From positions 62,001 through 126,000 of the forward strand of contig QAYY01000013.1 of NCBI GenBank assembly GCA_003054665.1: a stretch of 64,000 bases of DNA. The letters are read 5' to 3'. Of this stretch, positions 1-64,000 are shown piece after piece. This DNA is from Opitutaceae bacterium EW11 (GTDB lineage: Bacteria; Verrucomicrobiota; Verrucomicrobiia; Opitutales; Opitutaceae). The first letter of the stretch is position 1. Each line of letters opens with the position of its first letter. Below the pieces are notes generated by a model. That model had not been told where the DNA came from and ran no database searches. It saw only the letters and a list, made by a program, of their open reading frames with translations. The position numbers were made by a program, and so were the translations under genes.

Positions 1-1683
1 GGAGATCGCACCCTTGGCGACGTTCTCTCGTCAGAGAACGTCGCAGAAAGTGGGAGCGAGACTTCCCAGGCGAAGGAGCAAAGAGAGCTCCATGTATGGG
101 CACTGGAGCTCGGATTCGACGTTAAGGAGGGTACATTCAATGTGTTGCGGCATAAGGCCCCGTACGGTCCCTTGTTCGATGCGGCCGCAGAGAAGGCGCA
201 CGAGGAGCTCGTGGCCCGCGTCGCAGAGCTGTCGGCGCCGCGCGAACGCCCGGCGATCCAGAGGTGCACGAACATTTACGACGCCGTTGCCGCATCGAGC
301 GCGGTGAGCGGCGCGTTCGATCTTGTGAAGCGTGGCCGGGCGACCGGCATTATTGCGGCTCACCCGAATCCCGCAGGGAAGGTATGTCGGTTCATCGCAA
401 CGAAGGACAATGAGCAGGAGATCGATGCGATTTCGGAGTTGATCGAGGCGGCTGAAGAAGCCCGCAAGAAGCCCACGAAGGACCTCGCATCCGCCGAGCG
501 AAACGATGCTGTCGTGCTGAAGGCGCTCGCGCGCAGCAAAGCGGTTATTCCGCAGACGCCGGAGCAATCTCAGGCCTACATCGCACAGCGTCTTTACTCT
601 GTCGGGCTCGCGAGGCACTTGGACCGTCGATCGAAAACTCAAGAGGAGGTTTCACTGTCGCAGTTCGCCCGCGTTGCCTTTGATGGGATCGATTTCTCGC
701 GCAACAATGCCGTCCTCGAAATCGACCGGGTGCTAGCCGCTTGGAGCAACCCGGAAACTCGCCACATGTTCGCAGCCCAGGTCCGGGCCGGAGCCGTCGA
801 GATCCCGAAGACTCACTCGTCACTCCGCCAACCAGAGCTCTTCCACTACGACACACCCAGGCGCCAGGTGGAGATCGAGAACGCGCTCATTGGTCGCTCG
901 ACCGTGGAACTCGACTGTGTGCCCGAGCAGCGCTCCGCCCAGGCTCGCATCTTGCGCCTCTCAAACAGCGACAAGCTGGAGCTCGTTAACTTCGCGAAGG
1001 CCCATGGCATCGATGCGGTGGCGCTCGTGGAGGCCACACCACTTCACACCGTGCACGCCATTCTGGCGAATCGCGACGCAGAGGCAGCAAAGCGCTACAT
1101 CAACGCCGCTAAGGTGAACCCTCCGGCGAAGGTCGGCGAGGCGCAGCTTGCTGCCTACGAGCCCTATTTCGCCGCGGCCGCAGCTGCTGGCGCCGCCAGG
1201 GTCGCTCAGGAGAAGCAGTACAAGGCCGCAGCCCTCGACAAGAAACCTCGCGAGCAGTGGACCTACAGCGACAGCGAACTCGCTGACCGCAACTACGCGC
1301 GTAGCCGCGAACAGTTTCAGCAGAACCTTATCCGGTGCGGCGTGCGCAAGCGCGACCTACCAGCGCGCTGGGAGGCTCTCCAGATGGCGACAGTATTGCA
1401 GCCCAAGGCCGTTGAACGCATCGAAATGGCACTCGAAGGAAACAAATGGCTGGATACGCTAACGCGCCTTTGCCAGGTAGCCGACAAAGAAACACTCAGG
1501 AGAATCGCTTCGGGGGGCACTCCCGAAGAAATCACCAGGGCCGCAGAAGAGGTACTCGCCGAGGCAGCTTCCAGAAAACCTACCCTTGCTGCACCGATGC
1601 AGGAGCACGCTATGGAACAAGAGGGCTTCTCCTTTGAAACCGCAGCAACTGCAGAGCGCCACGGTGGCGCTATGGTGCGGTAA
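1..1683 (+). CDS. Hypothetical protein, 5' end cut by window edge
   Basis: The frame is open from the first base to the TAA at 1681, so the N-terminus is probably outside the window. A GTG at 142, 11 nt after AGGAGG at 125-130, could instead be an internal or true start giving 513 aa. I do not recognise the protein. It is rich in charged helices, with an Ala/Glu-rich stretch near residues 340-370 of the GTG-start form (AAAAAAGAARVAQEKQ), and has no signal peptide or membrane segment. It lies 18 nt upstream of another unrecognised gene in the same direction, so the two are probably co-transcribed. Its place in the island suggests an element-encoded function, but nothing identifies it. Confidence 0.65.
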   Translation, partial: GDRTLGDVLSSENVAESGSETSQAKEQRELHVWALELGFDVKEGTFNVLRHKAPYGPLFDAAAEKAHEELVARVAELSAPRERPAIQRCTNIYDAVAASSAVSGAFDLVKRGRATGIIAAHPNPAGKVCRFIATKDNEQEIDAISELIEAAEEARKKPTKDLASAERNDAVVLKALARSKAVIPQTPEQSQAYIAQRLYSVGLARHLDRRSKTQEEVSLSQFARVAFDGIDFSRNNAVLEIDRVLAAWSNPETRHMFAAQVRAGAVEIPKTHSSLRQPELFHYDTPRRQVEIENALIGRSTVELDCVPEQRSAQARILRLSNSDKLELVNFAKAHGIDAVALVEATPLHTVHAILANRDAEAAKRYINAAKVNPPAKVGEAQLAAYEPYFAAAAAAGAARVAQEKQYKAAALDKKPREQWTYSDSELADRNYARSREQFQQNLIRCGVRKRDLPARWEALQMATVLQPKAVERIEMALEGNKWLDTLTRLCQVADKETLRRIASGGTPEEITRAAEEVLAEAASRKPTLAAPMQEHAMEQEGFSFETAATAERHGGAMVR

Positions 1684-1701
1684 CAACCCGGCGACACATT
1701 T

Positions 1702-2550
1702 ATGATCAACTTTATCGAACCACTGATCGTTCACCAACCTGCCGCCGTCGTGGAGCACTGCAGTGGCCCAGCTTTGCGCCCGCTGCTCGTGCGCCTCTCC
1801 TCGGAGCTCCGTCTAAGCGATGGTGTGCCCACCGAAGAAATGGTGGCACTTTGCGAGCTTCATCCGTGGCTCCTAGGGCAGCTCGTTGCCGAGGGCTGCG
1901 CAGGGCGTCTCGTGGCGAGCGTTTCACCGCTCGCGAATGCATGCGCCTGCGTGGTGCTCTACCAGCACCTCCCTGAGTGCGAGCAAGTCGCGGTGACTAG
2001 TGACGAGGGGCGGGAGGTGCTCCTTCGTGCAGCAGTTGAGGGACGCATTCGCTTGCGCGGCGGCATTGAGGACCTAGCCGGGCTCATTCAAGATCCCAAT
2101 CGGCTGGTCCGTTACGGCTTTCAGAAACTCGCACAGAAGTGCCTGGAGGAACAACCGACGTCGCCACTGAGCGGATACTACCACTGGTGGTTCGACCCAA
2201 GCGCCAAGCCTGTGGCGCCTGCTGGACTCTCGGAGGAGTACCTTTACCGCGCAGCGCTGCGCGTGCGCGGGCTTGGTGGTACGCCGGATCTGCGAGGCAT
2301 CAATTCGGCGTGCTGGGCGTATCACTGCCTCAGAGATGGTCTGGCGGCGCACGATCAGGCGGCTACCAAGCTGCTCCTTGGCGCGCTCTATCAGAGTGCA
2401 GCTTGGACGGCGCAGTACTGCACGGTGGCAAATTTTGCGCCGGAGGTTGCTGCTGCGCACATGGAGCAGACCCGAAGCGACCGCTTCGAGGCGCATCTCT
2501 TGGAGCCTTGGCTTGGGGAGTTTGTGCGTGAAGCGATTACTCGGTCCTGA
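1702..2550 (+). CDS. Hypothetical helical protein, 282 aa
   Basis: ATG start at 1702, 18 nt after the previous stop, so it is likely the second gene of a two-gene unit. The protein is unrecognised: predominantly helical, moderately Cys- and Trp-containing, with no transmembrane helix and no signal peptide. It has a segment DPNRLVRYGFQKLAQKC near residues 130-150 and YYHWWFDP near 158-166. Its C-terminus faces the HEPN-domain gene on the other strand, 53 nt away. Coding is supported by the long frame and by codon use like that of its neighbour. Confidence 0.6.
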   Translation: MINFIEPLIVHQPAAVVEHCSGPALRPLLVRLSSELRLSDGVPTEEMVALCELHPWLLGQLVAEGCAGRLVASVSPLANACACVVLYQHLPECEQVAVTSDEGREVLLRAAVEGRIRLRGGIEDLAGLIQDPNRLVRYGFQKLAQKCLEEQPTSPLSGYYHWWFDPSAKPVAPAGLSEEYLYRAALRVRGLGGTPDLRGINSACWAYHCLRDGLAAHDQAATKLLLGALYQSAAWTAQYCTVANFAPEVAAAHMEQTRSDRFEAHLLEPWLGEFVREAITRS

Positions 2551-2603
2551 TCACGGGGCCATGTTGCTGTTCCCTCTATTCCTCCGGAGAACGTGGAGTC
2601 GAG

Positions 2604-4070
2604 TTACACCGACGAGGGTGTAGGCGGCCGTCCCTCCTTATTCCACGCTTCTAGCCTATTGAACGCAGCACGAAGTCCCTTCTCATTAAATGAAGTGTCC
2701 TTGAGGCCGAGCCCGCGGTAGTATTCGACAGCCGCGAGAATGATTAGATTGGTGACGGTATCGGTTCGCGCGAGCTCTGCCGCCACCTTTTCGTCGTGTG
2801 GAGAAACAGATCCGTGAACAAGGTTCGAGCGGCAGGTGTAGATTCGAGCAACTTCCTTTTTCGCGGCTTCCATGGGCTCATTGGAGAAGACCGAATAGAG
2901 GATGGCTGCACGACTCGTCACGATCTCGGTTACCCCGCGCTCAGTTCCGTCTAAAGACTTCTCGATGCCGGTTCCGCAGAGGCATTCGATGGCTGTTACA
3001 AACTTGACGATCTTCGCCGCGGGATAGCGTTCCGAGACAGCCTCGCCGAACCAGAACAGCGCATCCATCAAACGTGCGCAGAGCGGCGGGCCTGGATCGA
3101 ACTTCGAGGAATGTAGGAGGACGTCTGAAAGAATCGGGAAATACCTATCGGCGGTGAGCCGATCCAACCACTGGTCGCCGATAACATTGTCCACCGGAGT
3201 GCTCGACACGGAGATGTTAAGTTCACCTTTTTCATCCCGGATCAGAGTGGCCGCTTTGCGTACACCACTTGAGTCATTTGCGGTGCAAAGGCGATTGGTA
3301 TAGTATGAACCAAGTAGGACTTTCAGGATGTTGAGAGCTCCACGCACAGTGAAGAGCGCGCGGTTATACGATACGTCAGGGTGGCAATCAGCGATACTGA
3401 TTTCAGCAAACCAGTTGTAGCGCTCAAACGATTCGAGAAGGCCATCTGTGAGGCGGTTTGCGAGCTGGATGGACTGCTCAGGCGTGGCCGCATTGGCCGC
3501 CGGAAAACCCTTCGCAACCGCTTCCTCTACCTGCTTCCTATGTTTGGCCCGTATGCTTTCTCGCTGCTGTTCGATTGCGTCCCCGTGAATCTGAAAGAAT
3601 TCGGATCTGTGGAAAAATGTTACTGGCCCGACCTGGAACCGCTTGATCCCCGAAGAAAGAAAGAGTCCGCAGGGGATGAAATGGGTGACAGCAGTGTGGG
3701 ACTTCGCCAGCTTTGCGTAGGCTGCGGAAATCCATCGATCGACGTTTCGTTGATCTGCCTCTCGGCCCTGATCTAAAAAATGATCTGAGAAGGTCTCGCG
3801 TAACAGTTTTACAAACGCAGCCAGATCGGTGCGGGCGCGGCGGTCGGGGTGATTTTTGAGATGACGCGTCGCTATGCTCCAGAAGCGATCGATGGCTTGC
3901 TGGCCCAGGATGATGATCCCCCCGTTCTTTGGATTGTTGATCGTGTGCAGAGCTTCAGCACGGTTTTCACGTGCATACGTCATCAGCTGTTCGGCAGAGA
4001 GATTGAGGGACCAGATCACCCGTTCACAGATGGCCTCAAGGTCGAGGAGGTTATCGGATTTTTTAGTCAT
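2604..4070 (-). CDS. HEPN-domain protein, candidate RNase/defence gene
   Basis: The frame extends upstream, but the natural start is the ATG whose complement is at 4068-4070 (MTKKSDNLLD), giving 488 aa. The C-terminal 100 residues look like an Apea-type HEPN domain: a helix ending in IYTCRSNLVHGS carries the R-x4-H motif of HEPN ribonucleases (Arg414, His419), followed by a second helix with EYYRGL. HEPN proteins with this motif commonly cleave RNA in toxin-antitoxin and antiphage systems. The first 350 residues match nothing I recognise. The start codon overlaps the ATG of the divergent gene at 4069 by two bases, so both genes must share a very compact control region. The antiphage role is inferred. 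Confidence 0.65.
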   Translation of the reverse strand: MTKKSDNLLDLEAICERVIWSLNLSAEQLMTYARENRAEALHTINNPKNGGIIILGQQAIDRFWSIATRHLKNHPDRRARTDLAAFVKLLRETFSDHFLDQGREADQRNVDRWISAAYAKLAKSHTAVTHFIPCGLFLSSGIKRFQVGPVTFFHRSEFFQIHGDAIEQQRESIRAKHRKQVEEAVAKGFPAANAATPEQSIQLANRLTDGLLESFERYNWFAEISIADCHPDVSYNRALFTVRGALNILKVLLGSYYTNRLCTANDSSGVRKAATLIRDEKGELNISVSSTPVDNVIGDQWLDRLTADRYFPILSDVLLHSSKFDPGPPLCARLMDALFWFGEAVSERYPAAKIVKFVTAIECLCGTGIEKSLDGTERGVTEIVTSRAAILYSVFSNEPMEAAKKEVARIYTCRSNLVHGSVSPHDEKVAAELARTDTVTNLIILAAVEYYRGLGLKDTSFNEKGLRAAFNRLEAWNKEGRPPTPSSV

Positions 4071-4899
4071 GTTTTGCGCGGCGAAGTCAACGAAGTGGTC
4101 TTGTCTGGACCCCGCGGGGAGCATTGCTACTTTTGAGGAAACTTGGCGGGACAACCTATACTTCGCGAGCGCTCCCCCGACGGGCACATTTCGTCCTACT
4201 GACGTGAGACCAAAGAGACTAGAGGATTTTGCCACTGAAGCCGAACTCCAGGAGGAGCGAGCGGTCCCACTATGGTGCCGTTGGTTTGAGGAGTACCTCG
4301 GAAGGTTCAATGGCAACCAGGACGTCAGCGAGCAGATCCGGCTCAAGCAGGGCATCGCCCAGAAGGTCTTCGACGAGATGTTTCCTCTGTGGCGACTTCT
4401 CATCCGGAAATCGGTTGAGTGGCAGAACCACCAGCTCAAGTACGTGATCGGGAATCAACCTTTCGATGCGGTTCTCTCGAGTGATGCCGGTTCTGAGTAC
4501 CTCGAAGTTTCCGTGGCAGACTGGGACCATGACGAGGCACTCCGGATGAAGTATTTCTCAGAGCACGGTCACGTCTCGGCAATCGGCCGGGTGTCTTACT
4601 CTGGAACCGCCAGAACTGGGCACGCGATCGAGGTCGAGAATGCGGCAGAGACGACCACTGTGTTGATTGCGGACAAACTTCGACGTGTCAAAGAGCGCAT
4701 ATTGGCGAAAGCGCAAAAAAGTTACCCACCTGGGACGACGCTGGTAGTTGCTTTCGACGATCACATCGTGCGCCACGATCCCAATTTCGCGGCACGGTTT
4801 GAATCTATCCTTCGGGAGGCGCGGCACGAGTTGCCGAACACATTCCGTCGGGTTTACGCAATGGGCATGTCAGGTGAAACCCTGATTGAGGTCAGATGA
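4069..4899 (+). CDS. Predicted nuclease-fold hypothetical protein
   Basis: The open frame begins far upstream, but coding character starts near the ATG at 4069 (276 aa). The start is uncertain: the first conserved-looking residues (TFEETWRDNLYFAS) begin near 4129. The middle reads FDAVL...EYLEVSVADWDHDEALRMKYF, followed by LIADKLRRVKERILAKAQKSY and TLVVAFDD. This acidic-strand/Lys-helix/beta pattern resembles uncharacterised restriction-endonuclease-fold families, but a full PD-(D/E)xK signature is not clear. The gene overlaps the next one by 4 nt (ATGA) and starts back-to-back with the HEPN gene. It may be a partner of that gene, or of the repeat protein that follows. Confidence 0.6.
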   Translation: MFCAAKSTKWSCLDPAGSIATFEETWRDNLYFASAPPTGTFRPTDVRPKRLEDFATEAELQEERAVPLWCRWFEEYLGRFNGNQDVSEQIRLKQGIAQKVFDEMFPLWRLLIRKSVEWQNHQLKYVIGNQPFDAVLSSDAGSEYLEVSVADWDHDEALRMKYFSEHGHVSAIGRVSYSGTARTGHAIEVENAAETTTVLIADKLRRVKERILAKAQKSYPPGTTLVVAFDDHIVRHDPNFAARFESILREARHELPNTFRRVYAMGMSGETLIEVR

Positions 4900-5771
4900 A
4901 TCCTAACTTCATGCCTTTCGCGAAGGCTCGGGAGTTCGTCCGCGCTTTCGGTTTCTCCACAGCCGCCGACTTCCGCACGTGGACCACAGGGACACGGCCT
5001 GATCTTCCCGAAAAACCGGCGGACCTGCCGTCCAACCCACATCAAGTGTACCTTGGCGAGTTTCTCGGCTACGCGGATTTTCTGGGCAGCAGCAACAAGG
5101 CGCCGTACCGCCGCGAGTTTCTTCCATTTGAGGAGGCTCGTGCCTTCGTACGGGAGCTTGGTCTTGAATCGCTCGCCGAATGGAAGCGTTACTGCGCCGG
5201 CGAGATCCCAGAGTTGGGTGTCAGGCCAGAAAACATTCCTAGCAATCCCAACTTCACGTACCGCGGCAAAGGATGGGCCGGCTCTCGCGACTGGCTAGGA
5301 ACCGGCGGCCCGCAGATGCCCCGGGGATCTGACATGGTGCCTCTGGACGAAGCGCGGAAGTTTGCTCGAAGGCTCCAGCTGAGCTCTTGGACAGAGTGGC
5401 GCAAATACGTCCGAGGGGAGCTGCGCCACCTTCCAGCAAAGCCACACAATGTGCCCGCGATTCCGCACGCGTGTTACCGCGCAAAAGGGTGGGTCTCCTA
5501 CGGCGACTTCCTGGGCAGCGACACCGTGGCATGGCACTCGACTGACTGGCGAAGCTACGAAGATGCGAAGGCATTTGTTTCCGCTCTCAATCTTCGATCG
5601 CAACAGGAGTGGCGCCGGTGGCACCGAGAGATTGCACCAAAGGACATCCCGTACAACCCGGACAAGGCCTATGCGCAAGCGTGGGAGGGATGGTCGGTCT
5701 GGCTAGGAAAGTATCAGCGGACACGTACCACTGAATCCGCTAGAGACTGGATAGCCGCGAGACTTCGATAA
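4896..5771 (+). CDS. Four-repeat 'integrase-repeat' (INT_rpt-like) protein
   Basis: 291 aa made almost entirely of four copies of a roughly 60-residue unit at residues 6-65, 76-137, 147-208 and 219-272. Each unit has the pattern F-x-EAR-x-F-x-R-x-L-x-L-x-S-x-x-EW-x-x-Y, then an IPSNP-like turn, then Y-x-x-KGW-x-x-x-x-D(W/F)LG. This matches the phage-integrase repeat family (Pfam INT_rpt), which occurs beside or fused to recombinases and in other mobile-element proteins and is thought to mediate DNA or protein binding. It has no catalytic domain of its own. Start ATG at 4896 overlaps the preceding stop (ATGA), so the two genes are translationally coupled. Confidence 0.75.
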   Translation: MNPNFMPFAKAREFVRAFGFSTAADFRTWTTGTRPDLPEKPADLPSNPHQVYLGEFLGYADFLGSSNKAPYRREFLPFEEARAFVRELGLESLAEWKRYCAGEIPELGVRPENIPSNPNFTYRGKGWAGSRDWLGTGGPQMPRGSDMVPLDEARKFARRLQLSSWTEWRKYVRGELRHLPAKPHNVPAIPHACYRAKGWVSYGDFLGSDTVAWHSTDWRSYEDAKAFVSALNLRSQQEWRRWHREIAPKDIPYNPDKAYAQAWEGWSVWLGKYQRTRTTESARDWIAARLR

Positions 5772-5783
5772 TTTGTAAGGTGT

Positions 5784-6077
5784 ATGGCAAAGCCTCTCGA
5801 ATATAGGCTCTCGATCCCCGGGTTAGGTGTATGGCATATCCAGTACGACCCTACACGGAAGATTTGGCTGCTGGCTTATAACCCGAGAGCGCGTGGAGAG
5901 CAGTGGGTACCCTCAGGAGAGTTTACGCTCGCGGAGAGCGCCGCGTTGGCAGTGGCACAACGTAAAACCGGTGCTCGAGGTTGGGATGGTCTGCGATTCG
6001 CGCTGCCCGCGGATTTGGATCTCAAGCTCTGGAAGACCGATGAATCGGAGGGCATTCAGGCCGACGCCGTTGACTGA
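5784..6077 (+). CDS. Small hypothetical protein, 97 aa
   Basis: ATG start 12 nt after the repeat-protein stop, preceded by a TAAGG ribosome-binding sequence at 5776-5780, so it is probably the last gene of the 4,069-6,077 operon. The sequence begins MAKPLEYRLSIPGLGVWHIQ and contains an RARGEQWVPSGEFTLAES segment. It looks like a small soluble beta-rich protein and I do not recognise a family. A GC-rich hairpin follows at 6,115-6,143. Confidence 0.6.
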   Translation: MAKPLEYRLSIPGLGVWHIQYDPTRKIWLLAYNPRARGEQWVPSGEFTLAESAALAVAQRKTGARGWDGLRFALPADLDLKLWKTDESEGIQADAVD

Positions 6078-6114
6078 GCAGAAGTGGTCGTGGGCGTTCG
6101 AATTGAAGACGCAG

Positions 6115-6143
6115 CCGCCCCGAGAAGTTACCTCCCGGGGCGG
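6115..6143 (+). terminator. GC-rich hairpin after the 4,069-6,077 operon
   Basis: The 8-bp perfect stem CCGCCCCG / CGGGGCGG (6,115-6,122 and 6,136-6,143) has a 13-nt loop. It lies between two convergent gene ends (6,077 plus; 6,223 minus), where a terminator is expected. No T-run follows on either strand, so it would be an atypical terminator. Confidence 0.4.
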
Positions 6144-6222
6144 GTCCAGCTTCAACTAACGCCGGGAGCTTGCTCGACCGGCGGTTCGAGCGAACCGCGG
6201 CGGGCTGAAAAAGTCCAGAGCC

Positions 6223-7173
6223 TCATCGACTCCAAAATACGCCGTCGCCGTTCGGCCCTTCCGGAAATTCCCACCCGTGCAATTTCGCGAGCCTGGTCCA
6301 CAGGCCCTGTAGCTTCGTCACGAAGTCCTCGGGAACTTTCGGGTACGCACGCAGAGCCTCGCCGATGGCGGCGCCATATTCTGTGATGATTTCTTTGGTA
6401 CCTTCGGGCGCTCCCGCCCAAAGCCAGATTGCTGGTTGCAGCTCCCGATTGCCCTCCAAGTGCGCGATCGACTTCGCGTACTGGAAGAAGACGACCCAGA
6501 ACGCTTGGGCTGCTTGGAAGGCGACTTCCCGCAGTTCGGAGCCCTGAAATGGGGCCGCCGGGATTGCCGCTCGGAGCTCCTCAAGCTCCCTCGCAATGAG
6601 CTTATTGTCTGACTCTAGCTGATCCTCCCACACCGCTTGGCTGTGCGCCGTCGCCGAGAAGTAGCACGCAAATATCTCCCCAAGGATCATCTCGGCGTAG
6701 TGCCCCGCTAAATGCCGCACTTTGAAACGACCATTGGGGTCGGCTACTCCAGGAAACCGGTTCCTCTGATTAGGACGCTCACGATTGTCCCTCGCGTGAG
6801 ACACCTCGTGCCAAATCACGTAAATGCAGAGTTGCTCCTGGGTGGTGCGCTCCTCGAAGGGCTTGTTGATGCCGTCAAATGCGGCACCAAGGATGAAGTC
6901 GCGTATCACGAGGCCGGAGACAGCAGCCACACCTTCAGGTGAGGTGATGAGCGTCTTACCAACTGCTTCCAGTTTGTCGTTTCGTGTGAATTGCTCGCCG
7001 GGTGACAATCGGTCAACTGCCTCGGCAAAATGCTGCTGGTCTGAGATCGTGACGTCGCCAATCGCGTCAGATGGGCATCCCACCTCTTTAACCGCCAATT
7101 CAATGAGCCAATTGGTGTTTTCCACCAGCTGCTCCGAAACCTGAAGTCCATCCACCAAGAATGTAGTTCTCAT
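6223..7173 (-). CDS. HExxH putative zinc metalloprotein
   Basis: 316 aa, ATG start at 7173. The helix CIYVIWHEVSHARDN carries HEVSH (His122, Glu123, His126), the zinc-binding motif of gluzincin and IrrE/ImmA-type peptidases. Glu166 in the later helix EIFACYFSA is a candidate third ligand. No signal peptide, so it should be cytoplasmic. The gene follows the MbcA-like/DNA-binding regulator by 67 nt on the same strand, the order seen in regulator plus ImmA-type protease pairs that switch mobile elements or toxin modules. The motif is seen; the role as a regulator-cleaving protease is inferred from context. It is not recognisably a standard COG2856 protein. Confidence 0.6.
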   Translation of the reverse strand: MRTTFLVDGLQVSEQLVENTNWLIELAVKEVGCPSDAIGDVTISDQQHFAEAVDRLSPGEQFTRNDKLEAVGKTLITSPEGVAAVSGLVIRDFILGAAFDGINKPFEERTTQEQLCIYVIWHEVSHARDNRERPNQRNRFPGVADPNGRFKVRHLAGHYAEMILGEIFACYFSATAHSQAVWEDQLESDNKLIARELEELRAAIPAAPFQGSELREVAFQAAQAFWVVFFQYAKSIAHLEGNRELQPAIWLWAGAPEGTKEIITEYGAAIGEALRAYPKVPEDFVTKLQGLWTRLAKLHGWEFPEGPNGDGVFWSR

Positions 7174-7240
7174 GCGCTCCCGTTTGAGCCGCGGACTATT
7201 ACAGGCAAATTTTAGCTGAAAAATTCTGTATGGAGATCGA

Positions 7241-8086
7241 TCAGCCCTTCGTCCGGACGCTGCCTAGCCCCTGCGGCGACACTCCTAGCACCTCTGCCAT
7301 TGCCACAACCTCCGCCCAGGTGGCCCAAGCGTAGGAATTTGAAACCCGTGAGACGTAGCTGGATTTCTCGTACTGCGAGAAACCTCGCTCAGCCATTTGC
7401 GCGCCGATCAGCTTCAGCGTCAGCTCCGGTCGAGCAGCTCGAATCTTCGCGAGAGGGTCTTTGAGCCGAAACACCCGCTCACCTGGCGAAACTCCCGCAG
7501 GAGGTGCTTCCGAAGGTGCTCCCGGGTTGGAGACTTCAACCTTGAATTCTTCTGCGCGGCTCTGTGGCGCCTCCTTCGGAGGCGTCGCCGAAGTCTCTGC
7601 TGCTCGCGGCGGAGATTTCCCCTCCACAGGCGCCTTAATTGCTACAACGGGCGGAGGAGGGGCCACAGGGACTCTTGCTGGCTCTGGTACCGGTGCTGCC
7701 GGCTTCGGCGCGCTTGTCGCTGCGCCGACTGCAGCGCGAAGTTTCTCGATGTAGCTCTGGAGAAGCCCCAGTCCCGAGTCGCTGACAGTGAGATCCACAG
7801 GGCTCTTTCCTCCCCAAGCCGGCGACTCAGCGTGGAGCCAATCCAAGGCTTTCTCTTCGTCGCGTGTGAGCTCCATGGCGATTTCGTGTGCCACCTTGCA
7901 GCGCTCCACTCGGGCCAGGGCGCTTGAGGAGATTTTGGGCCGCTCCTTCAACTTTCCGCGACGGTACGCGAAAAGGGTGGACGCATCGATGCCCGTGATC
8001 TCCCGAAAAAGCCCATCGCCGAGCTCCAATTGCTCCCGGAACTGGAGCAGGGCGCGTGCGTCTGCGGGTTGCGTTTTGTCTGGCAT
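7241..8086 (-). CDS. MbcA/ParS-type regulator with extra C-terminal domain
   Basis: The start is taken at the ATG complementary to 8084-8086 (MPDKTQPADA); the frame continues upstream but with non-coding character. 281 aa. Residues 20-60 look like a helical DNA-binding segment (REITGIDASTLFAYRRGK). Residues 60-118 match the MbcA/ParS/Xre antitoxin toxin-binding fold (HEIAMELTRDEEKALDWL, GGKSPVDL, SDSGLGLLQSYIEKL). A Pro/Ala-rich linker (125-210) leads to a second helical domain (215-281) that may also bind DNA. It is transcribed away from the MbcA-like gene at 8,185, sharing 98 bp of upstream DNA. No RES-type toxin is nearby, so a classical RES-Xre module is not complete here. Confidence 0.6.
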   Translation of the reverse strand: MPDKTQPADARALLQFREQLELGDGLFREITGIDASTLFAYRRGKLKERPKISSSALARVERCKVAHEIAMELTRDEEKALDWLHAESPAWGGKSPVDLTVSDSGLGLLQSYIEKLRAAVGAATSAPKPAAPVPEPARVPVAPPPPVVAIKAPVEGKSPPRAAETSATPPKEAPQSRAEEFKVEVSNPGAPSEAPPAGVSPGERVFRLKDPLAKIRAARPELTLKLIGAQMAERGFSQYEKSSYVSRVSNSYAWATWAEVVAMAEVLGVSPQGLGSVRTKG

Positions 8087-8184
8087 CTGTCTTCCATCGA
8101 AGGCAGCTAGACGTCTTTTCTGCAAGGGTTCATGGTGGTTCCGACATAGGAGTGCACCTCGGACACTGACGTAGCTCGCTACAC

Positions 8185-8457
8185 ATGAACGATAAATGGG
8201 AATCGCCCGGTCCGGTGAGCGAACTGTTCGGTGTGGCGCTTCAGGAATCCGAGGTGTGGCTTGATCGCGATCCAGGAGCGGTTGCCCGCATTGCATGCCA
8301 CGCAAAGGTGCTCGGAAGCGACGTCGCGTTTCGGCGCTGGTTACGCGTCGGGAATCCATTGCTTGAGAAAACGAGTCCCTTGGAGTGGATACGGTTGGGA
8401 CGGGCGCGTGAAGTCGCTGAGTTCGTCGAGGACGCCGATGCCGGGCAACCGACCTAG
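8185..8457 (+). CDS. Small MbcA/ParS-like domain protein
   Basis: 90 aa, ATG start at 8185. The C-terminal 50 residues (FRRWLRVGNPLLEKTSPLEW followed by IRLGRAREVAEFVEDA) follow the toxin-binding fold of MbcA/ParS antitoxins: a Trp-Leu helix, an N-P-x-L-x-x-x-S-P turn, then a helix with G-R-A-x-x-V-x-x-F-V-E-D. It lacks a DNA-binding domain. Together with the divergent regulator at 7,241 it gives two copies of this fold 100 bp apart, which suggests partner proteins of one module. Its toxin, if any, is not recognised. Confidence 0.6.
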   Translation: MNDKWESPGPVSELFGVALQESEVWLDRDPGAVARIACHAKVLGSDVAFRRWLRVGNPLLEKTSPLEWIRLGRAREVAEFVEDADAGQPT

Positions 8458-9035
8458 GCTCATGAAGAGAAAATCTGCCGCGCGACGAGAGACGTCCTGT
8501 GGGGTGCATCTTTACGGGTGGAGGCTCGGGGAACACCTCGTCCCAGTGAAAAACGTGATTGTCAGATTAATCTCTGGGCTTTGCCCCTGCTAGGCGTGTC
8601 ACGTCGACATATCCCGACTGAATGCCCACCCAACTGTCCGCTATATCCTCGCGCGTTGGGTTGACTGCCGCAAAACACCTCAGTAATACTGATGTATGGC
8701 CGGAGATTTCTATAGAACGGGGTTGTCATCCTGTGCAACCAATGTTTCTTCGACTCAACAGCAGGCAGGAAGGAAATGCGCAACGTGGCGCTATCAGATT
8801 CGTGTGATTCTGAGGCGCGCATTCTACCGTGTGCGACGCTTGCTGAAGGTGGCTGTAAACTATGCGTCGGGTCACACAGATCTGGGATTTGCATCTGCTC
8901 GCGGTACGTGCAGGTGAGGCGTTCGAAATGGCTCTGTACCGAAATATCAATAACTGAATCGCAGTGCCGTACACGCACAGAACACGATAGCGCGATTGCA
9001 GTCTCCTCATTCCTCAATTATAGATACTCGTCGTC
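8458..9035. other. Gene-poor interval in the island
   Basis: 578 bp with only short frames lacking coding character on both strands. Composition drops noticeably in GC from here to about 24.5 kb. I see no hairpin, repeat or RNA gene that I can support. It probably holds the promoter of the lipoprotein gene at 9,036. Confidence 0.5.
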
Positions 9036-9374
9036 ATGAAAACATACGCTTTTCTATTCACCGTTCTTGCCGTGTTGGTTATGCAGCTCGGCTGTAGTAG
9101 TACAAGCGCACGGAATCCTAAGCCTCGTACGCAGACGGTGTTAACGCCGGACCGAGAAGCGAGGATGAATGCGCTTGTTAAGCGACTTACGGACAAGGGC
9201 TACTCACTGGATCGGGCAAAGCGAATCGCAGCAGAGGAGGTTCCTCTGACGGAGGAACAATCGGCTCCTCAACCGCTGGTCGACGTGTTTACCGGTGCAG
9301 CGGCCAAACGGGAGGCAGAAGATACTGAATTCCGGAGGGACCTAGATAAGTTGCGGAAGCAATCTAGCGACTAG
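9036..9374 (+). CDS. Small lipoprotein, 112 aa
   Basis: Begins MKTYAFLFTVLAVLVMQLGC: a short positively charged start, a hydrophobic core and a lipobox-like LGC with Cys20, so it is probably lipid-anchored. The mature part is charged and helical (TPDREARMNALVKRLTDKGY) and ends DLDKLRKQSSD. The family is unrecognised. It is convergent with the M16 peptidase gene. Confidence 0.65.
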   Translation: MKTYAFLFTVLAVLVMQLGCSSTSARNPKPRTQTVLTPDREARMNALVKRLTDKGYSLDRAKRIAAEEVPLTEEQSAPQPLVDVFTGAAAKREAEDTEFRRDLDKLRKQSSD

Positions 9375-9553
9375 AGCTAGTAGCCATGAAGACTGTATCG
9401 CTCACTTGCGGTCGATCGTTGGTGTGATGGAAACAGCTGGCACGGGGCCTGAGATGCTCTGCGATGGACAGCTTGTGAGTATCGAACCACAGCGGACTCC
9501 GTTCTGACCATCGGAATTAATAGGGCACACCTGGAGGTGGCGCGGCAAGTTCG

Positions 9554-12340
9554 TTACTTCCCCGCGGGGGCCAGCGGTAGAACGGTGACGAAACTACCGT
9601 TGCGTGAACGGAGTCGCAGACGCGAAACCTTGATGACATCATCCTTATTGATGCTAGCTACCTCTGCTGCAGGCATAACTGGTTGGTCCGAACGTCCATC
9701 TTGTCCGGTCGCCAGTACCAATCCCTCTGATGCCCACCACGCGTTGGAACGTTGAAGCGTGGCGTATGTGTTAGCCAATTTCGTCTTTGCTGCCTCGAAC
9801 TCCGTGTCAGTGATCGACTCTCCCAGTGTTTCGGCTAACTGCAGACACTGGGTTGCGACACCCTTTGCTCCAGGTGAGAACGTCACCTCAGCCCAGCTGT
9901 ACAGCGCCCCCGTTGATGATCGATCAAAAGTAACCCCGGTTTCGGGGCTGTACGTTATCGAATTTTCGACCCTCAATCGTTGGAACAGACGGTCACGTAG
10001 TAGTTCCATCGCTATTTGGAGAGCATATCGTTCACGCGCCTCTACTCCTTCCTGCGGCCAGGTTATACGTGCAACGGCAACCTGATCCCGAAGTTGGGTA
10101 TTTACACTACCTCGCGAGGGCTTTCGGGTCAGCTTTATGGGCGAGGTATCTGCCAATCGGTCGCCAGGATTGGGGCTGAGGCCAAATAATTCGTGCGATG
10201 CGATATCTATCGTGGCGTCAGCTTGAATATCGCCCGCAATGCGGAGCTCAACGGGTCCATTCAGCCAATGTGTATTTATCCAGCTGGCGACTTCTTCAAA
10301 CGTGTACGGAACATGACGCGCATCGGGTAGCTCCAATCGTCTGTCTCGGCCAACAAGTCTGAATTCCGATTCTACTTGCGCAATGGCTTTCGTTGACTGC
10401 AGCCAGCTTCTGCGCAAATCGGCATAGCCCAACCGTGCTGCAGCAATCCGGGATGGTGCGAATGCCTGTTTCGTAAACCAGATCTTCGAAATGCGCAAAG
10501 CGAAGGGGAGCTCTGAGACTGGTCCCTCGATAGTGAGTCGGACTTGGCGGTTTAGGTAGTCAGTCAATGCTAGCTCCATTGTTATGCCTCTTTCGGCCAA
10601 CTGCATGTGCAGCGAATCTCGCGGCAATCCTTCGAATTCTGACTCTCTGCAGAGGGTGTAAGCTAGAACGTCTAGTCCGGGACGTTTGGGATCAAGGTCA
10701 TATAGACCGCGGCCGATCAGTAGCACTGCCGCAAATCTTCCCGGTTGCTCCGAATTGTTGCGGATCAGAACCCGGACATTGTTTTCAAATGTGAGATACG
10801 TCACATTGTTTCCGACTGAATGCTTTTCGCGAACCTGTAATCGTTCATCTCCGTGCTCGGACTTGATTCCAGTCTCATCCATTTTTTCCTTCTGTGATTG
10901 CGAGATGGGCTGATGCGGTACGGCTTGGATAGCTGACGCCAAATCGCTCGGCGTAAGCGCGGATCCGGCGGCGGCTTTTGCGATGACTAGTTCGCTATCC
11001 TTTGGAAGGAGCTCGGCCAGTGCTTCTGAAACATTTTGCGCTGTCACCAGTTTGAGTGCATTTCGGCGCGCAGTGATTGTCGCCTCTGGTCGCTGCCAAG
11101 CGCGTCCAGAGGCGAGTACCGCTGCTATATTATCAGCATACTCTGGAGAGTCCCATAGTTGAATCGAGGCCTCGCCACTATCTAGGTCGGCTGATTGGGC
11201 TTGTATGGCCTGTGCAACGTCCGCATGGGCGAAACCCTGCATTCTGCAGTTACCCAAAACGCGAAACATCGACTGTATCGTCGGCTTCCAATCGCTGGGA
11301 GCACAGATAGCTTCAAGGGCGAACACGTTAACTCGCTCGTCGACATCAGGAACTAGCGACGCGTTGGCGCCAAGTGTAGAGCGCGGCAGCTGTTGCCGAA
11401 GTCGGTTGCCTAGCAGGAACGTAAGGACTTTTCGTGCGTAGTCGGTACGGTAGTCTCTGCTGAAACTAGCAGAAGAACTGACATTCAAAATCGCTACGCT
11501 TGTGCGTGATTCCTTGTGGGTTTGGACTATCCTAAAGCTAGTGGCGCGTCGGTCGGGTATCGGGACGGACGCGGGTGGTGAGCTGTTCCTTACGGGGACG
11601 CTCGAAAACACGCGCTCGATCAAATTCCGGGTGCCGATCGGGTCGACGGGCCCTGTGATCGCAATGGCTATCCTTTCCGGCGCATAGCACCGGTCGTAAA
11701 AAGTCTGAACGTTGATAGCTGTTGCCTTTCGAATGTCTTCCGCGCGACCGGCGGGATTTCGGTTTGCGACAGCAGTGCCCTCGTAGATTTGCTTGCGAAC
11801 CTCGAGCGTCGTCATCGCGGCCTCTGTGTGTTTCTCTGCTAGTTCGTTAAGCACTATCTGCTTTTCCTTCTCAACGAGTGAATCAGAAAACCGAACCTCG
11901 ATGGCCATGTAGCGCAACGCCTGCAGTACTTCGGCAAGAGCCTCTCTATCAGTGGACGGGATATCGAACTTGTAGAGCGTGTAGGTATAGGAGGTGTGCG
12001 CATTTGCATGCGCACTTATCTCCACTCCTCGCGAGCTCAACCGCCTGACGAACGGCTGTTGGGCAGCTGACGAAAGAACAGCGTGCTCTAGCAGATGAGC
12101 GTAACCCTTTTCGGTGTCCCCTTCGTCAAGCGACCCGGCTTGCAGAATCAGCCGGACGCTAATCGTATTTGTTGGTGACGCAATTTCGAACAGGCCGAAG
12201 CGGATTCCGTTACCGAGTACCAACGGGATCTCGGGTCTTTTCTCCGGCGCGTCGGCCGGAGGGACCTGAATTTCCGATCCAGCCGACGCCACCATCGCGG
12301 CGCAGAGGAAGACCGCGTAAACCGCAGAGGTGAGCTTCAT
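9554..12340 (-). CDS. M16-family zinc peptidase (insulinase/PqqL-like), secreted
   Basis: The start is taken at the ATG complementary to 12,338-12,340, which opens a signal peptide (MKLTSAVYAVFLCAAMVASA); 928 aa. The inverted zinc motif HxxEH is present as HLLEH (His82, Glu85, His86), with Glu166 in VLNELAEKH as the expected third ligand about 76-80 residues later. The length fits a single-chain M16 protein with an active N-terminal half and an inactive C-terminal half, as in pitrilysin or PqqL. These enzymes degrade or process short unfolded peptides inside a closed chamber, here in the periplasm. It is divergent from the lipoprotein gene at 12,677, and its place beside an ABC-export operon suggests peptide processing, though that is inference. 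Confidence 0.85.
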   Translation of the reverse strand: MKLTSAVYAVFLCAAMVASAGSEIQVPPADAPEKRPEIPLVLGNGIRFGLFEIASPTNTISVRLILQAGSLDEGDTEKGYAHLLEHAVLSSAAQQPFVRRLSSRGVEISAHANAHTSYTYTLYKFDIPSTDREALAEVLQALRYMAIEVRFSDSLVEKEKQIVLNELAEKHTEAAMTTLEVRKQIYEGTAVANRNPAGRAEDIRKATAINVQTFYDRCYAPERIAIAITGPVDPIGTRNLIERVFSSVPVRNSSPPASVPIPDRRATSFRIVQTHKESRTSVAILNVSSSASFSRDYRTDYARKVLTFLLGNRLRQQLPRSTLGANASLVPDVDERVNVFALEAICAPSDWKPTIQSMFRVLGNCRMQGFAHADVAQAIQAQSADLDSGEASIQLWDSPEYADNIAAVLASGRAWQRPEATITARRNALKLVTAQNVSEALAELLPKDSELVIAKAAAGSALTPSDLASAIQAVPHQPISQSQKEKMDETGIKSEHGDERLQVREKHSVGNNVTYLTFENNVRVLIRNNSEQPGRFAAVLLIGRGLYDLDPKRPGLDVLAYTLCRESEFEGLPRDSLHMQLAERGITMELALTDYLNRQVRLTIEGPVSELPFALRISKIWFTKQAFAPSRIAAARLGYADLRRSWLQSTKAIAQVESEFRLVGRDRRLELPDARHVPYTFEEVASWINTHWLNGPVELRIAGDIQADATIDIASHELFGLSPNPGDRLADTSPIKLTRKPSRGSVNTQLRDQVAVARITWPQEGVEARERYALQIAMELLRDRLFQRLRVENSITYSPETGVTFDRSSTGALYSWAEVTFSPGAKGVATQCLQLAETLGESITDTEFEAAKTKLANTYATLQRSNAWWASEGLVLATGQDGRSDQPVMPAAEVASINKDDVIKVSRLRLRSRNGSFVTVLPLAPAGK

Positions 12341-12676
12341 CCTCGAATATGGATATCGGAGCGCAATGGGAGTCAAAACAAAGTGGGTAGCGTGGCGCAG
12401 CGAATGGAATCTGCTTGGTTGCTGTTGACGAAAATCGCCTCTTTTGTGCGGATCTGCCGCGAATTTGCAGCACTCCAGCTCCGATGCGAAACGCGTGTGA
12501 GGCATACTGTCTATAAATGGCACATCTATTGTATGCTATAGCCGGAAGCCTGCGCCCCAGTCGGGGTTCTCCTCTCGTTGCGGGCGTTGATTATCCAACA
12601 ACTGGGTTGACAACGTCGGTTGCGGAACGGACCATCGTTGTAACGGCGGGGGCACGGGGTTCCTGCCATACTCCAA
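12341..12676. other. Divergent intergenic region
   Basis: 336 bp between the start of the M16 peptidase gene (minus) and the lipoprotein gene (plus). It must hold promoters for both directions. Short overlapping frames are present but none has coding character, and I see no repeat or hairpin to report. Confidence 0.45.
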
Positions 12677-13141
12677 ATGACTATCAAATCGAAAGTCTTG
12701 CAGGTTATTGCGCTGTTGGGGGTATCCTCAACTTGCTTGCTTATTACCGGATGCGACGACGAATACAACTCAAACGGCCCCTCGGTTACGGTGAGTCGTG
12801 ACTCCGAAGGAAATCCCACTGGCGTTGATGTTGCTGCCTCTGTCGACAATACTGATACCGGCACGAAAGCTACTCTTAAGACTCATGTGGCGGTAAACTC
12901 CCAGACTGGGGATGCAAACGCCACTACCACAGCTACCATTGAAAACCCCGTGCGCGTGACGGACAATTTGACCCTTACTCCGACAGCGACTTATAACCCG
13001 GGGACAAACGAGTTGGAACTCGGTGCTGGACTTGGCTATCGAAATGACGATGGCACCGTCTCTGTAGACTTTCTTGATTTCAAACATAACGTTAATACCG
13101 GCGCTAACACGGTTGGCGCAAAAGCGTCGTTCAAGTTCTAG
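12677..13141 (+). CDS. Beta-rich lipoprotein, 154 aa
   Basis: ATG at 12,677. Signal peptide with lipobox LITGC (about residue 26), so a predicted lipoprotein. The mature chain is rich in Thr, Asn, Val and Gly, with alternating hydrophobic residues (KATLKTHVAVNSQTGDANAT, TATIENPVRVTDNLTLTPTA) and a C-terminal aromatic (ASFKF), like strands of an outer-membrane beta-sheet. The family is unrecognised. A perfect hairpin follows at 13,172-13,200, so it may be transcribed apart from the nine-gene operon beginning at 13,256. Confidence 0.65.
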   Translation: MTIKSKVLQVIALLGVSSTCLLITGCDDEYNSNGPSVTVSRDSEGNPTGVDVAASVDNTDTGTKATLKTHVAVNSQTGDANATTTATIENPVRVTDNLTLTPTATYNPGTNELELGAGLGYRNDDGTVSVDFLDFKHNVNTGANTVGAKASFKF

Positions 13142-13171
13142 GAAGTCCAGATCTTAGTCACGATATACTGG

Positions 13172-13200
13172 TACTGCGCCCGTTTGTAGCGGGCGCAGTA
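13172..13200 (+). terminator. Perfect 11-bp hairpin upstream of the island operon
   Basis: Stem TACTGCGCCCG / CGGGCGCAGTA at 13,172-13,182 and 13,190-13,200 with a 7-nt loop. It lies 31 nt after the lipoprotein stop and 55 nt before the next start. No T-run follows, so it could be a weak terminator, an mRNA-processing or stability element between two differently expressed parts, or a protein-binding palindrome. Confidence 0.5.
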
Positions 13201-13255
13201 TGCCGCAGACTAGTTGATGCGGCGACTAGTTGGGGTCTGACCAAGCCGCATCTAT

Positions 13256-14326
13256 ATGTTGCACCGATTCGCGTCGGCTATTCTATTGCTTTTTGCATTC
13301 GTGCACCCTGCGGTCGCCAAAGCTGACGGGGTTGATCTGGAGGTCATTGAAGATGCTGCCTTCGCTCGACCGACGCTTCGTTCACTAGTCCTAGAAAGGC
13401 TGCCTCCCTTTAGGGAACGCATGATTCAGTTGGCGAAGAAGCGGGATATACAGTCGGTGTTGGGAAACGCGGAAGTCCAGAAGCAGATCTGCGGCGATAT
13501 CCGTCGGTTGGTAGGGGCCGGAATTCCCGTTGGGACTATCGCAGCCGCGTATGAAACTGCAGTTAAAAGCATCGATACGCGAGCTATGCAGGCCTGTAAT
13601 ATTTCGCGGGTCCAGCTATATAGCGGCCTGGAACTAAAGGAAAAATTGCGCAATGGTGCAATCGTTCCATATTTCTCGTACGACCGACAGAATGACATGT
13701 GTTCGTGGGATTGGAATGTCGAATCTGCCCGGTTGAGAAATGATACACCGGATGTGCCTTTTGTGGTCATTGTTACAAATAGAGCACAGAGTGATGAGGA
13801 GATTCTTGGCCACGTGTTTGAGGTTTATGAGGACATGCTTACTAGTACGATTAATGACCACTATGGTGTATACGGCTATCGCGTGATCAAGTCCGTGGCT
13901 AGCTATTCCCTCTACCGGCAGGCACCGAACCTCCCAGTCTGGCTCCGCGAGGGCATCGTTGGAGCCGTCAGTATTCATGTGCTCTCGGGAATGATCGGAA
14001 CCAAGAAAGCGCTGGATGCGTTCGGTAAGGTTCATGTAGAAGGTGAGCGGTTGAGTTCTCCCAACTTGCAGGAACTTTATCTTTGGGAGCCGCGATCCGC
14101 GAGCCCTTCCACGAACGCTGCATACGTACGAGCATCCACCCAACGAGTGTTGAGCATCGCGAATGTGGCTGGATACCGATGGATACCCTTTTGTGTTGCG
14201 GCATTGTCGAAGGCAGAGAAGGTTATGCCGGCTGATGTAGACGCAGCCATGTCCGAGGCTACCGGTGGAAAATATCGCTTTTCGGACGATAGAACACCCG
14301 TTAAGGTGGGTGGAACCTCAAGGTAG
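13256..14326 (+). CDS. Secreted protein of unknown function, first gene of island operon
   Basis: 356 aa, ATG start at 13,256. Residues 1-22 form a signal peptide (MLHRFASAILLLFAFVHPAVAKA). The mature protein is unrecognised. It has an N-terminal helical part, four Cys (QKQICGDI, MQACN, DMCSWDW, WIPFCVA) and a segment LPVWLREGIVGAVSIHV near residues 225-241. That segment recalls the WLxEG helix found after HExxH in some M1/MA-clan peptidase-like proteins, although no HExxH is present. It lies 12 nt upstream of the next gene, so it probably heads the operon. Confidence 0.6.
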   Translation: MLHRFASAILLLFAFVHPAVAKADGVDLEVIEDAAFARPTLRSLVLERLPPFRERMIQLAKKRDIQSVLGNAEVQKQICGDIRRLVGAGIPVGTIAAAYETAVKSIDTRAMQACNISRVQLYSGLELKEKLRNGAIVPYFSYDRQNDMCSWDWNVESARLRNDTPDVPFVVIVTNRAQSDEEILGHVFEVYEDMLTSTINDHYGVYGYRVIKSVASYSLYRQAPNLPVWLREGIVGAVSIHVLSGMIGTKKALDAFGKVHVEGERLSSPNLQELYLWEPRSASPSTNAAYVRASTQRVLSIANVAGYRWIPFCVAALSKAEKVMPADVDAAMSEATGGKYRFSDDRTPVKVGGTSR

Positions 14327-14338
14327 AACCTTCACCTC

Positions 14339-16714
14339 GTGCGTCGGCATAAGTACGTTCTACTCGGGGTTGTTTTGGCCGTTGCGTGTGTCTTGCTGGC
14401 GAGCTGGTTCTTCTTTCCAGCCATCCCCATTGTAGAATATAGCCATGGCGGCTTGACGCTTGAATCTTGGTTAGTCGCTGGGCCATTCACCCCTCGGGAG
14501 GGGGAAGATCCCTGGGCGACCGAATATTTAACGCTTCCTTCGGCAGGTGGATCACACCTGATGGCCGACGGGAATGGCCTACCAAATCCTTTGCGCCTTC
14601 GCGAGCGTGTCCGACTATTGAAAGCGCAAGTAGTGGATCTACAAAACGCTTACAGGCTTCCATATGATCCGGATTTGTTGCCTGCGGTTGCATACTCGGC
14701 GTGCCGGATCAAATGTGAATCCTCCGGTCTTGCTGTTTTGATGCTTGGGGCTACTGACTCCGTGCGTGTCTTTCTTAATGGCGTCTGTGTGTACGAGAAA
14801 CAAGCGCGTCGAGGGCTTGCGTTATATAACGATACGATCCCGATCTCGCTCACTAAAGGAATAAACGTTCTGGTGCTAAAAGTAGTCAGACTGCGTGGTG
14901 CGTGGGGGTTCACGGCGCGTCTTGAGCAATCGCCCGCGGATGCATGCGCCACTTCGTTAGCGAGTGAAGGATTGCTGAGAAACAGGCTACTTGCGAAAAA
15001 CATCTTTTTAGTTGGCGAGCCACTGGGCACGCTGGAGCGAATCTCACCGGTTCTTGGGATGAGCGCATTCACGGTCCTGAATGCCTCGGGGCAACGCGTG
15101 TGCTCTGCTAGCCCGCGATCGGTGCAGGGGGGGGGCGCACTCGAGCCACAGTTACGACTCAGCGCAGGCGTGTACATAATTGAGCTTTGCTTGAACAATC
15201 AGCGATATCGCGAGACGTTCTGTATCGGTTCCTTCGAGGAAAACGCTGCTCGCTTGCTTGAACGGACGGCTTCTCTACGTATCACTGAAAACCCTGACGT
15301 TCTAGCGATTTCTCGGCGGTTGGCTGCGCTGTCTATTCCTAAAAAGAGTCAGGATCGGAGCTGGGAAGTGAAAGCTGTTCATGCGTTGGAGGAACTGGAT
15401 GCGTTGCTTGAAGCGTCTTCTTCTGCGGGTCGAAGGCAGCTGCCGGCGGGTCTGCATTTCCTCGGGCTTAAGTCGAGGATTGACGAGTCCCTGCAATGCT
15501 ATCGGCTGTACGTTCCAGAGCAACGAGAGGCCCGCAAGCAGATCCCCCTTGTGGTGTTCTTGCCCACGGTCGCTTCAGCAGCTCGACCATTCATCGAGAG
15601 CGCTTTCGTTGCGGCGCATCAAGAAGCGGAGAAGATTTCCGCGTTCGCTGAACGAGATGGCGCAGCGGTTCTTTGGGTTGGTTATCATAGCCAACCATCT
15701 GGCGCGAAGATTGATTTGGTGCACCTCGATGAGGTTCTACAGGACGTGGCAAAGCGCGTAGAGATCGACATCTCCCGAATCGTACTTATAGGGAGTTGTA
15801 GCGGAGGAGCACTGGGTACTCTAGCCATTGCCGAATGGCCGCAGCGTTTTGCTGGGCTCGCGTTTCTCGATCCAGTATTTGTTCTAGAAAAGACGCCTTC
15901 GGACTCCGGACGTGCGTATTTTGCAGACCAAGCGCTGTTCACCGAGTGGCTGTCTGATACGGATTCGAGCCGATTCGTGCAGTTGCTACGGGATACTCCG
16001 ATATTGATGATTTACGACGGTGCGCAGCCTGGGCATGGTAGTCTCAAGATCGCGGAAGGGTTTACCCGGCTAGCGCGTCAGGCCGGTGCTAGAGTCGAAT
16101 TCCTCAATTTGCCACAGCCGTTGGCGCAGCATATGGATGCGTGGCGCCGGACTGTGGATTGGTCTGTTCGGCAGCGGCGAACCACAGTAATCGAAGCGCC
16201 AAAGAAATCGTCTGACGAAAGAGAATGTGTGATGGATGCACTAAGTAGTCCCTTCCTCTTAGTCGAAGGCACATCTGGGACGGACATTGACAGGGCGGCC
16301 ACTCAATCCGTCGTTCGATCCTTCGAGTCTGCTTGGCGAGAACTCACCTTCGGTTCCTGCAGAATACGAAAGGACATCGAGATTACGGAAGAAGAGACAC
16401 GACAATTCAATTTGGTTCTTGTCGGCAACGAGAAAACAAACTGCCTCATCTCGCGGTATGCTTCCGGATTGTTCAGCGGAAACACAATAACTGTTTCTGG
16501 CAGAAAATGGTCGAGTCCGCAGCTTACAGTACAAGTCTGTATCGAAAATCCGTTTGTTTCTCAGCGGCGGATCGTGGTATTAGGCGCCATAGATATGGTG
16601 AATTATAACGCACCCATACACTCGCTCCTGGTGGATGGGTGGTTCACTTCTGCGGTTTGGACGGGAGACCCAGGTCAGGCGGAGCTTGTGGAAGTGACTG
16701 CCCCGGAAATATGA
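14339..16714 (+). CDS. Membrane-anchored alpha/beta hydrolase with Cys nucleophile
   Basis: 791 aa from a GTG at 14,339, 12 nt after the upstream stop. Residues 7-28 are a signal anchor. Residues 100-200 resemble a galactose-binding-like beta-sandwich (VRVFLNGVCVYEK, LTKGINVLVLKVVRLRGAWG). Residues 395-620 are an esterase/prolyl-oligopeptidase-type alpha/beta hydrolase: the nucleophile elbow IGSCSGG places Cys487 where Ser is usual, with Asp560 (MIYDGAQPGH) and His598 (LAQHMDAW) as likely partners. Cys nucleophiles are known in dienelactone-hydrolase relatives. The last 150 residues are an unassigned domain. The active site should face the periplasm. It overlaps the ATPase gene by 4 nt. The substrate is unknown. 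Confidence 0.7.
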   Translation: MRRHKYVLLGVVLAVACVLLASWFFFPAIPIVEYSHGGLTLESWLVAGPFTPREGEDPWATEYLTLPSAGGSHLMADGNGLPNPLRLRERVRLLKAQVVDLQNAYRLPYDPDLLPAVAYSACRIKCESSGLAVLMLGATDSVRVFLNGVCVYEKQARRGLALYNDTIPISLTKGINVLVLKVVRLRGAWGFTARLEQSPADACATSLASEGLLRNRLLAKNIFLVGEPLGTLERISPVLGMSAFTVLNASGQRVCSASPRSVQGGGALEPQLRLSAGVYIIELCLNNQRYRETFCIGSFEENAARLLERTASLRITENPDVLAISRRLAALSIPKKSQDRSWEVKAVHALEELDALLEASSSAGRRQLPAGLHFLGLKSRIDESLQCYRLYVPEQREARKQIPLVVFLPTVASAARPFIESAFVAAHQEAEKISAFAERDGAAVLWVGYHSQPSGAKIDLVHLDEVLQDVAKRVEIDISRIVLIGSCSGGALGTLAIAEWPQRFAGLAFLDPVFVLEKTPSDSGRAYFADQALFTEWLSDTDSSRFVQLLRDTPILMIYDGAQPGHGSLKIAEGFTRLARQAGARVEFLNLPQPLAQHMDAWRRTVDWSVRQRRTTVIEAPKKSSDERECVMDALSSPFLLVEGTSGTDIDRAATQSVVRSFESAWRELTFGSCRIRKDIEITEEETRQFNLVLVGNEKTNCLISRYASGLFSGNTITVSGRKWSSPQLTVQVCIENPFVSQRRIVVLGAIDMVNYNAPIHSLLVDGWFTSAVWTGDPGQAELVEVTAPEI

Positions 16715-17400
16715 TCACTCCCCCTGTTCTTGTACTACGCGACGTACGAAAGAGCTTTTTGATCGGTTCTGATACCGTCTCGATTCTTCGTGGCGTAAAT
16801 GTCGTCATTCCGCCTGGTGATTCCGTTGCCGTGCTCGGCCCCAGCGGCAGCGGCAAGACCACTTTGCTTAACATCGCGGTTGGGATTGAAGATGCAACGG
16901 CCGGCGAGGTTGAGTTGCAGGGGAGACCAATTCATCGGCTGAGACCGAATGAACGCGCTGATATGCGAAGATCGTGCGTCGGATTTGTGTTCCAGGACTT
17001 TCGATTGATAGATGCGCTTTCTGTGTTGGATAATGTAACGGTTCCCTTGCGTCTAGCCGGTCGGCGCGTAGGAAGACTAGATGCGATGGAGCTTCTTGAC
17101 CAGCTGGGTCTTGCAAGTCGGGTGGATCAACCAATTGATCGACTGTCCGGCGGAGAACGTCAGAGAGTCGCCATTGCAAGGGCCCTAATCGGAAAACCTG
17201 CGTTGATCGTCTGTGATGAGCCAACAGGAAATCTCGACCGTGAAACGGCAACGAGGGTGGCTACGGTCCTCTTCAGCTTGGTTCGATCTTCTGGTGCGGC
17301 CTTGATCGTTGCAACTCACGACGAGTCGCTGGCGCTTCAGTGCAATCGAATCCTTCGCTATAACGACGGGCTGTTCAATCAACATTCGGAATCGCGTTAG
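16711..17400 (+). CDS. ABC transporter ATP-binding protein, LolD/MacB type
   Basis: The start is taken at the ATG at 16,711 (MITPPVLVLRDVRKSF), which overlaps the upstream stop as ATGA; 229 aa. Walker A GPSGSGKTT, signature LSGGERQRVAIARAL, Walker B ALIVCDEPTGNLD and the H-loop VATHDE are all intact. Length and motifs fit the LolD/MacB/FtsE group, which drives FtsX-type permeases in lipoprotein release, mechanotransmission or periplasmic export rather than solute import. Its permease is encoded 2 nt downstream. Confidence 0.93.
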   Translation: MITPPVLVLRDVRKSFLIGSDTVSILRGVNVVIPPGDSVAVLGPSGSGKTTLLNIAVGIEDATAGEVELQGRPIHRLRPNERADMRRSCVGFVFQDFRLIDALSVLDNVTVPLRLAGRRVGRLDAMELLDQLGLASRVDQPIDRLSGGERQRVAIARALIGKPALIVCDEPTGNLDRETATRVATVLFSLVRSSGAALIVATHDESLALQCNRILRYNDGLFNQHSESR

Positions 17401-17402
17401 CA

Positions 17403-19874
17403 ATGCTCGGTGTCGTCATCTTGATTTTGCAGCTGTTCACAAGGCGACGGCTGTCATTGCTCGGCATGTGCTTGTTCCCGGTGCTTGGAGCGTGTGCAGT
17501 GATGATGGTCGACTGTTTGGGCAGAGGATTGCGGACAAGCTTCAGCGGTGAGGCTCGACAAGTGCTTGGGGCCGACCTTGTGGTGAGTTTCTGGGGACCG
17601 CCGGCTGCCAATGTTGAGGAGGCCATCGCGGAGCAAGGGGCGCGCACCTGTCGTGAAGCGATCTTTGGTTCAATGCTTGTAAGCGAGAGCGGTGCTCACC
17701 GGGTGCAAGTACACTCGGTCAATGGAGCTTACCCGTTCTACGCGCGCTCCGGTGTGGTGCCTAGCATTTCGACGTGGGAGCAGTTGAAGGACGCTGGTGG
17801 AGCCCTGTACGTCGAGCGACGGTTATTGGAGTCGGCACGGCTCGCAATCGGGGACAAAGTGGTGGTCGGGGGAAACTCTTTCACGATCCGGGAAGTCGTG
17901 GAGAATATCCCGGGGGAACTAACCACGGTCGGGCGTCTCGATCCTGCCGTCTTCCTTCGCAGTGCTGACTGGAAGACTGGGTACGGGGCGCTCGTGAACA
18001 CGAAGATTCGAGTCGCGGCTGAAGAACCGGCGGCCATTGTACGGATCCAAGCGATGCTGAGCGACAGCTATGGACTGAACAGCCTATCTATCGAAACCCC
18101 GGACCGATTGTTGCGTAGGTATGATAGGTACGTTGATCGGTTCGAGCGCTTCTTGAGATTGTGTGGTATTTGCCTGTTGCTTCTCGGCTTGGTGGGAATG
18201 GCTGCAGTTAGCTTAGCGGTGTGGGACAGAGAGCTTGAGCCCATCACGACCTTATTGTTGCTCGGTGCTCGGTCGACTCACATATTTACCGCGCAAGCAC
18301 TTCTGGGAATTGGACTGGCGGGGCTGAGCGCCGGCGCCTCTGCAATCCTGGCATGGTGGATTATGCCGTTTGCGACGGAGGCTCTGCAAGGCGTGCTTCC
18401 GTGGAAGTTGGACGCGCCTCTTGAATATGTTGGAATAGCTCCATGGTCGGGACTGCAATCTTCTGTGATGCTTGTATGGGTCTTGATGCTGGCTGCTTCT
18501 TCCGTCCGTGCCGCGCCGCAGCATGCCCGTCGTCTAGACCTTATAAAGAGGAATAATGCGATTCTCGTTGCGTGCGGCTTCATTGCGGCGGTTTGGTTGT
18601 TCACCCGTACTTTTCTGCCTTCGTGGCGGAGCATCGTTATTGACGTCGTGATGTCCACGGGTCTGGTAGCGACCGCGTGTCTTGGTTGTGGACTGGGCAT
18701 CAAAGTGTTCCATTCGTTTGTCGCAGCCCATTGTGGACCGTGGCTTCGGTGGGTCGCCGCGAATCTCGAGCACAAGCGTCTGCACTCGATCGTGGTGATT
18801 GTCTCATGGGCGAGCATTATGGGTGTGTTGTGCGTGATCCAGATTTCGCACTCATTATTAAAGAAAAGAATGGGGCTTGCGCGCGGAGGACCGAACGTCG
18901 TGATCACCAATCTTTCGCTAGACGATCTCGACGGGGCCAAAGCGTTCCTGGATTCGATGCAAGTGAAAGTTACGGCTGTACCGCTAGTCCAGGCGACCAT
19001 AGAGAACGTACAATTTGGGAACGGGCGAAAAGGGAATAACTCTCTTGATGGTTCCTCGTTTCTGGCGACCTATCGAGATGTAGTCTATCCGACAGAGACG
19101 GTAATTGACGGTGAGTTCGAGGACACTAGCCCAACGCATTCGGCAATCGTGCCGATCTCTATCGACGAGCGGGTGGCGAAGAAAGGACTGAGTGTCGGGG
19201 ACCTTGTTGGATGGGACATTTCGGGTGTCCCTGTGCAAACTCGGGTTGCTAGCATTCGAAGTTCAGACTCGGCCCGCTTCTATCTAGATCATCCAATCGT
19301 GTTCCCTTCCGGCATCATTGATAAGGCGCCGCAGCGCTACATGTTGCTATGTGAAAGCCCGTCATCTGTAAAGGCGCCACTAGTCGTCCGCAAGATGGCA
19401 GAGCGTTGGCCGCGAGTGTTGGCGTTCGACGTTGGTCTCGATGAAAGACTCATTGGGGAACTTCTCGACAGAGCTCTGGGGGTCGTCAGAATTGCTGCCC
19501 TTGGGATCGCCGCACTTGGGCTGAGCGTTAGTATCACACTTCTCATCGGCATCCGCCGCGCACGGCGAGAAGCATACAGAGTCCTTCGGGTCATTGGTGT
19601 GAGCGGCGCACGGGTGCTCTTTCTAAATGGCGCAGAGGCGCTGACCATTGGGACGATCTCCGCGTTTATTGCGGTAGCGACTTGCGTGGTGTCGGTGCGA
19701 TGGGTTTGTGTCCATGTTCTCGAGGTGCAGCCGGGAAGCGGGATGTGGTCGATACTTGTGCTGTTCATATTTTGGACGCTAATCTGTTCGAGTGCCATGG
19801 GCGCCCTTGGGTATCTGGCGCAATACGCTTTCGAGCCTAAAGATAGAAATGCACAAAACCGATCGATAGAATGA
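17403..19874 (+). CDS. ABC transporter permease, FtsX/YbbP-like with duplicated domains
   Basis: 823 aa, ATG at 17,403. An N-terminal membrane helix is followed by a large extracytoplasmic domain (about 45-250, MacB-PCD-like). Then come an FtsX-type membrane block (255-370), further helices (385-490), a second periplasmic domain (490-680) and a final three-helix block (690-800). This two-domain layout resembles YbbP and other large permeases paired with LolD-type ATPases, which act on lipoproteins, lipids or hydrophobic envelope molecules. It overlaps the next gene by 4 nt (ATGA). No separate MacA-like adaptor is recognised, but the next two anchored proteins could play that part. Confidence 0.85.
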   Translation: MLGVVILILQLFTRRRLSLLGMCLFPVLGACAVMMVDCLGRGLRTSFSGEARQVLGADLVVSFWGPPAANVEEAIAEQGARTCREAIFGSMLVSESGAHRVQVHSVNGAYPFYARSGVVPSISTWEQLKDAGGALYVERRLLESARLAIGDKVVVGGNSFTIREVVENIPGELTTVGRLDPAVFLRSADWKTGYGALVNTKIRVAAEEPAAIVRIQAMLSDSYGLNSLSIETPDRLLRRYDRYVDRFERFLRLCGICLLLLGLVGMAAVSLAVWDRELEPITTLLLLGARSTHIFTAQALLGIGLAGLSAGASAILAWWIMPFATEALQGVLPWKLDAPLEYVGIAPWSGLQSSVMLVWVLMLAASSVRAAPQHARRLDLIKRNNAILVACGFIAAVWLFTRTFLPSWRSIVIDVVMSTGLVATACLGCGLGIKVFHSFVAAHCGPWLRWVAANLEHKRLHSIVVIVSWASIMGVLCVIQISHSLLKKRMGLARGGPNVVITNLSLDDLDGAKAFLDSMQVKVTAVPLVQATIENVQFGNGRKGNNSLDGSSFLATYRDVVYPTETVIDGEFEDTSPTHSAIVPISIDERVAKKGLSVGDLVGWDISGVPVQTRVASIRSSDSARFYLDHPIVFPSGIIDKAPQRYMLLCESPSSVKAPLVVRKMAERWPRVLAFDVGLDERLIGELLDRALGVVRIAALGIAALGLSVSITLLIGIRRARREAYRVLRVIGVSGARVLFLNGAEALTIGTISAFIAVATCVVSVRWVCVHVLEVQPGSGMWSILVLFIFWTLICSSAMGALGYLAQYAFEPKDRNAQNRSIE

Positions 19875-20755
19875 AAACCGTCGTGACTTGGATCTGTTTC
19901 TTTGCAGCCGTGATATCCGGGATCGGCTGGGTTTTGGCCGTGAAAAGACTAAATGCGGCCGAATCGGAATTATCCGCGCTCGGTCGCACTGTTGCAAATA
20001 TGCGGGAAAAGGCTTGGGAGCGAAGCAGCACTAGCTCGGGGGAAGCTCTCCGTGGCGCTCGTGATCCGCTAGGACCGGCTCATGACGACCCTCGCGACGA
20101 CTCTGGTTTCGGGGCTCCGATCAAGTCGATGGTTGATGACTGGGTACAACTAGTGAACTCTCCCGAAGCGCAGGAGTTGATGTCCGCTCAGTACACTGCC
20201 GAGATCAGCTCGAGATATGCGAACGTATTTCGGGCTTTGCAGCTCAGCCCGGACACCCTCAAAAGATTCAAAGACCTGTTGCTTGAACGGCAGAGGATCG
20301 ACAATGATGCGATCGCGATAGCGTTCCAGAAAGGTATCAATCCGCTCACAGATCCGCAGGCATATGGCGCCATCCTTACGAACGTTCGGAGCGATATAGA
20401 TAGCCAGATTCAGCAAACACTTGGTGAGAACAAATTCCGGGAGTTGCAGCAGTATCAGTCTGGACAACAAGCGAGATCTACGGTGAATCAGCTGGCGCAG
20501 TCGCTCAGTTATACGCAGGACCCGTTGACGCAAGACCAGCGGCAGGCAATGCAATCTCTCCTTGGGATGACTTCAGGGGGATCTGCCGGGAAGCAAAGGG
20601 GGCGGATAACGGCCGCGGTTGCAGAGCAGGCGAAGTCTTTTCTCCGTCCTTCGCAAATGGATGCTGTGCACGAGATAATGAGAGCGCAGGATGCGCAGGA
20701 CGCATTGGCTCAGATTCGTAGAAACGCTCAGAGTCGGAGAGCCACCGGAAAATGA
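19871..20755 (+). CDS. Membrane-anchored coiled-coil protein, 294 aa
   Basis: One N-terminal membrane helix (residues 5-24), then a helical periplasmic or cytoplasmic domain rich in Gln, Ala and charged residues, likely coiled-coil. Segments such as LSPDTLKRFKDLLLERQ, TLGENKFRELQQYQSGQQ and LTQDQRQAMQSLLG recur in hypothetical proteins that I associate with Opitutales genomes, but I cannot name a family. Translationally coupled at both ends by 4-nt overlaps, so its amount should match that of the permease. It could be an adaptor for the ABC complex (inference). Confidence 0.65.
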   Translation: MKTVVTWICFFAAVISGIGWVLAVKRLNAAESELSALGRTVANMREKAWERSSTSSGEALRGARDPLGPAHDDPRDDSGFGAPIKSMVDDWVQLVNSPEAQELMSAQYTAEISSRYANVFRALQLSPDTLKRFKDLLLERQRIDNDAIAIAFQKGINPLTDPQAYGAILTNVRSDIDSQIQQTLGENKFRELQQYQSGQQARSTVNQLAQSLSYTQDPLTQDQRQAMQSLLGMTSGGSAGKQRGRITAAVAEQAKSFLRPSQMDAVHEIMRAQDAQDALAQIRRNAQSRRATGK

Positions 20756-21507
20756 CCTCTGCCAAACTCAGACGAAATGGCAAACCGCTAGTGTTTGTGT
20801 TCATCGGATTAGCGATCGTCGGTGTCGTTATCTGGCCGTATATGAGGAGAATCCGAACAGCAGACGAACTGTTGATTTTGAAAGGACAACTTGCGAAACC
20901 GGAGCAATTTGTGGGCACTACAGACGCCGATTTCTTTGTGATTGAACTCAAGTCACCGACCGTGAGTGAAGAAACTGTACGTAAGAGCGGAATTGGACCA
21001 ACGACTATCATTGCCGATGGAGAGAGTCGCACATGGGTGCTAAAGCTGTCGCGAGCTTTCGGAGCACAAAAGACGCAGAGCGAGCTTCGTATTGTGTTCC
21101 GCAGGGGGAAGCTGGCTGAGCTAAGGCTTCCTCGTCCGGTTGGCCGTTTTGTATCGAAAGAAGCTCTAGCGCAGTATTGTCGAATTCTTGGTAACTCGAC
21201 GATCGACTTAAAGCGTAAGCGATCTGTTCTGGATCCCAGAGCGGGGGTTGCGATAAATGCTTTGGAGTTTCCAGATGCGTCAGACAGCTTGGCTATGTTT
21301 GGGGAGCCGAATTCTCGAAGTGAGGTCGGCATGAATCAGGTCAATTCGTACGTTCAGCAAATCGAGAAGCCAGACGGAAAAGGTGTGAAGAGTTTCAAGA
21401 TCAACCTCGTTTTTCACAGGTTTACAGGCACGTTTAAGTACGGCGTGGTTGCGCTGGCTGGATACGGCATTATATTCGATGAGGCTGGTGTTTCGATACG
21501 CCGATGA
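20752..21507 (+). CDS. Single-span membrane protein, 251 aa
   Basis: ATG at 20,752 overlapping the previous stop (ATGA). Residues 12-30 form one membrane helix (PLVFVFIGLAIVGVVIWPYM). The rest looks like a mixed alpha/beta extracytoplasmic domain with strands such as TWVLKLSRAF, SELRIVFRRG and SFKINLVFHRF. The family is unrecognised. It is the second consecutive small anchored protein after the permease. Confidence 0.6.
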   Translation: MTSAKLRRNGKPLVFVFIGLAIVGVVIWPYMRRIRTADELLILKGQLAKPEQFVGTTDADFFVIELKSPTVSEETVRKSGIGPTTIIADGESRTWVLKLSRAFGAQKTQSELRIVFRRGKLAELRLPRPVGRFVSKEALAQYCRILGNSTIDLKRKRSVLDPRAGVAINALEFPDASDSLAMFGEPNSRSEVGMNQVNSYVQQIEKPDGKGVKSFKINLVFHRFTGTFKYGVVALAGYGIIFDEAGVSIRR

Positions 21508-21519
21508 GTAGGCGGTCTT

Positions 21520-22194
21520 GTGGCTCAAGGACTATCAAATAAGGTAAGGGAGCCAGCGGCATTCCTGGGCTTCTTGTGGCGTCTGCTCCTTGGGGCGCTC
21601 GGGGCCCTAGTTTGCGTCGCTGCAGTTCTAGCATTTGCCTTTAGTAAGGCAGGTTCGCGTATAGCGTCTTTCAGTTTGGTTGAGCCGATATTATTGAACG
21701 ACGCAAACATTGTTGCTGATTATGTTTGTGACGGGGATGGTGTCCGGCTGCCCTCGCATTTGCGGGTCGGAACTCTGAGCAGTGGCGAAGTGTCGCACTT
21801 AACGGACGTGCAGCAGATTGTTGTCGTTGGTCGACGCGTTAGCTTTGCACTGTTTTTCATCTTCGCGATATCGCTCGGCTTCTGCTCGAAAAGATCGCGT
21901 GCTTGGGTCGCGCGAGCTTCGTTCGTAGTTTCCGTTGCATTTGGTGGCGGTTTCGCGGCGTTAGGGTGCTTGAATTGGCGAGGAAGCTTCATTTTGGTCC
22001 ATCTAGCTCTGTTCAGAGAGGGATCTTGGCAGTTTACATCGGACGCATATCTGCTGCAGCTGTTTCCGGCGAGATTCTGGGCGTTAACTGCTTTGTCGGT
22101 GATTGTTGCAGAGTCGGTGGTGTCGTGGAGTTTCTGGCGATGCCTGAGCGCTTTGGCCGGACATCGCGTCTACTTGGGTAAAGTGCGACCATGA
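21520..22194 (+). CDS. DUF1461-like multispan membrane protein
   Basis: 224 aa from GTG at 21,520, 12 nt after the upstream stop. About four membrane helices (18-45, 105-120, 130-155, 180-205). The stretch FILVHLALFREGSWQF plus LLQLFPARFW resembles the signature of the DUF1461/TIGR01906 membrane family, in which a His/Phe-rich loop precedes L-x-x-L-F/Y-P-x-x-F-W. Members have no well-established function. It overlaps the O-antigen-ligase-like gene by 4 nt. Confidence 0.6.
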   Translation: MAQGLSNKVREPAAFLGFLWRLLLGALGALVCVAAVLAFAFSKAGSRIASFSLVEPILLNDANIVADYVCDGDGVRLPSHLRVGTLSSGEVSHLTDVQQIVVVGRRVSFALFFIFAISLGFCSKRSRAWVARASFVVSVAFGGGFAALGCLNWRGSFILVHLALFREGSWQFTSDAYLLQLFPARFWALTALSVIVAESVVSWSFWRCLSALAGHRVYLGKVRP

Positions 22195-23576
22195 TCTTCT
22201 GGTACGAAAGTGCAGTACGGCTGGCTTGGCCATTTGGTTCGCCAAATGAACTTGGCGCAGCAATGGCGATGCTTCTTCCCTACGTCTGGGCGTGTGCTGG
22301 AGGGACACGTCGATGGAGTTTCGCTACTTTAGGATGGCTGTCTGTGGAGGGAGTTCTATTTTGGGTGCTTTGCAGGACGTATTCACGTGGGGCTTTGTTG
22401 GCCCTGTCTATCGCGATGCTTGCGTACGCATGGTTGAGCTGGGATTCCAGATCTAGACATCACCGAAGGATGGTCTTCTACGAGTGGGCGACCAGAGTTG
22501 TGCTGATGGTATGTATCGTCTGGTCGGTCGGGGTGTATAGGAGGGTATCGTACGAATACGTGGGGGCGGACCCTGGAGTTCACACACGGCTAGTGCTCGC
22601 CCGAGCCGCTTTGGAGATGGTTCGGGATAGTCCCTGGATAGGCTGGGGGTGGAATCGAGGAATCTACTCTTACATGAATTGGTATCAGCCGCTCTCCGAT
22701 CACCATGTCTATGGGAATTTCGTCAGCGGTGTTGTTCAGTTTGCCGTTGATAACGGGCTTCTTGCGCTTGGGGCAGCTACCGTCTGCGTTGGGATTATTC
22801 TCGCACCAACAGTACTTGCGGTGAGGGGTGGAACGGCCTGGCCGACGTTCCGTTTCCGTGGGCTGTTCGGAGTATCCTTCGCCGCCGGTCTGGTTGCCAA
22901 TTGTTTCTCATGCCTCACGTCTAGCATGCTCTTCACCAGCATGTGGGTGATCACTGCGGTACTTTCCGCGTGTGGCGTTTGGACGTTGGCGCGGGAAGTG
23001 CAGAAACGTGTTTTGAGCCTATCGGTGATCGGTGGTATGGCAGTACCGGCGTTGATACTAATTGCAGGCGGATGCCTCTCGCCCGATGTATCTCTGTTAA
23101 CTGGCAGGATGGAGGACGGAACTGTGGTGATTCGTGCTAGACGTGCGGTATCTCAGGCGCATGTCGTTCATACCTTCGTTGACCCTGCGGTCATGGCCGG
23201 AGGGGGGGGGAAGTTGATTAGGGAACTCGCGATGGGCGCCAAGAACGCTACATTCTATGTGCACAATAGGCCGACCGACCGCGTGTTGAATAAGGGCGAC
23301 AAGCTCTTGTTAATGGGGCGATCCTGGGAAGTCGGATTGAGGTATCCTGACCAGTCGAAGGCTCTATTGCATCCGATGCTAATTGTTGGCGAAAAGTGGC
23401 TGCAGAACGTGGATATCGTTTCGCTTGGTGAGGCTGATTTCGAGTTTCAGAATGGCTACTGGATCCATCATTACGGAGGCACATCGGAGATATTAATCGA
23501 TCCGACGATGGGGCGGGCGCTGGCATTTTGGCCTTCCTTGCTCAAGGAGAGGTTGTATGCATGGATGGATAACTAG
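22191..23576 (+). CDS. O-antigen ligase/polymerase-like membrane protein
   Basis: 461 aa, ATG at 22,191. The first 300 residues are multispan with hallmarks of the Wzy_C/WaaL family: RTYSRGALLAL, followed after a loop by PWIGWGWNRGIYSYMNW and DHHVYGNF, the periplasmic region normally containing the catalytic Arg/His. The last 150 residues are an extra soluble domain (MLIVGEKWLQNVDIVSLGEA) not found in classical ligases. Such proteins transfer undecaprenyl-linked glycans, or other substrates, to acceptors in the periplasm. No Wzx or glycosyltransferase gene is in the operon, so the substrate is not evident. The end overlaps the next gene by 20 nt. Confidence 0.7.
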   Translation: MIFWYESAVRLAWPFGSPNELGAAMAMLLPYVWACAGGTRRWSFATLGWLSVEGVLFWVLCRTYSRGALLALSIAMLAYAWLSWDSRSRHHRRMVFYEWATRVVLMVCIVWSVGVYRRVSYEYVGADPGVHTRLVLARAALEMVRDSPWIGWGWNRGIYSYMNWYQPLSDHHVYGNFVSGVVQFAVDNGLLALGAATVCVGIILAPTVLAVRGGTAWPTFRFRGLFGVSFAAGLVANCFSCLTSSMLFTSMWVITAVLSACGVWTLAREVQKRVLSLSVIGGMAVPALILIAGGCLSPDVSLLTGRMEDGTVVIRARRAVSQAHVVHTFVDPAVMAGGGGKLIRELAMGAKNATFYVHNRPTDRVLNKGDKLLLMGRSWEVGLRYPDQSKALLHPMLIVGEKWLQNVDIVSLGEADFEFQNGYWIHHYGGTSEILIDPTMGRALAFWPSLLKERLYAWMDN

Positions 23577-24498
23577 AGGCTTTTGCGCTGTCTGGTTGTT
23601 AGCTGGCGCCGTGGATGGTTTGTCCTCAAGCGGACCATCGTTGGGGCACATCGGAGCCGATGGCACGCTGTGTTTTCAGATCCGATTGGGAGTTATTGAA
23701 GGCCCCGGATACAGCATACCGGTTGAAATGGATCACAGGATTGCCGTTGATTATGCAGGGGCGGCGAAGAGTGTGTGGCAAATACCTGCGTTTGAATCGT
23801 ACTTGGTGGCTATCTCATCGAGCGAGTGGGAGGTGCAGTTTCCGACAGGCGAGCGCGAGCGGTTCGAGTTCTTAGCAGGAAGCCAAGCTCTGGGGCAGGG
23901 AGCCCACGGTCGAGCCTGGGTACGCGGAGATGTGAGCGGGCGTTACGAAATCCAGTCCGCAGAAGGAGAAGTGTACGTTTTTAAGTCTTCGAGACTAAAC
24001 CGAATAGATATCGCACGTAATACTATATGGTTTAGTGTTGTCGATTCGGGGATTCGCATTACCAGGGGAGAGTCTGGTGCATTACTGGGTGAGATTCAGA
24101 GAAGTGAAATCGGTGAGCCTGTGAGAGTTTCCTTGCATGGCAGAGTTTTCCGATTCATATATGATAAACAGCGTCTCCTTAGGGCGGTTTGCGATAGAGA
24201 CGATAAGTTGATTGCGGAACTGAACTACAGAGGGAATCTGCTTCAGACGGTTAGCATGCCGAACAGGCCAGTTGTCCGTATCGAGTGGCGCCTTCGGTCG
24301 GACGGGGGGAGCACGGCAACTGTCCTGGATTCGCCGCCAGTAACCCTAGCCGCTGTTGATGATGAGCGTTATGATGTATCCGCACGCGGCCCTCTAAGAA
24401 TCCTACGGCGTTCGTTAGTGACGAGCGGCCGTAGGGATGCATTGATCATCGACACTCTGTCGGGGTCTGTTACTCATGAAGAGGATGGGTATGAGTGA
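23557..24498 (+). CDS. Secreted YD-repeat (RHS-like) protein, 313 aa
   Basis: ATG at 23,557, inside the end of the previous gene (20-nt overlap). The N-terminus has a likely signal peptide (CAVWLLAGAVDGLSSSG). Residues 195-255 carry one YD/RHS-type repeat: VFRFIYDKQRLLRAVCDRDD, then LIAELNYRGNLLQTV. The family forms beta-cocoons in large RHS toxins and wall-associated proteins. At 313 aa this is far shorter, with no toxin tip and no PxxxxDPxG core cleavage motif. It ends the nine-gene operon. The role as a substrate or scaffold is inference. Confidence 0.65.
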   Translation: MHGWITRGFCAVWLLAGAVDGLSSSGPSLGHIGADGTLCFQIRLGVIEGPGYSIPVEMDHRIAVDYAGAAKSVWQIPAFESYLVAISSSEWEVQFPTGERERFEFLAGSQALGQGAHGRAWVRGDVSGRYEIQSAEGEVYVFKSSRLNRIDIARNTIWFSVVDSGIRITRGESGALLGEIQRSEIGEPVRVSLHGRVFRFIYDKQRLLRAVCDRDDKLIAELNYRGNLLQTVSMPNRPVVRIEWRLRSDGGSTATVLDSPPVTLAAVDDERYDVSARGPLRILRRSLVTSGRRDALIIDTLSGSVTHEEDGYE

Positions 24499-24694
24499 CC
24501 GCTGTGTTTGGAATACTCGGAGGTGCTGCATCCTGTCGAATTTAGGCCTGGCATAGTAGCCCCCATATACGCATGGGTCTCAAAACGTTCATTCGAGAGG
24601 TGGGGACTATGACTTCGATTGATTCCGTAGATGGATGGAATGCCTCGAACATGGAAGCATTCTGAATTATGCGTTAGCAGGCTCTTGTATTGCA
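24499..24694. other. Intergenic region between operon end and recombinase gene
   Basis: About 200 bp separating the convergent YD-repeat gene and recombinase gene. An 18-codon frame (24,609-24,665) preceded by GAGGTGGGG is present but unsupported. No T-run terminator is evident. The strongest structure is the palindrome that begins at 24,695. Confidence 0.4.
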
Positions 24695-24727
24695 CGAACG
24701 GATCGAATTCAGAGTTCGATCCGTTCG
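24695..24727. repeat. 13-bp perfect inverted repeat at recombinase 3' end
   Basis: Arms CGAACGGATCGAA (24,695-24,707) and TTCGATCCGTTCG (24,715-24,727) are exact reverse complements with a 7-nt spacer. The recombinase stop codon (complement of 24,709-24,711) lies in the spacer, so the last codons are part of the structure. As RNA it would be a strong hairpin and may end both convergent transcripts, but it lacks a T-run. As DNA it could be a protein-binding palindrome. Confidence 0.75.
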
Positions 24728-26409
24728 GAGAGAACCTGCCAGCCGCTCCCATGAGACGCTCGGGCCCGGCCGATCAGCCTCAGGGCGCCGTTACTGAATT
24801 CGACAAGAAGCCACATTTCTTTCGCACGAGCGAAACGCCGTAGGGGATCTCCGACTATGCGGAGCTTGCCCTGGGTGAGCGCTACCAGGAAGCGTCCGCG
24901 CTGCTGCTCGTTCAACCTAGAAAGTTCCTTGAGGCTACTCGCGGCCTCCACACGCGAAATGACTCGATTGAAGGCAGTCATGGCCCGCTGCCGTGTCACG
25001 TTGTTTTGAAGGTTGACCGAGAGAGCCTCTAGGTCTCGTAACGGCAGCTCAGGGGGCGCTGTGTTTGACGCGCTATAGGCTTCAAGGGTCTCTAGCTGTG
25101 CCTCTTTTGCGCGGATCTCGGTCTCCACCTCCCTCAGCCGGTTTGCGACTGTTACGCTCCCTGACTCAATCGCAGCCAGGAGGTTTTTCGCGCGGATTCG
25201 AAGCGCCTCCAAATCAGATCGCAGACCGTGCACCGGTGAGATATCAATCTCAGTCTCTTTGCTCGTTGCCAGGTCAGCGGCGGTAACCTCGAGTAGCCCT
25301 GCCACAAGGACCGCGTCTAGGTAGGTAGAGTTGCAGCACCAGAGCATCTTTCCGTCGGTATCCTCACTCAGGCATTCGTAGTAGTGATTGTGACCTTTGA
25401 TTCCGGTTTCCGGATCTGGGAGCCCATTGCGGTGACTCGCGTACCGGCACCAATGTCCTTGGAAGTGCAGCAGACCTCGGAGCATATTGATGGGGCGCGA
25501 TAGATCTCCTGGTCGCCCTCTGGCTCCCCGCATGTTCTTCCTCATCTGCGCCCTCGCTGCCGCGGCTAACTCCGGGTCGATGATCCGGGGGTAGTAGCCC
25601 TCGATCCTGTGAGTGCGGCCAGCTGCTTTCGTTTTTGCGGTTTCCTTGAGGGTACCGAGGGGACCATCGGAGTTCACAAGGCCCCGTACGCGACATGCGA
25701 GCCACTTCTTCGTTTTTGGGCGCCAGGTTGGGGTGTTCTTTTCGTTGAGTAGACGCGCGATGCGCGCCGAAGAATAACCCTTGGCTGTAAGCTCGAAGAC
25801 CTTTTGCACTACTGCTCGTCGGTCGGGCGGCGAAACGATCTTCAGTCTCGTCGCATCGTAAACGAGCCACCACGGCAGTGACGCACGGAGGAGGGTGCCT
25901 TTCTGCGCATCCTCGCGTTTGCGCGCCCAAGCCTCTTGGAGGCGCATGCTCTTGGTCTCGGATTCTTCATTTGCGCGCATCGCGAGCGCCACGGCGAGAA
26001 TCAGGTCAATGCCTTCATCGGGTCCCGAATTAGGGCGTAGGACCCGGTTGACGGACGTCAGGTGCACTTCTATTCCAAGATCTAATAGGCGGTTTAGGAG
26101 AGCGACTGTCTTTCTTGGGCTCTGCCGTGAAAGACGATCCAGGGACTCGACGATTATTGCGCTGCCACGAGGAACCGCCCCCTGCTCTACTAAGGCAATG
26201 AACTTGCCAAGGTCGCCCTTTTCAACGTTGCGTCCTTTGAAGGCAGATACGCCTTTGTCGAATAGCTCGAGGGACCTATCTAGCTTCAACCCAAGGCGTT
26301 GGCAATATGCCTCGGTGCTTGTTGCTTGTCGCCTAGTCGAGTCTCCGAGTTGCTGGTGCAGTCGGGAGAACCTGAGATAAGAGTAAGCAAGTTTAGGCGA
26401 GGTGTTCAC
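24709..26409 (-). CDS. Large serine recombinase (site-specific integrase)
   Basis: 566 aa from a GTG complementary to 26,407-26,409. The N-terminal resolvase domain (1-150) has the YLRFS motif with catalytic Ser15, the STRRQ segment and SLDRLSRQ. Next come a recombinase domain (about 165-275; WLVYDATRLKIVSPPDRRAV, SSARIARLLNEK), a zinc-ribbon-like region (about 300-380, GHWCRYASHRNG, YYECLSEDTDG, LWCCNSTYLDAV) and a coiled coil (400-500). This is the domain order of phage-type large serine integrases that join attP and attB and need a directionality factor for excision. It lies 40 bp from the comM junction, so it is very probably the enzyme that inserted the island. No directionality factor is recognised in the window. 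Confidence 0.95.
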   Translation of the reverse strand: MNTSPKLAYSYLRFSRLHQQLGDSTRRQATSTEAYCQRLGLKLDRSLELFDKGVSAFKGRNVEKGDLGKFIALVEQGAVPRGSAIIVESLDRLSRQSPRKTVALLNRLLDLGIEVHLTSVNRVLRPNSGPDEGIDLILAVALAMRANEESETKSMRLQEAWARKREDAQKGTLLRASLPWWLVYDATRLKIVSPPDRRAVVQKVFELTAKGYSSARIARLLNEKNTPTWRPKTKKWLACRVRGLVNSDGPLGTLKETAKTKAAGRTHRIEGYYPRIIDPELAAAARAQMRKNMRGARGRPGDLSRPINMLRGLLHFQGHWCRYASHRNGLPDPETGIKGHNHYYECLSEDTDGKMLWCCNSTYLDAVLVAGLLEVTAADLATSKETEIDISPVHGLRSDLEALRIRAKNLLAAIESGSVTVANRLREVETEIRAKEAQLETLEAYSASNTAPPELPLRDLEALSVNLQNNVTRQRAMTAFNRVISRVEAASSLKELSRLNEQQRGRFLVALTQGKLRIVGDPLRRFARAKEMWLLVEFSNGALRLIGRARASHGSGWQVLSERIEL

Positions 26410-26439
26410 GACAATGACGGTACCACAGGCGCAAAATAC

Positions 26440-26462
26440 TGGAACTAATTATCCATCTTCTA
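26440..26462. other. Probable attachment-site junction (att) in comM
   Basis: On the minus strand comM reads LRQPLEDG, a conserved stretch of the family, then meets TAA at 26,449-26,451, after which the sequence is unrelated. The crossover must lie at or just before this point. Serine integrases recombine at a 2-bp core inside a short region of shared sequence, so the exact bases need the other junction, which is outside the window. Confidence 0.65.
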
Positions 26463-27432
26463 GAGGTTGACGGAGCACCTCCAGCGCCGAGCGCCGAAAC
26501 TCCGGCAGTTCGTCGAGGAAAAGGACGCCATGATGGGCGAGGGAAATCTCGCCTGGCCCCGGGATGGATCCCCCTCCGAGCAGTCCCACGTCCGAAATCG
26601 TATGGTGCGGGCTGCGGACAGGGCGCTGTCCCAGCGGAACGCTTCCGTGCAGCGTCTGGCCGGCTGCGGAGTGAATGCTCAAGATCTCAAGCGATTCGTC
26701 GAGCGTAGGGGACGGCAGGATACCCGGGATGCGTTTTGCCACCATCGATTTTCCTGAGCCCGGCGGGCCGATCATCAGCAAGTTGTGGCCGCCGGCTGCC
26801 GCCACTTCGATCGCGCGGCGCAGCGCGTATTGTCCCTTCACTTCCGCAAAGTCGTTTTGGCAGGATTCCGCGACGCCGATCGGCGTCGGCGGCAAACATG
26901 GCTCCGGAGCAATCGAGCTTTCGCCCGCGAGAAAGCGAAACGCCTGGTCGAGCGATTCGACTGGATAGACGGAGACGCCCTCGACGAGAGAGGCTTCCCG
27001 CGCGGAGGATGCGGGAAGAAGCAGACCTCGTTTACCGAGGGATTTTGCCAGACGCGCCATCGCCAGGGCGCCTCGCACCGGGCGAGTTGCTCCCGACAGG
27101 CTGAGTTCGCCGGCGATCAGAAAGTCGTCGAGTCGTTCAGCCTTGAGTTGACCGGTTGCGACGAGGATCCCGAGCGCAATTGGAAGATCGTACATCGGGC
27201 CCTCCTTGCGCACGTCGCCCGGAGCCAGGTTGATCGTCGTGCGGGTCCAGGGGCGTTGAAAACCAGAATTGCCGAGGGCAGATGTGACCCGATCGTTCGA
27301 CTCCTTCACCGCCGTGTCCGGCAGGCCGACGAGAATCAGCTTCGGCTCGCCGGATTCACCGGTGTTGACCTCGACCCACACAAGCTCCGCGTCGATGCCC
27401 TGAAGCGCGGCCGAAAACAACGTGGCTAACAT
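26449..27432 (-). pseudogene. comM: comM/yifB Mg-chelatase-like AAA+ ATPase, truncated by the island
   Basis: 327 residues from [17 protein letters not shown]. The N-terminal ChlI-type domain ([38 protein letters not shown]), Walker A GPPGSGKS and Walker [14 protein letters not shown] are intact. Family members are about 500 residues; this one ends at LEDG, so the sensor and arginine-finger parts and the C-terminal Mg_chelatase_C domain are lost. ComM is a branch-migration helicase that helps integrate transforming DNA. The truncated protein is unlikely to work. The split is where the island begins, not a random nonsense mutation. Confidence 0.9.
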
Positions 27433-27647
27433 CCGAGCCCTCCCTCGCGAACGTTCTTCATGCAGGGAGAGATTGTGGATGAAGAAACATTGTCAACAGG
27501 CAATAGTCGTTCGTCGCGGGCTGTGCTTGGGCGAGGAACGCGTATCCGCACGCCGGTTGTCCGATCGACGAAGACGGAGGAACCGCGGCATCGGCAGTGC
27601 GGCGGTGGCAGCGCTCGGGGTGTGCCCCGGCTTGAAGTGCGGAGCGG

Positions 27648-28532
27648 CTAGTTCGCCAGCGGCAGGTTGCTGCTCTTGTTCGCTTGGCGGCGCTGAGCCT
27701 CGGCGACGATCAACTCGATATTCCGGTTGATCGCGTCGATGTACGGATTGGGTCCGTCGGGATACGGCTCGGCGAGAAAACGGTACAAGCCGAGGAGTTC
27801 GTTATCCAGCTTGGGCAAAACGGAGGTGCGCCAAAAATGGGGTGTCTTCGCGATCAGTTCGTCCACCGACCGGTAGAGCCGTTGTTGCGGTGGCACGCCG
27901 GCGAAATTGTCCGACTCTTCGAATTCGGCGAACAGCAACGGAAGCTCGTCCAGGTAGTTCGACGGCGACATCTGGCCGAGAAAATCGGCCGTCGCGACGG
28001 CGCAACCCACGAGCCCTTCAATCGGGTGCTGAAAATGAAGCCGACGGATGTTTGTCGTGGCGTTCGTGCAGCGGATCGCTCCGAGAACGCCGTCGAGTTC
28101 TTCTAGCGCGACTCCGACGGTCGGCAAATAGGAGGACGCCACGGCGCAGCTGCGCAGGACGTGCGTGAACGTGTATTTCGCACCCGTGCCACCTTGATCT
28201 GAGCGAAGCTTGAGGTATCCGGTGTCGTGAAGGAGCGCCGCCGCGACGCCGAGTTCGAACTGGCGCGGTGCGATTTTCGGCTCGATCCCCGCGCGGTCTC
28301 GGCCGGCGAGCATCCGCACAAAGCACATCGTCACCTGAAGCGTGTGGTCGAGATCGTGGTAGGGCGTGTCGATCGGCTGATAATCGAGGTATTTGCCCGT
28401 GAACATCGCCTCCACGTCGGCAAAGACCCGGGTGACGATCTCGGGAGACCTACCGGGGAACATCCTGCTAAACGCCGCATGCGTTGCTTCCGCGACCACG
28501 GCTGGGCTTATCGTATCGAACAAAAAGGGCAT
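27648..28532 (-). CDS. HD-domain phosphohydrolase-like protein
   Basis: 294 aa, ATG at 28,532. HD-type metal ligands are visible: YHDLDHTLQV near residues 58-67 and LLHDTGYLK near 99-108, with a further His at HVLRSCAV. This spacing is like eukaryote-type cyclic-nucleotide phosphodiesterases and related HD proteins. It is cytoplasmic, without a signal or membrane helix. The substrate is unknown; a nucleotide phosphodiester is likely. It is divergent from coaE, with about 116 bp between. Confidence 0.75.
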   Translation of the reverse strand: MPFLFDTISPAVVAEATHAAFSRMFPGRSPEIVTRVFADVEAMFTGKYLDYQPIDTPYHDLDHTLQVTMCFVRMLAGRDRAGIEPKIAPRQFELGVAAALLHDTGYLKLRSDQGGTGAKYTFTHVLRSCAVASSYLPTVGVALEELDGVLGAIRCTNATTNIRRLHFQHPIEGLVGCAVATADFLGQMSPSNYLDELPLLFAEFEESDNFAGVPPQQRLYRSVDELIAKTPHFWRTSVLPKLDNELLGLYRFLAEPYPDGPNPYIDAINRNIELIVAEAQRRQANKSSNLPLAN

Positions 28533-28648
28533 GCTTGGCGTTCCAAACGACGGCCGCCGGCGGCGGCCAAGATCGAGCGAGCCGCCGAGTGACTAATGAT
28601 TTGCGCGAAAATCGCGCAAGCCCAATCTCTGGCGATCCGCCCTCTCGC

Positions 28649-29230
28649 ATGGTACTCGGACTGACAGGTGGCATGGGCTGCGGGAAATCCACGGCAGCCC
28701 GGATTTTCGAAGAACTCGGCTACCGCCGGGTCGACTCCGACATGCTCGTCCGCGACCAGCTCCTGACGAAGCCGGAGCTGGTCGCCGCGCTTGCGGAGCG
28801 CTACGGCCCCGGAATCCTGGCCCCGGACGGTAAGCTCGATCGGGCTCAGATCGCGCGGCGTGTTTTCGTCAGCGAGCCCGAGTTGCGCTGGTTGGAAGCT
28901 CAGTTGCACCCCCTTCTATTTGGCCTATGGCGCGAACTCCTAGCCGGAAAACGGGAGGAACGTTGGGTGTTTGAGGTGCCGTTGCTCTTCGAGAAGGGGC
29001 TGGAGAATTGGTTTGATTTCACGATCTGTGTAGCCACAACCTCACCGCTCCAACTCGCCCGGCTTGCAGAGCGCGGCATGTCACTAGCGCTCGCCGAGCA
29101 ACGAATTTCCAAGCAATCTTCCTTGGCGCTGAAAATTGAGTACGCCGACTTTGTGTTGTTAAACGACGGCTCGCAGGCTTTCCTTCGGGAACAAATCGCG
29201 GGCCTCGTGGACACGCTGAGCGTGCGCTGA
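28649..29230 (+). CDS. coaE: Dephospho-CoA kinase
   Basis: The start is chosen at the ATG at 28,649 because the protein then opens MVLGLTGGMGCGKSTAA, the P-loop at the N-terminus of CoaE; 193 aa is the normal length. The DSDMLVRD segment and the lid/CoA-binding region (FEVPLLFEKGLENWFD, RLAERGMSLALAEQRI) are typical. It phosphorylates dephospho-CoA at the 3'-hydroxyl, the last step of CoA synthesis. It lies 66 nt upstream of rho. Confidence 0.93.
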   Translation: MVLGLTGGMGCGKSTAARIFEELGYRRVDSDMLVRDQLLTKPELVAALAERYGPGILAPDGKLDRAQIARRVFVSEPELRWLEAQLHPLLFGLWRELLAGKREERWVFEVPLLFEKGLENWFDFTICVATTSPLQLARLAERGMSLALAEQRISKQSSLALKIEYADFVLLNDGSQAFLREQIAGLVDTLSVR

Positions 29231-29296
29231 GGCGCTCGCTGGCGGAGTGGCTAAACCTTCGAGGGCGAACCCAAACCCTTCCTCCTTTCTATTTCT

Positions 29297-31222
29297 ATGG
29301 ACGACGCAGAAAAAACTGGCGCTGACGAGGCTTCCTCCGGCTCTTCGGCCAAAAAGAGAACGCGTACGCGTACCCGCAGCGTTACTCGCACCCGCAAGCC
29401 GAAATCCACGCCGGCTACGGAGACTGCCGCTCCTGAACTGCCTCTGGAGACGGCTGCGCCGGAGCAGCGCGCACCTGAGCCCGAGCGCACGCCCGAGCCG
29501 GTCCGGGAAGTTGTATCCGAAAAACCGGTCGAACGTCCGAGGTTCACCCCCGAGCCGAGAGAAGAACCTGCACCGGCTCCCGCCCCCGAGCCTGAGGCGC
29601 GTGTCCCGGCGGAGCCTGCAACCCCAGCGCCGTCGGACGATCGGAGTGCGCCTGAGCGTTCGGGCGGTCCCGAGCAGCGACACCCGCAGCAGTCGGGTGG
29701 ACAGCCGAGGCAATTCCACGGCGAACAGGGCGGTGGCGGCAACGAGCCTTTCTGGAAGCGCGACAAGCGAAACAAACGGAAACGCGGCAAACACGGAGGC
29801 GGCCAATGGCAGCAGGGCGGCGGCGGCGGTGAGCCGCGTCACCCGGCCCAACCCCCTCCGCCGAATCTCCAGCCGGTCTACGGCGACCTGCCCGGACCGG
29901 ATCGTTTCAACGATCTGGCTGCGCTCAAAACACGGGCTGACGAGATCACCGTCGGCGGAGGCGAGCCGATCAACATCGAGAAGGTCTATGGCCTGAATCT
30001 GGGCGACCTGACTGCGGAGGCTCGCCGGCTTGGAGTAACCTTCGAGGGGGCGCCGAACCGAAAACAGCTTCTCTCGCAAATCTTCAAGAGCGCAGCGGAA
30101 GCCAAGCGTCCGATCGTCGACCGGGGCTGGCTGGATCTCACCGATCGCGGCCACGGGTTCATCGTCCATGAGGCGGTCAACTATCGCCTGTACCCGGAAA
30201 ACAGTTACGTTCCGGAGTCGTTGATTCGCCAATACGGGCTGAAGCGCGGACATCTCCTCGAGGTGCAGGCGGAAGCGCCTCGTGAAAACGAGCGCTGTCC
30301 CTCTGTTGTGCGGGTGAAGTCCGCCATGGGTATCGCTCCCGAGGAGATCTCGAAGGTTAAGCCTTTCGAGGATCTCGTCCCGTATTATCCGCTGAAACGC
30401 ATCCTGCTCGAGGCGCCGGAGGTTCATAAGGACGTTTCGATGCGCGCCGTCGATATCCTGACGCCGATCGGTTTCGGCCAACGCGGTCTGATCGTCGCTC
30501 CGCCGCGCACGGGCAAAACAGTTCTTCTGCAGAACATGGCGAACTCGATCTCCGAGAATTTTCCGGAGGCGAAGCTGATCCTGCTGCTGATCGACGAACG
30601 TCCCGAGGAAGTCACCGATTTCCGGCGCCACACCCGAGGAGAGGTCGTCAGTTCGACGTTCGACGAAGCTCCGGAGAGCCACGTTCACTGCGCCGAGATG
30701 GTGGGCGAGAAGGCCCGCCGTTTGGTGGAGATGGGGCAGCACGTCATCATTCTCCTGGACTCGATCACGCGTCTGGCTCGCGCCTACAACGCCCTTGCTT
30801 CGAATAGCGGCAAGATCATGTCGGGCGGCATGGAGGCGACCGCCATGCAGAAGCCGAAGCGATTCTTTGGCGCGGCGCGCAACATCGAAGGTGGCGGCAG
30901 CCTCACCATCATGGCGACGGCTCTGATCGATACCGGCAGCCGCATGGACGAGGTGATCTTCGAGGAATTCAAGGGCACCGGCAATATGGAGCTCCACCTC
31001 GACCGAGGCCTGGTCGACAAGCGCATCTTCCCTGCGATCAACATGGATCGCTCCGGGACGCGCAAAGAGGAACTCATCTATCATCCCGACGAGATGGTCC
31101 GCATCTATGGCCTTCGGCGCGCGATGCAGGGCATTCCGCCGATCGAGGCGATGGAGATGCTCCTCAATCGTCTGAAGAAGACGAAGACCAACGCCGAGTT
31201 CCTGATGAGTTTGAACCGCTGA
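29297..31222 (+). CDS. rho: Transcription termination factor Rho with long disordered N-terminus
   Basis: 641 aa, ATG at 29,297. Residues 1-200 are low-complexity and disordered: an Arg/Thr-rich stretch, then Pro/Glu-rich, then a Gly/Gln/Arg-rich RNA-binding-like patch near 150-180. A Rho-N-like helix ([15 protein letters not shown]) follows, then the OB-type RNA-binding domain ([18 protein letters not shown]) and the ATPase core: Walker A PPRTGKT (402-408), Walker [18 protein letters not shown]-loop and the [10 protein letters not shown] motif. Such N-terminal insertions occur in Rho of several phyla and can alter RNA affinity or drive condensates. A second rho lies 7 kb downstream. An intrinsic terminator follows directly. 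Confidence 0.96.
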
Positions 31223-31234
31223 TAGCGGTTCCTC

Positions 31235-31274
31235 GCATCCCAGGCGTGTTTTCCACGTCTGGGATGCTTTCTGT
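31235..31274 (+). terminator. Intrinsic terminator after rho
   Basis: A 14-bp stem with one mismatch (GCATCCCAGGCGTG, 31,235-31,248, with CACGTCTGGGATGC, 31,254-31,267) and a short loop, followed by the T-rich tract TTTCTGT. It starts 13 nt after the rho stop and separates rho from pilT. Confidence 0.88.
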
Positions 31275-31414
31275 CTTTGCCGCTTCTCTCGGAGCCGGTC
31301 CACGGCGGGCGGCAGTTTTCTGGGAGTAAATCTGGCGTAAATGACCGTTTTGGCTTAACTCGTTCATCGCCAAGCGGACACCGCAGGCTTTTGATCGCCG
31401 AAAAGATCGCCCCC

Positions 31415-32497
31415 ATGAGCTACGAGATGAACGACTTGCTGGAACTGGTCGTCGACCAGAACGCGTCGGACTTGCACTGCCAAGTTGGGCAGCCGCCGAC
31501 GCTGCGTATCAGCGGCAGCATGGTCCCGATTGAAGGGCCGGATCTTACCCCCTTCGATACGGAGAAGCTGATGTTGGCGATTACGCCGGACAACCATCAG
31601 CAGAACGTGAAGCTGAACGGCGGCACGGACTTTGGTTTCGCCTACCTCGACAAGGCGCGCTTCCGCGTGAGCGTGATGAAGGCCAAGGGCAACTACGGCA
31701 TGGTTCTTCGCCAGATTCCGAACCGGATGTTCAGCCTCCGGGACATCGGTCTCCCGGATAAGGTGAAGGAGCTTTTGTATCGGCCGCGTGGATTGATCTT
31801 GGTCACCGGACCTACCGGCTCCGGCAAATCGACCACGCTCGCGTCGATGATCAATTACATCAACGAGAACCGCGACGGGCATATCATCACGATCGAGGAT
31901 CCGATCGAATATTATCACCCGCACAAGCGCTGCATCGTGACGCAACGCGAAATCGGCGTCGACGTGCCGAACTTCGCCGAGGCAATTCGCCGCGCGTTGC
32001 GCATGGATCCTGACATCATCCTGGTCGGTGAAATGCGCGATCTTGAGACGATCGAGGCGGCCATAACGGCGGCTGAAACCGGTCACTTGGTGTTCGCGAC
32101 CCTGCACACCAACAGCGCCCCGAAGACGATCGATCGTATCGTGGACGCGTTTCCCGCCACGATGAAGGAAATGATCCGCACCCAACTCGCGTCGTCCGTT
32201 CAAGCGGTCATCTCCCAAGTGCTCTGCAAGAAGATCGGCGGGGGACGTATCGCCGGTTTTGAGATCATGATCACGACGACCTCCATCCAGTCGCTGATCC
32301 GCGAGAACAAAACGTTCCGCATCACCTCCGATATTCAGACTGGCGCGAACCTCGGCATGATCACGATGGATGCGCACCTGATGAATCTCTACAACCGCGA
32401 GCTGATCACCGCCGACGAAGCGATGGAGAAGGCCCAGGATCCTCTCGTGATGCGCGACAGACTTCTCGCGACCGGGGCCAAACTGACGGCGGTGTGA
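31415..32497 (+). CDS. pilT: Type IV pilus retraction ATPase, PilT family
   Basis: The start is taken at the ATG at 31,415 ([20 protein letters not shown]), which gives the usual PilT N-terminus and 360 aa. Walker [10 protein letters not shown] (132-140), the Asp box region [10 protein letters not shown], Walker [21 protein letters not shown] and the His box ATLHTNSA are present. The C-terminal SIQSLIREN corresponds to the AIRNLIRE retraction motif but is diverged. PilT hexamers power pilus depolymerisation, twitching and DNA uptake. Assignment to PilT rather than PilU is by length and motif and is not certain. Confidence 0.9.
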
Positions 32498-32546
32498 CCG
32501 CCTGCCGTTTTTGCCCGCGACCCCCGCACTCTCCCCCTTACGGTTC

Positions 32547-33581
32547 CTAGAGCAGGGGGAGCTGTGGCACCGACGCCTGCTCGATTGCCGTCTTGAGCAC
32601 GAGCTTGCGGGTCAGGAGTTGAGAACTGAGGCCCGGCAGTCGCTCCGAGAAATCGTCTGCATCGCTGGCCTGACGCAGGGCCCGTTGGACCATGCCCATC
32701 TTGGCGTCGAGGTTGTCCACCATCGAAACAAAGACCGCCTCGGGCGTAGCTGCATAGACTGCGGCTCCCCATTCCGGCTCACCTTGATGGCTCAGAATGA
32801 TGTGCTCCAGCCGCTCGAGGCATTCGGGATCGAGCTTCGCTTTCAACCCGGCTTTGCGCACCAGTTGGTAGCCTAGGACGACGTGGCCCTGGAGAAGCCC
32901 GCGGCGGCTGCGCCGAGTGACGAGCGTACCCTCATACTCGATGGTCTTGCCTGTGTCGTGGAGAAGGATGCCAGCCATCGCCAAATCCGGATTCGCTTCC
33001 GTATAGATTGGCAGGAGAGCCTTCGCCGCTCGGGCCATGTGCGTGGTGTGCTCGAGAAGCCCGTGTCGATAGGCGTGGTGCATGGACACGGCGGCCGGGG
33101 ACTGCCGAAACGCGTCGCCGATCTCGTCGAAGACCGCGCGAACCGTGGTGCGCAATTCGGGCTGCTGGATGCCGTCGATATAGCCGTTGAATTCCGCCCA
33201 AAGCGTCTCGGGACTCTCGGGTGGAACCTCGACCAAGTTTTCGAGCGTTCCCGGCGTATTCAGTTCTTCCTCCGTCAAGACGGAGACGCGCGCCAGCTTG
33301 GGCGAGAGCCGGCCCTGGAACGTATCCATTTTGGCCTCGATCCGCACGGCCGCGCCCTCCGAAAGGTTGCGGAGCAGCTCGAACTGGGGATGGTCGCCGA
33401 AGACCGTGCAGGAAAACGTGCCGGTGCGGTCTCCGAATTCCAGGCTTAGAAATGGATTTCCATTCGACGCGGTCTTGTTCGTTAGGCGGCGGACGAGCAG
33501 CAGGCTGGCGAAGGGCCGCCCTGCGGAGTTCTCGAGTGCCTTCAGGTCTCGAACGAGCGAAAGTGGAAGAGGCTCAGGCAT
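32547..33581 (-). CDS. YhaM-type 3'-5' exoribonuclease (OB fold + HD domain)
   Basis: The start is taken at the ATG complementary to 33,579-33,581 (MPEPLPLSLVRDLKAL); 344 aa. Residues 20-120 form an OB fold (FLSLEFGDRTGTFSCTVFGD) and residues 150-310 an HD phosphohydrolase domain with HHAYRHGLLEHTTHM and GILLHDTGK. This combination is that of the YhaM/CBF1 exonuclease family. The first codons overlap the end of the upstream isochorismatase-fold gene by 8 nt, so the two are co-translated. Confidence 0.85.
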   Translation of the reverse strand: MPEPLPLSLVRDLKALENSAGRPFASLLLVRRLTNKTASNGNPFLSLEFGDRTGTFSCTVFGDHPQFELLRNLSEGAAVRIEAKMDTFQGRLSPKLARVSVLTEEELNTPGTLENLVEVPPESPETLWAEFNGYIDGIQQPELRTTVRAVFDEIGDAFRQSPAAVSMHHAYRHGLLEHTTHMARAAKALLPIYTEANPDLAMAGILLHDTGKTIEYEGTLVTRRSRRGLLQGHVVLGYQLVRKAGLKAKLDPECLERLEHIILSHQGEPEWGAAVYAATPEAVFVSMVDNLDAKMGMVQRALRQASDADDFSERLPGLSSQLLTRKLVLKTAIEQASVPQLPLL

Positions 33582-34134
33582 ACGATTTGACGAGCTCCGT
33601 ATAGGCTTTGAAGAAGGGGTGCTGGGCACTCTGTAGCAGGGAATAGAATACTGTCTCGGAGGGGAGCACGTAGATGCCGTGGCGCGTCAACGAGCGCAGG
33701 CAGACCTCACCGTCTGCCGGACGGCGGCAGCCAACCGCATCCGAAAGGATCGTGACCTGAAGATTGTTGTCCACGGCGTCCAAGGCGGTCTGATACACGC
33801 AAATCGGAGTCTCGAGCCCGCACAGGATGATGTGCTCGATGTCCGCCGAACGGATCGCCTCGCGGATACCATCGTCGCCGAAGGCGGAGAACGTGCTTTT
33901 CGAATACAGAACCGGGCTTTTCGCGCAGGCCAGCAGCTCCGGGGCGGTGCCGCCGAGCTTCTGCGGCATCTGTTCGGTGAAGGCGACGCGGAGTCCCAGC
34001 CCTTGTGCGGCGGAAACGCCGAACGAACAACGGCGAACAAGCTGATTTCGATCGGCGATCGCCTTGAGGAAGGCCGGCTGCACGTCGAGGCAAAGCAGCA
34101 TGGCGCCGGTAAAGGGTGCAAAAGTATCTGCCAT
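33574..34134 (-). CDS. Isochorismatase-fold cysteine hydrolase
   Basis: 186 aa, ATG at 34,134. The Asp-Lys-Cys triad of the family is visible: Asp17 (LLCLDVQPAF), Lys79 (YSKSTFSAF) and Cys112 (CGLETPICVYQTALDA). This group includes nicotinamidases and unspecified amidohydrolases; the short length and lack of extra metal ligands fit the YcaC-like subgroup of unknown substrate. It sits between an ApaH-like phosphatase (15 nt upstream) and yhaM (8-nt overlap) in a three-gene unit. Confidence 0.85.
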   Translation of the reverse strand: MADTFAPFTGAMLLCLDVQPAFLKAIADRNQLVRRCSFGVSAAQGLGLRVAFTEQMPQKLGGTAPELLACAKSPVLYSKSTFSAFGDDGIREAIRSADIEHIILCGLETPICVYQTALDAVDNNLQVTILSDAVGCRRPADGEVCLRSLTRHGIYVLPSETVFYSLLQSAQHPFFKAYTELVKSYA

Positions 34135-34149
34135 AGTGCGGATAAACGC

Positions 34150-34809
34150 TCAGGGATAGTAGCGCCGCCTGGCCTTCACTTGCACGAACCGTTTTTCGGG
34201 CAGAATGAACGCCGTCAGGGAGCCGCCCATCACGCAGGCGGTGTCGATTCCCACCGACCACTTCAGCTTGTACACTTCCGGACGCGGCGTGTGGCCGTAG
34301 ACGACAAAAGGCGGACCCGACCAGGAATCGGCCCAAAGCCGGCCGTCGGGGCAGTCGGCGCGGCGCGCTGGTTTGCCGTCTTCGTCGATCACCTGGATTC
34401 GCGTGACGATTTGAGCGCCCTGCTTTTGCCAGGGCTGGCCGGGCAGGAATCCGCCGTGGACGAAAACGGTATTCAGCTCCTCGATATGATGGGTGAGGGA
34501 CATCGCTTCGAGATAGGCCCAGTCTTCGGGGCGCAGCTTCTCGAACGTCGCCAGGTCCGTTTCTTTGAGCGCGCTGCTGTCCTTCGTTTTCCGATAGTTG
34601 AGGAGTCGAAGCTCGTGGTTGCCGAGCAGGGAAAGCGCGCGATGGGCTCGGGCGAGGTCGATGACCTTGTTGCTGTCTGGGCCTCGGTTCACCAAGTCCC
34701 CGAGAAGAATCAGCTGATCGTCTTTGCCGGGAGCAACGCGGTCCAGGAGTTCCGCGAACTCCTGGTGACAACCGTGGATATCGCCGATGGCGATGATGCG
34801 TCCGTTCAT
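34150..34809 (-). CDS. ApaH/PrpE-like metallophosphoesterase
   Basis: 219 aa, ATG at 34,809. Metallophosphoesterase motifs appear in order: GDIHGCHQEF, GDLVNRGPDS, GNHELRL, then HGGFLPGQP and the late VYGHTPRPEV. Families with this arrangement remove phosphate from proteins or cleave diadenosine tetraphosphate symmetrically. It is the first gene of the three-gene unit with the isochorismatase-fold protein and yhaM, suggesting a nucleotide or RNA housekeeping role. Confidence 0.85.
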   Translation of the reverse strand: MNGRIIAIGDIHGCHQEFAELLDRVAPGKDDQLILLGDLVNRGPDSNKVIDLARAHRALSLLGNHELRLLNYRKTKDSSALKETDLATFEKLRPEDWAYLEAMSLTHHIEELNTVFVHGGFLPGQPWQKQGAQIVTRIQVIDEDGKPARRADCPDGRLWADSWSGPPFVVYGHTPRPEVYKLKWSVGIDTACVMGGSLTAFILPEKRFVQVKARRRYYP

Positions 34810-34865
34810 TTCGGCGTGCCGGAAATTGGCTAGCGTCGCTGGCTACGACAAGTAAACAAGTGTCG

Positions 34866-35420
34866 ATGGAACTGCAGCTGCAACCCTTGGCGTCCTCCTG
34901 TTTTGTGTCGGGACAGACCTTCGTGGAAGGGAACCGTGTCGCAAGTTATCTTGTGCGCGGCAAGACCGGGGAAGTGATGCGCTACGACCTGCTCGAGTCG
35001 GCGGCTAACGGCTTCGTTCCAGAAGGCTCGATCGCTTGCCGTTGGGTGCATGTGTTCAAGCCGCGCAAGGCCAACGAGAATCCGGAGCGCGAACTCAAGC
35101 TCACGGCGGAGAATCTTTTCGTCACGCTGGCAGACCCCGCGACGGAACTCACGCCGGAGAATCAGCGCCTCGTCCAGTTCCTCGCGTTGATGCTGGAGCG
35201 CAAACGGGTGATCCGTCCCAAAGGTCCTTCGGCAGATCGGACCAAGAACGTTTTCGAGCATGTGAAAACCAAGCAGCTCTTCGAGGTGCCTGCGGGTGAG
35301 CTGACGCCGGAGTTCTTCGTGCAGGTACAGGAGCAGCTCAGCGTCCTCGTGGGCGAACCGAAAAAGCCGGCTGCTCCGGCGGGGGAAACGTCGGCGCCCG
35401 GGCAGGGGACGGTGCCGTAA
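34866..35420 (+). CDS. Conserved-looking hypothetical protein, 184 aa
   Basis: ATG at 34,866 preferred; a GTG two codons earlier (34,860) is also in frame. It begins MELQLQPLASSCFVSGQTFV. A central VMRYDLLESAANGFVPEG segment and CRWVHVFKPR suggest a compact beta domain, with a Pro/Ala-rich tail. It includes two Cys but no recognisable metal site. The family is unrecognised. It is convergent with hisF. Confidence 0.7.
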   Translation: MELQLQPLASSCFVSGQTFVEGNRVASYLVRGKTGEVMRYDLLESAANGFVPEGSIACRWVHVFKPRKANENPERELKLTAENLFVTLADPATELTPENQRLVQFLALMLERKRVIRPKGPSADRTKNVFEHVKTKQLFEVPAGELTPEFFVQVQEQLSVLVGEPKKPAAPAGETSAPGQGTVP

Positions 35421-35458
35421 CGGGTTTTGCGGAGAGAGCAGACGCCGGGCGCGTCCGG

Positions 35459-36220
35459 CTAGCGACGGACAGGGATGCCTCGGTTCGCGAGGTACTGCTT
35501 CACCTGAGGCACCGTGAAGGTGCCAAAATGGAAGAGGCTGGCGGCGAGCACGGCGCTGGCGTGCCCTTGGTCGAGTACGTCTGCAAAGTGGTCCATGGCG
35601 CCGGCGCCCCCGCTGGCAATGACGGGCACTTCAACGGCGTCGCTGATGGCGCGAGTGAGTTCGATATCGTAGCCAGCTCCGGTGCCGTCGCGATCCATGC
35701 TGGTCAGCAGAATCTCGCCGGCTCCGAGCGAGACTGCCTGCCGAGCCCAGGTCACTGCGTCCAACTCAGTCGGATTACGGCCGCCATGCGTGTACACGCG
35801 CCACGATTTCCCATCGGGTTCTCGTTTGGCGTCGATCGCTACGACGATGCACTGATTGCCGAATCGCAACGACGCATCGGCGACGAGCTGAGGGCTCTTG
35901 ATCGCCGCTGTGTTGAGCGAAACTTTGTCGGCTCCGGATTTCAGCATCGCCTCGATGTCCGAAACCGAGCGCAGGCCTCCGCCGACGGTGACCGGCATAA
36001 AACACTGCTCCGCCGTGGCGGCGACTACGTCGTGCATGATCTTCCGCTCGTCGCTCGAGGCGGTGATATCGAGAAAGATCAACTCGTCGGCGCCTTGAGC
36101 GTCGTACGCCTTTGCGCACGCCACCGGGTCGCCTGCATCACGGAGTTCCTGGAACTTCACGCCTTTGACAACGCGGCCGGCGGTCACGTCGAGGCAGGGG
36201 ATGATGCGACGGGAGAGCAT
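35459..36220 (-). CDS. hisF: Imidazole glycerol phosphate synthase, cyclase subunit
   Basis: 253 aa, the normal length. A (beta/alpha)8 barrel with the catalytic Asp11 in IIPCLDV, the VTVGGGLRS phosphate loop, DAKRE in the middle and [15 protein letters not shown]. It turns PRFAR plus ammonia from HisH into IGP and AICAR in histidine synthesis. hisH is not adjacent, so the histidine genes are dispersed here. Confidence 0.97.
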
Positions 36221-36253
36221 GATTGCGCTTACGCTAATGAAGAAGGCGAAACG

Positions 36254-36315
36254 AAGAATGAAGGACGAACTGAAAGCCGACGGACACAGTGCCCGTCTCC
36301 GAATCCTTCATTCTT
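36254..36315. repeat. 12-bp inverted repeat upstream of hisF
   Basis: Arms AAGAATGAAGGA (36,254-36,265) and TCCTTCATTCTT (36,304-36,315) pair perfectly across a 38-nt loop. They sit in the 135-bp gap between hisF and the next upstream gene on the same strand. The structure could be an RNA fold before hisF or a chance remnant of a small palindromic repeat. Confidence 0.5.
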
Positions 36316-36355
36316 TCTAGTCCGTCAGGTTGCGGCGCCAGCACCGCAACCGCGA

Positions 36356-38116
36356 TCAACCGTCAACGTGAACGACGTCCGGTTCGAAGTTCACCACCAG
36401 GCGATACACGTTGCCCGGACGCATGATCAACGGGTGATCGCGCACGAGGTGCTGCAGGTAGTGAATCTTGCCGTAGTTCGTGCGGTAGGTCGGGTCCTGG
36501 CTGACGACCTCGGTCTCCTGCCAGACGGCCTGGAAGTCGTCCTTCTGAACCGTGCAGCGATGACCGGCCTGCCCGAGCCCGAGCGATCCTGCCACGCGGT
36601 ATTTCGAGTGCGGGGCGGCGATGGCGAGCATGTACCGGAATTTGTCGAGCTGGACCTGCTGCTTCACGGTGTAGGCGAATTCGCAGCTCAGCTTGGCTCC
36701 GGCGAAGTTCCACTGAACCTTCACGCTTCCGAGATTCTTCACGAATTCTTCCTTCGTGTTGATCAACTCGGGCTGCTCGTAGCGGAAGTAGAAGCTGTTG
36801 CGTAGTCCCAGTCCGGTGACGCAGTTCTTGCCGTAGAACGCCGGGATCGTGACGTGTTCACCGAACGTGAGCTCGGGAATCATGATCGGGGAGTAGACGT
36901 TGTTCGGCCAATCGAACACGCCGGGGCAGTGCGGAAATGCGAGCGAATCGGCGGTGAGCGACGAGCCGGAGCTGATCAGCGGGATCTGCGCGTGCAGGCC
37001 GCTCTCGGCGTCGCGATAGAGGAAAAGGCCCTGCTCCTTGCGGTTGCTCTTGTCGAAGATGACAAAACGGCCCGAGGTGCGGGCCGGCTCCGTCTTGGGT
37101 GCGGAGGACGGCATCTGGACAACCTTGGCGAGACGCGACCACTGGCACAGGTACCGCGCGGCGTCGAAATTCGCCATGCGGGTGGTGTGGTGGTTGTAGG
37201 CCGTGCGCTCGTCGTCGCGGAGATCGAGGAAGCCGTGCTCTTGGTCAAGGTAGGTCTGATAGAAGTAGACGAAGAGGCGGCGAAGAATGTCGTAGTACTT
37301 CGGCTTCTGATCGTCGGCGATCCAGCCGTCGCGGAGGCCCTGAAGGATCAAGCTGATGCAGTGCATCTGGCCGTAGGCGCCCGCAGCGCGACCGAACGCC
37401 CAACCCAATCCATCCGCGCGGACGAGATCGGGCATCATCTTGATGTATTTCTCGGCGTAGGTGCGCAGCGTGGGAAGCTTGCGGTCCCGCACGCCGCTGT
37501 TGGCGTGGAGCTGCAGCGCGGAGCGCACGAAAACGAAGCTCATCACGCCGTAGAGATTGAAATTGCCACCGAGGCCGGTCGCGGCGTCGTCGAAGAAACC
37601 GGTGGAGCTGGTTTGATCGATGCGATCGACCATGCGCTCGATGAGGCGCGAGGTTTCGTCCTTCTTGGACAAGCCGAAGCTGAAGCGCGCGACGGCCTTG
37701 GCGATGTTGAACGCCTGCCAGTGATTGTCGTAGTCGCTGCGGTGGAGGAGCTGCTTGTCGATCCGAACCTTCGTCTCTTCGACCAGGCGCTCCCAGACGG
37801 GATTGCGCTCTTTGGAGGGCCCGAAGCAGAGAAGGCCGAGGGATGCGTAGGCCAAGCCGTTTTCGGCGGCGGGCTCGGTGAACATCTGGGCGGTGATGCA
37901 ACGCGCCGCCAGATCGATCAAATCGTAGCCCTTGAGCGTGCTCTCGCCGGTTGCGCGATAGAATTCGCCGAGCGCGAAAGCTACGTGGCCGGGTTCGTCG
38001 GGGCGAGGATGCTCGCCGGTTGCGGGAAGAATGGTTCCGTCTGGCTGAATCGAATCCAAATTATGGCCCAACATTGAACGGGCCATATCGAGACACTGCT
38101 CGGAGAAGCTATGCAT
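36356..38116 (-). CDS. Large protein with predicted alpha/alpha-barrel, function unknown
   Basis: 586 aa, ATG at 38,116. The first 350 residues are helix-rich with repeated aromatic/His segments (GHVAFALGEFYRATGE, NHWQAFNIAKAVARFSFG, DERTAYNHHTTRMANFDAA), like the (alpha/alpha) toroids of polysaccharide lyases, heparinase-like enzymes or DUF2264 proteins. The C-terminal 220 residues are beta-rich (NSFYFRYEQPELI). No signal peptide is visible. A carbohydrate-acting role fits the fold guess but is not proven. It stands alone. Confidence 0.7.
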   Translation of the reverse strand: MHSFSEQCLDMARSMLGHNLDSIQPDGTILPATGEHPRPDEPGHVAFALGEFYRATGESTLKGYDLIDLAARCITAQMFTEPAAENGLAYASLGLLCFGPSKERNPVWERLVEETKVRIDKQLLHRSDYDNHWQAFNIAKAVARFSFGLSKKDETSRLIERMVDRIDQTSSTGFFDDAATGLGGNFNLYGVMSFVFVRSALQLHANSGVRDRKLPTLRTYAEKYIKMMPDLVRADGLGWAFGRAAGAYGQMHCISLILQGLRDGWIADDQKPKYYDILRRLFVYFYQTYLDQEHGFLDLRDDERTAYNHHTTRMANFDAARYLCQWSRLAKVVQMPSSAPKTEPARTSGRFVIFDKSNRKEQGLFLYRDAESGLHAQIPLISSGSSLTADSLAFPHCPGVFDWPNNVYSPIMIPELTFGEHVTIPAFYGKNCVTGLGLRNSFYFRYEQPELINTKEEFVKNLGSVKVQWNFAGAKLSCEFAYTVKQQVQLDKFRYMLAIAAPHSKYRVAGSLGLGQAGHRCTVQKDDFQAVWQETEVVSQDPTYRTNYGKIHYLQHLVRDHPLIMRPGNVYRLVVNFEPDVVHVDG

Positions 38117-38403
38117 GAAGATGGTTTACAGGCTGCTATCTCACGTCGGCGCACCGCGCGCGCGACGGAAAGAGTAAGGTTTTCCAGGGTTTTCGCGGAC
38201 TGCGCAAGAGGGAAGTTCGGCAAGCGTTTGCCGCACGCATAGAAAAGCGGTTCTCGGCCGGCTGCGAGACAGGGATCCCGCTCCAATTGGGCTGCGGGCG
38301 CCGGAAGTCTCGGATACGTTTTCCAACGGGTTTCTTGTCAGAATTAGCCCTCCTGGGCTGTGGAGATTCCGGAGGCGTCCAGCGGCTCCGCTGCCGCGAG
38401 CGG
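38117..38403. other. Intergenic region upstream of the alpha/alpha-barrel gene
   Basis: Nearly 290 bp between this gene's start and the rho-2 terminator. It should contain the promoter of the 36,356-38,116 gene. Overlapping short frames lack coding character, and no other structure is seen. Confidence 0.45.
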
Positions 38404-38434
38404 AAAAAAAAAGGCCGCCCAGTGGAGGGCGGCC
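38404..38434 (-). terminator. Strong intrinsic terminator after second rho
   Basis: Read on the minus strand: an 8-bp perfect GC stem (GGCCGCCC/GGGCGGCC, 38,413-38,420 and 38,427-38,434) with a 6-nt loop, followed by a run of nine T (38,404-38,412). It lies 24 nt after the rho-2 stop. Confidence 0.93.
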
Positions 38435-38458
38435 AAAAAAGGCGATTCCATGCGCCCG

Positions 38459-39658
38459 TTACCGGGCGATCAGCTTGAGAAATTCCTCGTTATTCCGCGT
38501 CTTCGAGAGACGCGTGATCATCGTTTCGGTGGCTTCCTCGATCTTCTGTTGCACGAGGGCGCGGCGGAAGAAGTGGATACCTTCGAGCTTCTTTGCATCG
38601 AGGAGGAGCTCCTCTTTGCGCGTGCCGGAAGCGGCGATATTGATGGCGGGCCAGAGACGCATCTCGGCGCACTTGCGATCAAGCACCAGCTCCATGTTGC
38701 CCGTCCCCTTGAACTCCTGGAAAATCACGTCGTCCATGCGGCTGCCGGTCTCAACGAGCACGGAGGCCACGATCGTGAGCGATCCCGCTTCCTCGGTATT
38801 GCGTGCGGCGGCAAACAGCTGGCGCGGCTTTTCGAGGGCGCGGACATCCAAGCCGCCGGAACCCGTGCGGCCCGTGTTGCGCGACGAGTTGTGCGCGCGA
38901 GCAAGGCGGGTGATCGAGTCGAGGAAGAGGACGACGTCCTTGCCGACTTCGACCAGGCGCTTCGCCCGTTCGATGCAGAGGTCGGCCACGCGGAGGTGAT
39001 TGTCGAGCTGTTCATCGTTTGACGACGCCCAGATTTCCGCGGGGACACTCCGCTTGAAGTCCGTGACCTCCTCGGGCCGCTCATCGACGAGAAGAATCAT
39101 CACGTGGCACTCGGGATTGTTTTCGAGCACGCCGAGGGCCATGTCGCGGAGCAGGGTGGTCTTGCCGGTGCGCGGTGGGGCGACGATCAAGCCGCGGGTG
39201 CCTTTGCCGATCGGGCAGAAAAGGTCGACGGCGCGCGTCGTCATGCGACCGTCCTTCATCTCCATCTTCAAGTGCTCGTTCGGGGAGACCGTGGTGAGCG
39301 AATTGAAATCGAACTTGTGGCGGCGCTCATCGATTTCGAGTCCGTCCACCTTCTCGATGAACTTCATCTTCGGATTCGGGAACTTGCCCTCGGCCGGGTA
39401 AGCCGTGCCGGCGATGATGCTGCCGGCCCGTAGCTTGAAGCGGCGGATCAGTTCCTTGGGGACAAACGTGTCGGTCGGACGGCGTTTGCCGGACCGCGTG
39501 ATGTCGATCAGCTGCCCGTTCCCTCCTTTCTGGACGTCGATATCGAGAACACCTTCGACGCGAATGACGTTTTCTGCGGCGGGAGCCGGAGCGGTCGCGT
39601 TGGGCTGACCCGCAGCAGGAGCCGGAGCCGTGGAGGCAGGGGCTGAGTTATTATCCAT
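38459..39658 (-). CDS. rho: Second transcription termination factor Rho (short form)
   Basis: 399 aa, ATG at 39,658. After an Ala/Pro-rich 30-residue leader it has the RNA-binding region (VEGVLDIDVQKGGNGQLIDI, FVPKELIRRFKLRAGSII) and a full ATPase core: Walker A PPRTGKTT (161-168), [40 protein letters not shown] and [13 protein letters not shown]. It lacks the long disordered N-terminus and Rho-N helix of the rho at 29,297, and the core differs at many positions, so these are diverged paralogs. It is divergent from acs. Confidence 0.94.
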   Translation of the reverse strand: MDNNSAPASTAPAPAAGQPNATAPAPAAENVIRVEGVLDIDVQKGGNGQLIDITRSGKRRPTDTFVPKELIRRFKLRAGSIIAGTAYPAEGKFPNPKMKFIEKVDGLEIDERRHKFDFNSLTTVSPNEHLKMEMKDGRMTTRAVDLFCPIGKGTRGLIVAPPRTGKTTLLRDMALGVLENNPECHVMILLVDERPEEVTDFKRSVPAEIWASSNDEQLDNHLRVADLCIERAKRLVEVGKDVVLFLDSITRLARAHNSSRNTGRTGSGGLDVRALEKPRQLFAAARNTEEAGSLTIVASVLVETGSRMDDVIFQEFKGTGNMELVLDRKCAEMRLWPAINIAASGTRKEELLLDAKKLEGIHFFRRALVQQKIEEATETMITRLSKTRNNEEFLKLIAR

Positions 39659-39779
39659 GAGTAGAAAAATCTCTAAAGAGGAGTATTAGTCCCAAACTTG
39701 ACGCTGAAAACCGCGATCGAGATAAGAGCCACGAGACAACGTACCACCGCAGCTCAAACCCCAATAATCAGCCACAAAC

Positions 39780-41732
39780 GTGACAGACCAAACGATTACC
39801 TCAGTATCCCGAGAAAGTCGGGTTTTTAGGCCTTCGGCCGAGTTTCAACGCCAAGCAAACCTTGGGAGTTATGCGACGTATAAGAGACTGTATGCCGAGT
39901 CTGTCAATAGCCCAGAACAGTTTTGGGATCGTGCCGCAAAGGAGCATCTCGTTTGGCGCAAGGATTATAAGTCAGTGCTGAAATGGGAGATGCCGCACGC
40001 CAAATGGTTCATCGGCGGCCGGCTGAATGTCTCCGAAAACTGCCTCGATCGGCATCTCGGCACGGCGCGGGAGAACAAGGCAGCGATCATTTTTGAGGGT
40101 GAGCCGGGCGACGTTCGTACGATCACCTACAAGCAGCTCCATTTCCACGTCTGCCGGCTCGCCCACGTGTTCGAGAACATGGGAATCCAGGCTGGCGACC
40201 GGATCGCGATCTACATGCCGATGGTTCCCGAGGCCGTGATCGCCATGCTGGCGTGCGCGCGTATCGGGGCGGTTCATACAGTCGTGTTCGGCGGTTTCAG
40301 CCCGGAGGCGCTCAAGGACCGGATCAACGATTGCAAGGCGCGTCTTGTCATCACGGCGGACGGCGGCTGGCGGCGCGGCAAGATCGTCGAGCTGAAGGCG
40401 GCCGTCGACAAGGCCCTGGAGAACACTCCGACCGTTCATTCGGTCCTGGTCCTGCGCCGCTGCGGCAACCCGGTCCAGATGAAGGAAGGCCGGGACATCT
40501 GGTGGCACGAGGCTTGGGAGGGGGCGCCGAATCAGCACAAAGCGAAGGCCTTCGACAGCGAGCACCCGCTCTTCATCCTCTACACGAGCGGCAGCACGGG
40601 CAAGCCGAAGGGCGTGCTGCACACGAGCGCGGGTTACCTGCTCGGGTGCAAGATGAGCGCGCACTACGTTTTCGACATCAAGGACAGCGATCTGTATTGG
40701 TGCACGGCCGACATCGGCTGGATCACGGGCCACAGCTACGTCGTCTACGGTCTGATGAGCAACGGTGCGACGATGCTCATCTACGAGGGGGCTCCGAATC
40801 ATCCGCAGCCCGACCGTTTCTGGCGGATGGTGGATCGCCACGGAGTGACCATCCTCTACACGGCGCCGACCGCGATCCGGGCGTTCATGCGCTGGGGCGA
40901 CAACTATGTCCTGCGGCACCGTCTTGATTCGCTCCGCCTGCTGGGCTCCGTGGGCGAGCCGATCAATCCCGAGGCCTGGATGTGGTATCACACCATGATC
41001 GGGAAAAAGCGTTGTCCGATTGTGGATACGTGGTGGCAGACGGAGACGGGCGCGATCATGATCACGCCGCTTCCCGGAGTGACGCCGCTCAAACCGGGTT
41101 CGGGCACCCAGCCCTTCTTCGGAGTCGTGCCCAAGGTCGTCGACGACCAGGGCAAGGAGGTGCCGCGCGGCTCAGGCGGCAAACTCATCATCACGAAACC
41201 CTGGCCTTCGATGCTGCGCACGCTCTGGGGGGACGACGAACGCTACAAGAAACAGTACTGGAGCGAATTTGCCGGAGTCTACTTTACCGGCGACGGCGCG
41301 CGTCAGGACAAGGACGGCTATTTCTGGATCGTTGGGCGCATCGACGACGTGCTCAACGTCTCGGGGCACCGCATTGGAACGGCCGAGGTCGAGAGTGCGC
41401 TCGTGTCGCACTCGTCCGTCGCGGAAGCGGCGGCTGTCGGCCGTCCTGACGAGCTCAAGGGACAGGCCCTCGTTTGCTTCGTGACGCTCAAGGCCGGCAT
41501 CGAAGCCAGCGACAAGCTCAAGGAAGAACTGCGCAGTCATGTCGCGCACGAGATCGGCGCCCTCGCGAGGCCGGATTACATCCGTTTCGCTTCGGGCCTG
41601 CCGAAGACGCGTAGTGGAAAAATCATGCGACGCATCCTCAAGGAGATCGCCACGGGCGGTGAAATCAAAGGCGACACCTCGACTCTCGAGGATTTCTCGG
41701 TCGTCGCCAGCCTGCAGAGCGACGAGGAATAA
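39780..41732 (+). CDS. acs: Acetyl-CoA synthetase (AMP-forming)
   Basis: 650 aa from GTG at 39,780 ([16 protein letters not shown]). ANL-superfamily motifs are complete: [60 protein letters not shown]-like [19 protein letters not shown], and [15 protein letters not shown] with the catalytic/acetylatable Lys near the C-terminus. It activates acetate to acetyl-CoA through acetyl-AMP. The length and the Trp in the acetate pocket (WWQTE) fit Acs rather than a longer-chain enzyme. A strong terminator follows. Confidence 0.97.
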
Positions 41733-41754
41733 GCGGCTGCGTGTACAGTTTCGG

Positions 41755-41785
41755 GGCCGGGACTCACTCAGGGTCCCGGCCTTTT
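41755..41785 (+). terminator. Intrinsic terminator after acs
   Basis: A 9-bp perfect stem GGCCGGGAC / GTCCCGGCC (41,755-41,763 and 41,773-41,781) with a 9-nt loop, followed by TTTT (41,782-41,785). It starts 22 nt after the acs stop. Confidence 0.92.
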
Positions 41786-41863
41786 CGTGTGCGTTCGGTG
41801 CCAAAAGCAGCAGCCAGCCTGGGAACGCCGTGCGCTGGGAACCGGGCACTTCTCCGTGAGTCG

Positions 41864-42514
41864 ATGCGCCGCGTGAGCGTCTTCGGTCGGAATTCGCGAG
41901 TGTTACTGTCCTCGGTGGCATCGCTGCTGGTCGTTTCTGTCTCCTCTCGTGCGGAGATCGAATGGCGTGGCACGATCGTCGGACCGCGGGGCACGACCTT
42001 CGCGCTGACCGACACTGCAACGGGCGAGTCCCGCTGGGTCGCCCTCGGCACCCGTTTTGGCGCGTTTTCGGTCGAGCGGTACGATCCCACCCGTCAGATA
42101 CTCGTTCTGAATAAAGAGGGCGCCCGAACAGAAGTGCCTCTCGCGGCCGCGCACGTGGCGCCGGCCAAGGTCGGACCTGAGCCGGCGGACAAGCCTCTGG
42201 ATGCCATGGTCGTCGCACAGAACCTCGCGAAGAACGGAAACGCCCGTGCGGCGGCCCTGCTTCAGCAACATCGCGACGCCACCGTCAAAGTCGACGATCT
42301 CCGGAGACGCATTGCCGAAGCCGAGCGTGGAGCGGCTTCGTCCGCTGCGCCGGCGAATTCCGCAGCACCCGCCGACGGCGCAAAGCCGGTCAATACGGCC
42401 GCCTTGGCTTGGCTGACGCGCGAATTGGAGACTGCGCTCGAACAGCAGGCGGCTGCGACGGCGCAGATTCAAAGCCTCGCTCAACCGGCTTCTTCCGGCA
42501 CGGCTGCGCGCTAA
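41864..42514 (+). CDS. Secreted hypothetical protein, 216 aa
   Basis: The start is taken at the ATG at 41,864, which gives a signal peptide (MRRVSVFGRNSRVLLSSVAS, then LLVVSVSSRA). The mature part starts with a small beta domain (EIEWRGTIVGPRGTTFALTD, RWVALGTRFGAFSVERYDP), followed by an Ala-rich helical tail with likely coiled coil (LRRRIAEAERGAASS, LTRELETALEQQAAATAQIQ). No family is recognised. It is probably periplasmic. Confidence 0.7.
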   Translation: MRRVSVFGRNSRVLLSSVASLLVVSVSSRAEIEWRGTIVGPRGTTFALTDTATGESRWVALGTRFGAFSVERYDPTRQILVLNKEGARTEVPLAAAHVAPAKVGPEPADKPLDAMVVAQNLAKNGNARAAALLQQHRDATVKVDDLRRRIAEAERGAASSAAPANSAAPADGAKPVNTAALAWLTRELETALEQQAAATAQIQSLAQPASSGTAAR

Positions 42515-42614
42515 GCGATTCCTAGGTGCGTCCCGTTTGTCGCCGGATCGGCACTACGCGTCGGGGTGTTCTCCCGAACCGTCTCATGAATGCCGGGTCG
42601 TTTCGTGGGCCACC

Positions 42615-44408
42615 ATGAAGATCGAAGAATACGGATTCATCGGCGACATGCACACGGGTGCCCTCGTGAGCATCGACGGTTCGGTGGATTGGCTCTGTGT
42701 CCCCCGCTTCGACTCACCGGCGTGTTTTGCGGCGTTGCTCGGCACGCCTTCCAACGGCTGCTGGCGCATTGCTCCTGCCGCCGAAGTGCGCCGGCGGTTG
42801 CAGCGATATCGTCAGGATTCGATGGTCCTCGAGACGGAGTTCGAGACCGACACGGGGACGGTCAAAGTGGTGGACTGCATGCCGGTGCGGGGGCGGCATC
42901 GGCAGGTGATGCGTGTGGTCGAAGGGATCGCCGGCGAGGTGCCCATGTGCCTGAGGTTGCTGATACGGCTGGACTACGGGGAAACCGTCCCGTGGGTGCA
43001 GCATATGGGCGGGGGCATCCTTGCCGTCGCCGGGCCGGACGCACTGCTCCTCCGTTCGGAAATCGAGACTCGCGGCGAGAATCTCACCACCGTCGCCGAG
43101 TTCACCGTCAAAGCCGGCGAAACGAAGGCGTTCGTCCTGACCTGCTATCCTTCCCACGAGTCGCCCCCGGATCCGGTGGACGTGCGCCGCGCGGTGGAAC
43201 ACACCGACCTATTCTGGCGAGAGTGGGCGGCGCGGTGCTCGTTTTCGGGGCAATGGCGCGAGAAAGTGGTGCGTTCGCTGTTGACGCTGAAAGCCCTGAC
43301 GTATGCCCCGACGGGGGGCATTCTCGCCGCCGCCACGACGTCGCTTCCCGAGCGGATTGGAGGTGTGCGCAATTGGGATTACCGGTTCTGCTGGCTTCGG
43401 GATGCGACGTTCACGCTTTTTGCCCTGCTTGGGGCAGGCTACACCGAGGAGGCGCAAGCCTGGATCCGTTGGCTGCTCAGGGCCGTCGCGGGCGATCCGT
43501 CGCAGCTTCAGATCCTCTACGGGGCGGCGGGGGAGCGCATGCTCAAGGAAGTGGAGTTGTCGCACCTCGACGGATACGAAAGGTCGCGGCCGGTGCGAAT
43601 CGGCAATGCGGCTTCGGAGCAGTTCCAACTGGATATCTACGGGGAAATCATGGACGCGATGCACCTCGCGCGGAACCACGGCGTCCACCTCGGAGAAGCT
43701 GCGTGGAGGCTCCAGCGGCATCTGGTCGATTTCGTCGAGCGGCATTGGACGGAGCCGGATGAGGGCATCTGGGAAATACGGGGCGGGCGCCGTCATTTCA
43801 CCCACTCCAAGATCATGGCGTGGGTGGCGGTGGACCGGGCGGTCAAGGACGTCGAGCAATTCAACCTCGAGGGTGACCTGAGCCGCTGGCGGGAACTCCG
43901 CCGCCGCATGCACGAGGAGATTTGCGCTAAGGGCTATCACCCGGGCTGCGGCGCTTTCACTCAGTATTACGGGACGGACCGTCTCGACAGCAGCTTGTTG
44001 ATGATCCCGCTCGTGGGGTTTCTGCCGGCGTCGGATGAGCGGGTCGTGCGGACTGTCGAGGCGATCCAGCGCGAGCTCACTCACGACGGTTTTGTCTACC
44101 GGTACGATCCTGAGGAGTCCCGACAGGTGGATGGTTTGCCTCCCGGCGAGGGCGTGTTTCTGCCGTGCACCTACTGGTTGATCGACTGCCTGCACTTGAT
44201 GGGGCGGAAGGAGGACGCCCGCCGGCTGTTCGATCGGTTGATGCGCGTGCCCAACCATCTCGGCTTGCTTTCGGAGGAATACGATCCCGCCGCGAAGCGG
44301 TTCTTGGGAAACTTCCCGCAGGCGTTTACCCACGTGGGGCTGGTCAACACCGTGCAGAACCTGCGGGAGGAAGCGAGTGGTCCGGCGGCGGTTCGCGCTG
44401 TATCCTAA
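42615..44408 (+). CDS. GH15-family glucoamylase/trehalase-like glycosidase
   Basis: The start is taken at the ATG at 42,615 (MKIEEYGFIGDMHTGALVSI), the conserved N-terminus of bacterial GH15 proteins; 597 aa. The domain order is an N-terminal beta-sandwich (1-220) and an (alpha/alpha)6 barrel with RNWDYRFCWLRDATFT (about 280-295) and IGNAASEQFQLDIYGEIMDA (about 355-375). These positions hold substrate-contacting Trp/Arg/Asp residues and a likely catalytic Glu. There is no signal peptide, so it should act on cytoplasmic alpha-glucans or trehalose. Which one cannot be told from sequence. Confidence 0.9.
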   Translation: MKIEEYGFIGDMHTGALVSIDGSVDWLCVPRFDSPACFAALLGTPSNGCWRIAPAAEVRRRLQRYRQDSMVLETEFETDTGTVKVVDCMPVRGRHRQVMRVVEGIAGEVPMCLRLLIRLDYGETVPWVQHMGGGILAVAGPDALLLRSEIETRGENLTTVAEFTVKAGETKAFVLTCYPSHESPPDPVDVRRAVEHTDLFWREWAARCSFSGQWREKVVRSLLTLKALTYAPTGGILAAATTSLPERIGGVRNWDYRFCWLRDATFTLFALLGAGYTEEAQAWIRWLLRAVAGDPSQLQILYGAAGERMLKEVELSHLDGYERSRPVRIGNAASEQFQLDIYGEIMDAMHLARNHGVHLGEAAWRLQRHLVDFVERHWTEPDEGIWEIRGGRRHFTHSKIMAWVAVDRAVKDVEQFNLEGDLSRWRELRRRMHEEICAKGYHPGCGAFTQYYGTDRLDSSLLMIPLVGFLPASDERVVRTVEAIQRELTHDGFVYRYDPEESRQVDGLPPGEGVFLPCTYWLIDCLHLMGRKEDARRLFDRLMRVPNHLGLLSEEYDPAAKRFLGNFPQAFTHVGLVNTVQNLREEASGPAAVRAVS

Positions 44409-44587
44409 GCACGAGTACCCTTGGTGCGCTTCGTTTCCTCCGCCGCCTATCCACTTCGGTCCCCGAGGGTCCATCCGAAATTGTCCCACGAGCGGAATGG
44501 GTGGTTTCCGGCGGCTCTTCGTTCGCAAGATCGGGTCCAGCGTCGTCCTGGTGTCCAGCGGAACCTCCAATTTCGATCACCGTTGTC

Positions 44588-45073
44588 ATGGCAGTGGATT
44601 TTTTCCGGAAGCCCGAGACTCTGATCCGCGATTTGCGCCGTCGTGGATTCCTCGTGGAGAATGTGGACAGCAGGGAAGGGGACCCCAACCGGGCCATGCA
44701 GATTCGGCTTTCGCATGGACTCACGGTTAATTGGGACCGCGACAGCCGCAGCGTTTGGGCAGAAGGCCCGTGGCCGGAGGTGGAGCGGCTCGAGACGGCC
44801 TTGAGGAAGTGGTACGAGGGAGGATGGATTCGAAAACTCAGAATGCAGCCCGGCACGGCCCTGGCCGTCGCGGTGGTCACGCTGCTTTTTGTGCTCGTAG
44901 CGACCGTCGGCGTCCGCATGGCCCGCGAGAAGCGTAGTCCGGCCCCCGTGCAGGCGGAATCGCCGCCTGGCCAGGACGGCTCTCTGGCGCCCCCGGCGAA
45001 GACCGGCGCGCCCGCTTCGGTGGAGCCCTCAGCACAACCGACTGAAGCGACTCAGGCGAAGCAGCCAGAATAG
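44588..45073 (+). CDS. Single-span membrane protein with Pro/Ala-rich tail
   Basis: The start is taken at the ATG at 44,588 (MAVDFFRKPETLIRDLRRRG); the frame is open further upstream through the GH15 gene but without coding character. 161 aa: a cytoplasmic alpha/beta head (1-90; AMQIRLSHGLTVNWDRDSRS), one membrane helix (98-117; ALAVAVVTLLFVLVATVGV) and a disordered tail. The family is unrecognised. Confidence 0.65.
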   Translation: MAVDFFRKPETLIRDLRRRGFLVENVDSREGDPNRAMQIRLSHGLTVNWDRDSRSVWAEGPWPEVERLETALRKWYEGGWIRKLRMQPGTALAVAVVTLLFVLVATVGVRMAREKRSPAPVQAESPPGQDGSLAPPAKTGAPASVEPSAQPTEATQAKQPE

Positions 45074-45336
45074 GTTCGGCTCTCCGAGAGCGTTTGCGCT
45101 TTCGCTCTCGCGGCCGCTCAAGGGGCAGACAGACGGGCGGGAGAGACGTGGTGAATCGCCCGAGTCTCCCGCTGTGCTAGGCCACCGCTGGGCGGTTGTA
45201 GCAGAGGCAACCGGACCGCATCCGCCACCGTTCGTTGTGCTCCGGGACCGCTGAAGGCCGCTAGAGTCCGCTGGCGCACCGGTGCGTCGACTTACCGGGG
45301 CTCCCAAGGTCAGGTGTCGCTGCGAAGGCCGGCGAA

Positions 45337-46269
45337 ATGCGATCCAGCAACGTGCAACAATTCCTCCAAGCTCAGTTGAGCGGACCTCTACGCGGCGTGT
45401 TGTTGCTGTTTCTGTTGCTCGGCGGGATCGGCAATCTACGGGGAGAGGCTTCGACTTCGGCGGCGCTTGAAAACGCGCTGAGAAAGCTTGTGGACGGAAA
45501 GCCATTTACCGTCGGGTTCGCGGTCAAGGACCTCGTGTCCGGCGAGGAGCTCTCGGTCGGCGCGGATCAGCCTTTCCGAGCTGGCGCAATGGTGCGGTTA
45601 CCTCTCTTGGTGGAACTCTATCGGCGCGCTGCGGCGCACGAATTCTCGCTCGACGAAGCCCGGGAGCTTCCCGACGCGGCGAGATCCGTTCGCGGAGGCA
45701 TTCTGCGGCTCATGCATGGCGATACGTTTCGAATGAGCCTGCGGGATTACGCGCTTTTCATGATCGTGCTGAACGATCCGACGGCGACCAGGTACATCGC
45801 CGACCTCGTCGGCATGGAACGCACCAGCGAGGCGATGAAGCAGTTAGGAAGTCCCGAGTTCCAGTGTGTGCGACGCGGCAGGGATCGTGTATCCGCGGAG
45901 GCGACACCGATCTCGGTCGTGCGGCTGCTCGAGCGAATCCACTCCGGCTCGGTGATCGATCACGCCACGAGCGTGGAGATACTCGCGGTGCTGGCCAACG
46001 AGCGGGTGGGACTTCACCGAATGTCGGTGCCGCGCGGCGTCGAGTACGCCGGAATATCGTCCGGCCCCATTCCCGGGCGGCGCTGCGAAGCCGGGGTCGT
46101 TTTCCTTCCAGGCCGCCCCTACGTGTTCTGCGGATTCGTTTCGCGGAACGATCGAGACGGCATGATGAAACGGCAGCGCGGAGGGCTTCCAGAGGAAGAC
46201 CGAATCCTGGCGGAGGCGATGCGACTGGTGCATGAGCATTTTTCAGGGCTCTCAGGAATCGCGCCGTGA
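45337..46269 (+). CDS. Class A beta-lactamase-fold protein, catalytic residues lost
   Basis: 310 aa, ATG at 45,337, with a signal peptide or anchor (LRGVLLLFLLLGGIGNLRG). The fold is that of class A serine beta-lactamases and related hydrolases: AVKDLVSGEELSVGADQPF, then LPLLVELYRRA, DYALFMIVLNDPTATRYI, EAGVVFLPG. Each catalytic motif is replaced: S-x-x-K by A84-M-V-R87, SDN by L145-N-D147, and K-T/S-G by S241-S-G243. It is therefore probably a non-enzymatic binding protein in the periplasm. It overlaps the glycosyltransferase gene by 4 nt (GTGA), so it belongs to the surface-polysaccharide unit that follows. Confidence 0.8.
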   Translation: MRSSNVQQFLQAQLSGPLRGVLLLFLLLGGIGNLRGEASTSAALENALRKLVDGKPFTVGFAVKDLVSGEELSVGADQPFRAGAMVRLPLLVELYRRAAAHEFSLDEARELPDAARSVRGGILRLMHGDTFRMSLRDYALFMIVLNDPTATRYIADLVGMERTSEAMKQLGSPEFQCVRRGRDRVSAEATPISVVRLLERIHSGSVIDHATSVEILAVLANERVGLHRMSVPRGVEYAGISSGPIPGRRCEAGVVFLPGRPYVFCGFVSRNDRDGMMKRQRGGLPEEDRILAEAMRLVHEHFSGLSGIAP

Positions 46270-47645
46270 GAATTCTTCACACCGAAGCGAGCCGGAATTG
46301 GGGAGGCCAGGAGCACAGGACGCTCATGGAGGCCCGTTGGCTCAATCTGAATGGCCATCGCTCGTGGATCGCCTGTCATCCGAAGAGCGAACTGTATCGA
46401 AAAGCGCCCGACATCTGCGTGCCGGTGAGTTTCGAACGGAGCCTCGATCCGGCGGCGAGTCTGGAACTGCACCGCATCTGTCGCAGATTTCGGATACAGG
46501 TTATCCATGCCCATAGCCCGAAGGACGCCTGGACCTGCGTTCCGCTGCGCGCCGGGGGGATGCCTGTGGTGCGATCGCGGCAGATCACGAATCCGGTCAA
46601 GGCGGACTGGCGCCATTCGTACGCGTATCGGCGGGGGTGCTCCGCGGTGGTGGCGGCGGCCGAGTGCATACGTCGCGATTTGGTCCGGAGAAACGGAGTC
46701 GATCCACACCGGATCGTGGTGATTGGGGAGGGCGTGGATCTGAATCGCTTCAACCCGGCGAACCGTGGCGACGGGTTCAGACGCGAATTCGGAGTGGGGC
46801 CTGAGCACGTGCTCTTCGGGATCGTCGCGATGATTCGTCCCGAGAAAGGCCATGCGTGTTTTCTTACCGCCGCGATGGAGGTGTTGGATCAGCACTCCCA
46901 CGCTCGTTTTGTGGTGGTGGGAACGGGAGTCGGCGCCCGCGAACTTGAGCGCAAGCTCCGTGAACGGATTAAGCGACGGTTCCAAACGGATACGGCGGGC
47001 CCGATCTTCTTTGCGGGCTATCGCGACGATGTGCCGCAGATCATGGCGGCGCTCGACGTGCTGGTTGTCCCTTCGACGGCTGAAGCGCAGTCGCTCGTCG
47101 TTCCGCAGGCGTTTGCCACGGGAAAGGCCGTGATCGCCAGCGACGTCGGCGGCCTGCCGGAGAACGTGAAGCATGAACGCACGGGGCTCCTGGTTCAGCC
47201 CGGTGCGGAGAGGGAACTGGCCGCGGCGATGTCCCGCTTGGTCGAAGACGGCGCGCTTCGGTTGCGGCTCGGGCAGGGCGGCTACGAACATGCTGTTCGG
47301 CATTTGGCGTTCGACGGCAAGATGGAGCAGAGCGTGCGGCTCTACGAAAGGATTGCCGAGCGCCCGGCCCGCGTGACGCACGGGTGGAAGCCGCGCGTTG
47401 TTGGTGGTGGCGCCCGTCGGGCTGCTGGCCGGATGGTCTCCCGGAAGAGGCCTCTCATTTTGGGCGCCGCGGCCGCGATAGTGCTGACGATCGGCGCCTG
47501 GATGGAAAACGGTCCGACCGGTCTTGGCACGCAGCAGGGCAACCTGGCCCTCGCCAAATCGGAGCGCACCGCGTCCAGTGCCGATGACGTCGACGAACCC
47601 TACGAATTGTACGTCGTTTCCGAGGCGGAGTCCGGCGGCGCCTGA
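46266..47645 (+). CDS. GT4-family glycosyltransferase with C-terminal membrane tail
   Basis: 459 aa from GTG at 46,266, overlapping the upstream stop. The first 375 residues are a GT-B enzyme of family 4: HTEASRNWGGQEHRTLMEA at the N-terminus, VIHAHSPKDAW, then RPEKGHACFL and the C-terminal PSTAEAQSLVVPQAFATGKA with the E-x7-E donor motif. Residues 395-459 form an unusual extension with one hydrophobic helix (RPLILGAAAAIVLTIGAWM) and an acidic tail. It probably adds sugars to a lipid or polysaccharide at the inner membrane. The next gene is a deacetylase. Confidence 0.85.
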   Translation: MRILHTEASRNWGGQEHRTLMEARWLNLNGHRSWIACHPKSELYRKAPDICVPVSFERSLDPAASLELHRICRRFRIQVIHAHSPKDAWTCVPLRAGGMPVVRSRQITNPVKADWRHSYAYRRGCSAVVAAAECIRRDLVRRNGVDPHRIVVIGEGVDLNRFNPANRGDGFRREFGVGPEHVLFGIVAMIRPEKGHACFLTAAMEVLDQHSHARFVVVGTGVGARELERKLRERIKRRFQTDTAGPIFFAGYRDDVPQIMAALDVLVVPSTAEAQSLVVPQAFATGKAVIASDVGGLPENVKHERTGLLVQPGAERELAAAMSRLVEDGALRLRLGQGGYEHAVRHLAFDGKMEQSVRLYERIAERPARVTHGWKPRVVGGGARRAAGRMVSRKRPLILGAAAAIVLTIGAWMENGPTGLGTQQGNLALAKSERTASSADDVDEPYELYVVSEAESGGA

Positions 47646-47680
47646 AGTTGGAGCGCCCCGTTACCGGCAGGTCTTTCCTC

Positions 47681-48436
47681 ATGCGTCCCTTCTACTATTC
47701 GCTCTGGTTTCACCGGCGTTTGTTCGAATCGGGGGTGCCGATTCTCGCGTACCACAAGGTCGACCGCCGTCCGCGGCGGGCGCGATTTCGTAGCATCTAC
47801 ATGGCCCCGGAGCTGTTTGATCGGCAGATGCGCCAGTTGGCAGCTGCCGGCTTCACAACGGCCAAGTTGGGCGACCCATTTCCCCCGGCCGGAAACGAGC
47901 GGCGAAAGGTGGTCCTGACGTTTGACGACGGCTACGTCAGCGCCTTCAAGAACGCATTGCCGGTGCTGCGCCGGCATGCCTTTTCCGGTATCCAGTTTCT
48001 GGTCGCGGACCACATCGGCGATGTGAACGCCTGGGATGTCCGCGAGGGAGAGCTGTCCGTGCCGCTCATGGGCAGGGAACAGGTACGCGAATGGCTCGCG
48101 GCCGGGCATGAGATCGGCTCGCACACGCTGTCGCACCCGCGGCTCACGCGACTGACGGCGCCGCAACAGCGGGCGGAAATCCGGGACAGCAAAGCGATCC
48201 TGGAAGACATGTTCGACGTCCCGGTGAAACATTTTTGCTATCCGTACGGCGATTGCGACGAGGCTTTGGCGGAGATCGTCGCGGATGCCGGGTACGCGAC
48301 GGCGTCCACGCTTTTTGAAGGTGTGAACACGCAGTTGTCGCCGGCGCATCTGTTGCCGCGGATCGAAGCGCGCCATCCTCCGAGAAACCTGCGCTGGGTC
48401 TGGACTTGTGTTAAGTCGTGCTTCCCACGGCTCTAA
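47681..48436 (+). CDS. Polysaccharide deacetylase (NodB homology domain)
   Basis: ATG at 47,681 preferred (251 aa); a TTG at 47,648, 2 nt after the upstream stop, would add 11 residues. NodB motifs are clear: LTFDDGYVSAF (catalytic base and metal Asp), HTLSHPRL (metal His pair) and CYPYGDCDEALAEIV. It removes N-acetyl groups from an exported or lipid-linked polysaccharide. It is coupled to the GT4 gene, so the pair probably builds and modifies one glycan. No signal peptide is seen, which leaves its compartment open. Confidence 0.88.
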   Translation: MRPFYYSLWFHRRLFESGVPILAYHKVDRRPRRARFRSIYMAPELFDRQMRQLAAAGFTTAKLGDPFPPAGNERRKVVLTFDDGYVSAFKNALPVLRRHAFSGIQFLVADHIGDVNAWDVREGELSVPLMGREQVREWLAAGHEIGSHTLSHPRLTRLTAPQQRAEIRDSKAILEDMFDVPVKHFCYPYGDCDEALAEIVADAGYATASTLFEGVNTQLSPAHLLPRIEARHPPRNLRWVWTCVKSCFPRL

Positions 48437-48473
48437 ACGGGCGGTTCGACGTTTCTCTCTGCCTCCCGCGGAG

Positions 48474-48548
<75 letters not shown>

Positions 48549-48720
48549 GTACCAAACATGCAGTCAAAAACTGCGGAGAGCGGACGGTACTGGTCCGGAA
48601 GGGGCCGTCAAGGGTTTCGTGGGAGCTTGGAACGTTGCGTTTCTTGTCCCGCATGGGCTTGGGATGGATGAGCTGGAGTCGGGCAAACCGTCGGTCGGAT
48701 TTGCCGGCTGTTCCATGACC

Positions 48721-49158
48721 TCATGACGAACGTCGAAAAAGCCGTGCCCACGAGGGGGTCTTGTCGATCAGGTGCTGTATCTCGTGCCGGACGGATTGCA
48801 GTTCCCACGGATCGAATTCCGGCGTGCCTCGGCGCGCCTCGAGCCGGTCCCAGGTTTCGACCAGACCGATGAAATCGGCCAACTGCTCATTGTGATGCGA
48901 TTCTTCCTGCTGGACGGCGGGGAAGTCGAATGACTCTGCCACCTCGTAGCGGCTCTCTTCCTGGAGCCAGCGGCGGCACAAGTAGGCCAATGGTGTTCCA
49001 AGCAGGGCTGCCGCCGCGAAATCGAGCCGCTGAAGAGCAAGCGCGTAGACTCCGGAAATCAGACTGGCGACAGCCAACGAGAGATAGATCAGGTAGATCA
49101 CGCGCACCGCGATTTCCGCGGGACGGTTGAAGTCCGAATCTGGTTTTTCCGGAGTCAT
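48721..49158 (-). CDS. Small membrane protein, 145 aa
   Basis: ATG at 49,158. Two membrane helices near residues 15-37 and 45-62 (VIYLIYLSLAVASLISGVYA, DFAAAALLGTPLAYL), then an acidic helical cytoplasmic domain (FPAVQQEESHHNEQLADFIG, PWELQSVRHEIQHLIDKTP). The family is unrecognised. It lies 70 nt downstream of the ammonium transporter gene on the same strand. Confidence 0.7.
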   Translation of the reverse strand: MTPEKPDSDFNRPAEIAVRVIYLIYLSLAVASLISGVYALALQRLDFAAAALLGTPLAYLCRRWLQEESRYEVAESFDFPAVQQEESHHNEQLADFIGLVETWDRLEARRGTPEFDPWELQSVRHEIQHLIDKTPSWARLFRRSS

Positions 49159-49228
49159 GAAAGTGCCTGGGACCGGTCCGGCAGGGGTGCTGCCGAACCG
49201 GTCTCGCGATGGGCACAGGAGTGGGACT

Positions 49229-50986
49229 TCAGGGAGCCGGAGAAGTGCGATCGGTGAGTTGATAGTCGGGATACGCCTCCGCTCCCATTTCGGGCATATC
49301 CAGGCCTTGCACTTCGTCGTCGGGCTTGACGCGCAGCTTGAACACGAGGTTGGACAATTTGAACCAGACGTAGGCGAACGCGCAGATGAAGATGGCGTTG
49401 GTCAGTGTCCCCGTCAGCTGCGCGCCGAATTGGCTCCAGTCATTGTAGCTGGCGCCGAAGAGCCTACCGAAAGCGCCGGTGACACCTTGGTCGGCCCAAC
49501 CCTCGCTCGTTAGCCTGGCCAACTTCGCGGCGGCATCAGCCGTACCGTCGTTGAGCACGACCTGGAGTGCCCCGTCCTTGAACAGCTTGTGCACACCGCC
49601 CCAACCCGCTCCGTAGGTGCCATTGGACAAGAGGCCCACGCTGAGGACGCCCCAGGCGCCATTCACGCCGTGTACCGAAATAGCTCCTACAGGGTCATCT
49701 AGCTTGAGCACGCGCTCGACGAAGAAAACGGCGGCGACAACCAGTGCTCCCGAGATCGCGCCGATCAGGACCGCACCGTTGGCGTTCACGAAAGCGCAAG
49801 GGGCGGTGATGGCGACCAGACCTGCGAGCATCCCGTTGCACATCATGGATGGGTCTGGTTTGCCGAACTTGAACCACATGATCAGGCACGAGACGAGCGC
49901 TCCTGCTGCGGACGCGAGCATCGTATTCACCGCGACAATCGCGATGCGGTGGTCGGTGCCTGCAAGAGTGGAACCCGGGTTGAAGCCGAACCAGCCAAAG
50001 GCGAGGATGAAGGTTCCAGCAAAGACGATGACGATGTCATGGGCTGGAATCGCGCGGGGTTTTCCGTCCTTTCCGAACTTGCCGATGCGCGGTCCGATCA
50101 GCCACGCGCCGACGAGGGCGATCATGCCTCCGGTCATGTGAACGACCGACGAACCGGCAAAATCGACATGGCCGTGTCCCAGGCCTGCGTTGATACCCAA
50201 CTGCGCGAGCCAGCCGCCGCCCCAAACCCAGTTTCCAAAGAGGGCGTAGGGAAGCATGCCGACCCAGAAGCCATAGATCATGAAATTCTTGAAGCTCCAC
50301 CGCTCGGCCATCGCTCCCGTCGGGATGGTTGCGGTCGTATCCATGAAGACCATCTGAAACAGGAAGAGAGTGAAGATCGCCGTGTCGAAGACAGATGCGT
50401 TGAGGAAAAATCCGGTCTTTCCGAACAACCCCCAGTCGTGTCCGAAAAGGTGGATCGTCTGCTCGGAATTGAGCAGAGCCAGCCCCTGGCCGAGTGACGG
50501 TTGCCAGCCGATGGGCACCGGTCCGTTCCAGTATCCGCCGAACATCAACCCGAAGCCGCAGATCCAGAAGCCGAGCATTCCGAGCGCGTAGATCATGAAA
50601 TTCATGCTCATCGTATGCGCGGCGTTTTTCGCCCGGCAGAGGCCCGTTTCGACCATCGCGAAACCGGCCTGCATGAACATGACGAGGAACCCCGTCACCA
50701 GCGTCCAGACGAGGTTGATCGAGATTTTGTTGTGGGCCACGTTCTGGATCAGTTCGTCCAGCGTGACTTTCTTGCTATCGGCGGGGACAGGCCAGGTGAG
50801 ATCGGCGGACGTGCCGGCATTCGCACCTGGAGGGTAGGCGACAGAGTCGGGCGGTGGAGCTGCCGGGGCTGCCGCAGGAGCGGCAGAAGGCGGAGGCGTG
50901 GTAGTGGTAGTCTGACTACGAGCTTGCGATGCGAGCACGAGGCTCAAGGCCAGTGCGAGAGCGAAGATGTGGCGGAGAAACGACAT
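49229..50986 (-). CDS. amt: Ammonium transporter, Amt family
   Basis: The start is taken at the ATG complementary to 50,984-50,986, opening a signal peptide (MSFLRHIFALALALSLVLAS) as in other secreted-N-terminus Amt proteins; 585 aa. A Thr/Pro/Ala-rich linker and a 'KKVTLDELIQNVAHNKISIN' lead segment precede eleven predicted membrane helices. Family motifs include FAMVETGLCRAKNAAHT, DFAGSSVVHMTGGM (a pore His) and HGVNGAWGVLSVG (the second His region). It conducts ammonium into the cell. No glnK gene is adjacent. Confidence 0.93.
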   Translation of the reverse strand: MSFLRHIFALALALSLVLASQARSQTTTTTPPPSAAPAAAPAAPPPDSVAYPPGANAGTSADLTWPVPADSKKVTLDELIQNVAHNKISINLVWTLVTGFLVMFMQAGFAMVETGLCRAKNAAHTMSMNFMIYALGMLGFWICGFGLMFGGYWNGPVPIGWQPSLGQGLALLNSEQTIHLFGHDWGLFGKTGFFLNASVFDTAIFTLFLFQMVFMDTTATIPTGAMAERWSFKNFMIYGFWVGMLPYALFGNWVWGGGWLAQLGINAGLGHGHVDFAGSSVVHMTGGMIALVGAWLIGPRIGKFGKDGKPRAIPAHDIVIVFAGTFILAFGWFGFNPGSTLAGTDHRIAIVAVNTMLASAAGALVSCLIMWFKFGKPDPSMMCNGMLAGLVAITAPCAFVNANGAVLIGAISGALVVAAVFFVERVLKLDDPVGAISVHGVNGAWGVLSVGLLSNGTYGAGWGGVHKLFKDGALQVVLNDGTADAAAKLARLTSEGWADQGVTGAFGRLFGASYNDWSQFGAQLTGTLTNAIFICAFAYVWFKLSNLVFKLRVKPDDEVQGLDMPEMGAEAYPDYQLTDRTSPAP

Positions 50987-51085
50987 GGTTGTGGAGGGCG
51001 GCTGGAGCTGACGGGGAGAATCGAGACAACACACCTGCTCCGCCTCCAGGGTTCCGGAGGCGTCAGGCGGAAAACGTGGCCAGTC

Positions 51086-51439
51086 TCAGGCCAGCGGCGG
51101 GCCTCGATTCAGGAGGGCCGAGAACTCGCAAGCGCCGTTGCCCTTCCAACTCTCGACACTCAGCGGGGTGGATTGAACGGCGAAGAAACGATCGGGGAGG
51201 TTGAACCATTCCCAGACGGCAGCCGTCGAATGCGAGTGAGTCGCGGCAAGCGCTCGGGATTCGTCCTCCGTATCGAAAAGCGAGTCCGCCGCTGAGGGCG
51301 AAGTCGACGCCGCGATCTGCTGCATCCGCTCCTGTGCCGGATGGTGGATAGCAGCGCTTCCCAGCTCGAACACCTGCATGGCAAGTGTCGCGAGAGCCCA
51401 GGCGAAAACCATCAGCGTGGATTTCCAGGCCGCTATCAT
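51086..51439 (-). CDS. Small membrane/secreted hypothetical protein, 117 aa
   Basis: ATG at 51,439. The N-terminal helix STLMVFAWALATLAMQVFEL is a signal or membrane anchor; the rest contains a His/Ser-rich middle (ALAATHSHSTAAVWEWFN) and ends in NRGPPLA, an ending reminiscent of small secreted metal-related proteins. The family is not certain. The start overlaps the candidate ctaC start (51,438) back-to-back. It may be tied to copper handling for the oxidase (inference). Confidence 0.5.
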   Translation of the reverse strand: MIAAWKSTLMVFAWALATLAMQVFELGSAAIHHPAQERMQQIAASTSPSAADSLFDTEDESRALAATHSHSTAAVWEWFNLPDRFFAVQSTPLSVESWKGNGACEFSALLNRGPPLA

Positions 51440-52565
51440 GGTGAGGATGCCGCAGCAGGCGCAGTGCCATTTCGGCCGCAGGTCTTCCGCGGCACCGCGG
51501 GGAAACCACTACCGGACGCTGGCAGAGTCTCCGTGGGTTTTTCGGGAAACTTCCCCGTTCGGGTTTGGGGAGAATCCGATCGCCGCCGCGTTTGTGGGAG
51601 CGCGGAGTGAATTCATAGTCCCGGGAGTGAACGGGGCATCCGGATCGATCTTCCATCCGCAATCGGCTGAGGCGCACGCCATCGCGCACCTGTTCACGAT
51701 CACGCTGATCATCTGCGCTGTGATTTTTGCGGTCGTGCTGGGGCTGGTCGTGTACAGCCTCGTGCGCTTCCGCGGACGGGAGGGGGAAGCGGATCCGGAG
51801 CAGATCGCCGGCAACAAGAAGGTCGAGATCGTTTGGACGATCATTCCGATGATCATCGTCGGAGTCCTGTTTGCGCTGACGGTCCAGGCGATGCAGGTTT
51901 CGGACCCTCCGCTCGAAACGAAGCCCGATCTGGTCGTGATCGGGCACCAGTGGTGGTGGGAGATCCGATATCCGAATACTGGTATCGTCACGGCGAACGA
52001 GATCCACATTCCCGTGGGAAAGCAGCTGTCCATCCGGCTCGATACGGCCGACGTTCTGCACGAGTTCTGGGTGCCTCAGCTGACGCGGAAGATGACCACG
52101 GTCCCGCTGCTGGGAAACCACGTATGGATGGAGGCGAGAAAGTCCGGCGTGTATGAGGGCGTCTGCTCCGAATTCTGCGGGACACAGCATGCCTGGATGC
52201 GTTTCCAGGTGGTGGCCGAACCGCAGGAACAATACGACGCCTGGGTGCGCAATCAGCAGCGCAAGGCGCCCGAGACCGCGACCGTCGCCGCGGCTCGGCG
52301 GGGCTGGAGGCTTTTCAACGACATGACGTGCGTGAACTGCCACGCGATCCAGGGCACGCCGGCCCGCGGTACGGCCGGTCCCGACCTGACGCATCTGGCG
52401 AGCCGGAGAACGCTGGGTTCGGTCATCGTGCCGAACACCCCGGAAAACCTGCGCCGCTGGCTCGCCGATCCGCAGCAGGTGAAACCCGGAGTGAAGATGC
52501 CGAACTTCAAACTCACCGACGAGCAGGTGTCGGACCTCGTCGAATACCTGGGCTCTCTCAAATGA
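51438..52565 (+). CDS. ctaC: Cytochrome c oxidase subunit II with fused cytochrome c
   Basis: 375 aa from ATG at 51,438; another ATG at 51,447 and a GTG at 51,594 are in frame. The N-terminal 55 residues look unlike a signal peptide, so the GTG is possible. Two membrane helices (about 80-110 and 120-145) are followed by a cupredoxin domain with the CuA ligands in CSEFCGTQHAWM and the upstream His in VLHEFWVPQL. A cytochrome c domain carries CVNCH (298-302) and a distal Met in GVKMPNF. This is caa3-type subunit II. It overlaps ctaD by 4 nt. Confidence 0.9.
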   Translation: MVRMPQQAQCHFGRRSSAAPRGNHYRTLAESPWVFRETSPFGFGENPIAAAFVGARSEFIVPGVNGASGSIFHPQSAEAHAIAHLFTITLIICAVIFAVVLGLVVYSLVRFRGREGEADPEQIAGNKKVEIVWTIIPMIIVGVLFALTVQAMQVSDPPLETKPDLVVIGHQWWWEIRYPNTGIVTANEIHIPVGKQLSIRLDTADVLHEFWVPQLTRKMTTVPLLGNHVWMEARKSGVYEGVCSEFCGTQHAWMRFQVVAEPQEQYDAWVRNQQRKAPETATVAAARRGWRLFNDMTCVNCHAIQGTPARGTAGPDLTHLASRRTLGSVIVPNTPENLRRWLADPQQVKPGVKMPNFKLTDEQVSDLVEYLGSLK

Positions 52566-54790
52566 ACGCATCCACCTCGGCTTCCACCGCCGTGCCGCCG
52601 GGAATCTTGACGGTCGGCGAACACGCCCACTGGCGCCTCGCCTGGCTTTCCACGGTGGACCACAAGCGCATCGGAGTTCTCTACCTTCTGATCGCGCTCG
52701 GCTTTTTCGTGGTGGGCGGCCTCGAGGCGCTTTTCATCCGCCTGCAACTCGCAGTGCCGAACAACACGCTGGTCGGCCCCGACACGTTCAACGCGCTGTT
52801 CACGATGCACGGCACGACGATGATCTTCCTCGTCGCGATGCCGGCGCTCTTCGGCCTGGCGAACTACTTTGTCCCGCTGATGATCGGCGCGCGCGACATG
52901 GCGTTTCCTCGGCTGAACGCCCTGAGCGTCTGGCTGCTGCTGTTCGGCGGACTGCTGCTCCACTTCACCGTATTCACCGGTCCGCCGCAGGCGGGCTGGT
53001 TCGCGTACGCGCCCCTGAGCGAGACGGCCTACAACTCCTCGCAGGGCGTGGATTACTGGATCATGGCCCTGCTCGTGCTCGGTATCGGGTCGGTGGCGAC
53101 GGGCGTGAACTTGATCGCGACCGTGCTGAGCATGCGGGCCCCAGGCATGACGATGAAGCGGCTGCCGCTCTTCGTCTGGATCAATTTCGTCAACTCCTTC
53201 ATCGTGATCTTCGCGCTTCCGGTGCTCAACGCCGGCCTGGTGATGCTCCTGATGGATCGCCAGCTCGGGACGCACTTCTTCGTGGCGAGGGAAGGCGGAT
53301 CTCCGGTCCTCTGGCAGCACATCTTCTGGGCCTTCGGCCATCCGGAGGTCTACATCCTGGCGCTTCCCGCGTTCGGCATCATCTCGGAGGTCGTCCCGGT
53401 GTTTTCCCGGAAACCGATCTTTGGATACGAATTCGTGGCCGCCTCCTCGGTGGCCATCGCGCTGCTCAGTTTCGGCGTCTGGGCGCATCACATGTTCACC
53501 GTCGGCATGGGGCGCGCGGCCGACACGTTTTTCGCGATCGCCTCGATGCTGATCGCGATTCCAACCGGCGTGAAGGTGCTGAATTGGAGTGCGACGATGG
53601 TGAAGGGGCGCCTGCGTTTGAGCGTGCCGATGCTGTACGCGATCGCTTTCGTCATCCAGTTCACGCTCGGCGGATTGAGCGGCGTCACGCACGCGGAGGC
53701 AGCCCTCGATTGGCAGACGAAAAACAGCTATTACCTCGTGGCGCATTTCCACTACGTCGCCGTCGGCGGCGTCGTCTTCGCGATTCTCGCGGGCATCCAT
53801 TACTGGTTCCCCAAGATCAGCGGGCGAATGCTGTCCGAGAGAATCGGCCGTTGGGGGTTCTGGTTCATGGTGCTCGGCTTCAACGGCACCTTCGCAATCC
53901 AGCATATCCTCGGTTTCATGGGCATGCCGCGGCGGATCTACACGTATCCGGATTTCGCGAACTGGGGCTGGATGAACTTCGTCTCCACGGTGGGGGCCTG
54001 CCTCATGGGCGTCTCGGCACTTCTGCTCGTGCTCAACATCGTCCGAAGCCTGCTGCGGGGGCAGCCGGCGGGGGATAATCCCTGGGAAGCCTGGACGTTG
54101 GAGTGGGCGACGAGTTCGCCACCTCCCGTGCACAACTTCGAGGCCTTGCCGCCCATCCACAGCCGCAGGCCGCTCTGGGATCTGGCAAATCCGCAGCGGC
54201 CGGACCCGGTTGTCGGCGGAGATGCGATCGCCTCGCCGGACCGCCTTCGCATCTCGATGTGGAGCCTCATCGGTTCCGAGGCGGCGTTTTTCGGCACGCT
54301 CATTCTGGTTTTCGCCTACTTCAACATATCGCCACCCGCGGGCCCGAACGCGAAGAGCAGCCTGGATCTGACGAAAACGGCGCTCTTCAGCGTGTGCCTG
54401 TTCGCCAGCAGCTTCACGCTCTGGCGCGCCGAGGTGGCCGAGTACCGCCGCAGCCAGTCAGGAATGCTGGGCTGGCTCGTCCTGACGCTCGCCCTCGGAG
54501 GCGTATTCATCGTCGGTCAGGGGATGGAGTACTGGGGGCTTCTGCACGGAGGCGTGGGAGTGAACGTCAATCTGTTCGCTTCGAGTTTTTACCTCCTAAC
54601 GGGTTTCCACGGCTTCCACGTCATCTGCGGGCTCATCGCGCTGCTGCTCGTGCTGGGGGTCGCCGCACGAGGCGATTTCAGACAAGGCAAACCTTCGCCG
54701 CTGAAGTCCATCGGCCTGTATTGGCATTTTGTCGACATCGTTTGGGTGTTCGTGCTCGCGACGGTGTACGTCCTTCCCCGCGTCTTATGA
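52562..54790 (+). CDS. ctaD: Cytochrome c oxidase subunit I fused to subunit III
   Basis: 742 aa, ATG at 52,562. Residues 1-530 are subunit I: heme ligand in LFTMHGTTMIF, WAFGHPEVYILALPAFG with the CuB His, cross-linked Tyr and A1-type Glu, the VWAHHMFTVG His pair and YLVAHFHYV with the heme a3 His. Residues 560-742 are subunit III (WSLIGSEAAFFGTLI, FHGFHVICGLIALLL, SIGLYWHFVDIVWVFVLA). Subunits I and III are separate in many bacteria. The fused form fixes 1:1 stoichiometry. The enzyme reduces O2 and pumps protons. Confidence 0.95.
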   Translation: MNASTSASTAVPPGILTVGEHAHWRLAWLSTVDHKRIGVLYLLIALGFFVVGGLEALFIRLQLAVPNNTLVGPDTFNALFTMHGTTMIFLVAMPALFGLANYFVPLMIGARDMAFPRLNALSVWLLLFGGLLLHFTVFTGPPQAGWFAYAPLSETAYNSSQGVDYWIMALLVLGIGSVATGVNLIATVLSMRAPGMTMKRLPLFVWINFVNSFIVIFALPVLNAGLVMLLMDRQLGTHFFVAREGGSPVLWQHIFWAFGHPEVYILALPAFGIISEVVPVFSRKPIFGYEFVAASSVAIALLSFGVWAHHMFTVGMGRAADTFFAIASMLIAIPTGVKVLNWSATMVKGRLRLSVPMLYAIAFVIQFTLGGLSGVTHAEAALDWQTKNSYYLVAHFHYVAVGGVVFAILAGIHYWFPKISGRMLSERIGRWGFWFMVLGFNGTFAIQHILGFMGMPRRIYTYPDFANWGWMNFVSTVGACLMGVSALLLVLNIVRSLLRGQPAGDNPWEAWTLEWATSSPPPVHNFEALPPIHSRRPLWDLANPQRPDPVVGGDAIASPDRLRISMWSLIGSEAAFFGTLILVFAYFNISPPAGPNAKSSLDLTKTALFSVCLFASSFTLWRAEVAEYRRSQSGMLGWLVLTLALGGVFIVGQGMEYWGLLHGGVGVNVNLFASSFYLLTGFHGFHVICGLIALLLVLGVAARGDFRQGKPSPLKSIGLYWHFVDIVWVFVLATVYVLPRVL

Positions 54791-55575
54791 GCTCCGCACA
54801 GTTTTTCGCGCAGGCTTGGGGTGGAGGCCCCGTTTTGCCGGCAGCCTGCGCCGGCGCAACGCTGGTCTACTGGCTGCGATTCCGGCGGCGGGCTCGATGG
54901 CCTTACTTCCTCGCCGCGGTCGGCGTGGTTTTGCTGGCCTTGGCGTCGCCGATCGCCGCGTTGGCGGCCGGCGCGCTCTTCAGCGCTCACATGGTGCAGC
55001 ATCTGTTCCTGCTGCTCGCGGCTCCGGCGCTCCTGCTCCTCAGCCTCCCGGGCGAGACCACGTTGCCCCGATCGGCCGGGGTGCTGTCCCATCCGTTGCT
55101 CACTTGGTCGTTGGGGGTCGCTCCAATGTGGATTTGGCACGTGCCCGCGCTCTGCGATGCCGCCACCGTGCGGCCGTCGATCAAGGCCGTGCAGGTTGTT
55201 TCGATGTTGGCGATGGGCGCGCTGTTTTGGTGGCCGATCCTGGCGCCCCGCGCCCGCGATCGGCTGCAGCCGTTGCTGGGCGTGGTGTACCTTTTTGCGG
55301 CGTGCCTCGGCTGCACCGCGCTCGGCATGATCCTCACGCTGACGCCCGTGGAAGTCTGCACGGTCTTCCGGAACCCGGTGGCGCCGGCCGCGACTGCCTC
55401 CCTCGTCCGAGACACCTGGGGCGTGAGCGCGGAAACGGACCGGCAGATCGGCGGATTGCTCATGTGGGTTCCGATGTGCCTTGTCTACGTGGCGGCGATT
55501 CTGGTCGAGCTGCGCCGCTGGTTTGGCGACCACGAACTCGAACCAGCGCGAATTGCACCGGAGGTGAGGCGATGA
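54787..55575 (+). CDS. ctaG: CtaG-type cytochrome oxidase assembly protein (Caa3_CtaG)
   Basis: The start is taken at the ATG at 54,787, which overlaps the ctaD stop (ATGA); 262 aa. Seven or so membrane helices with family markers: SAHMVQHLFLLLAAPALLLL, PMWIWHVPALCDAA, FWWPILAPRARDR and the final GGLLMWVPMCLVYVAAI. This family (distinct from Cox11) helps assemble caa3 oxidases, probably in CuB or heme insertion. It overlaps the next small gene by 4 nt. Confidence 0.9.
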   Translation: MSSAQFFAQAWGGGPVLPAACAGATLVYWLRFRRRARWPYFLAAVGVVLLALASPIAALAAGALFSAHMVQHLFLLLAAPALLLLSLPGETTLPRSAGVLSHPLLTWSLGVAPMWIWHVPALCDAATVRPSIKAVQVVSMLAMGALFWWPILAPRARDRLQPLLGVVYLFAACLGCTALGMILTLTPVEVCTVFRNPVAPAATASLVRDTWGVSAETDRQIGGLLMWVPMCLVYVAAILVELRRWFGDHELEPARIAPEVRR

Positions 55576-55835
55576 GTGCCGACGTTCCTCAACCCGAGCG
55601 ACTCCAGAATCGGACCGGAACCAATGCTCCGCCAGGATGGCAGCCGCTGCCGGAAGAGCCGCTGCCGCTCCCGACTTTTTGGCCGGCGGGCCTGGGCTTG
55701 GGAACGACCTTCGTTTTCTGGGGGCTCATTTCCTCCTGGGTTGTGCTCGCGGTCGGGATCGCGCTCTTCGCCGTGTCGCTCGGCGGGTGGATACGCCATC
55801 TTCGCTATGAAAGAAAGCAGCACCAATTCCATTGA
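55572..55835 (+). CDS. Small oxidase-operon membrane protein, 87 aa
   Basis: ATG at 55,572 overlaps the ctaG stop. A Pro-rich 35-residue N-terminus is followed by two helices (FWPAGLGLGTTFVFWGLISS, WVVLAVGIALFAVSLGGWI) and a charged tail (RHLRYERKQHQFH). Size and position fit a subunit IV-like protein of the oxidase. The last 29 nt also encode the start of the Rieske gene in another frame. Confidence 0.8.
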   Translation: MSADVPQPERLQNRTGTNAPPGWQPLPEEPLPLPTFWPAGLGLGTTFVFWGLISSWVVLAVGIALFAVSLGGWIRHLRYERKQHQFH

Positions 55836-56352
55836 TCCGCGGGCGGCGGACGGTCTGCCGCCCGGGCAAGCCGAGCGCCGGCGTTTTCTCACCTGGCTCT
55901 CGGTCGGACTCGGGGGCGTTTGCGCCGCGCTCGTCGGGATTCCAGTCGTAGGCTTTGTCCTTGCGCCGCTGCTTCGAAAACCGGCCGGCCAGTGGCGCAC
56001 CGTGGGCAAGGCGGCGGACTTCGCGATCGGAAAAACGGTCAACGTCGTTTTTGAGGATCCGTCGCCGTTGCCTTGGGCCGGTGTGACGGCCCGAGCGGCC
56101 GCCTGGGTGAGGCGCGAATCGGACGAACGCTTTATCGCATTCTCGGTTCACTGCACCCATCTCGGCTGCCCTGTCCGATGGATGCATGACGCCAACCTGT
56201 TCCTGTGCCCATGTCACGGAGGTGTCTATTATCAGGACGGCACCGTTGCGGCGGGTCCTCCGCCTCGCCCGCTGTTCCGCTACGACGTGCGGGTGATGAA
56301 TGGCGAAGTGCAGGTGAAGGCCGACGCCATCCCGATCACGACCGCGCTCTGA
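55807..56352 (+). CDS. qcrA: Rieske iron-sulfur protein of the quinol-cytochrome c reductase
   Basis: ATG at 55,807 (181 aa), overlapping the preceding gene by 29 nt. A Tat-like ERRRFLTWL motif precedes the membrane anchor (28-55). The 2Fe-2S ligands are complete: C116-T-H118-L-G-C121 and C134-P-C136-H137. The Cys121/Cys136 pair should form the stabilising disulfide. It passes electrons from menaquinol to the cytochrome c domain encoded next. Confidence 0.93.
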   Translation: MKESSTNSIDPRAADGLPPGQAERRRFLTWLSVGLGGVCAALVGIPVVGFVLAPLLRKPAGQWRTVGKAADFAIGKTVNVVFEDPSPLPWAGVTARAAAWVRRESDERFIAFSVHCTHLGCPVRWMHDANLFLCPCHGGVYYQDGTVAAGPPPRPLFRYDVRVMNGEVQVKADAIPITTAL

Positions 56353-56376
56353 ACCCAGGAGACCCAACTGGTCCGC

Positions 56377-57801
56377 ATGAAACGTTTTTTCCAAAACACC
56401 TGGGGCTGGCTCGACGACCGGCTTGGCCTGAGCGACATGCTTGGACCTTCGCTCAAACACCTCGTGCCCCGGGATGCCAAGTGGTGGTACGTGTTTGGGA
56501 GTGCGACGCTGGTCGCGTTTATCGTGCAGGTGATCACCGGCGTCGCTCTGGCGTTCTCCTACGTGCCCTCGTCGTCGCAGGCGTACGACACTCTGAAGTT
56601 CATCACGGACGAGGCGCCGCTGGGGCATTTTCTCCGCGGACTGCACTACTACGGCGCCTCGGCGATGGTGCTCATGGTTGGCGCGCACATGGCGCAGACC
56701 TTTCTCTTCGGAGCCTACAAGTATCCGCGGGAGATGAACTGGTCCACCGGCGTGCTCCTCCTCGCGTTCACGCTGGTGATGGGATTCACCGGGCAGTTGC
56801 TTCGTTGGGATCAGACGGCTGCATGGTCTGTCGTGGTGGCGGCGGAGCAGGCCGGGCGCATCCCGTACATCGGGGGATGGCTGGCCAGCTTCATTCTTGG
56901 CGGGACGACGATCGGCGGAGCGACCCTGAGCCGTTTCTTCGCGATTCACGTTTTCCTCATTCCGGCGTTTATCTTCGGTTTCGTTTTTCTGCACCTCTGG
57001 CTGGTGCTGCGGCACGGCATCTCTGATCCGCCGAAGCCGGGAAAGCCGGTCGATCCGAAGACGTACAAGAAGGAGTACCACGAGGAACTGCACCGCACGG
57101 GAGTGCCGTTCTGGCCCGACGGCGCCTGGCGCGACATGGTCTTCGGCACGGCGCTGATCATAGGGATCGTGGTGCTTGCGATCGTGTTTGGACCGCCGCC
57201 GATCGAGAATCCTCCGGACCCCAGCATTCTGCAGGCGGACCCACGCCCCGACTGGTATCTGCTTTGGTACTTCGCGGTTCTGGCCCTGATTCCGCCGCAG
57301 ATCGAAGGCTATGTGATGATCCTCGCTCCGGCGCTGATCGGCGTGATCCTTTTCCTTGCCCCGATTCTCGGCAGCAAAGGCGAGCGCCATTGGTCCCGCC
57401 GCCCGTGGAGCATCGCCGTCGTGCTTCTCAGCGTGCTGATGATCGGCTCGCTTTGGATTGCCGGGGCGAAGTCGCCCTGGTCGCCGAATTTCGAAGCTGA
57501 ACCTCTACCTGCGTCGGTCGTCGGCGCGACATCCGGCCCCGTTGCACGCGGCGCACAGGTCTTTCACGACCGAGCATGCATCAACTGCCACCTGATCGAG
57601 AGCCTCGGCGGCAGGCGAGGTCCGGACCTGACCTTCGTAAGCGATCGGCTCACGGAATCGGACATCATCATTCGGATTCTCAACGGAGGAAACAACATGC
57701 CGGCCTTCGGAAACACGCTGAAGCCGCAGGAGATGGAGGATCTCGTCACATTTCTCCAGACGCGCCGAAAAGGAGCGCGGCCGGCGAAGCTCGCCCAGTA
57801 G
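56377..57801 (+). CDS. qcrB: Cytochrome b with C-terminal cytochrome c
   Basis: 474 aa, ATG at 56,377. Residues 1-215 are cytochrome b6-like with paired heme His residues (RGLHYYGASAMVLMVGAHM, FAIHVFLIPAFIFGFVFLHL). Residues 245-365 are the subunit IV-like part, including PDWYLLWYFAVLAL where the PEWY motif is PDWY. The tail holds a c-type heme site C401-I-N-C404-H405 and a distal Met in NNMPAFGNTLKP. The fusion replaces cytochrome c1. With the Rieske gene it forms a bc-type complex next to its oxidase partner. Confidence 0.93.
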   Translation: MKRFFQNTWGWLDDRLGLSDMLGPSLKHLVPRDAKWWYVFGSATLVAFIVQVITGVALAFSYVPSSSQAYDTLKFITDEAPLGHFLRGLHYYGASAMVLMVGAHMAQTFLFGAYKYPREMNWSTGVLLLAFTLVMGFTGQLLRWDQTAAWSVVVAAEQAGRIPYIGGWLASFILGGTTIGGATLSRFFAIHVFLIPAFIFGFVFLHLWLVLRHGISDPPKPGKPVDPKTYKKEYHEELHRTGVPFWPDGAWRDMVFGTALIIGIVVLAIVFGPPPIENPPDPSILQADPRPDWYLLWYFAVLALIPPQIEGYVMILAPALIGVILFLAPILGSKGERHWSRRPWSIAVVLLSVLMIGSLWIAGAKSPWSPNFEAEPLPASVVGATSGPVARGAQVFHDRACINCHLIESLGGRRGPDLTFVSDRLTESDIIIRILNGGNNMPAFGNTLKPQEMEDLVTFLQTRRKGARPAKLAQ

Positions 57802-57836
57802 CGTATCCGGCGGGATCCGACAGCTGCCGATCGAAA

Positions 57837-57865
57837 GCGCGATCCGGACGCAGGCAGGATCGCGC
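57837..57865. terminator. Bidirectional hairpin between cytochrome b and glycosyltransferase genes
   Basis: A 9-bp perfect stem GCGCGATCC / GGATCGCGC (57,837-57,845 and 57,857-57,865) with an 11-nt loop lies in the 80-bp gap between two convergent genes. There is no T-run. Its position and symmetry fit a shared termination structure. Confidence 0.5.
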
Positions 57866-57881
57866 GAACGCCGGAAGAGGT

Positions 57882-59159
57882 CTATTTCGCCGCAGCCGTT
57901 TCCCGAACGCGGCACTCGTCCACGTACCGTTCCAACTCGCCGATTGCCCGCCCGGGCCCGTCTTCCTGTAGCAGGATCGTGCGCACGGCGCGTGCGTTCT
58001 TCGCGAACTCGGCATTGGCTTCCAGGCGCTCGACCGCGCCGTGAAGGGCCTCGGGCCAGCGGTTCTTTGCGATGCGGAAACCGCAGCCGAGTCGCTCGAC
58101 CTCGCGGCCGAAGAACGTTTGGTCTCCGATATGCGGGACCACGATCTGGGGCACACCGGCGTGCAGCGTCGTCGCCGTCGTGCCCGCCCCTCCGTGATGG
58201 ATGACCAGCGAAGCGTGTTGGAACAACGAGTCGTGCGGGACCCGCCCGATCACCTTGATGTGGCCGTCTTCGGAAAGGTCCGGAAACTGCGCCCAGCCTC
58301 GTTGCACGATGATCTTCCGGCCCTTCGGCCACGAGCGGACAAACCGCTCCATCACTTCGCCTGGGTTCTCGTAAACCATGCTGCCGAACGTCACCACCGG
58401 GACTTTTTCTCCGCGGCAGAAGGCGTTCAGTTCGGATTGCATCCGCGGATCGATCGCCGGCTGCCAGCGGCAGTAACCGGTGAAACGGAAGCGCGGATCG
58501 ATCTCGGCGCCGTGCGGGCGCATCAAGCGCTCGGATACGCCGACAAGCACACGATCCGCCGGCTCGGAGAAGAAGTGACGCACCTTCGGCAGTCCCGCGC
58601 GACGCATCTGCGGCCGGATGGCGTTGTTGATCACGCGGTCGACGATCGCGTTGGCTGTCTTCCAGAGCCAGAGGTTCCAGGCGCGCCGCATCTTCTTCGG
58701 CATCCAGTTCGGTGAGGGAATGTTTTCCGGCGGGTAGTCGGGCGAGGGGACCACGTGCGGGGCAAAGGCGAAAGTCGCAAAGGGCACGCCGCGCCGGTCG
58801 GCGATGCTCTTGTTCATCGGAAAAAGGTACGACGACACGAGCAAGTCCGCGGTCTCGAGCGCCGTATCCATCCGGGCGATCATCTCGGGAATGTGCGCCT
58901 TGGCTCCGACGTAGATTTCTCGCAGCTGGTAGATCGGCGACCGGATTTTCTGCAGCCGGCCCATCCAGTAGCTGAGATCCGCCTGCTCCCAATTCGGACA
59001 GAGCGGGCAGAACTCAATTCCCGCTGCCTCGATTTCCGTCTGGTAGTGCGGAATCGTCGCGAATCTCACTTGGTGCCCAGCCTGCTGCATCGCGACGCCG
59101 AGGGCGATGATCGGAAAAATGTCACCGGTGGAACCGTGCGAGGTGAGAATGACGCGCAT
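57882..59159 (-). CDS. GT1-family (UGT/MGT-like) glycosyltransferase
   Basis: The start is taken at the ATG complementary to 59,157-59,159, giving MRVILTSHGSTGDIFPIIAL, the usual opening of the family; 425 aa. The C-terminal donor-binding signature is clear: HHGGAGTTATTLHAGVPQIV, then VPHIGDQTFFGREVE. The N-terminal GSTGD/P-type loop is as in sterol, macrolide and lipid glucosyltransferases. The acceptor is probably a lipid or small molecule. It stands alone between convergent neighbours. Confidence 0.9.
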   Translation of the reverse strand: MRVILTSHGSTGDIFPIIALGVAMQQAGHQVRFATIPHYQTEIEAAGIEFCPLCPNWEQADLSYWMGRLQKIRSPIYQLREIYVGAKAHIPEMIARMDTALETADLLVSSYLFPMNKSIADRRGVPFATFAFAPHVVPSPDYPPENIPSPNWMPKKMRRAWNLWLWKTANAIVDRVINNAIRPQMRRAGLPKVRHFFSEPADRVLVGVSERLMRPHGAEIDPRFRFTGYCRWQPAIDPRMQSELNAFCRGEKVPVVTFGSMVYENPGEVMERFVRSWPKGRKIIVQRGWAQFPDLSEDGHIKVIGRVPHDSLFQHASLVIHHGGAGTTATTLHAGVPQIVVPHIGDQTFFGREVERLGCGFRIAKNRWPEALHGAVERLEANAEFAKNARAVRTILLQEDGPGRAIGELERYVDECRVRETAAAK

Positions 59160-59356
59160 GTTTCGGGGCAGGGTGAACGGAACCAAGGTGCCTCGCGAGC
59201 GATGTTCTGCAACGTTTCGGTGACGCTGGCGGGGCAGGCTGGAGGCTTGGCCCGGAGTTCGGGCAGAACGGACCCAAAGCCGGGGGCACCGTTGCGTCTG
59301 GTGCCGGCGGATACACCTCAGCGCCGGGCGAACGAGAGTCCGAGGCCCGTCGCGAG

Positions 59357-60337
59357 CTAATTCTGAACCGCGCCCTGCTCCTCGAACATACCGAGGTGAC
59401 GGTAACGCTCGTAACGCGAATCGAGCAGCTTTTCCGTCGAGAGTCCGCAGAGTTCGGCGAGGTGTTTCTTGAGCGAAACCGTAAGCGCTCCGGCGGAAGC
59501 GGCCGGATCGTTGTGGGCGCCTCCGAAGGGCTCGGGGATGATCTCGTCGACGATGCCGAATTTGGCGAGCGACTCGGCGCTGATCTTCAGGGCCTCGGCC
59601 GCGAGGGGGGCGGCAGCACGATCTTTCCAAAGGATCGCGGCGCAGCCTTCCGGCGAAATGACGGAGTAATAGCTGTTTTCGAGGATGAGCACGCGGTCGG
59701 TGACACCGATCCCCAGCGCGCCGCCCGAGCCGCCTTCGCCGATGATGATGCCGATCGTTGGAACGCCGAGCAGGGCCATTTCGCGGAGATTGAGTGCGAT
59801 CGCCTCGGAAACGTGGCGCTCTTCGGAGCCGATGCCTGGGAACGCTCCCGGGGTGTCGATGAACGAAAGCACCGGCAGCCCGAACCGCTCCGCCATGCGC
59901 ATCAGTCGCAGCGCCTTTCGGTAACCTTCCGGCTGCGGATAACCGAAATTGCGGGTGATGTTTTCCTTAGCGTCGCGACCTTTCTGCTGGGCGACGATCA
60001 TCACGGACCGCCCCTGGAAAAACGCCGTACCGCCGATCAACGCGCGGTCGTCGTTAAACTGTCGGTCGCCGTGAAGCTCCTGGAAGTCCTCGCAGATCGC
60101 CTTGATGTAATCCAGAGCGTACGGGCGCTTGGGATGCCTGGCTATCTGCACGCGTTGCCAGGGAGACAGGCTGGAGTAGATCTCGCGCTGCGTCGCATCG
60201 AGTTTGCGCTCAATCGCCCGGATCTCGTCGGTCAGATCGAGATTGTGCTCGAGCGAACGCTGCCGCAGTTGATCCAGCTGCGTCGTGAGCTCACGGAGCG
60301 GCTTCTCGAATTCCAGCGTGTACGCGGGTTTTTCCAT
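59357..60337 (-). CDS. accA: Acetyl-CoA carboxylase carboxyltransferase, alpha subunit
   Basis: 326 aa, ATG at 60,337. A typical N-terminal helix (LEFEKPLRELTTQLDQL), then DYIKAICEDFQELHGDR, the crotonase-like core GRDAKENITRNFGYPQPEGY, FIDTPGAFPGIGSEER, and the oxyanion/biotin loop IIGEGGSGGALGIG. With AccD it transfers CO2 from biotin to acetyl-CoA, giving malonyl-CoA for fatty-acid synthesis. No zinc ribbon is expected here (it is in AccD). Confidence 0.97.
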   Translation of the reverse strand: MEKPAYTLEFEKPLRELTTQLDQLRQRSLEHNLDLTDEIRAIERKLDATQREIYSSLSPWQRVQIARHPKRPYALDYIKAICEDFQELHGDRQFNDDRALIGGTAFFQGRSVMIVAQQKGRDAKENITRNFGYPQPEGYRKALRLMRMAERFGLPVLSFIDTPGAFPGIGSEERHVSEAIALNLREMALLGVPTIGIIIGEGGSGGALGIGVTDRVLILENSYYSVISPEGCAAILWKDRAAAPLAAEALKISAESLAKFGIVDEIIPEPFGGAHNDPAASAGALTVSLKKHLAELCGLSTEKLLDSRYERYRHLGMFEEQGAVQN

Positions 60338-60445
60338 TCGGTTGAGGGTAGGTAACCGGCGCTCCGGCTGTCAACGGGCCCGCAAATCCGCTGCCGGTGG
60401 AGAGGCTGATTGCAGTTGTAATATGCGACAGCTCGGTTATCTGCG

Positions 60446-61060
60446 ATGCTCCAGACAGTTATGATCGCCCTGGCAGTGCTTACCGAAGTGATGCGATGGT
60501 GGGACGAGCTCACGCTCGCCAAACAGCTGTTCTACGGCATCGGCCTGATCGCAGGCGCCGTGGCGGTCATCCTGATGATCCTGTCGGTGCTCGGGATGGA
60601 GCACGACGATGTCGTCGACGCGATGGCGGCTGGCGACGCTCACCACGGGACCGGCGGCGGCATCTTTTCCGTCAAGCCACTCACGGGGTTTTTCCTCGGC
60701 TTCGGCTGGATCGGCGGGCTTTCGATGAGCCACGGGGCTTCGCTGCTGGTGGCACTGCTCCTCGCGTTTGCCGCCGGTGGGGCGATGATGGCACTGCTCG
60801 TGTTTATGTTCCGCGCGATTCTTGTCATGCGGAGCGACGGCACGGCGCAAATCGCCGACACAATCGGGGCCGTCGGAACCGTCTACGTCACGCTGCCGCC
60901 GAAACGCGGAGCAGGGGGACAAGTGACGGTGAACTTCAAAGGACGCCAGGAAACGTACGCGGCGCTTCAGGCCGGCGAAGGGGCGATCCCGAGCGGAGAG
61001 AAGGTCAAGGTGGTTGCCACGATCGACACCCGAACGGTGCTCGTGGAGCGCGTCGCCTAA
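60446..61060 (+). CDS. NfeD-like membrane protein, flotillin partner
   Basis: 204 aa from ATG at 60,446; an alternative ATG lies at 60,461. Three membrane regions (about 30-50, 70-90, 95-120) are followed by a beta-barrel/OB-like tail (GAVGTVYVTLPPKRGAGGQV, IPSGEKVKVVATIDTRTVLV), which is the NfeD layout. NfeD-like proteins are commonly encoded beside flotillins and act with them in membrane microdomains. The flotillin gene begins 81 nt downstream. Confidence 0.82.
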   Translation: MLQTVMIALAVLTEVMRWWDELTLAKQLFYGIGLIAGAVAVILMILSVLGMEHDDVVDAMAAGDAHHGTGGGIFSVKPLTGFFLGFGWIGGLSMSHGASLLVALLLAFAAGGAMMALLVFMFRAILVMRSDGTAQIADTIGAVGTVYVTLPPKRGAGGQVTVNFKGRQETYAALQAGEGAIPSGEKVKVVATIDTRTVLVERVA

Positions 61061-61141
61061 TTCTCGCTTCCATTTCCCAAGCACCGCCACCGCCGCGGTG
61101 TCAGGGCGTCATCACGGCGGAAACCCTCGATCCAGCCAACC

Positions 61142-62635
61142 ATGGGCATGCTAGATATCATCTTCGCGGCGCTAATCGTCGTTTTCGTCCTCATCGTGGC
61201 GATGACGCTCATCTCGCGTTATCGCATGTGTCCTCCGGACAAGATCCTGGTGGTATACGGCAAACTCGCGAACGGGCTCTCGTCGAAATGCTATCACGGT
61301 GGTTCGACCTTCGTGATCCCGTTTTTCCAGAGCTACGCGTACCTTGATCTGACGCCGATCAACATCGACATCGAGCTGAAGGGCGCTCTCTCGAGTCAAA
61401 ACATCCGCATCGATGCGCCGGCTTCCTTCACGATCGGCATTTCGACCGAGACGGAGGTGATGCAGAACGCCGCGACGCGTCTGCTGGGCCGTTCGCTCGA
61501 CGAGGTTCAGCAGCTGGCCTCCGAAATCATCATGGGCCAGATGCGCGTGGTGTTTGCCTCGATGACCATCGAGGAGATCAACAACGACCGCGAAAAGCTC
61601 ATCGCCGCGATCACCAAGGGCGTGGAGGTCGAGCTGCACAAAGTGGGCTTGCGGATGATCAACGGAAACATCCGGGACATCAAAGACCAGTCCGGATACA
61701 TCGACGCGCTCGGCAAGGAAGCCGCCGCCAAGGCGATCAACGACGCACAGATCAAAGTCGCTCAGGAAAACCAACGCGGCGCGATCGGCCGGGCCGAGGC
61801 GGAACGCGAACAGGCCATCCGTGTTGCCAACGCCCAAGCCGAAGCCCGCCGCGGCCAGAACACGGCCCAAGCGGTGATCGCGAAGTCCGACGCCGATCTC
61901 GCCTCGGAGCAGGCCGAGGCCAAACGCCGGACCGAGGCTGCGCAGAAGGTCGCCGAAGCGCGTGCCCTGCAGGAGTCGTACAAGGCCCAGCAGGAAGCGG
62001 AAATCGCCCGCGCTGCCCGCGAAAAGGCGGCCCAGCAGGCGGACCAGATCGTGAAGGCTGAGATCGACAAGGAACGCGTCCGCATCGATGCCGAAGCCCG
62101 AGCGGCACAGACGAAGATTCTTCAAGAAGGCCAAGCCGCAGCGTACATCATTCAGAAACAGGCCGAGGCGGACGGCATCCAACGCGTGGCCGAAGGCGAG
62201 GCGAGCGGTATCCGGGCGAAGGTGACGGCTGAAGCCACGGGTATCCAAGCCAAGCTTACCGCGGAAGCCGAAGGCACGCGTGCCTTGCTCGACGCCAAGG
62301 CGCAAGGTTTCGAAAAACTGCTCCGGGTCGCCGACGACACCGCCGGCGCCACCCAGCTGCTCATCGCCGAAAACATCGTCCGCATCGCGGAAATCCAGGC
62401 CGGCGCGATCAAGGGCCTCCAGTTCGAGAAGGTCGTCGTGATGGGCGGCGGCCAGTCTGGTCAGGCCGGGCCCGGGCAATTCGTCCAGGACCTCTACAAA
62501 GGAGTCCTCCCGATCAGCGAGCTTGCGAAGAGCGTGGGGCTGAACCTCCCGGCGTTCCTCGGCACGTCGACTCCGGAGACAACCGACGCCGCCAAAGTCG
62601 CCGCGAACCCGAGTTCTTCGCCGGCCAAAGGCTAA
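61142..62635 (+). CDS. floT: Flotillin-like (SPFH) membrane-scaffold protein
   Basis: 497 aa, ATG at 61,142. An N-terminal membrane helix (LDIIFAALIVVFVLIVAMTL) leads into the SPFH domain (about 30-190; YRMCPPDKILVVYGK, VMQNAATRLLGRSLDEVQQL). A long Ala/Glu/Gln coiled coil (190-400) with EA repeats is followed by VGLNLPAFLG near the C-terminus. Bacterial FloT/YuaG proteins of this layout organise functional membrane microdomains with an NfeD partner, here the gene just upstream. An intrinsic terminator follows. Confidence 0.93.
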   Translation: MGMLDIIFAALIVVFVLIVAMTLISRYRMCPPDKILVVYGKLANGLSSKCYHGGSTFVIPFFQSYAYLDLTPINIDIELKGALSSQNIRIDAPASFTIGISTETEVMQNAATRLLGRSLDEVQQLASEIIMGQMRVVFASMTIEEINNDREKLIAAITKGVEVELHKVGLRMINGNIRDIKDQSGYIDALGKEAAAKAINDAQIKVAQENQRGAIGRAEAEREQAIRVANAQAEARRGQNTAQAVIAKSDADLASEQAEAKRRTEAAQKVAEARALQESYKAQQEAEIARAAREKAAQQADQIVKAEIDKERVRIDAEARAAQTKILQEGQAAAYIIQKQAEADGIQRVAEGEASGIRAKVTAEATGIQAKLTAEAEGTRALLDAKAQGFEKLLRVADDTAGATQLLIAENIVRIAEIQAGAIKGLQFEKVVVMGGGQSGQAGPGQFVQDLYKGVLPISELAKSVGLNLPAFLGTSTPETTDAAKVAANPSSSPAKG

Positions 62636-62666
62636 GGCTCAAAATCGTAGCGGTAGGCTCTCACGA

Positions 62667-62694
62667 GGCCGGCGCTCTGCGGCGCCGGCCTTTT
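62667..62694 (+). terminator. Intrinsic terminator after flotillin gene
   Basis: A 9-bp perfect stem GGCCGGCGC / GCGCCGGCC (62,667-62,675 and 62,682-62,690) with a 6-nt loop, followed by TTTT (62,691-62,694), starting about 30 nt after the stop codon. Confidence 0.92.
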
Positions 62695-62826
62695 CTGCTT
62701 CTCGACTTGGCGTAGCGGCCGAGTCGGGCCGTTGGAGGGTATACGATGGGCTCTGCGCTGTACGTGTCCGCCCACGCAGTGCGGATTGAGCCGAACCAAA
62801 TCCGCTGCCTCAATGCAAAGGCGTCC

Positions 62827-62857
62827 CCAACTACCAACTACCAACTACCAACTACCA
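62827..62857. repeat. CCAACTA 7-bp tandem repeat
   Basis: Four exact copies of CCAACTA (62,827-62,854) plus a partial fifth lie in the gap between the flotillin terminator and the convergent PLP-enzyme gene. It does not code. Such short arrays arise by slippage and can vary in copy number. Confidence 0.9.
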
Positions 62858-62930
62858 CGCGCTCGAAAGAAACCGAGTTGGCATTCAGCCGTGTGTCCCT
62901 CCGGTCGCCTGAATCTGCCCATCGGCGCGG

Positions 62931-64000
62931 TCAGAGCTTCTTCACCGCATATGCCATCGCCTCGGCGATGCGGTCGAGTTGTTCGTCCGTATGCATGGCC
63001 GAGACGGCAGTGCGGATCAGGTCTTTGCCCGGAGGCACGGCGGGGGCGATGGACATGACGGTGAACACGCCTTTTTCCATCAGCGCCTGCCAGAAACGGT
63101 AAACGAGTTCCTTCGAACCCAGAACGATGGGAAGGGCGGGCGTTTCGCTGCCCCACGTATCCAAGCCCAGCTTGTGGAGGATCTCCCGGAACCGCCGCGT
63201 GTTTTTCCAGAGGCGCTCCAGGTGCTCCGGCTCGCTCTGCATGAGTTCGAGCGAGGTGAGGGCGCACGCCGCCTGGCTCGGGCTGAGCGCTGCGCTGAAA
63301 ATCGTCTGCTTCGAATTGGTCCGCAGATACTCGATCACCTCGCGCGTACCGGTGACGTAACCGCCGGTGCTGGCGAGCGACTTCGACATGCTCCCGCAAA
63401 TGATGTCGACCTTGTCGTTGAGTCCGAAGTGATCGACCGTGCCGCGACCTTGGCGGCCGAGCACGCCCATGCCATGAGCGTCATCGAGCACGGTGAAGCA
63501 ACCGTAGTCTTCCGCGACCTGAACCAACTCCGGCAGTCGGGCGATGTGGCCCTCCATCGAATAAACGCCCTCGACCACCAGCATCTTGGGCGCAGAGGCC
63601 GCAACCGAGGCGGCGACTTCGCGGAGATCGAGCGGATTGTTGTGCGAGAAGCGCTCGACGCTCGCCATCGAGAGTCGGATCCCATCCCACAGGCACGAAT
63701 GGATGTTTTTGTCGGCCAGGATGACGTCGCCCTTCTGGGCAAAGGACGCGACACTCGCCAGGCAGGAAAGGTAGCCGGCCGCGTGCACGTGACAGGCTTC
63801 ACGACCGAAAAACGCAGCGAGCTTCTCTTCCAGTTCCAGGTGGTAAGTGCGGGAACCGTTGGACGTGCGCGCGCCGGTTGTACTCGTACCCCAACGCAGC
63901 ATCGCCGCCCGCCCGGCCTCGATCACCTTCGGGTGAAACGAGAAGCCGAGATAGTCGTTGCTGGAGAGCATGATCATGTCGCGCCCGTCGAGGCGGACAC
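62931..64000 (-). CDS. AONS/KBL/SPT-family PLP-dependent acyltransferase, N-terminus cut by window edge
   Basis: The stop is the complement of 62,931-62,933; the frame stays open to the right edge, so some N-terminal residues are missing (the ATG at 63,977 is internal: VRLDGRDMIM precedes it). Motifs are those of the alpha-oxoamine synthase family: LSSNDYLGF, HAAGYLSCLASV, VVEGVYSMEGHIARL, VLDDAHGMGVLG, and the PLP-binding Lys in GSMSKSLASTGGY. The family includes 8-amino-7-oxononanoate synthase, 2-amino-3-ketobutyrate CoA ligase and serine palmitoyltransferase. The sequence seen does not settle which, though no bio genes are nearby. Confidence 0.9.
   Translation of the reverse strand, partial: VRLDGRDMIMLSSNDYLGFSFHPKVIEAGRAAMLRWGTSTTGARTSNGSRTYHLELEEKLAAFFGREACHVHAAGYLSCLASVASFAQKGDVILADKNIHSCLWDGIRLSMASVERFSHNNPLDLREVAASVAASAPKMLVVEGVYSMEGHIARLPELVQVAEDYGCFTVLDDAHGMGVLGRQGRGTVDHFGLNDKVDIICGSMSKSLASTGGYVTGTREVIEYLRTNSKQTIFSAALSPSQAACALTSLELMQSEPEHLERLWKNTRRFREILHKLGLDTWGSETPALPIVLGSKELVYRFWQALMEKGVFTVMSIAPAVPPGKDLIRTAVSAMHTDEQLDRIAEAMAYAVKKL

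Follow-up and report, generated by a model that had tools for sequence, protein, structure and literature searches.

YbbAP-TesA of E. coli has been proposed to act as a complex that extracts and hydrolyses lipids, with YbbP described as a permease of 10 transmembrane (TM) segments carrying large periplasmic domains between TM1-2 and TM7-8 (PMC12646458). The Lit enzymes of Firmicutes (PMC8275575; PDB 7b0o-7b0r) transfer an acyl chain from sn-2 to N, and lit2 is mobile-borne, as is the operon analyzed here. LolCDE, a Type VII transporter with the ATPase LolD, and the Wzy_C superfamily of O-antigen ligases and polymerases also share components with our locus. In O-antigen ligases, an HN motif in a periplasmic loop is catalytic. 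Our locus lies in a window of 64,000 nucleotides from Opitutaceae bacterium EW11 and comprises nine plus-strand genes, g1 to g9, at 13256-24498 (Table 1).

Table 1. Features of the operon and its surroundings (positions in the window)
Feature	Position	Strand	Description	Basis or detail
g0	12677..13141	+	Putative lipoprotein, own unit just upstream of g1	LITG/C, Cys26, then DDE
Hairpin	13171..13201	+	Between g0 and g1	14-pair stem, 3-base loop
g1	13256..14326	+	Secreted 356-aa protein	No Pfam/NCBIfam match
g2	14339..16714	+	N-terminally anchored 791-aa multidomain protein, putative alpha/beta hydrolase	Nucleophile-elbow Cys487 in GSCSGG
g3	16711..17400	+	YbbA/LolD/FtsE-type ABC ATPase	Motifs read directly and NCBIfam
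g4	17403..19874	+	YbbP-like Type VII permease, 823 aa	NF041854, MacB_PCD, hydropathy
g5	19871..20755	+	Anchored protein	Family common in the host's family
g6	20752..21507	+	Anchored 251-aa protein	Present in 3/212 genomes
g7	21520..22194	+	Lit-family 4-TM protein (lipoprotein intramolecular transacylase family)	PF07314; His93/His161
g8	22191..23576	+	Short Wzy_C-like membrane domain with predicted C-terminal alpha/beta-hydrolase-fold domain	PF04932; model
g9	23557..24498	+	Secreted short YD/RHS-family protein	F2 profile, E 1.4e-9
Serine recombinase	24709..26409	-	Likely integrase, at element end	PF00239, PF07508
Host comM/yifB	26449..27432	-	N-terminal part, cut at element boundary	C-terminal domain found on contig C27

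The nine genes form a tightly packed operon with intergenic gaps of 12, -4, 2, -4, -4, 12, -4 and -20 nt, in line with the first-pass annotation, which had described spacing of 12 nt or less or overlap throughout. The element that carries it is of the conjugative type and sits in comM/yifB, which bears out the earlier placement of these coupled genes on an island. Among the gene identities first given, the secreted protein, the hydrolase, the ATPase, the DUF1461-like (Lit-family) protein and the Wzy_C protein stood, with two corrections: the ATPase gene probably starts at 16711 and not 16639, and the permease is closer to YbbP than to LolC/E. That no described system has such a gene set agrees with the literature searched, where none was found, and the complete set was met just once among the loci examined; each part is known on its own, but our searches met the combination nowhere else. 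The first-pass annotation had named independent occurrence of the homologs as refuting it, and this is largely what was found: homologs of g2 (in parts) and of g3 to g9 occur on their own elsewhere; g1 has no relatives beyond its own genome (1 of 194 genomes, itself). Hydropathy profiles place an N-terminal hydrophobic segment on g1, g2, g5 and g6. The nearest ORF 5' of the operon, g0, lies 114 nt off and is treated as a separate unit because a strong hairpin divides it from g1. The region of this hairpin gave a z of -3.81, with none of 200 shuffles folding equally well; it is absent from the output of a terminator scan that needs a T run, and we regard it as a putative terminator or regulatory element.

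We tentatively favor, at somewhat below even likelihood, a reading of the operon as an envelope machine, borne on a mobile element, that acts on acylated molecules through acyl or lipoprotein remodelling. In such a machine, g2 to g4 would extract lipids from the inner membrane and hydrolyse them after the manner of YbbAP-TesA, while g7 would shift an acyl chain, with lipoproteins, at their N-terminal Cys, as its probable target and g0 as the nearest candidate. As a membrane scaffold or a modified transferase, g8 may serve g9, the secreted YD protein, and g1, g5 and g6 would be accessory.

The permease g4 aligned with the YbbP model NF041854 essentially at full length (residues 18-802; E 1.4e-19), with a Pfam MacB_PCD match, and its hydropathy profile suggests ten TM regions, one of them scored as two adjacent peaks, with large periplasmic loops at TM1-2 and TM7-8, so that it appears to resemble YbbP more closely than LolC/E. 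Its score of 69.5 bits lies far under the YbbP equivalog cut-off of 999 bits, which was passed in 1 of 14 control genomes and was also missed by the better YbbP of the host itself (contig C11; 303.4 bits). A sequence search of the PDB with g4 returned chance-like matches only, and a search of viral contigs found nothing. The ATPase g3, with Walker A GPSGSGKTT, signature LSGGERQR and Walker B CDEPTG by direct reading, scored higher against YbbA (223.9 bits) than against LolD (198.7 bits), both under the equivalog cut-offs. The hydrolase gene g2 lies directly 5' of the ATPase gene and overlaps it, an order of g2-g3-g4 comparable to the reported tesA/ybbAP neighbourhood; a GDSL/GDSI ORF (by motif) adjoins ybbP at 4 of the 8 loci fetched and lies about 4.5 kb away at a fifth. 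The partner encoded here differs from GDSL TesA, being an anchored multidomain alpha/beta hydrolase with a Cys in place of the Ser, which counts against the reading. Its assignment is putative, resting on Abhydrolase_6 in Pfam (18.8 bits; cut-off, 26.3), NF050058 in NCBIfam (27.4 bits; cut-off, 150) and a weak PDB match to esterase 8daj (E 0.0016), and its domains have matches elsewhere in pieces. The locus further departs from YbbAP-TesA in its additional Lit, Wzy_C and YD genes and in its mobility. By analogy with the 2:1:1 complex and esterase activity of YbbAP-TesA, a physical complex acting on lipids would be predicted for our locus. Because the host genome retains its own YbbAP with an adjoining GDSL ORF, g3-g4 constitute a second, divergent pair, and if the reading is true, the extract-and-hydrolyse principle proposed for YbbAP-TesA would be used with other hydrolases.

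The same transporter admits two other readings. Lit-modified lipoproteins could be extracted by g3-g4 as by LolCDE, a transporter of the same Type VII class, and be displayed at the cell surface, which would suit the closeness of the ATPase to LolD, the Lit-family g7 and the adjoining putative lipoprotein g0. We consider this improbable, since the operon encodes a single 10-TM permease and not LolC/LolE, the LolD cut-off of 307.75 bits is missed, and no LolA/LolB family appears among the Pfam and NCBIfam matches listed. A resistance or immunity pump of the BceAB or lactococcin-972 type, directed against peptides or lipid-binding antibiotics, would share the 10-TM fold with BceAB and would fit the match of g3 to TIGR03608 (172.3 bits), but with the cut-off of 254.85 bits missed and no sensor kinase recognised by Pfam or NCBIfam in the operon, this seems most improbable.

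The g7 protein passes the cut-off of PF07314 (47.1 bits; cut-off, 24), the Pfam family now named Lit, which we take to be the former DUF1461. Besides this family, it shares with the Firmicutes enzymes four TM regions (by hydropathy), the histidine pair and aromatic residues: in the alignment, its His93/His161 are 68 residues apart, like His85/His153 of B. cereus Lit, and the equivalents of a Val, two Phe and a Trp (Phe157 and Trp162 included) are kept. The catalytic pair is retained, and acyl transfer from sn-2 to N is predicted. The differences are its occurrence in Verrucomicrobiota, its place in an ABC-hydrolase operon and its scores under the NCBIfam cut-offs (NF051877 equivalog, 28.3 vs. 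400 bits; TIGR01906, 44.0 vs. 74.8 bits). Since both g4 and g7 score far below equivalog cut-offs, their function may have drifted, which counts against an acyl machine. The PF07314 cut-off was passed by 2 of 387 Verrucomicrobiota genomes, our own included; a match in genome G009 was dropped because its ORF resembles Lit in neither sequence nor context, and the G356 match, interrupted by four stops, falls under the cut-off. Plasmids searched for g7 and g8 yielded nothing, and nothing was found on DUF1461 together with lipoproteins in the literature searched. One review presents Lit as a Firmicutes enzyme with no Gram-negative homologs (PMC8689077). The host genome already has Lnt, so Lit is not needed there for N-acylation; this too weighs against the machine we favor, which, if true, would give a Gram-negative that has Lnt another way of editing the acyl chains of its lipoproteins. 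As for g0, a possible substrate of the operon's enzymes, the loose lipobox pattern it carries also fits 96 of 532 ORFs and is weak on its own.

The g8 protein shares the PF04932 core with the Wzy_C superfamily (51.1 bits; cut-off, 31.7) and differs from it in an N-terminal part shorter than in the long ORFs compared, in the absence of the HN motif and in its C-terminal domain. In the model (pLDDT 85.4), residues 304-461 gave a Z of 13.4 to esterase 2wtm with VIA-align (12.3-13.4 among the matches listed, a comparison that barely probed the membrane half), so that this domain is predicted to adopt an alpha/beta-hydrolase fold lacking the triad; Foldseek found nothing with an E of 0.001 or lower, and a PDB search with the g8 alignment gave nothing. 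At the His position of the HN motif, 36 of the 37 aligned members of the g8 family (F0) have V and the remaining one has I. Of the six longer Wzy_C ORFs compared, four have the motif, and one of the other two is F0-like. The first-pass annotation had suggested that an ABC transporter together with a glycan-ligase-like enzyme could attach a surface polymer or secreted peptide, or release it; for a surface glycan, the Wzy_C match and a PMT_2-like glycosyltransferase family (F10) at 6 of 38 loci of g8 relatives would fit. The loss of the motif throughout the aligned family, the absence of any recognised glycosyltransferase or sugar-nucleotide gene in the operon (Pfam, NCBIfam), which that annotation had itself remarked, and the leaning of g2-g4 and g7 toward lipids led us to reject a glycan ligase as the reading of g8 and leave the polymer proposal very improbable.

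As judged by profile matches, both g8 (F0 profile, E 4.9e-40) and g9 are divergent versions of components of a cassette met repeatedly across Verrucomicrobiota. It comprises secreted hydrolases, a short Wzy_C protein and a YD protein, joined at some loci by an ABC exporter or radical-SAM maturase. No description of it was found in the literature searched. The F0 pattern fetched 69 stretches, of which 38 were confirmed; counts over 36 loci refer to those in which a simple longest-ORF caller found the F0 gene (none in L053 or L071), and all are lower bounds, with flanks of at most 10 kb and some short contigs. Three pairs are duplicates (L031=L067, L035=L077, L038=L061), with at most one copy of each in the 37-row alignment, from which L057, L063 and L073 were excluded for length. 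A wider count of g8 homologs, 29 of 230 genomes, takes in ordinary long ligases. Alpha/beta hydrolases accompany the g8 family at 31 of 36 loci, in keeping with an acyl machine. Those of the F1 type have a Pfam hydrolase match in 1 of 19 members scanned; their fold is assigned from PDB profile matches (best E 6.4e-10), and Ser143 and His221 are invariant in the 19 aligned members. The g2 protein matched neither the F1 profile nor any other recurrent family of these loci, so its likeness to the F1 hydrolases is claimed at superfamily level only. The F2 profile that detects g9 was built from 27 YD/RHS-type proteins, with the database size set to 5000; g9 itself has no match to PF05593 RHS_repeat or any other Pfam family, and PF05593 was matched by all three relatives scanned (E 0.05 or better), two of them above the Pfam cut-off. 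The YD proteins were also considered as lipoproteins and dismissed, with a lipobox in 7 of 27, no clear excess over the ORFs at large, and none in g9. We take g8 to serve g9 because the two are found together repeatedly in the phylum, alongside secreted hydrolases.

This recurrence supports a further reading, in which a maturation and display cassette for secreted proteins exists throughout the phylum and our operon is a diverged copy of it, a YbbAP-like transporter replaces the usual exporter and serves to export a peptide or protein cargo or to process it, and the lipid chemistry is incidental. F1 and F2 genes occur together at 21 of 36 F0 loci, and an ABC transporter (F4) or radical SAM (F7) gene at 20 of 36; Cys/Asp repeat proteins adjoin the radical SAM maturase in L034, L056 and L066, and the maturases of L034, L066 and L074 match PapB best (208-259 bits, under the cut-off of 340). 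Our operon, however, lacks both a Cys-rich cargo and a radical SAM gene, g2 stands outside the recurrent families, and no counterpart of Lit was detected at the 38 F0 loci, so we hold this reading possible, though on the unlikely side. Relatives of g4 were likewise not detected there, where g8 relatives lie partly with an ABC-2 exporter or a radical SAM enzyme; this tells against the acyl machine, because it indicates that g8 and g9 can do without lipid extraction. A wider reading, which we consider rather unlikely, is a phylum-wide cassette, undescribed in the literature searched, of secreted alpha/beta hydrolases, a short Wzy_C protein fused to a hydrolase-fold domain lacking the triad, and a secreted YD protein, with interchangeable front ends. 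An ABC-2 exporter would be one front end and a PapB-like radical SAM enzyme, accompanied by Tat-type Cys/Asp repeat proteins, another; in the mobile version, a YbbAP-type extractor with a Lit-family enzyme would take this place, so that the system could be transferred and would re-acylate surface proteins and display them. The g8 and g9 families expose a recurring Verrucomicrobiota cassette that lies partly beside PapB-like (ranthipeptide-type) maturases.

An anti-phage defence system was discarded: PADLOC matched g3 alone of 10 proteins (best mad3, E 1.6e-29; mad8, 2.4e-9), taken as shared ATPase likeness. For g1, the single-sequence model was unusable (pLDDT 40.6), and a metalloprotease was set aside as no HExxH was found by eye. 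The g5 family is present in 25 of 212 genomes, including a paralog in our own at C5:359486, and its relatives adjoin topA- or aldolase-like genes by reading of the ORFs. A distant relative of g6 in another genome (L132) has a lipobox-like start.

The nine operon genes (g1-g9), all on the + strand, are separated by 12, -4, 2, -4, -4, 12, -4 and -20 nt, and since every gap is 12 nt or less, or an overlap, they can fairly be read as a single transcript with coupled translation. GC content at the third codon position was 0.51-0.61 in the operon genes, compared with 0.79 and 0.81 for a pair of chromosomal genes also located in the window, and regional GC was 0.53-0.55 at 12-24 kb versus 0.59-0.66 past 26 kb. 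The complete nine-gene set occurred once among the loci searched. A search of the host genome placed its sole Mg_chelatase_C match on contig C27, so that the two comM/yifB halves, split by the element, lie on separate contigs and the far part of the element is not in one assembly piece. We infer from this match that the element seems to extend leftwards from C5:88449 to the contig end and further. The L039 stretch is its mobility part. The recombinase, the cut comM/yifB and the relaxase and TraG/D-like protein of L039 thus place the operon, as cargo, at the end that carries the recombinase, in an element that is of conjugative type or mobilisable.

Coordinates of the operon and compared features (window positions unless a contig or locus is named)
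Feature	Position	Strand	Remark
M16 (insulinase-like) zinc peptidase gene	9554-12523	-	HLLEH motif; divergent from g0
g0, putative lipoprotein gene	12677-13141		upstream of operon
Operon g1-g9	13256-24498	+	
Serine recombinase gene			downstream of operon
comM/yifB, N-terminal part	26449-27432		interrupted inside Mg_chelatase domain
Mg_chelatase_C match	C27:689987-690277		
L039, left of operon	C5:42001-62000		TrwC relaxase, TraG/D-like protein, Type ISP restriction specificity domain
Radical SAM/SPASM maturase genes with the Cys/Asp repeat proteins that follow them	L034:3572-6098		PapB-like
	L056:3788-6595		
	L066:564-5860		PapB-like
Cassette neighbours	L040:11330-12333; L040:16782-19308		rhodanese, MauE/DoxX, ICMT/PEMT-like, PMT_2-like genes
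Second Lit-family gene	L081:3585-4250		genome G275, 5.8-kb contig

The best model for the ABC ATPase g3 was YbbA (223.9 bits), followed by LolD and then FtsE, every one under its cut-off. The permease g4 aligned with the YbbP model over residues 18-802 (E 1.4e-19), with a MacB_PCD match in its first loop, ten TM regions and both large loops placed as in the YbbP topology outlined in excerpts of PMC12646458. Because the same genome holds a higher-scoring YbbP on contig C11 (303.4 bits; 24% identity to g4), adjoined by an ATPase and a GDSL ORF as reported for tesA-ybbAP, g3-g4 is a second, divergent YbbAP-like pair combined with a different hydrolase. This hydrolase, the anchored g2, carries a GSCSGG motif with Cys487, and, judging from position, its triad could plausibly be completed by Asp560 and His598. 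Family matches of g2 were weak, and its outer domains matched stretches of many verrucomicrobial proteins (45/212 genomes), mainly at residues 100-200 or 630-750. The same excerpts propose that YbbAP extracts hydrophobic molecules for hydrolysis by TesA, extraction being described there as still to be confirmed.

The Lit-family protein g7 scored 47.1 bits against PF07314 (cut-off 24), and 44.0 and 28.3 bits, under the cut-offs of 74.8 and 400, against TIGR01906 and NF051877. Its Lit residues are intact: in the alignment with the B. cereus Lit structure 7b0o (E 3.7e-5), His93/His161 match Lit His85/His153 with a spacing of 68 in both pairs, and V at +4 of the first His and F at -4, F at +4 and W at +9 of the second, residues taken from excerpts of PMC8275575, are also kept. 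Among 387 Verrucomicrobiota genomes, 3 had a PF07314 match at E 0.001, two of them, including EW11, exceeding the cut-off; the contig bearing the other such gene had no ORF matching the remaining operon genes. Excerpts of PMC8689077 state that Gram-negative bacteria have no Lit homologs and that lit2 is carried by a mobile copper-resistance element. The host also has Lnt (287.7 bits; cut-off 132.9).

Scanning with a g8 alignment yielded 38 loci. When 532 ORFs were clustered into families, g8-like genes fell into F0, whose profile g8 matched at E 4.9e-40. Verrucomicrobiota groups or Lentisphaerae/Kiritimatiellae accounted for 33 of the locus labels, while four were given as 'uncultured bacterium' or simply 'bacterium', and a single MAG was labelled Blastochloris. 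The structure model of g8 (37 sequences; pLDDT 85.4, pTM 0.85) combines a membrane part with an alpha/beta-hydrolase fold at the C-terminus (Z 13.4, rmsd 3.0, 157 aligned). The HN ligase motif is lost: where it has His, 36 of the 37 aligned F0 rows have V and one has I, and HN was kept in 4/6 longer Wzy_C-type ORFs compared. A family-specific His three residues past this position (31/37 rows) is absent from g8, which is one of three rows with an elbow Ser. No row has a G-x-G-H motif close to the C-terminus.

Relatives of g8 and of the YD protein g9 recur with hydrolases. Across the 36 loci holding an F0 ORF, an alpha/beta hydrolase (F1) was present in 31, a YD protein (F2) in 24, an ABC ATPase-permease (type read from one member) in 13 and a radical SAM gene (type read from three members) in seven. 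F1 was the next upstream gene for 27/37 F0 genes, 24 of these lying within 168 nt. Its assignment as a hydrolase rests on Ser143 and His221, invariant across 19 F1 members and relatives in L032-L037, and on profile matches to PDB esterases and depolymerases (E as low as 6.4e-10); a Pfam hydrolase family was matched by just one of the 19. Among 19 tested family profiles, g9 matched F2 (E 1.4e-9), g6 matched F0 alone (E 7.1), and g1, g2, g4, g5 and g7 had no match.

The gene string, its mobile context and the family assignments are shown here. The inferred function is that an acylated substrate would be extracted, with g2 carrying out hydrolysis and g7 transferring the acyl chain, and we tentatively regard the operon as acyl-processing machinery, at somewhat less than even confidence. 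A role in secreted-protein maturation is judged only somewhat less probable. Since relatives of Lit or g4 were not detected next to the g8 relatives of the 38 loci, the operon is likely an assembly of parts and not an old conserved system, which lowers our confidence in a single tight mechanism.

In L034, L056 and L066, the maturase genes are followed by 348-390-aa proteins rich in Cys/Asp repeats, those of L056 and L066 with a Tat-like RRxF start. Three of the four such proteins were scanned and had no NCBIfam match; the repeat proteins are candidates for very large ranthipeptide-type substrates adjoining the hydrolase/short Wzy_C cassette. The L040-type neighbours, shared by several further relatives, hint at redox and glycosyl steps at those loci.

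Beyond itself, g1 had no match in 194 genomes, and g6 had three further matches, one in the same genome (3/212 genomes overall). The g5 family occurs in 25/212 genomes among the host's relatives, and its members adjoin genes that look like topA or a class II aldolase gene; the topA-like neighbours were seen in the host's family (L126, L129, L130, L131). A hairpin lies between g0 and the operon. The M16 peptidase is likely secreted, provided that its start is near 12340, and may belong to the operon's system.
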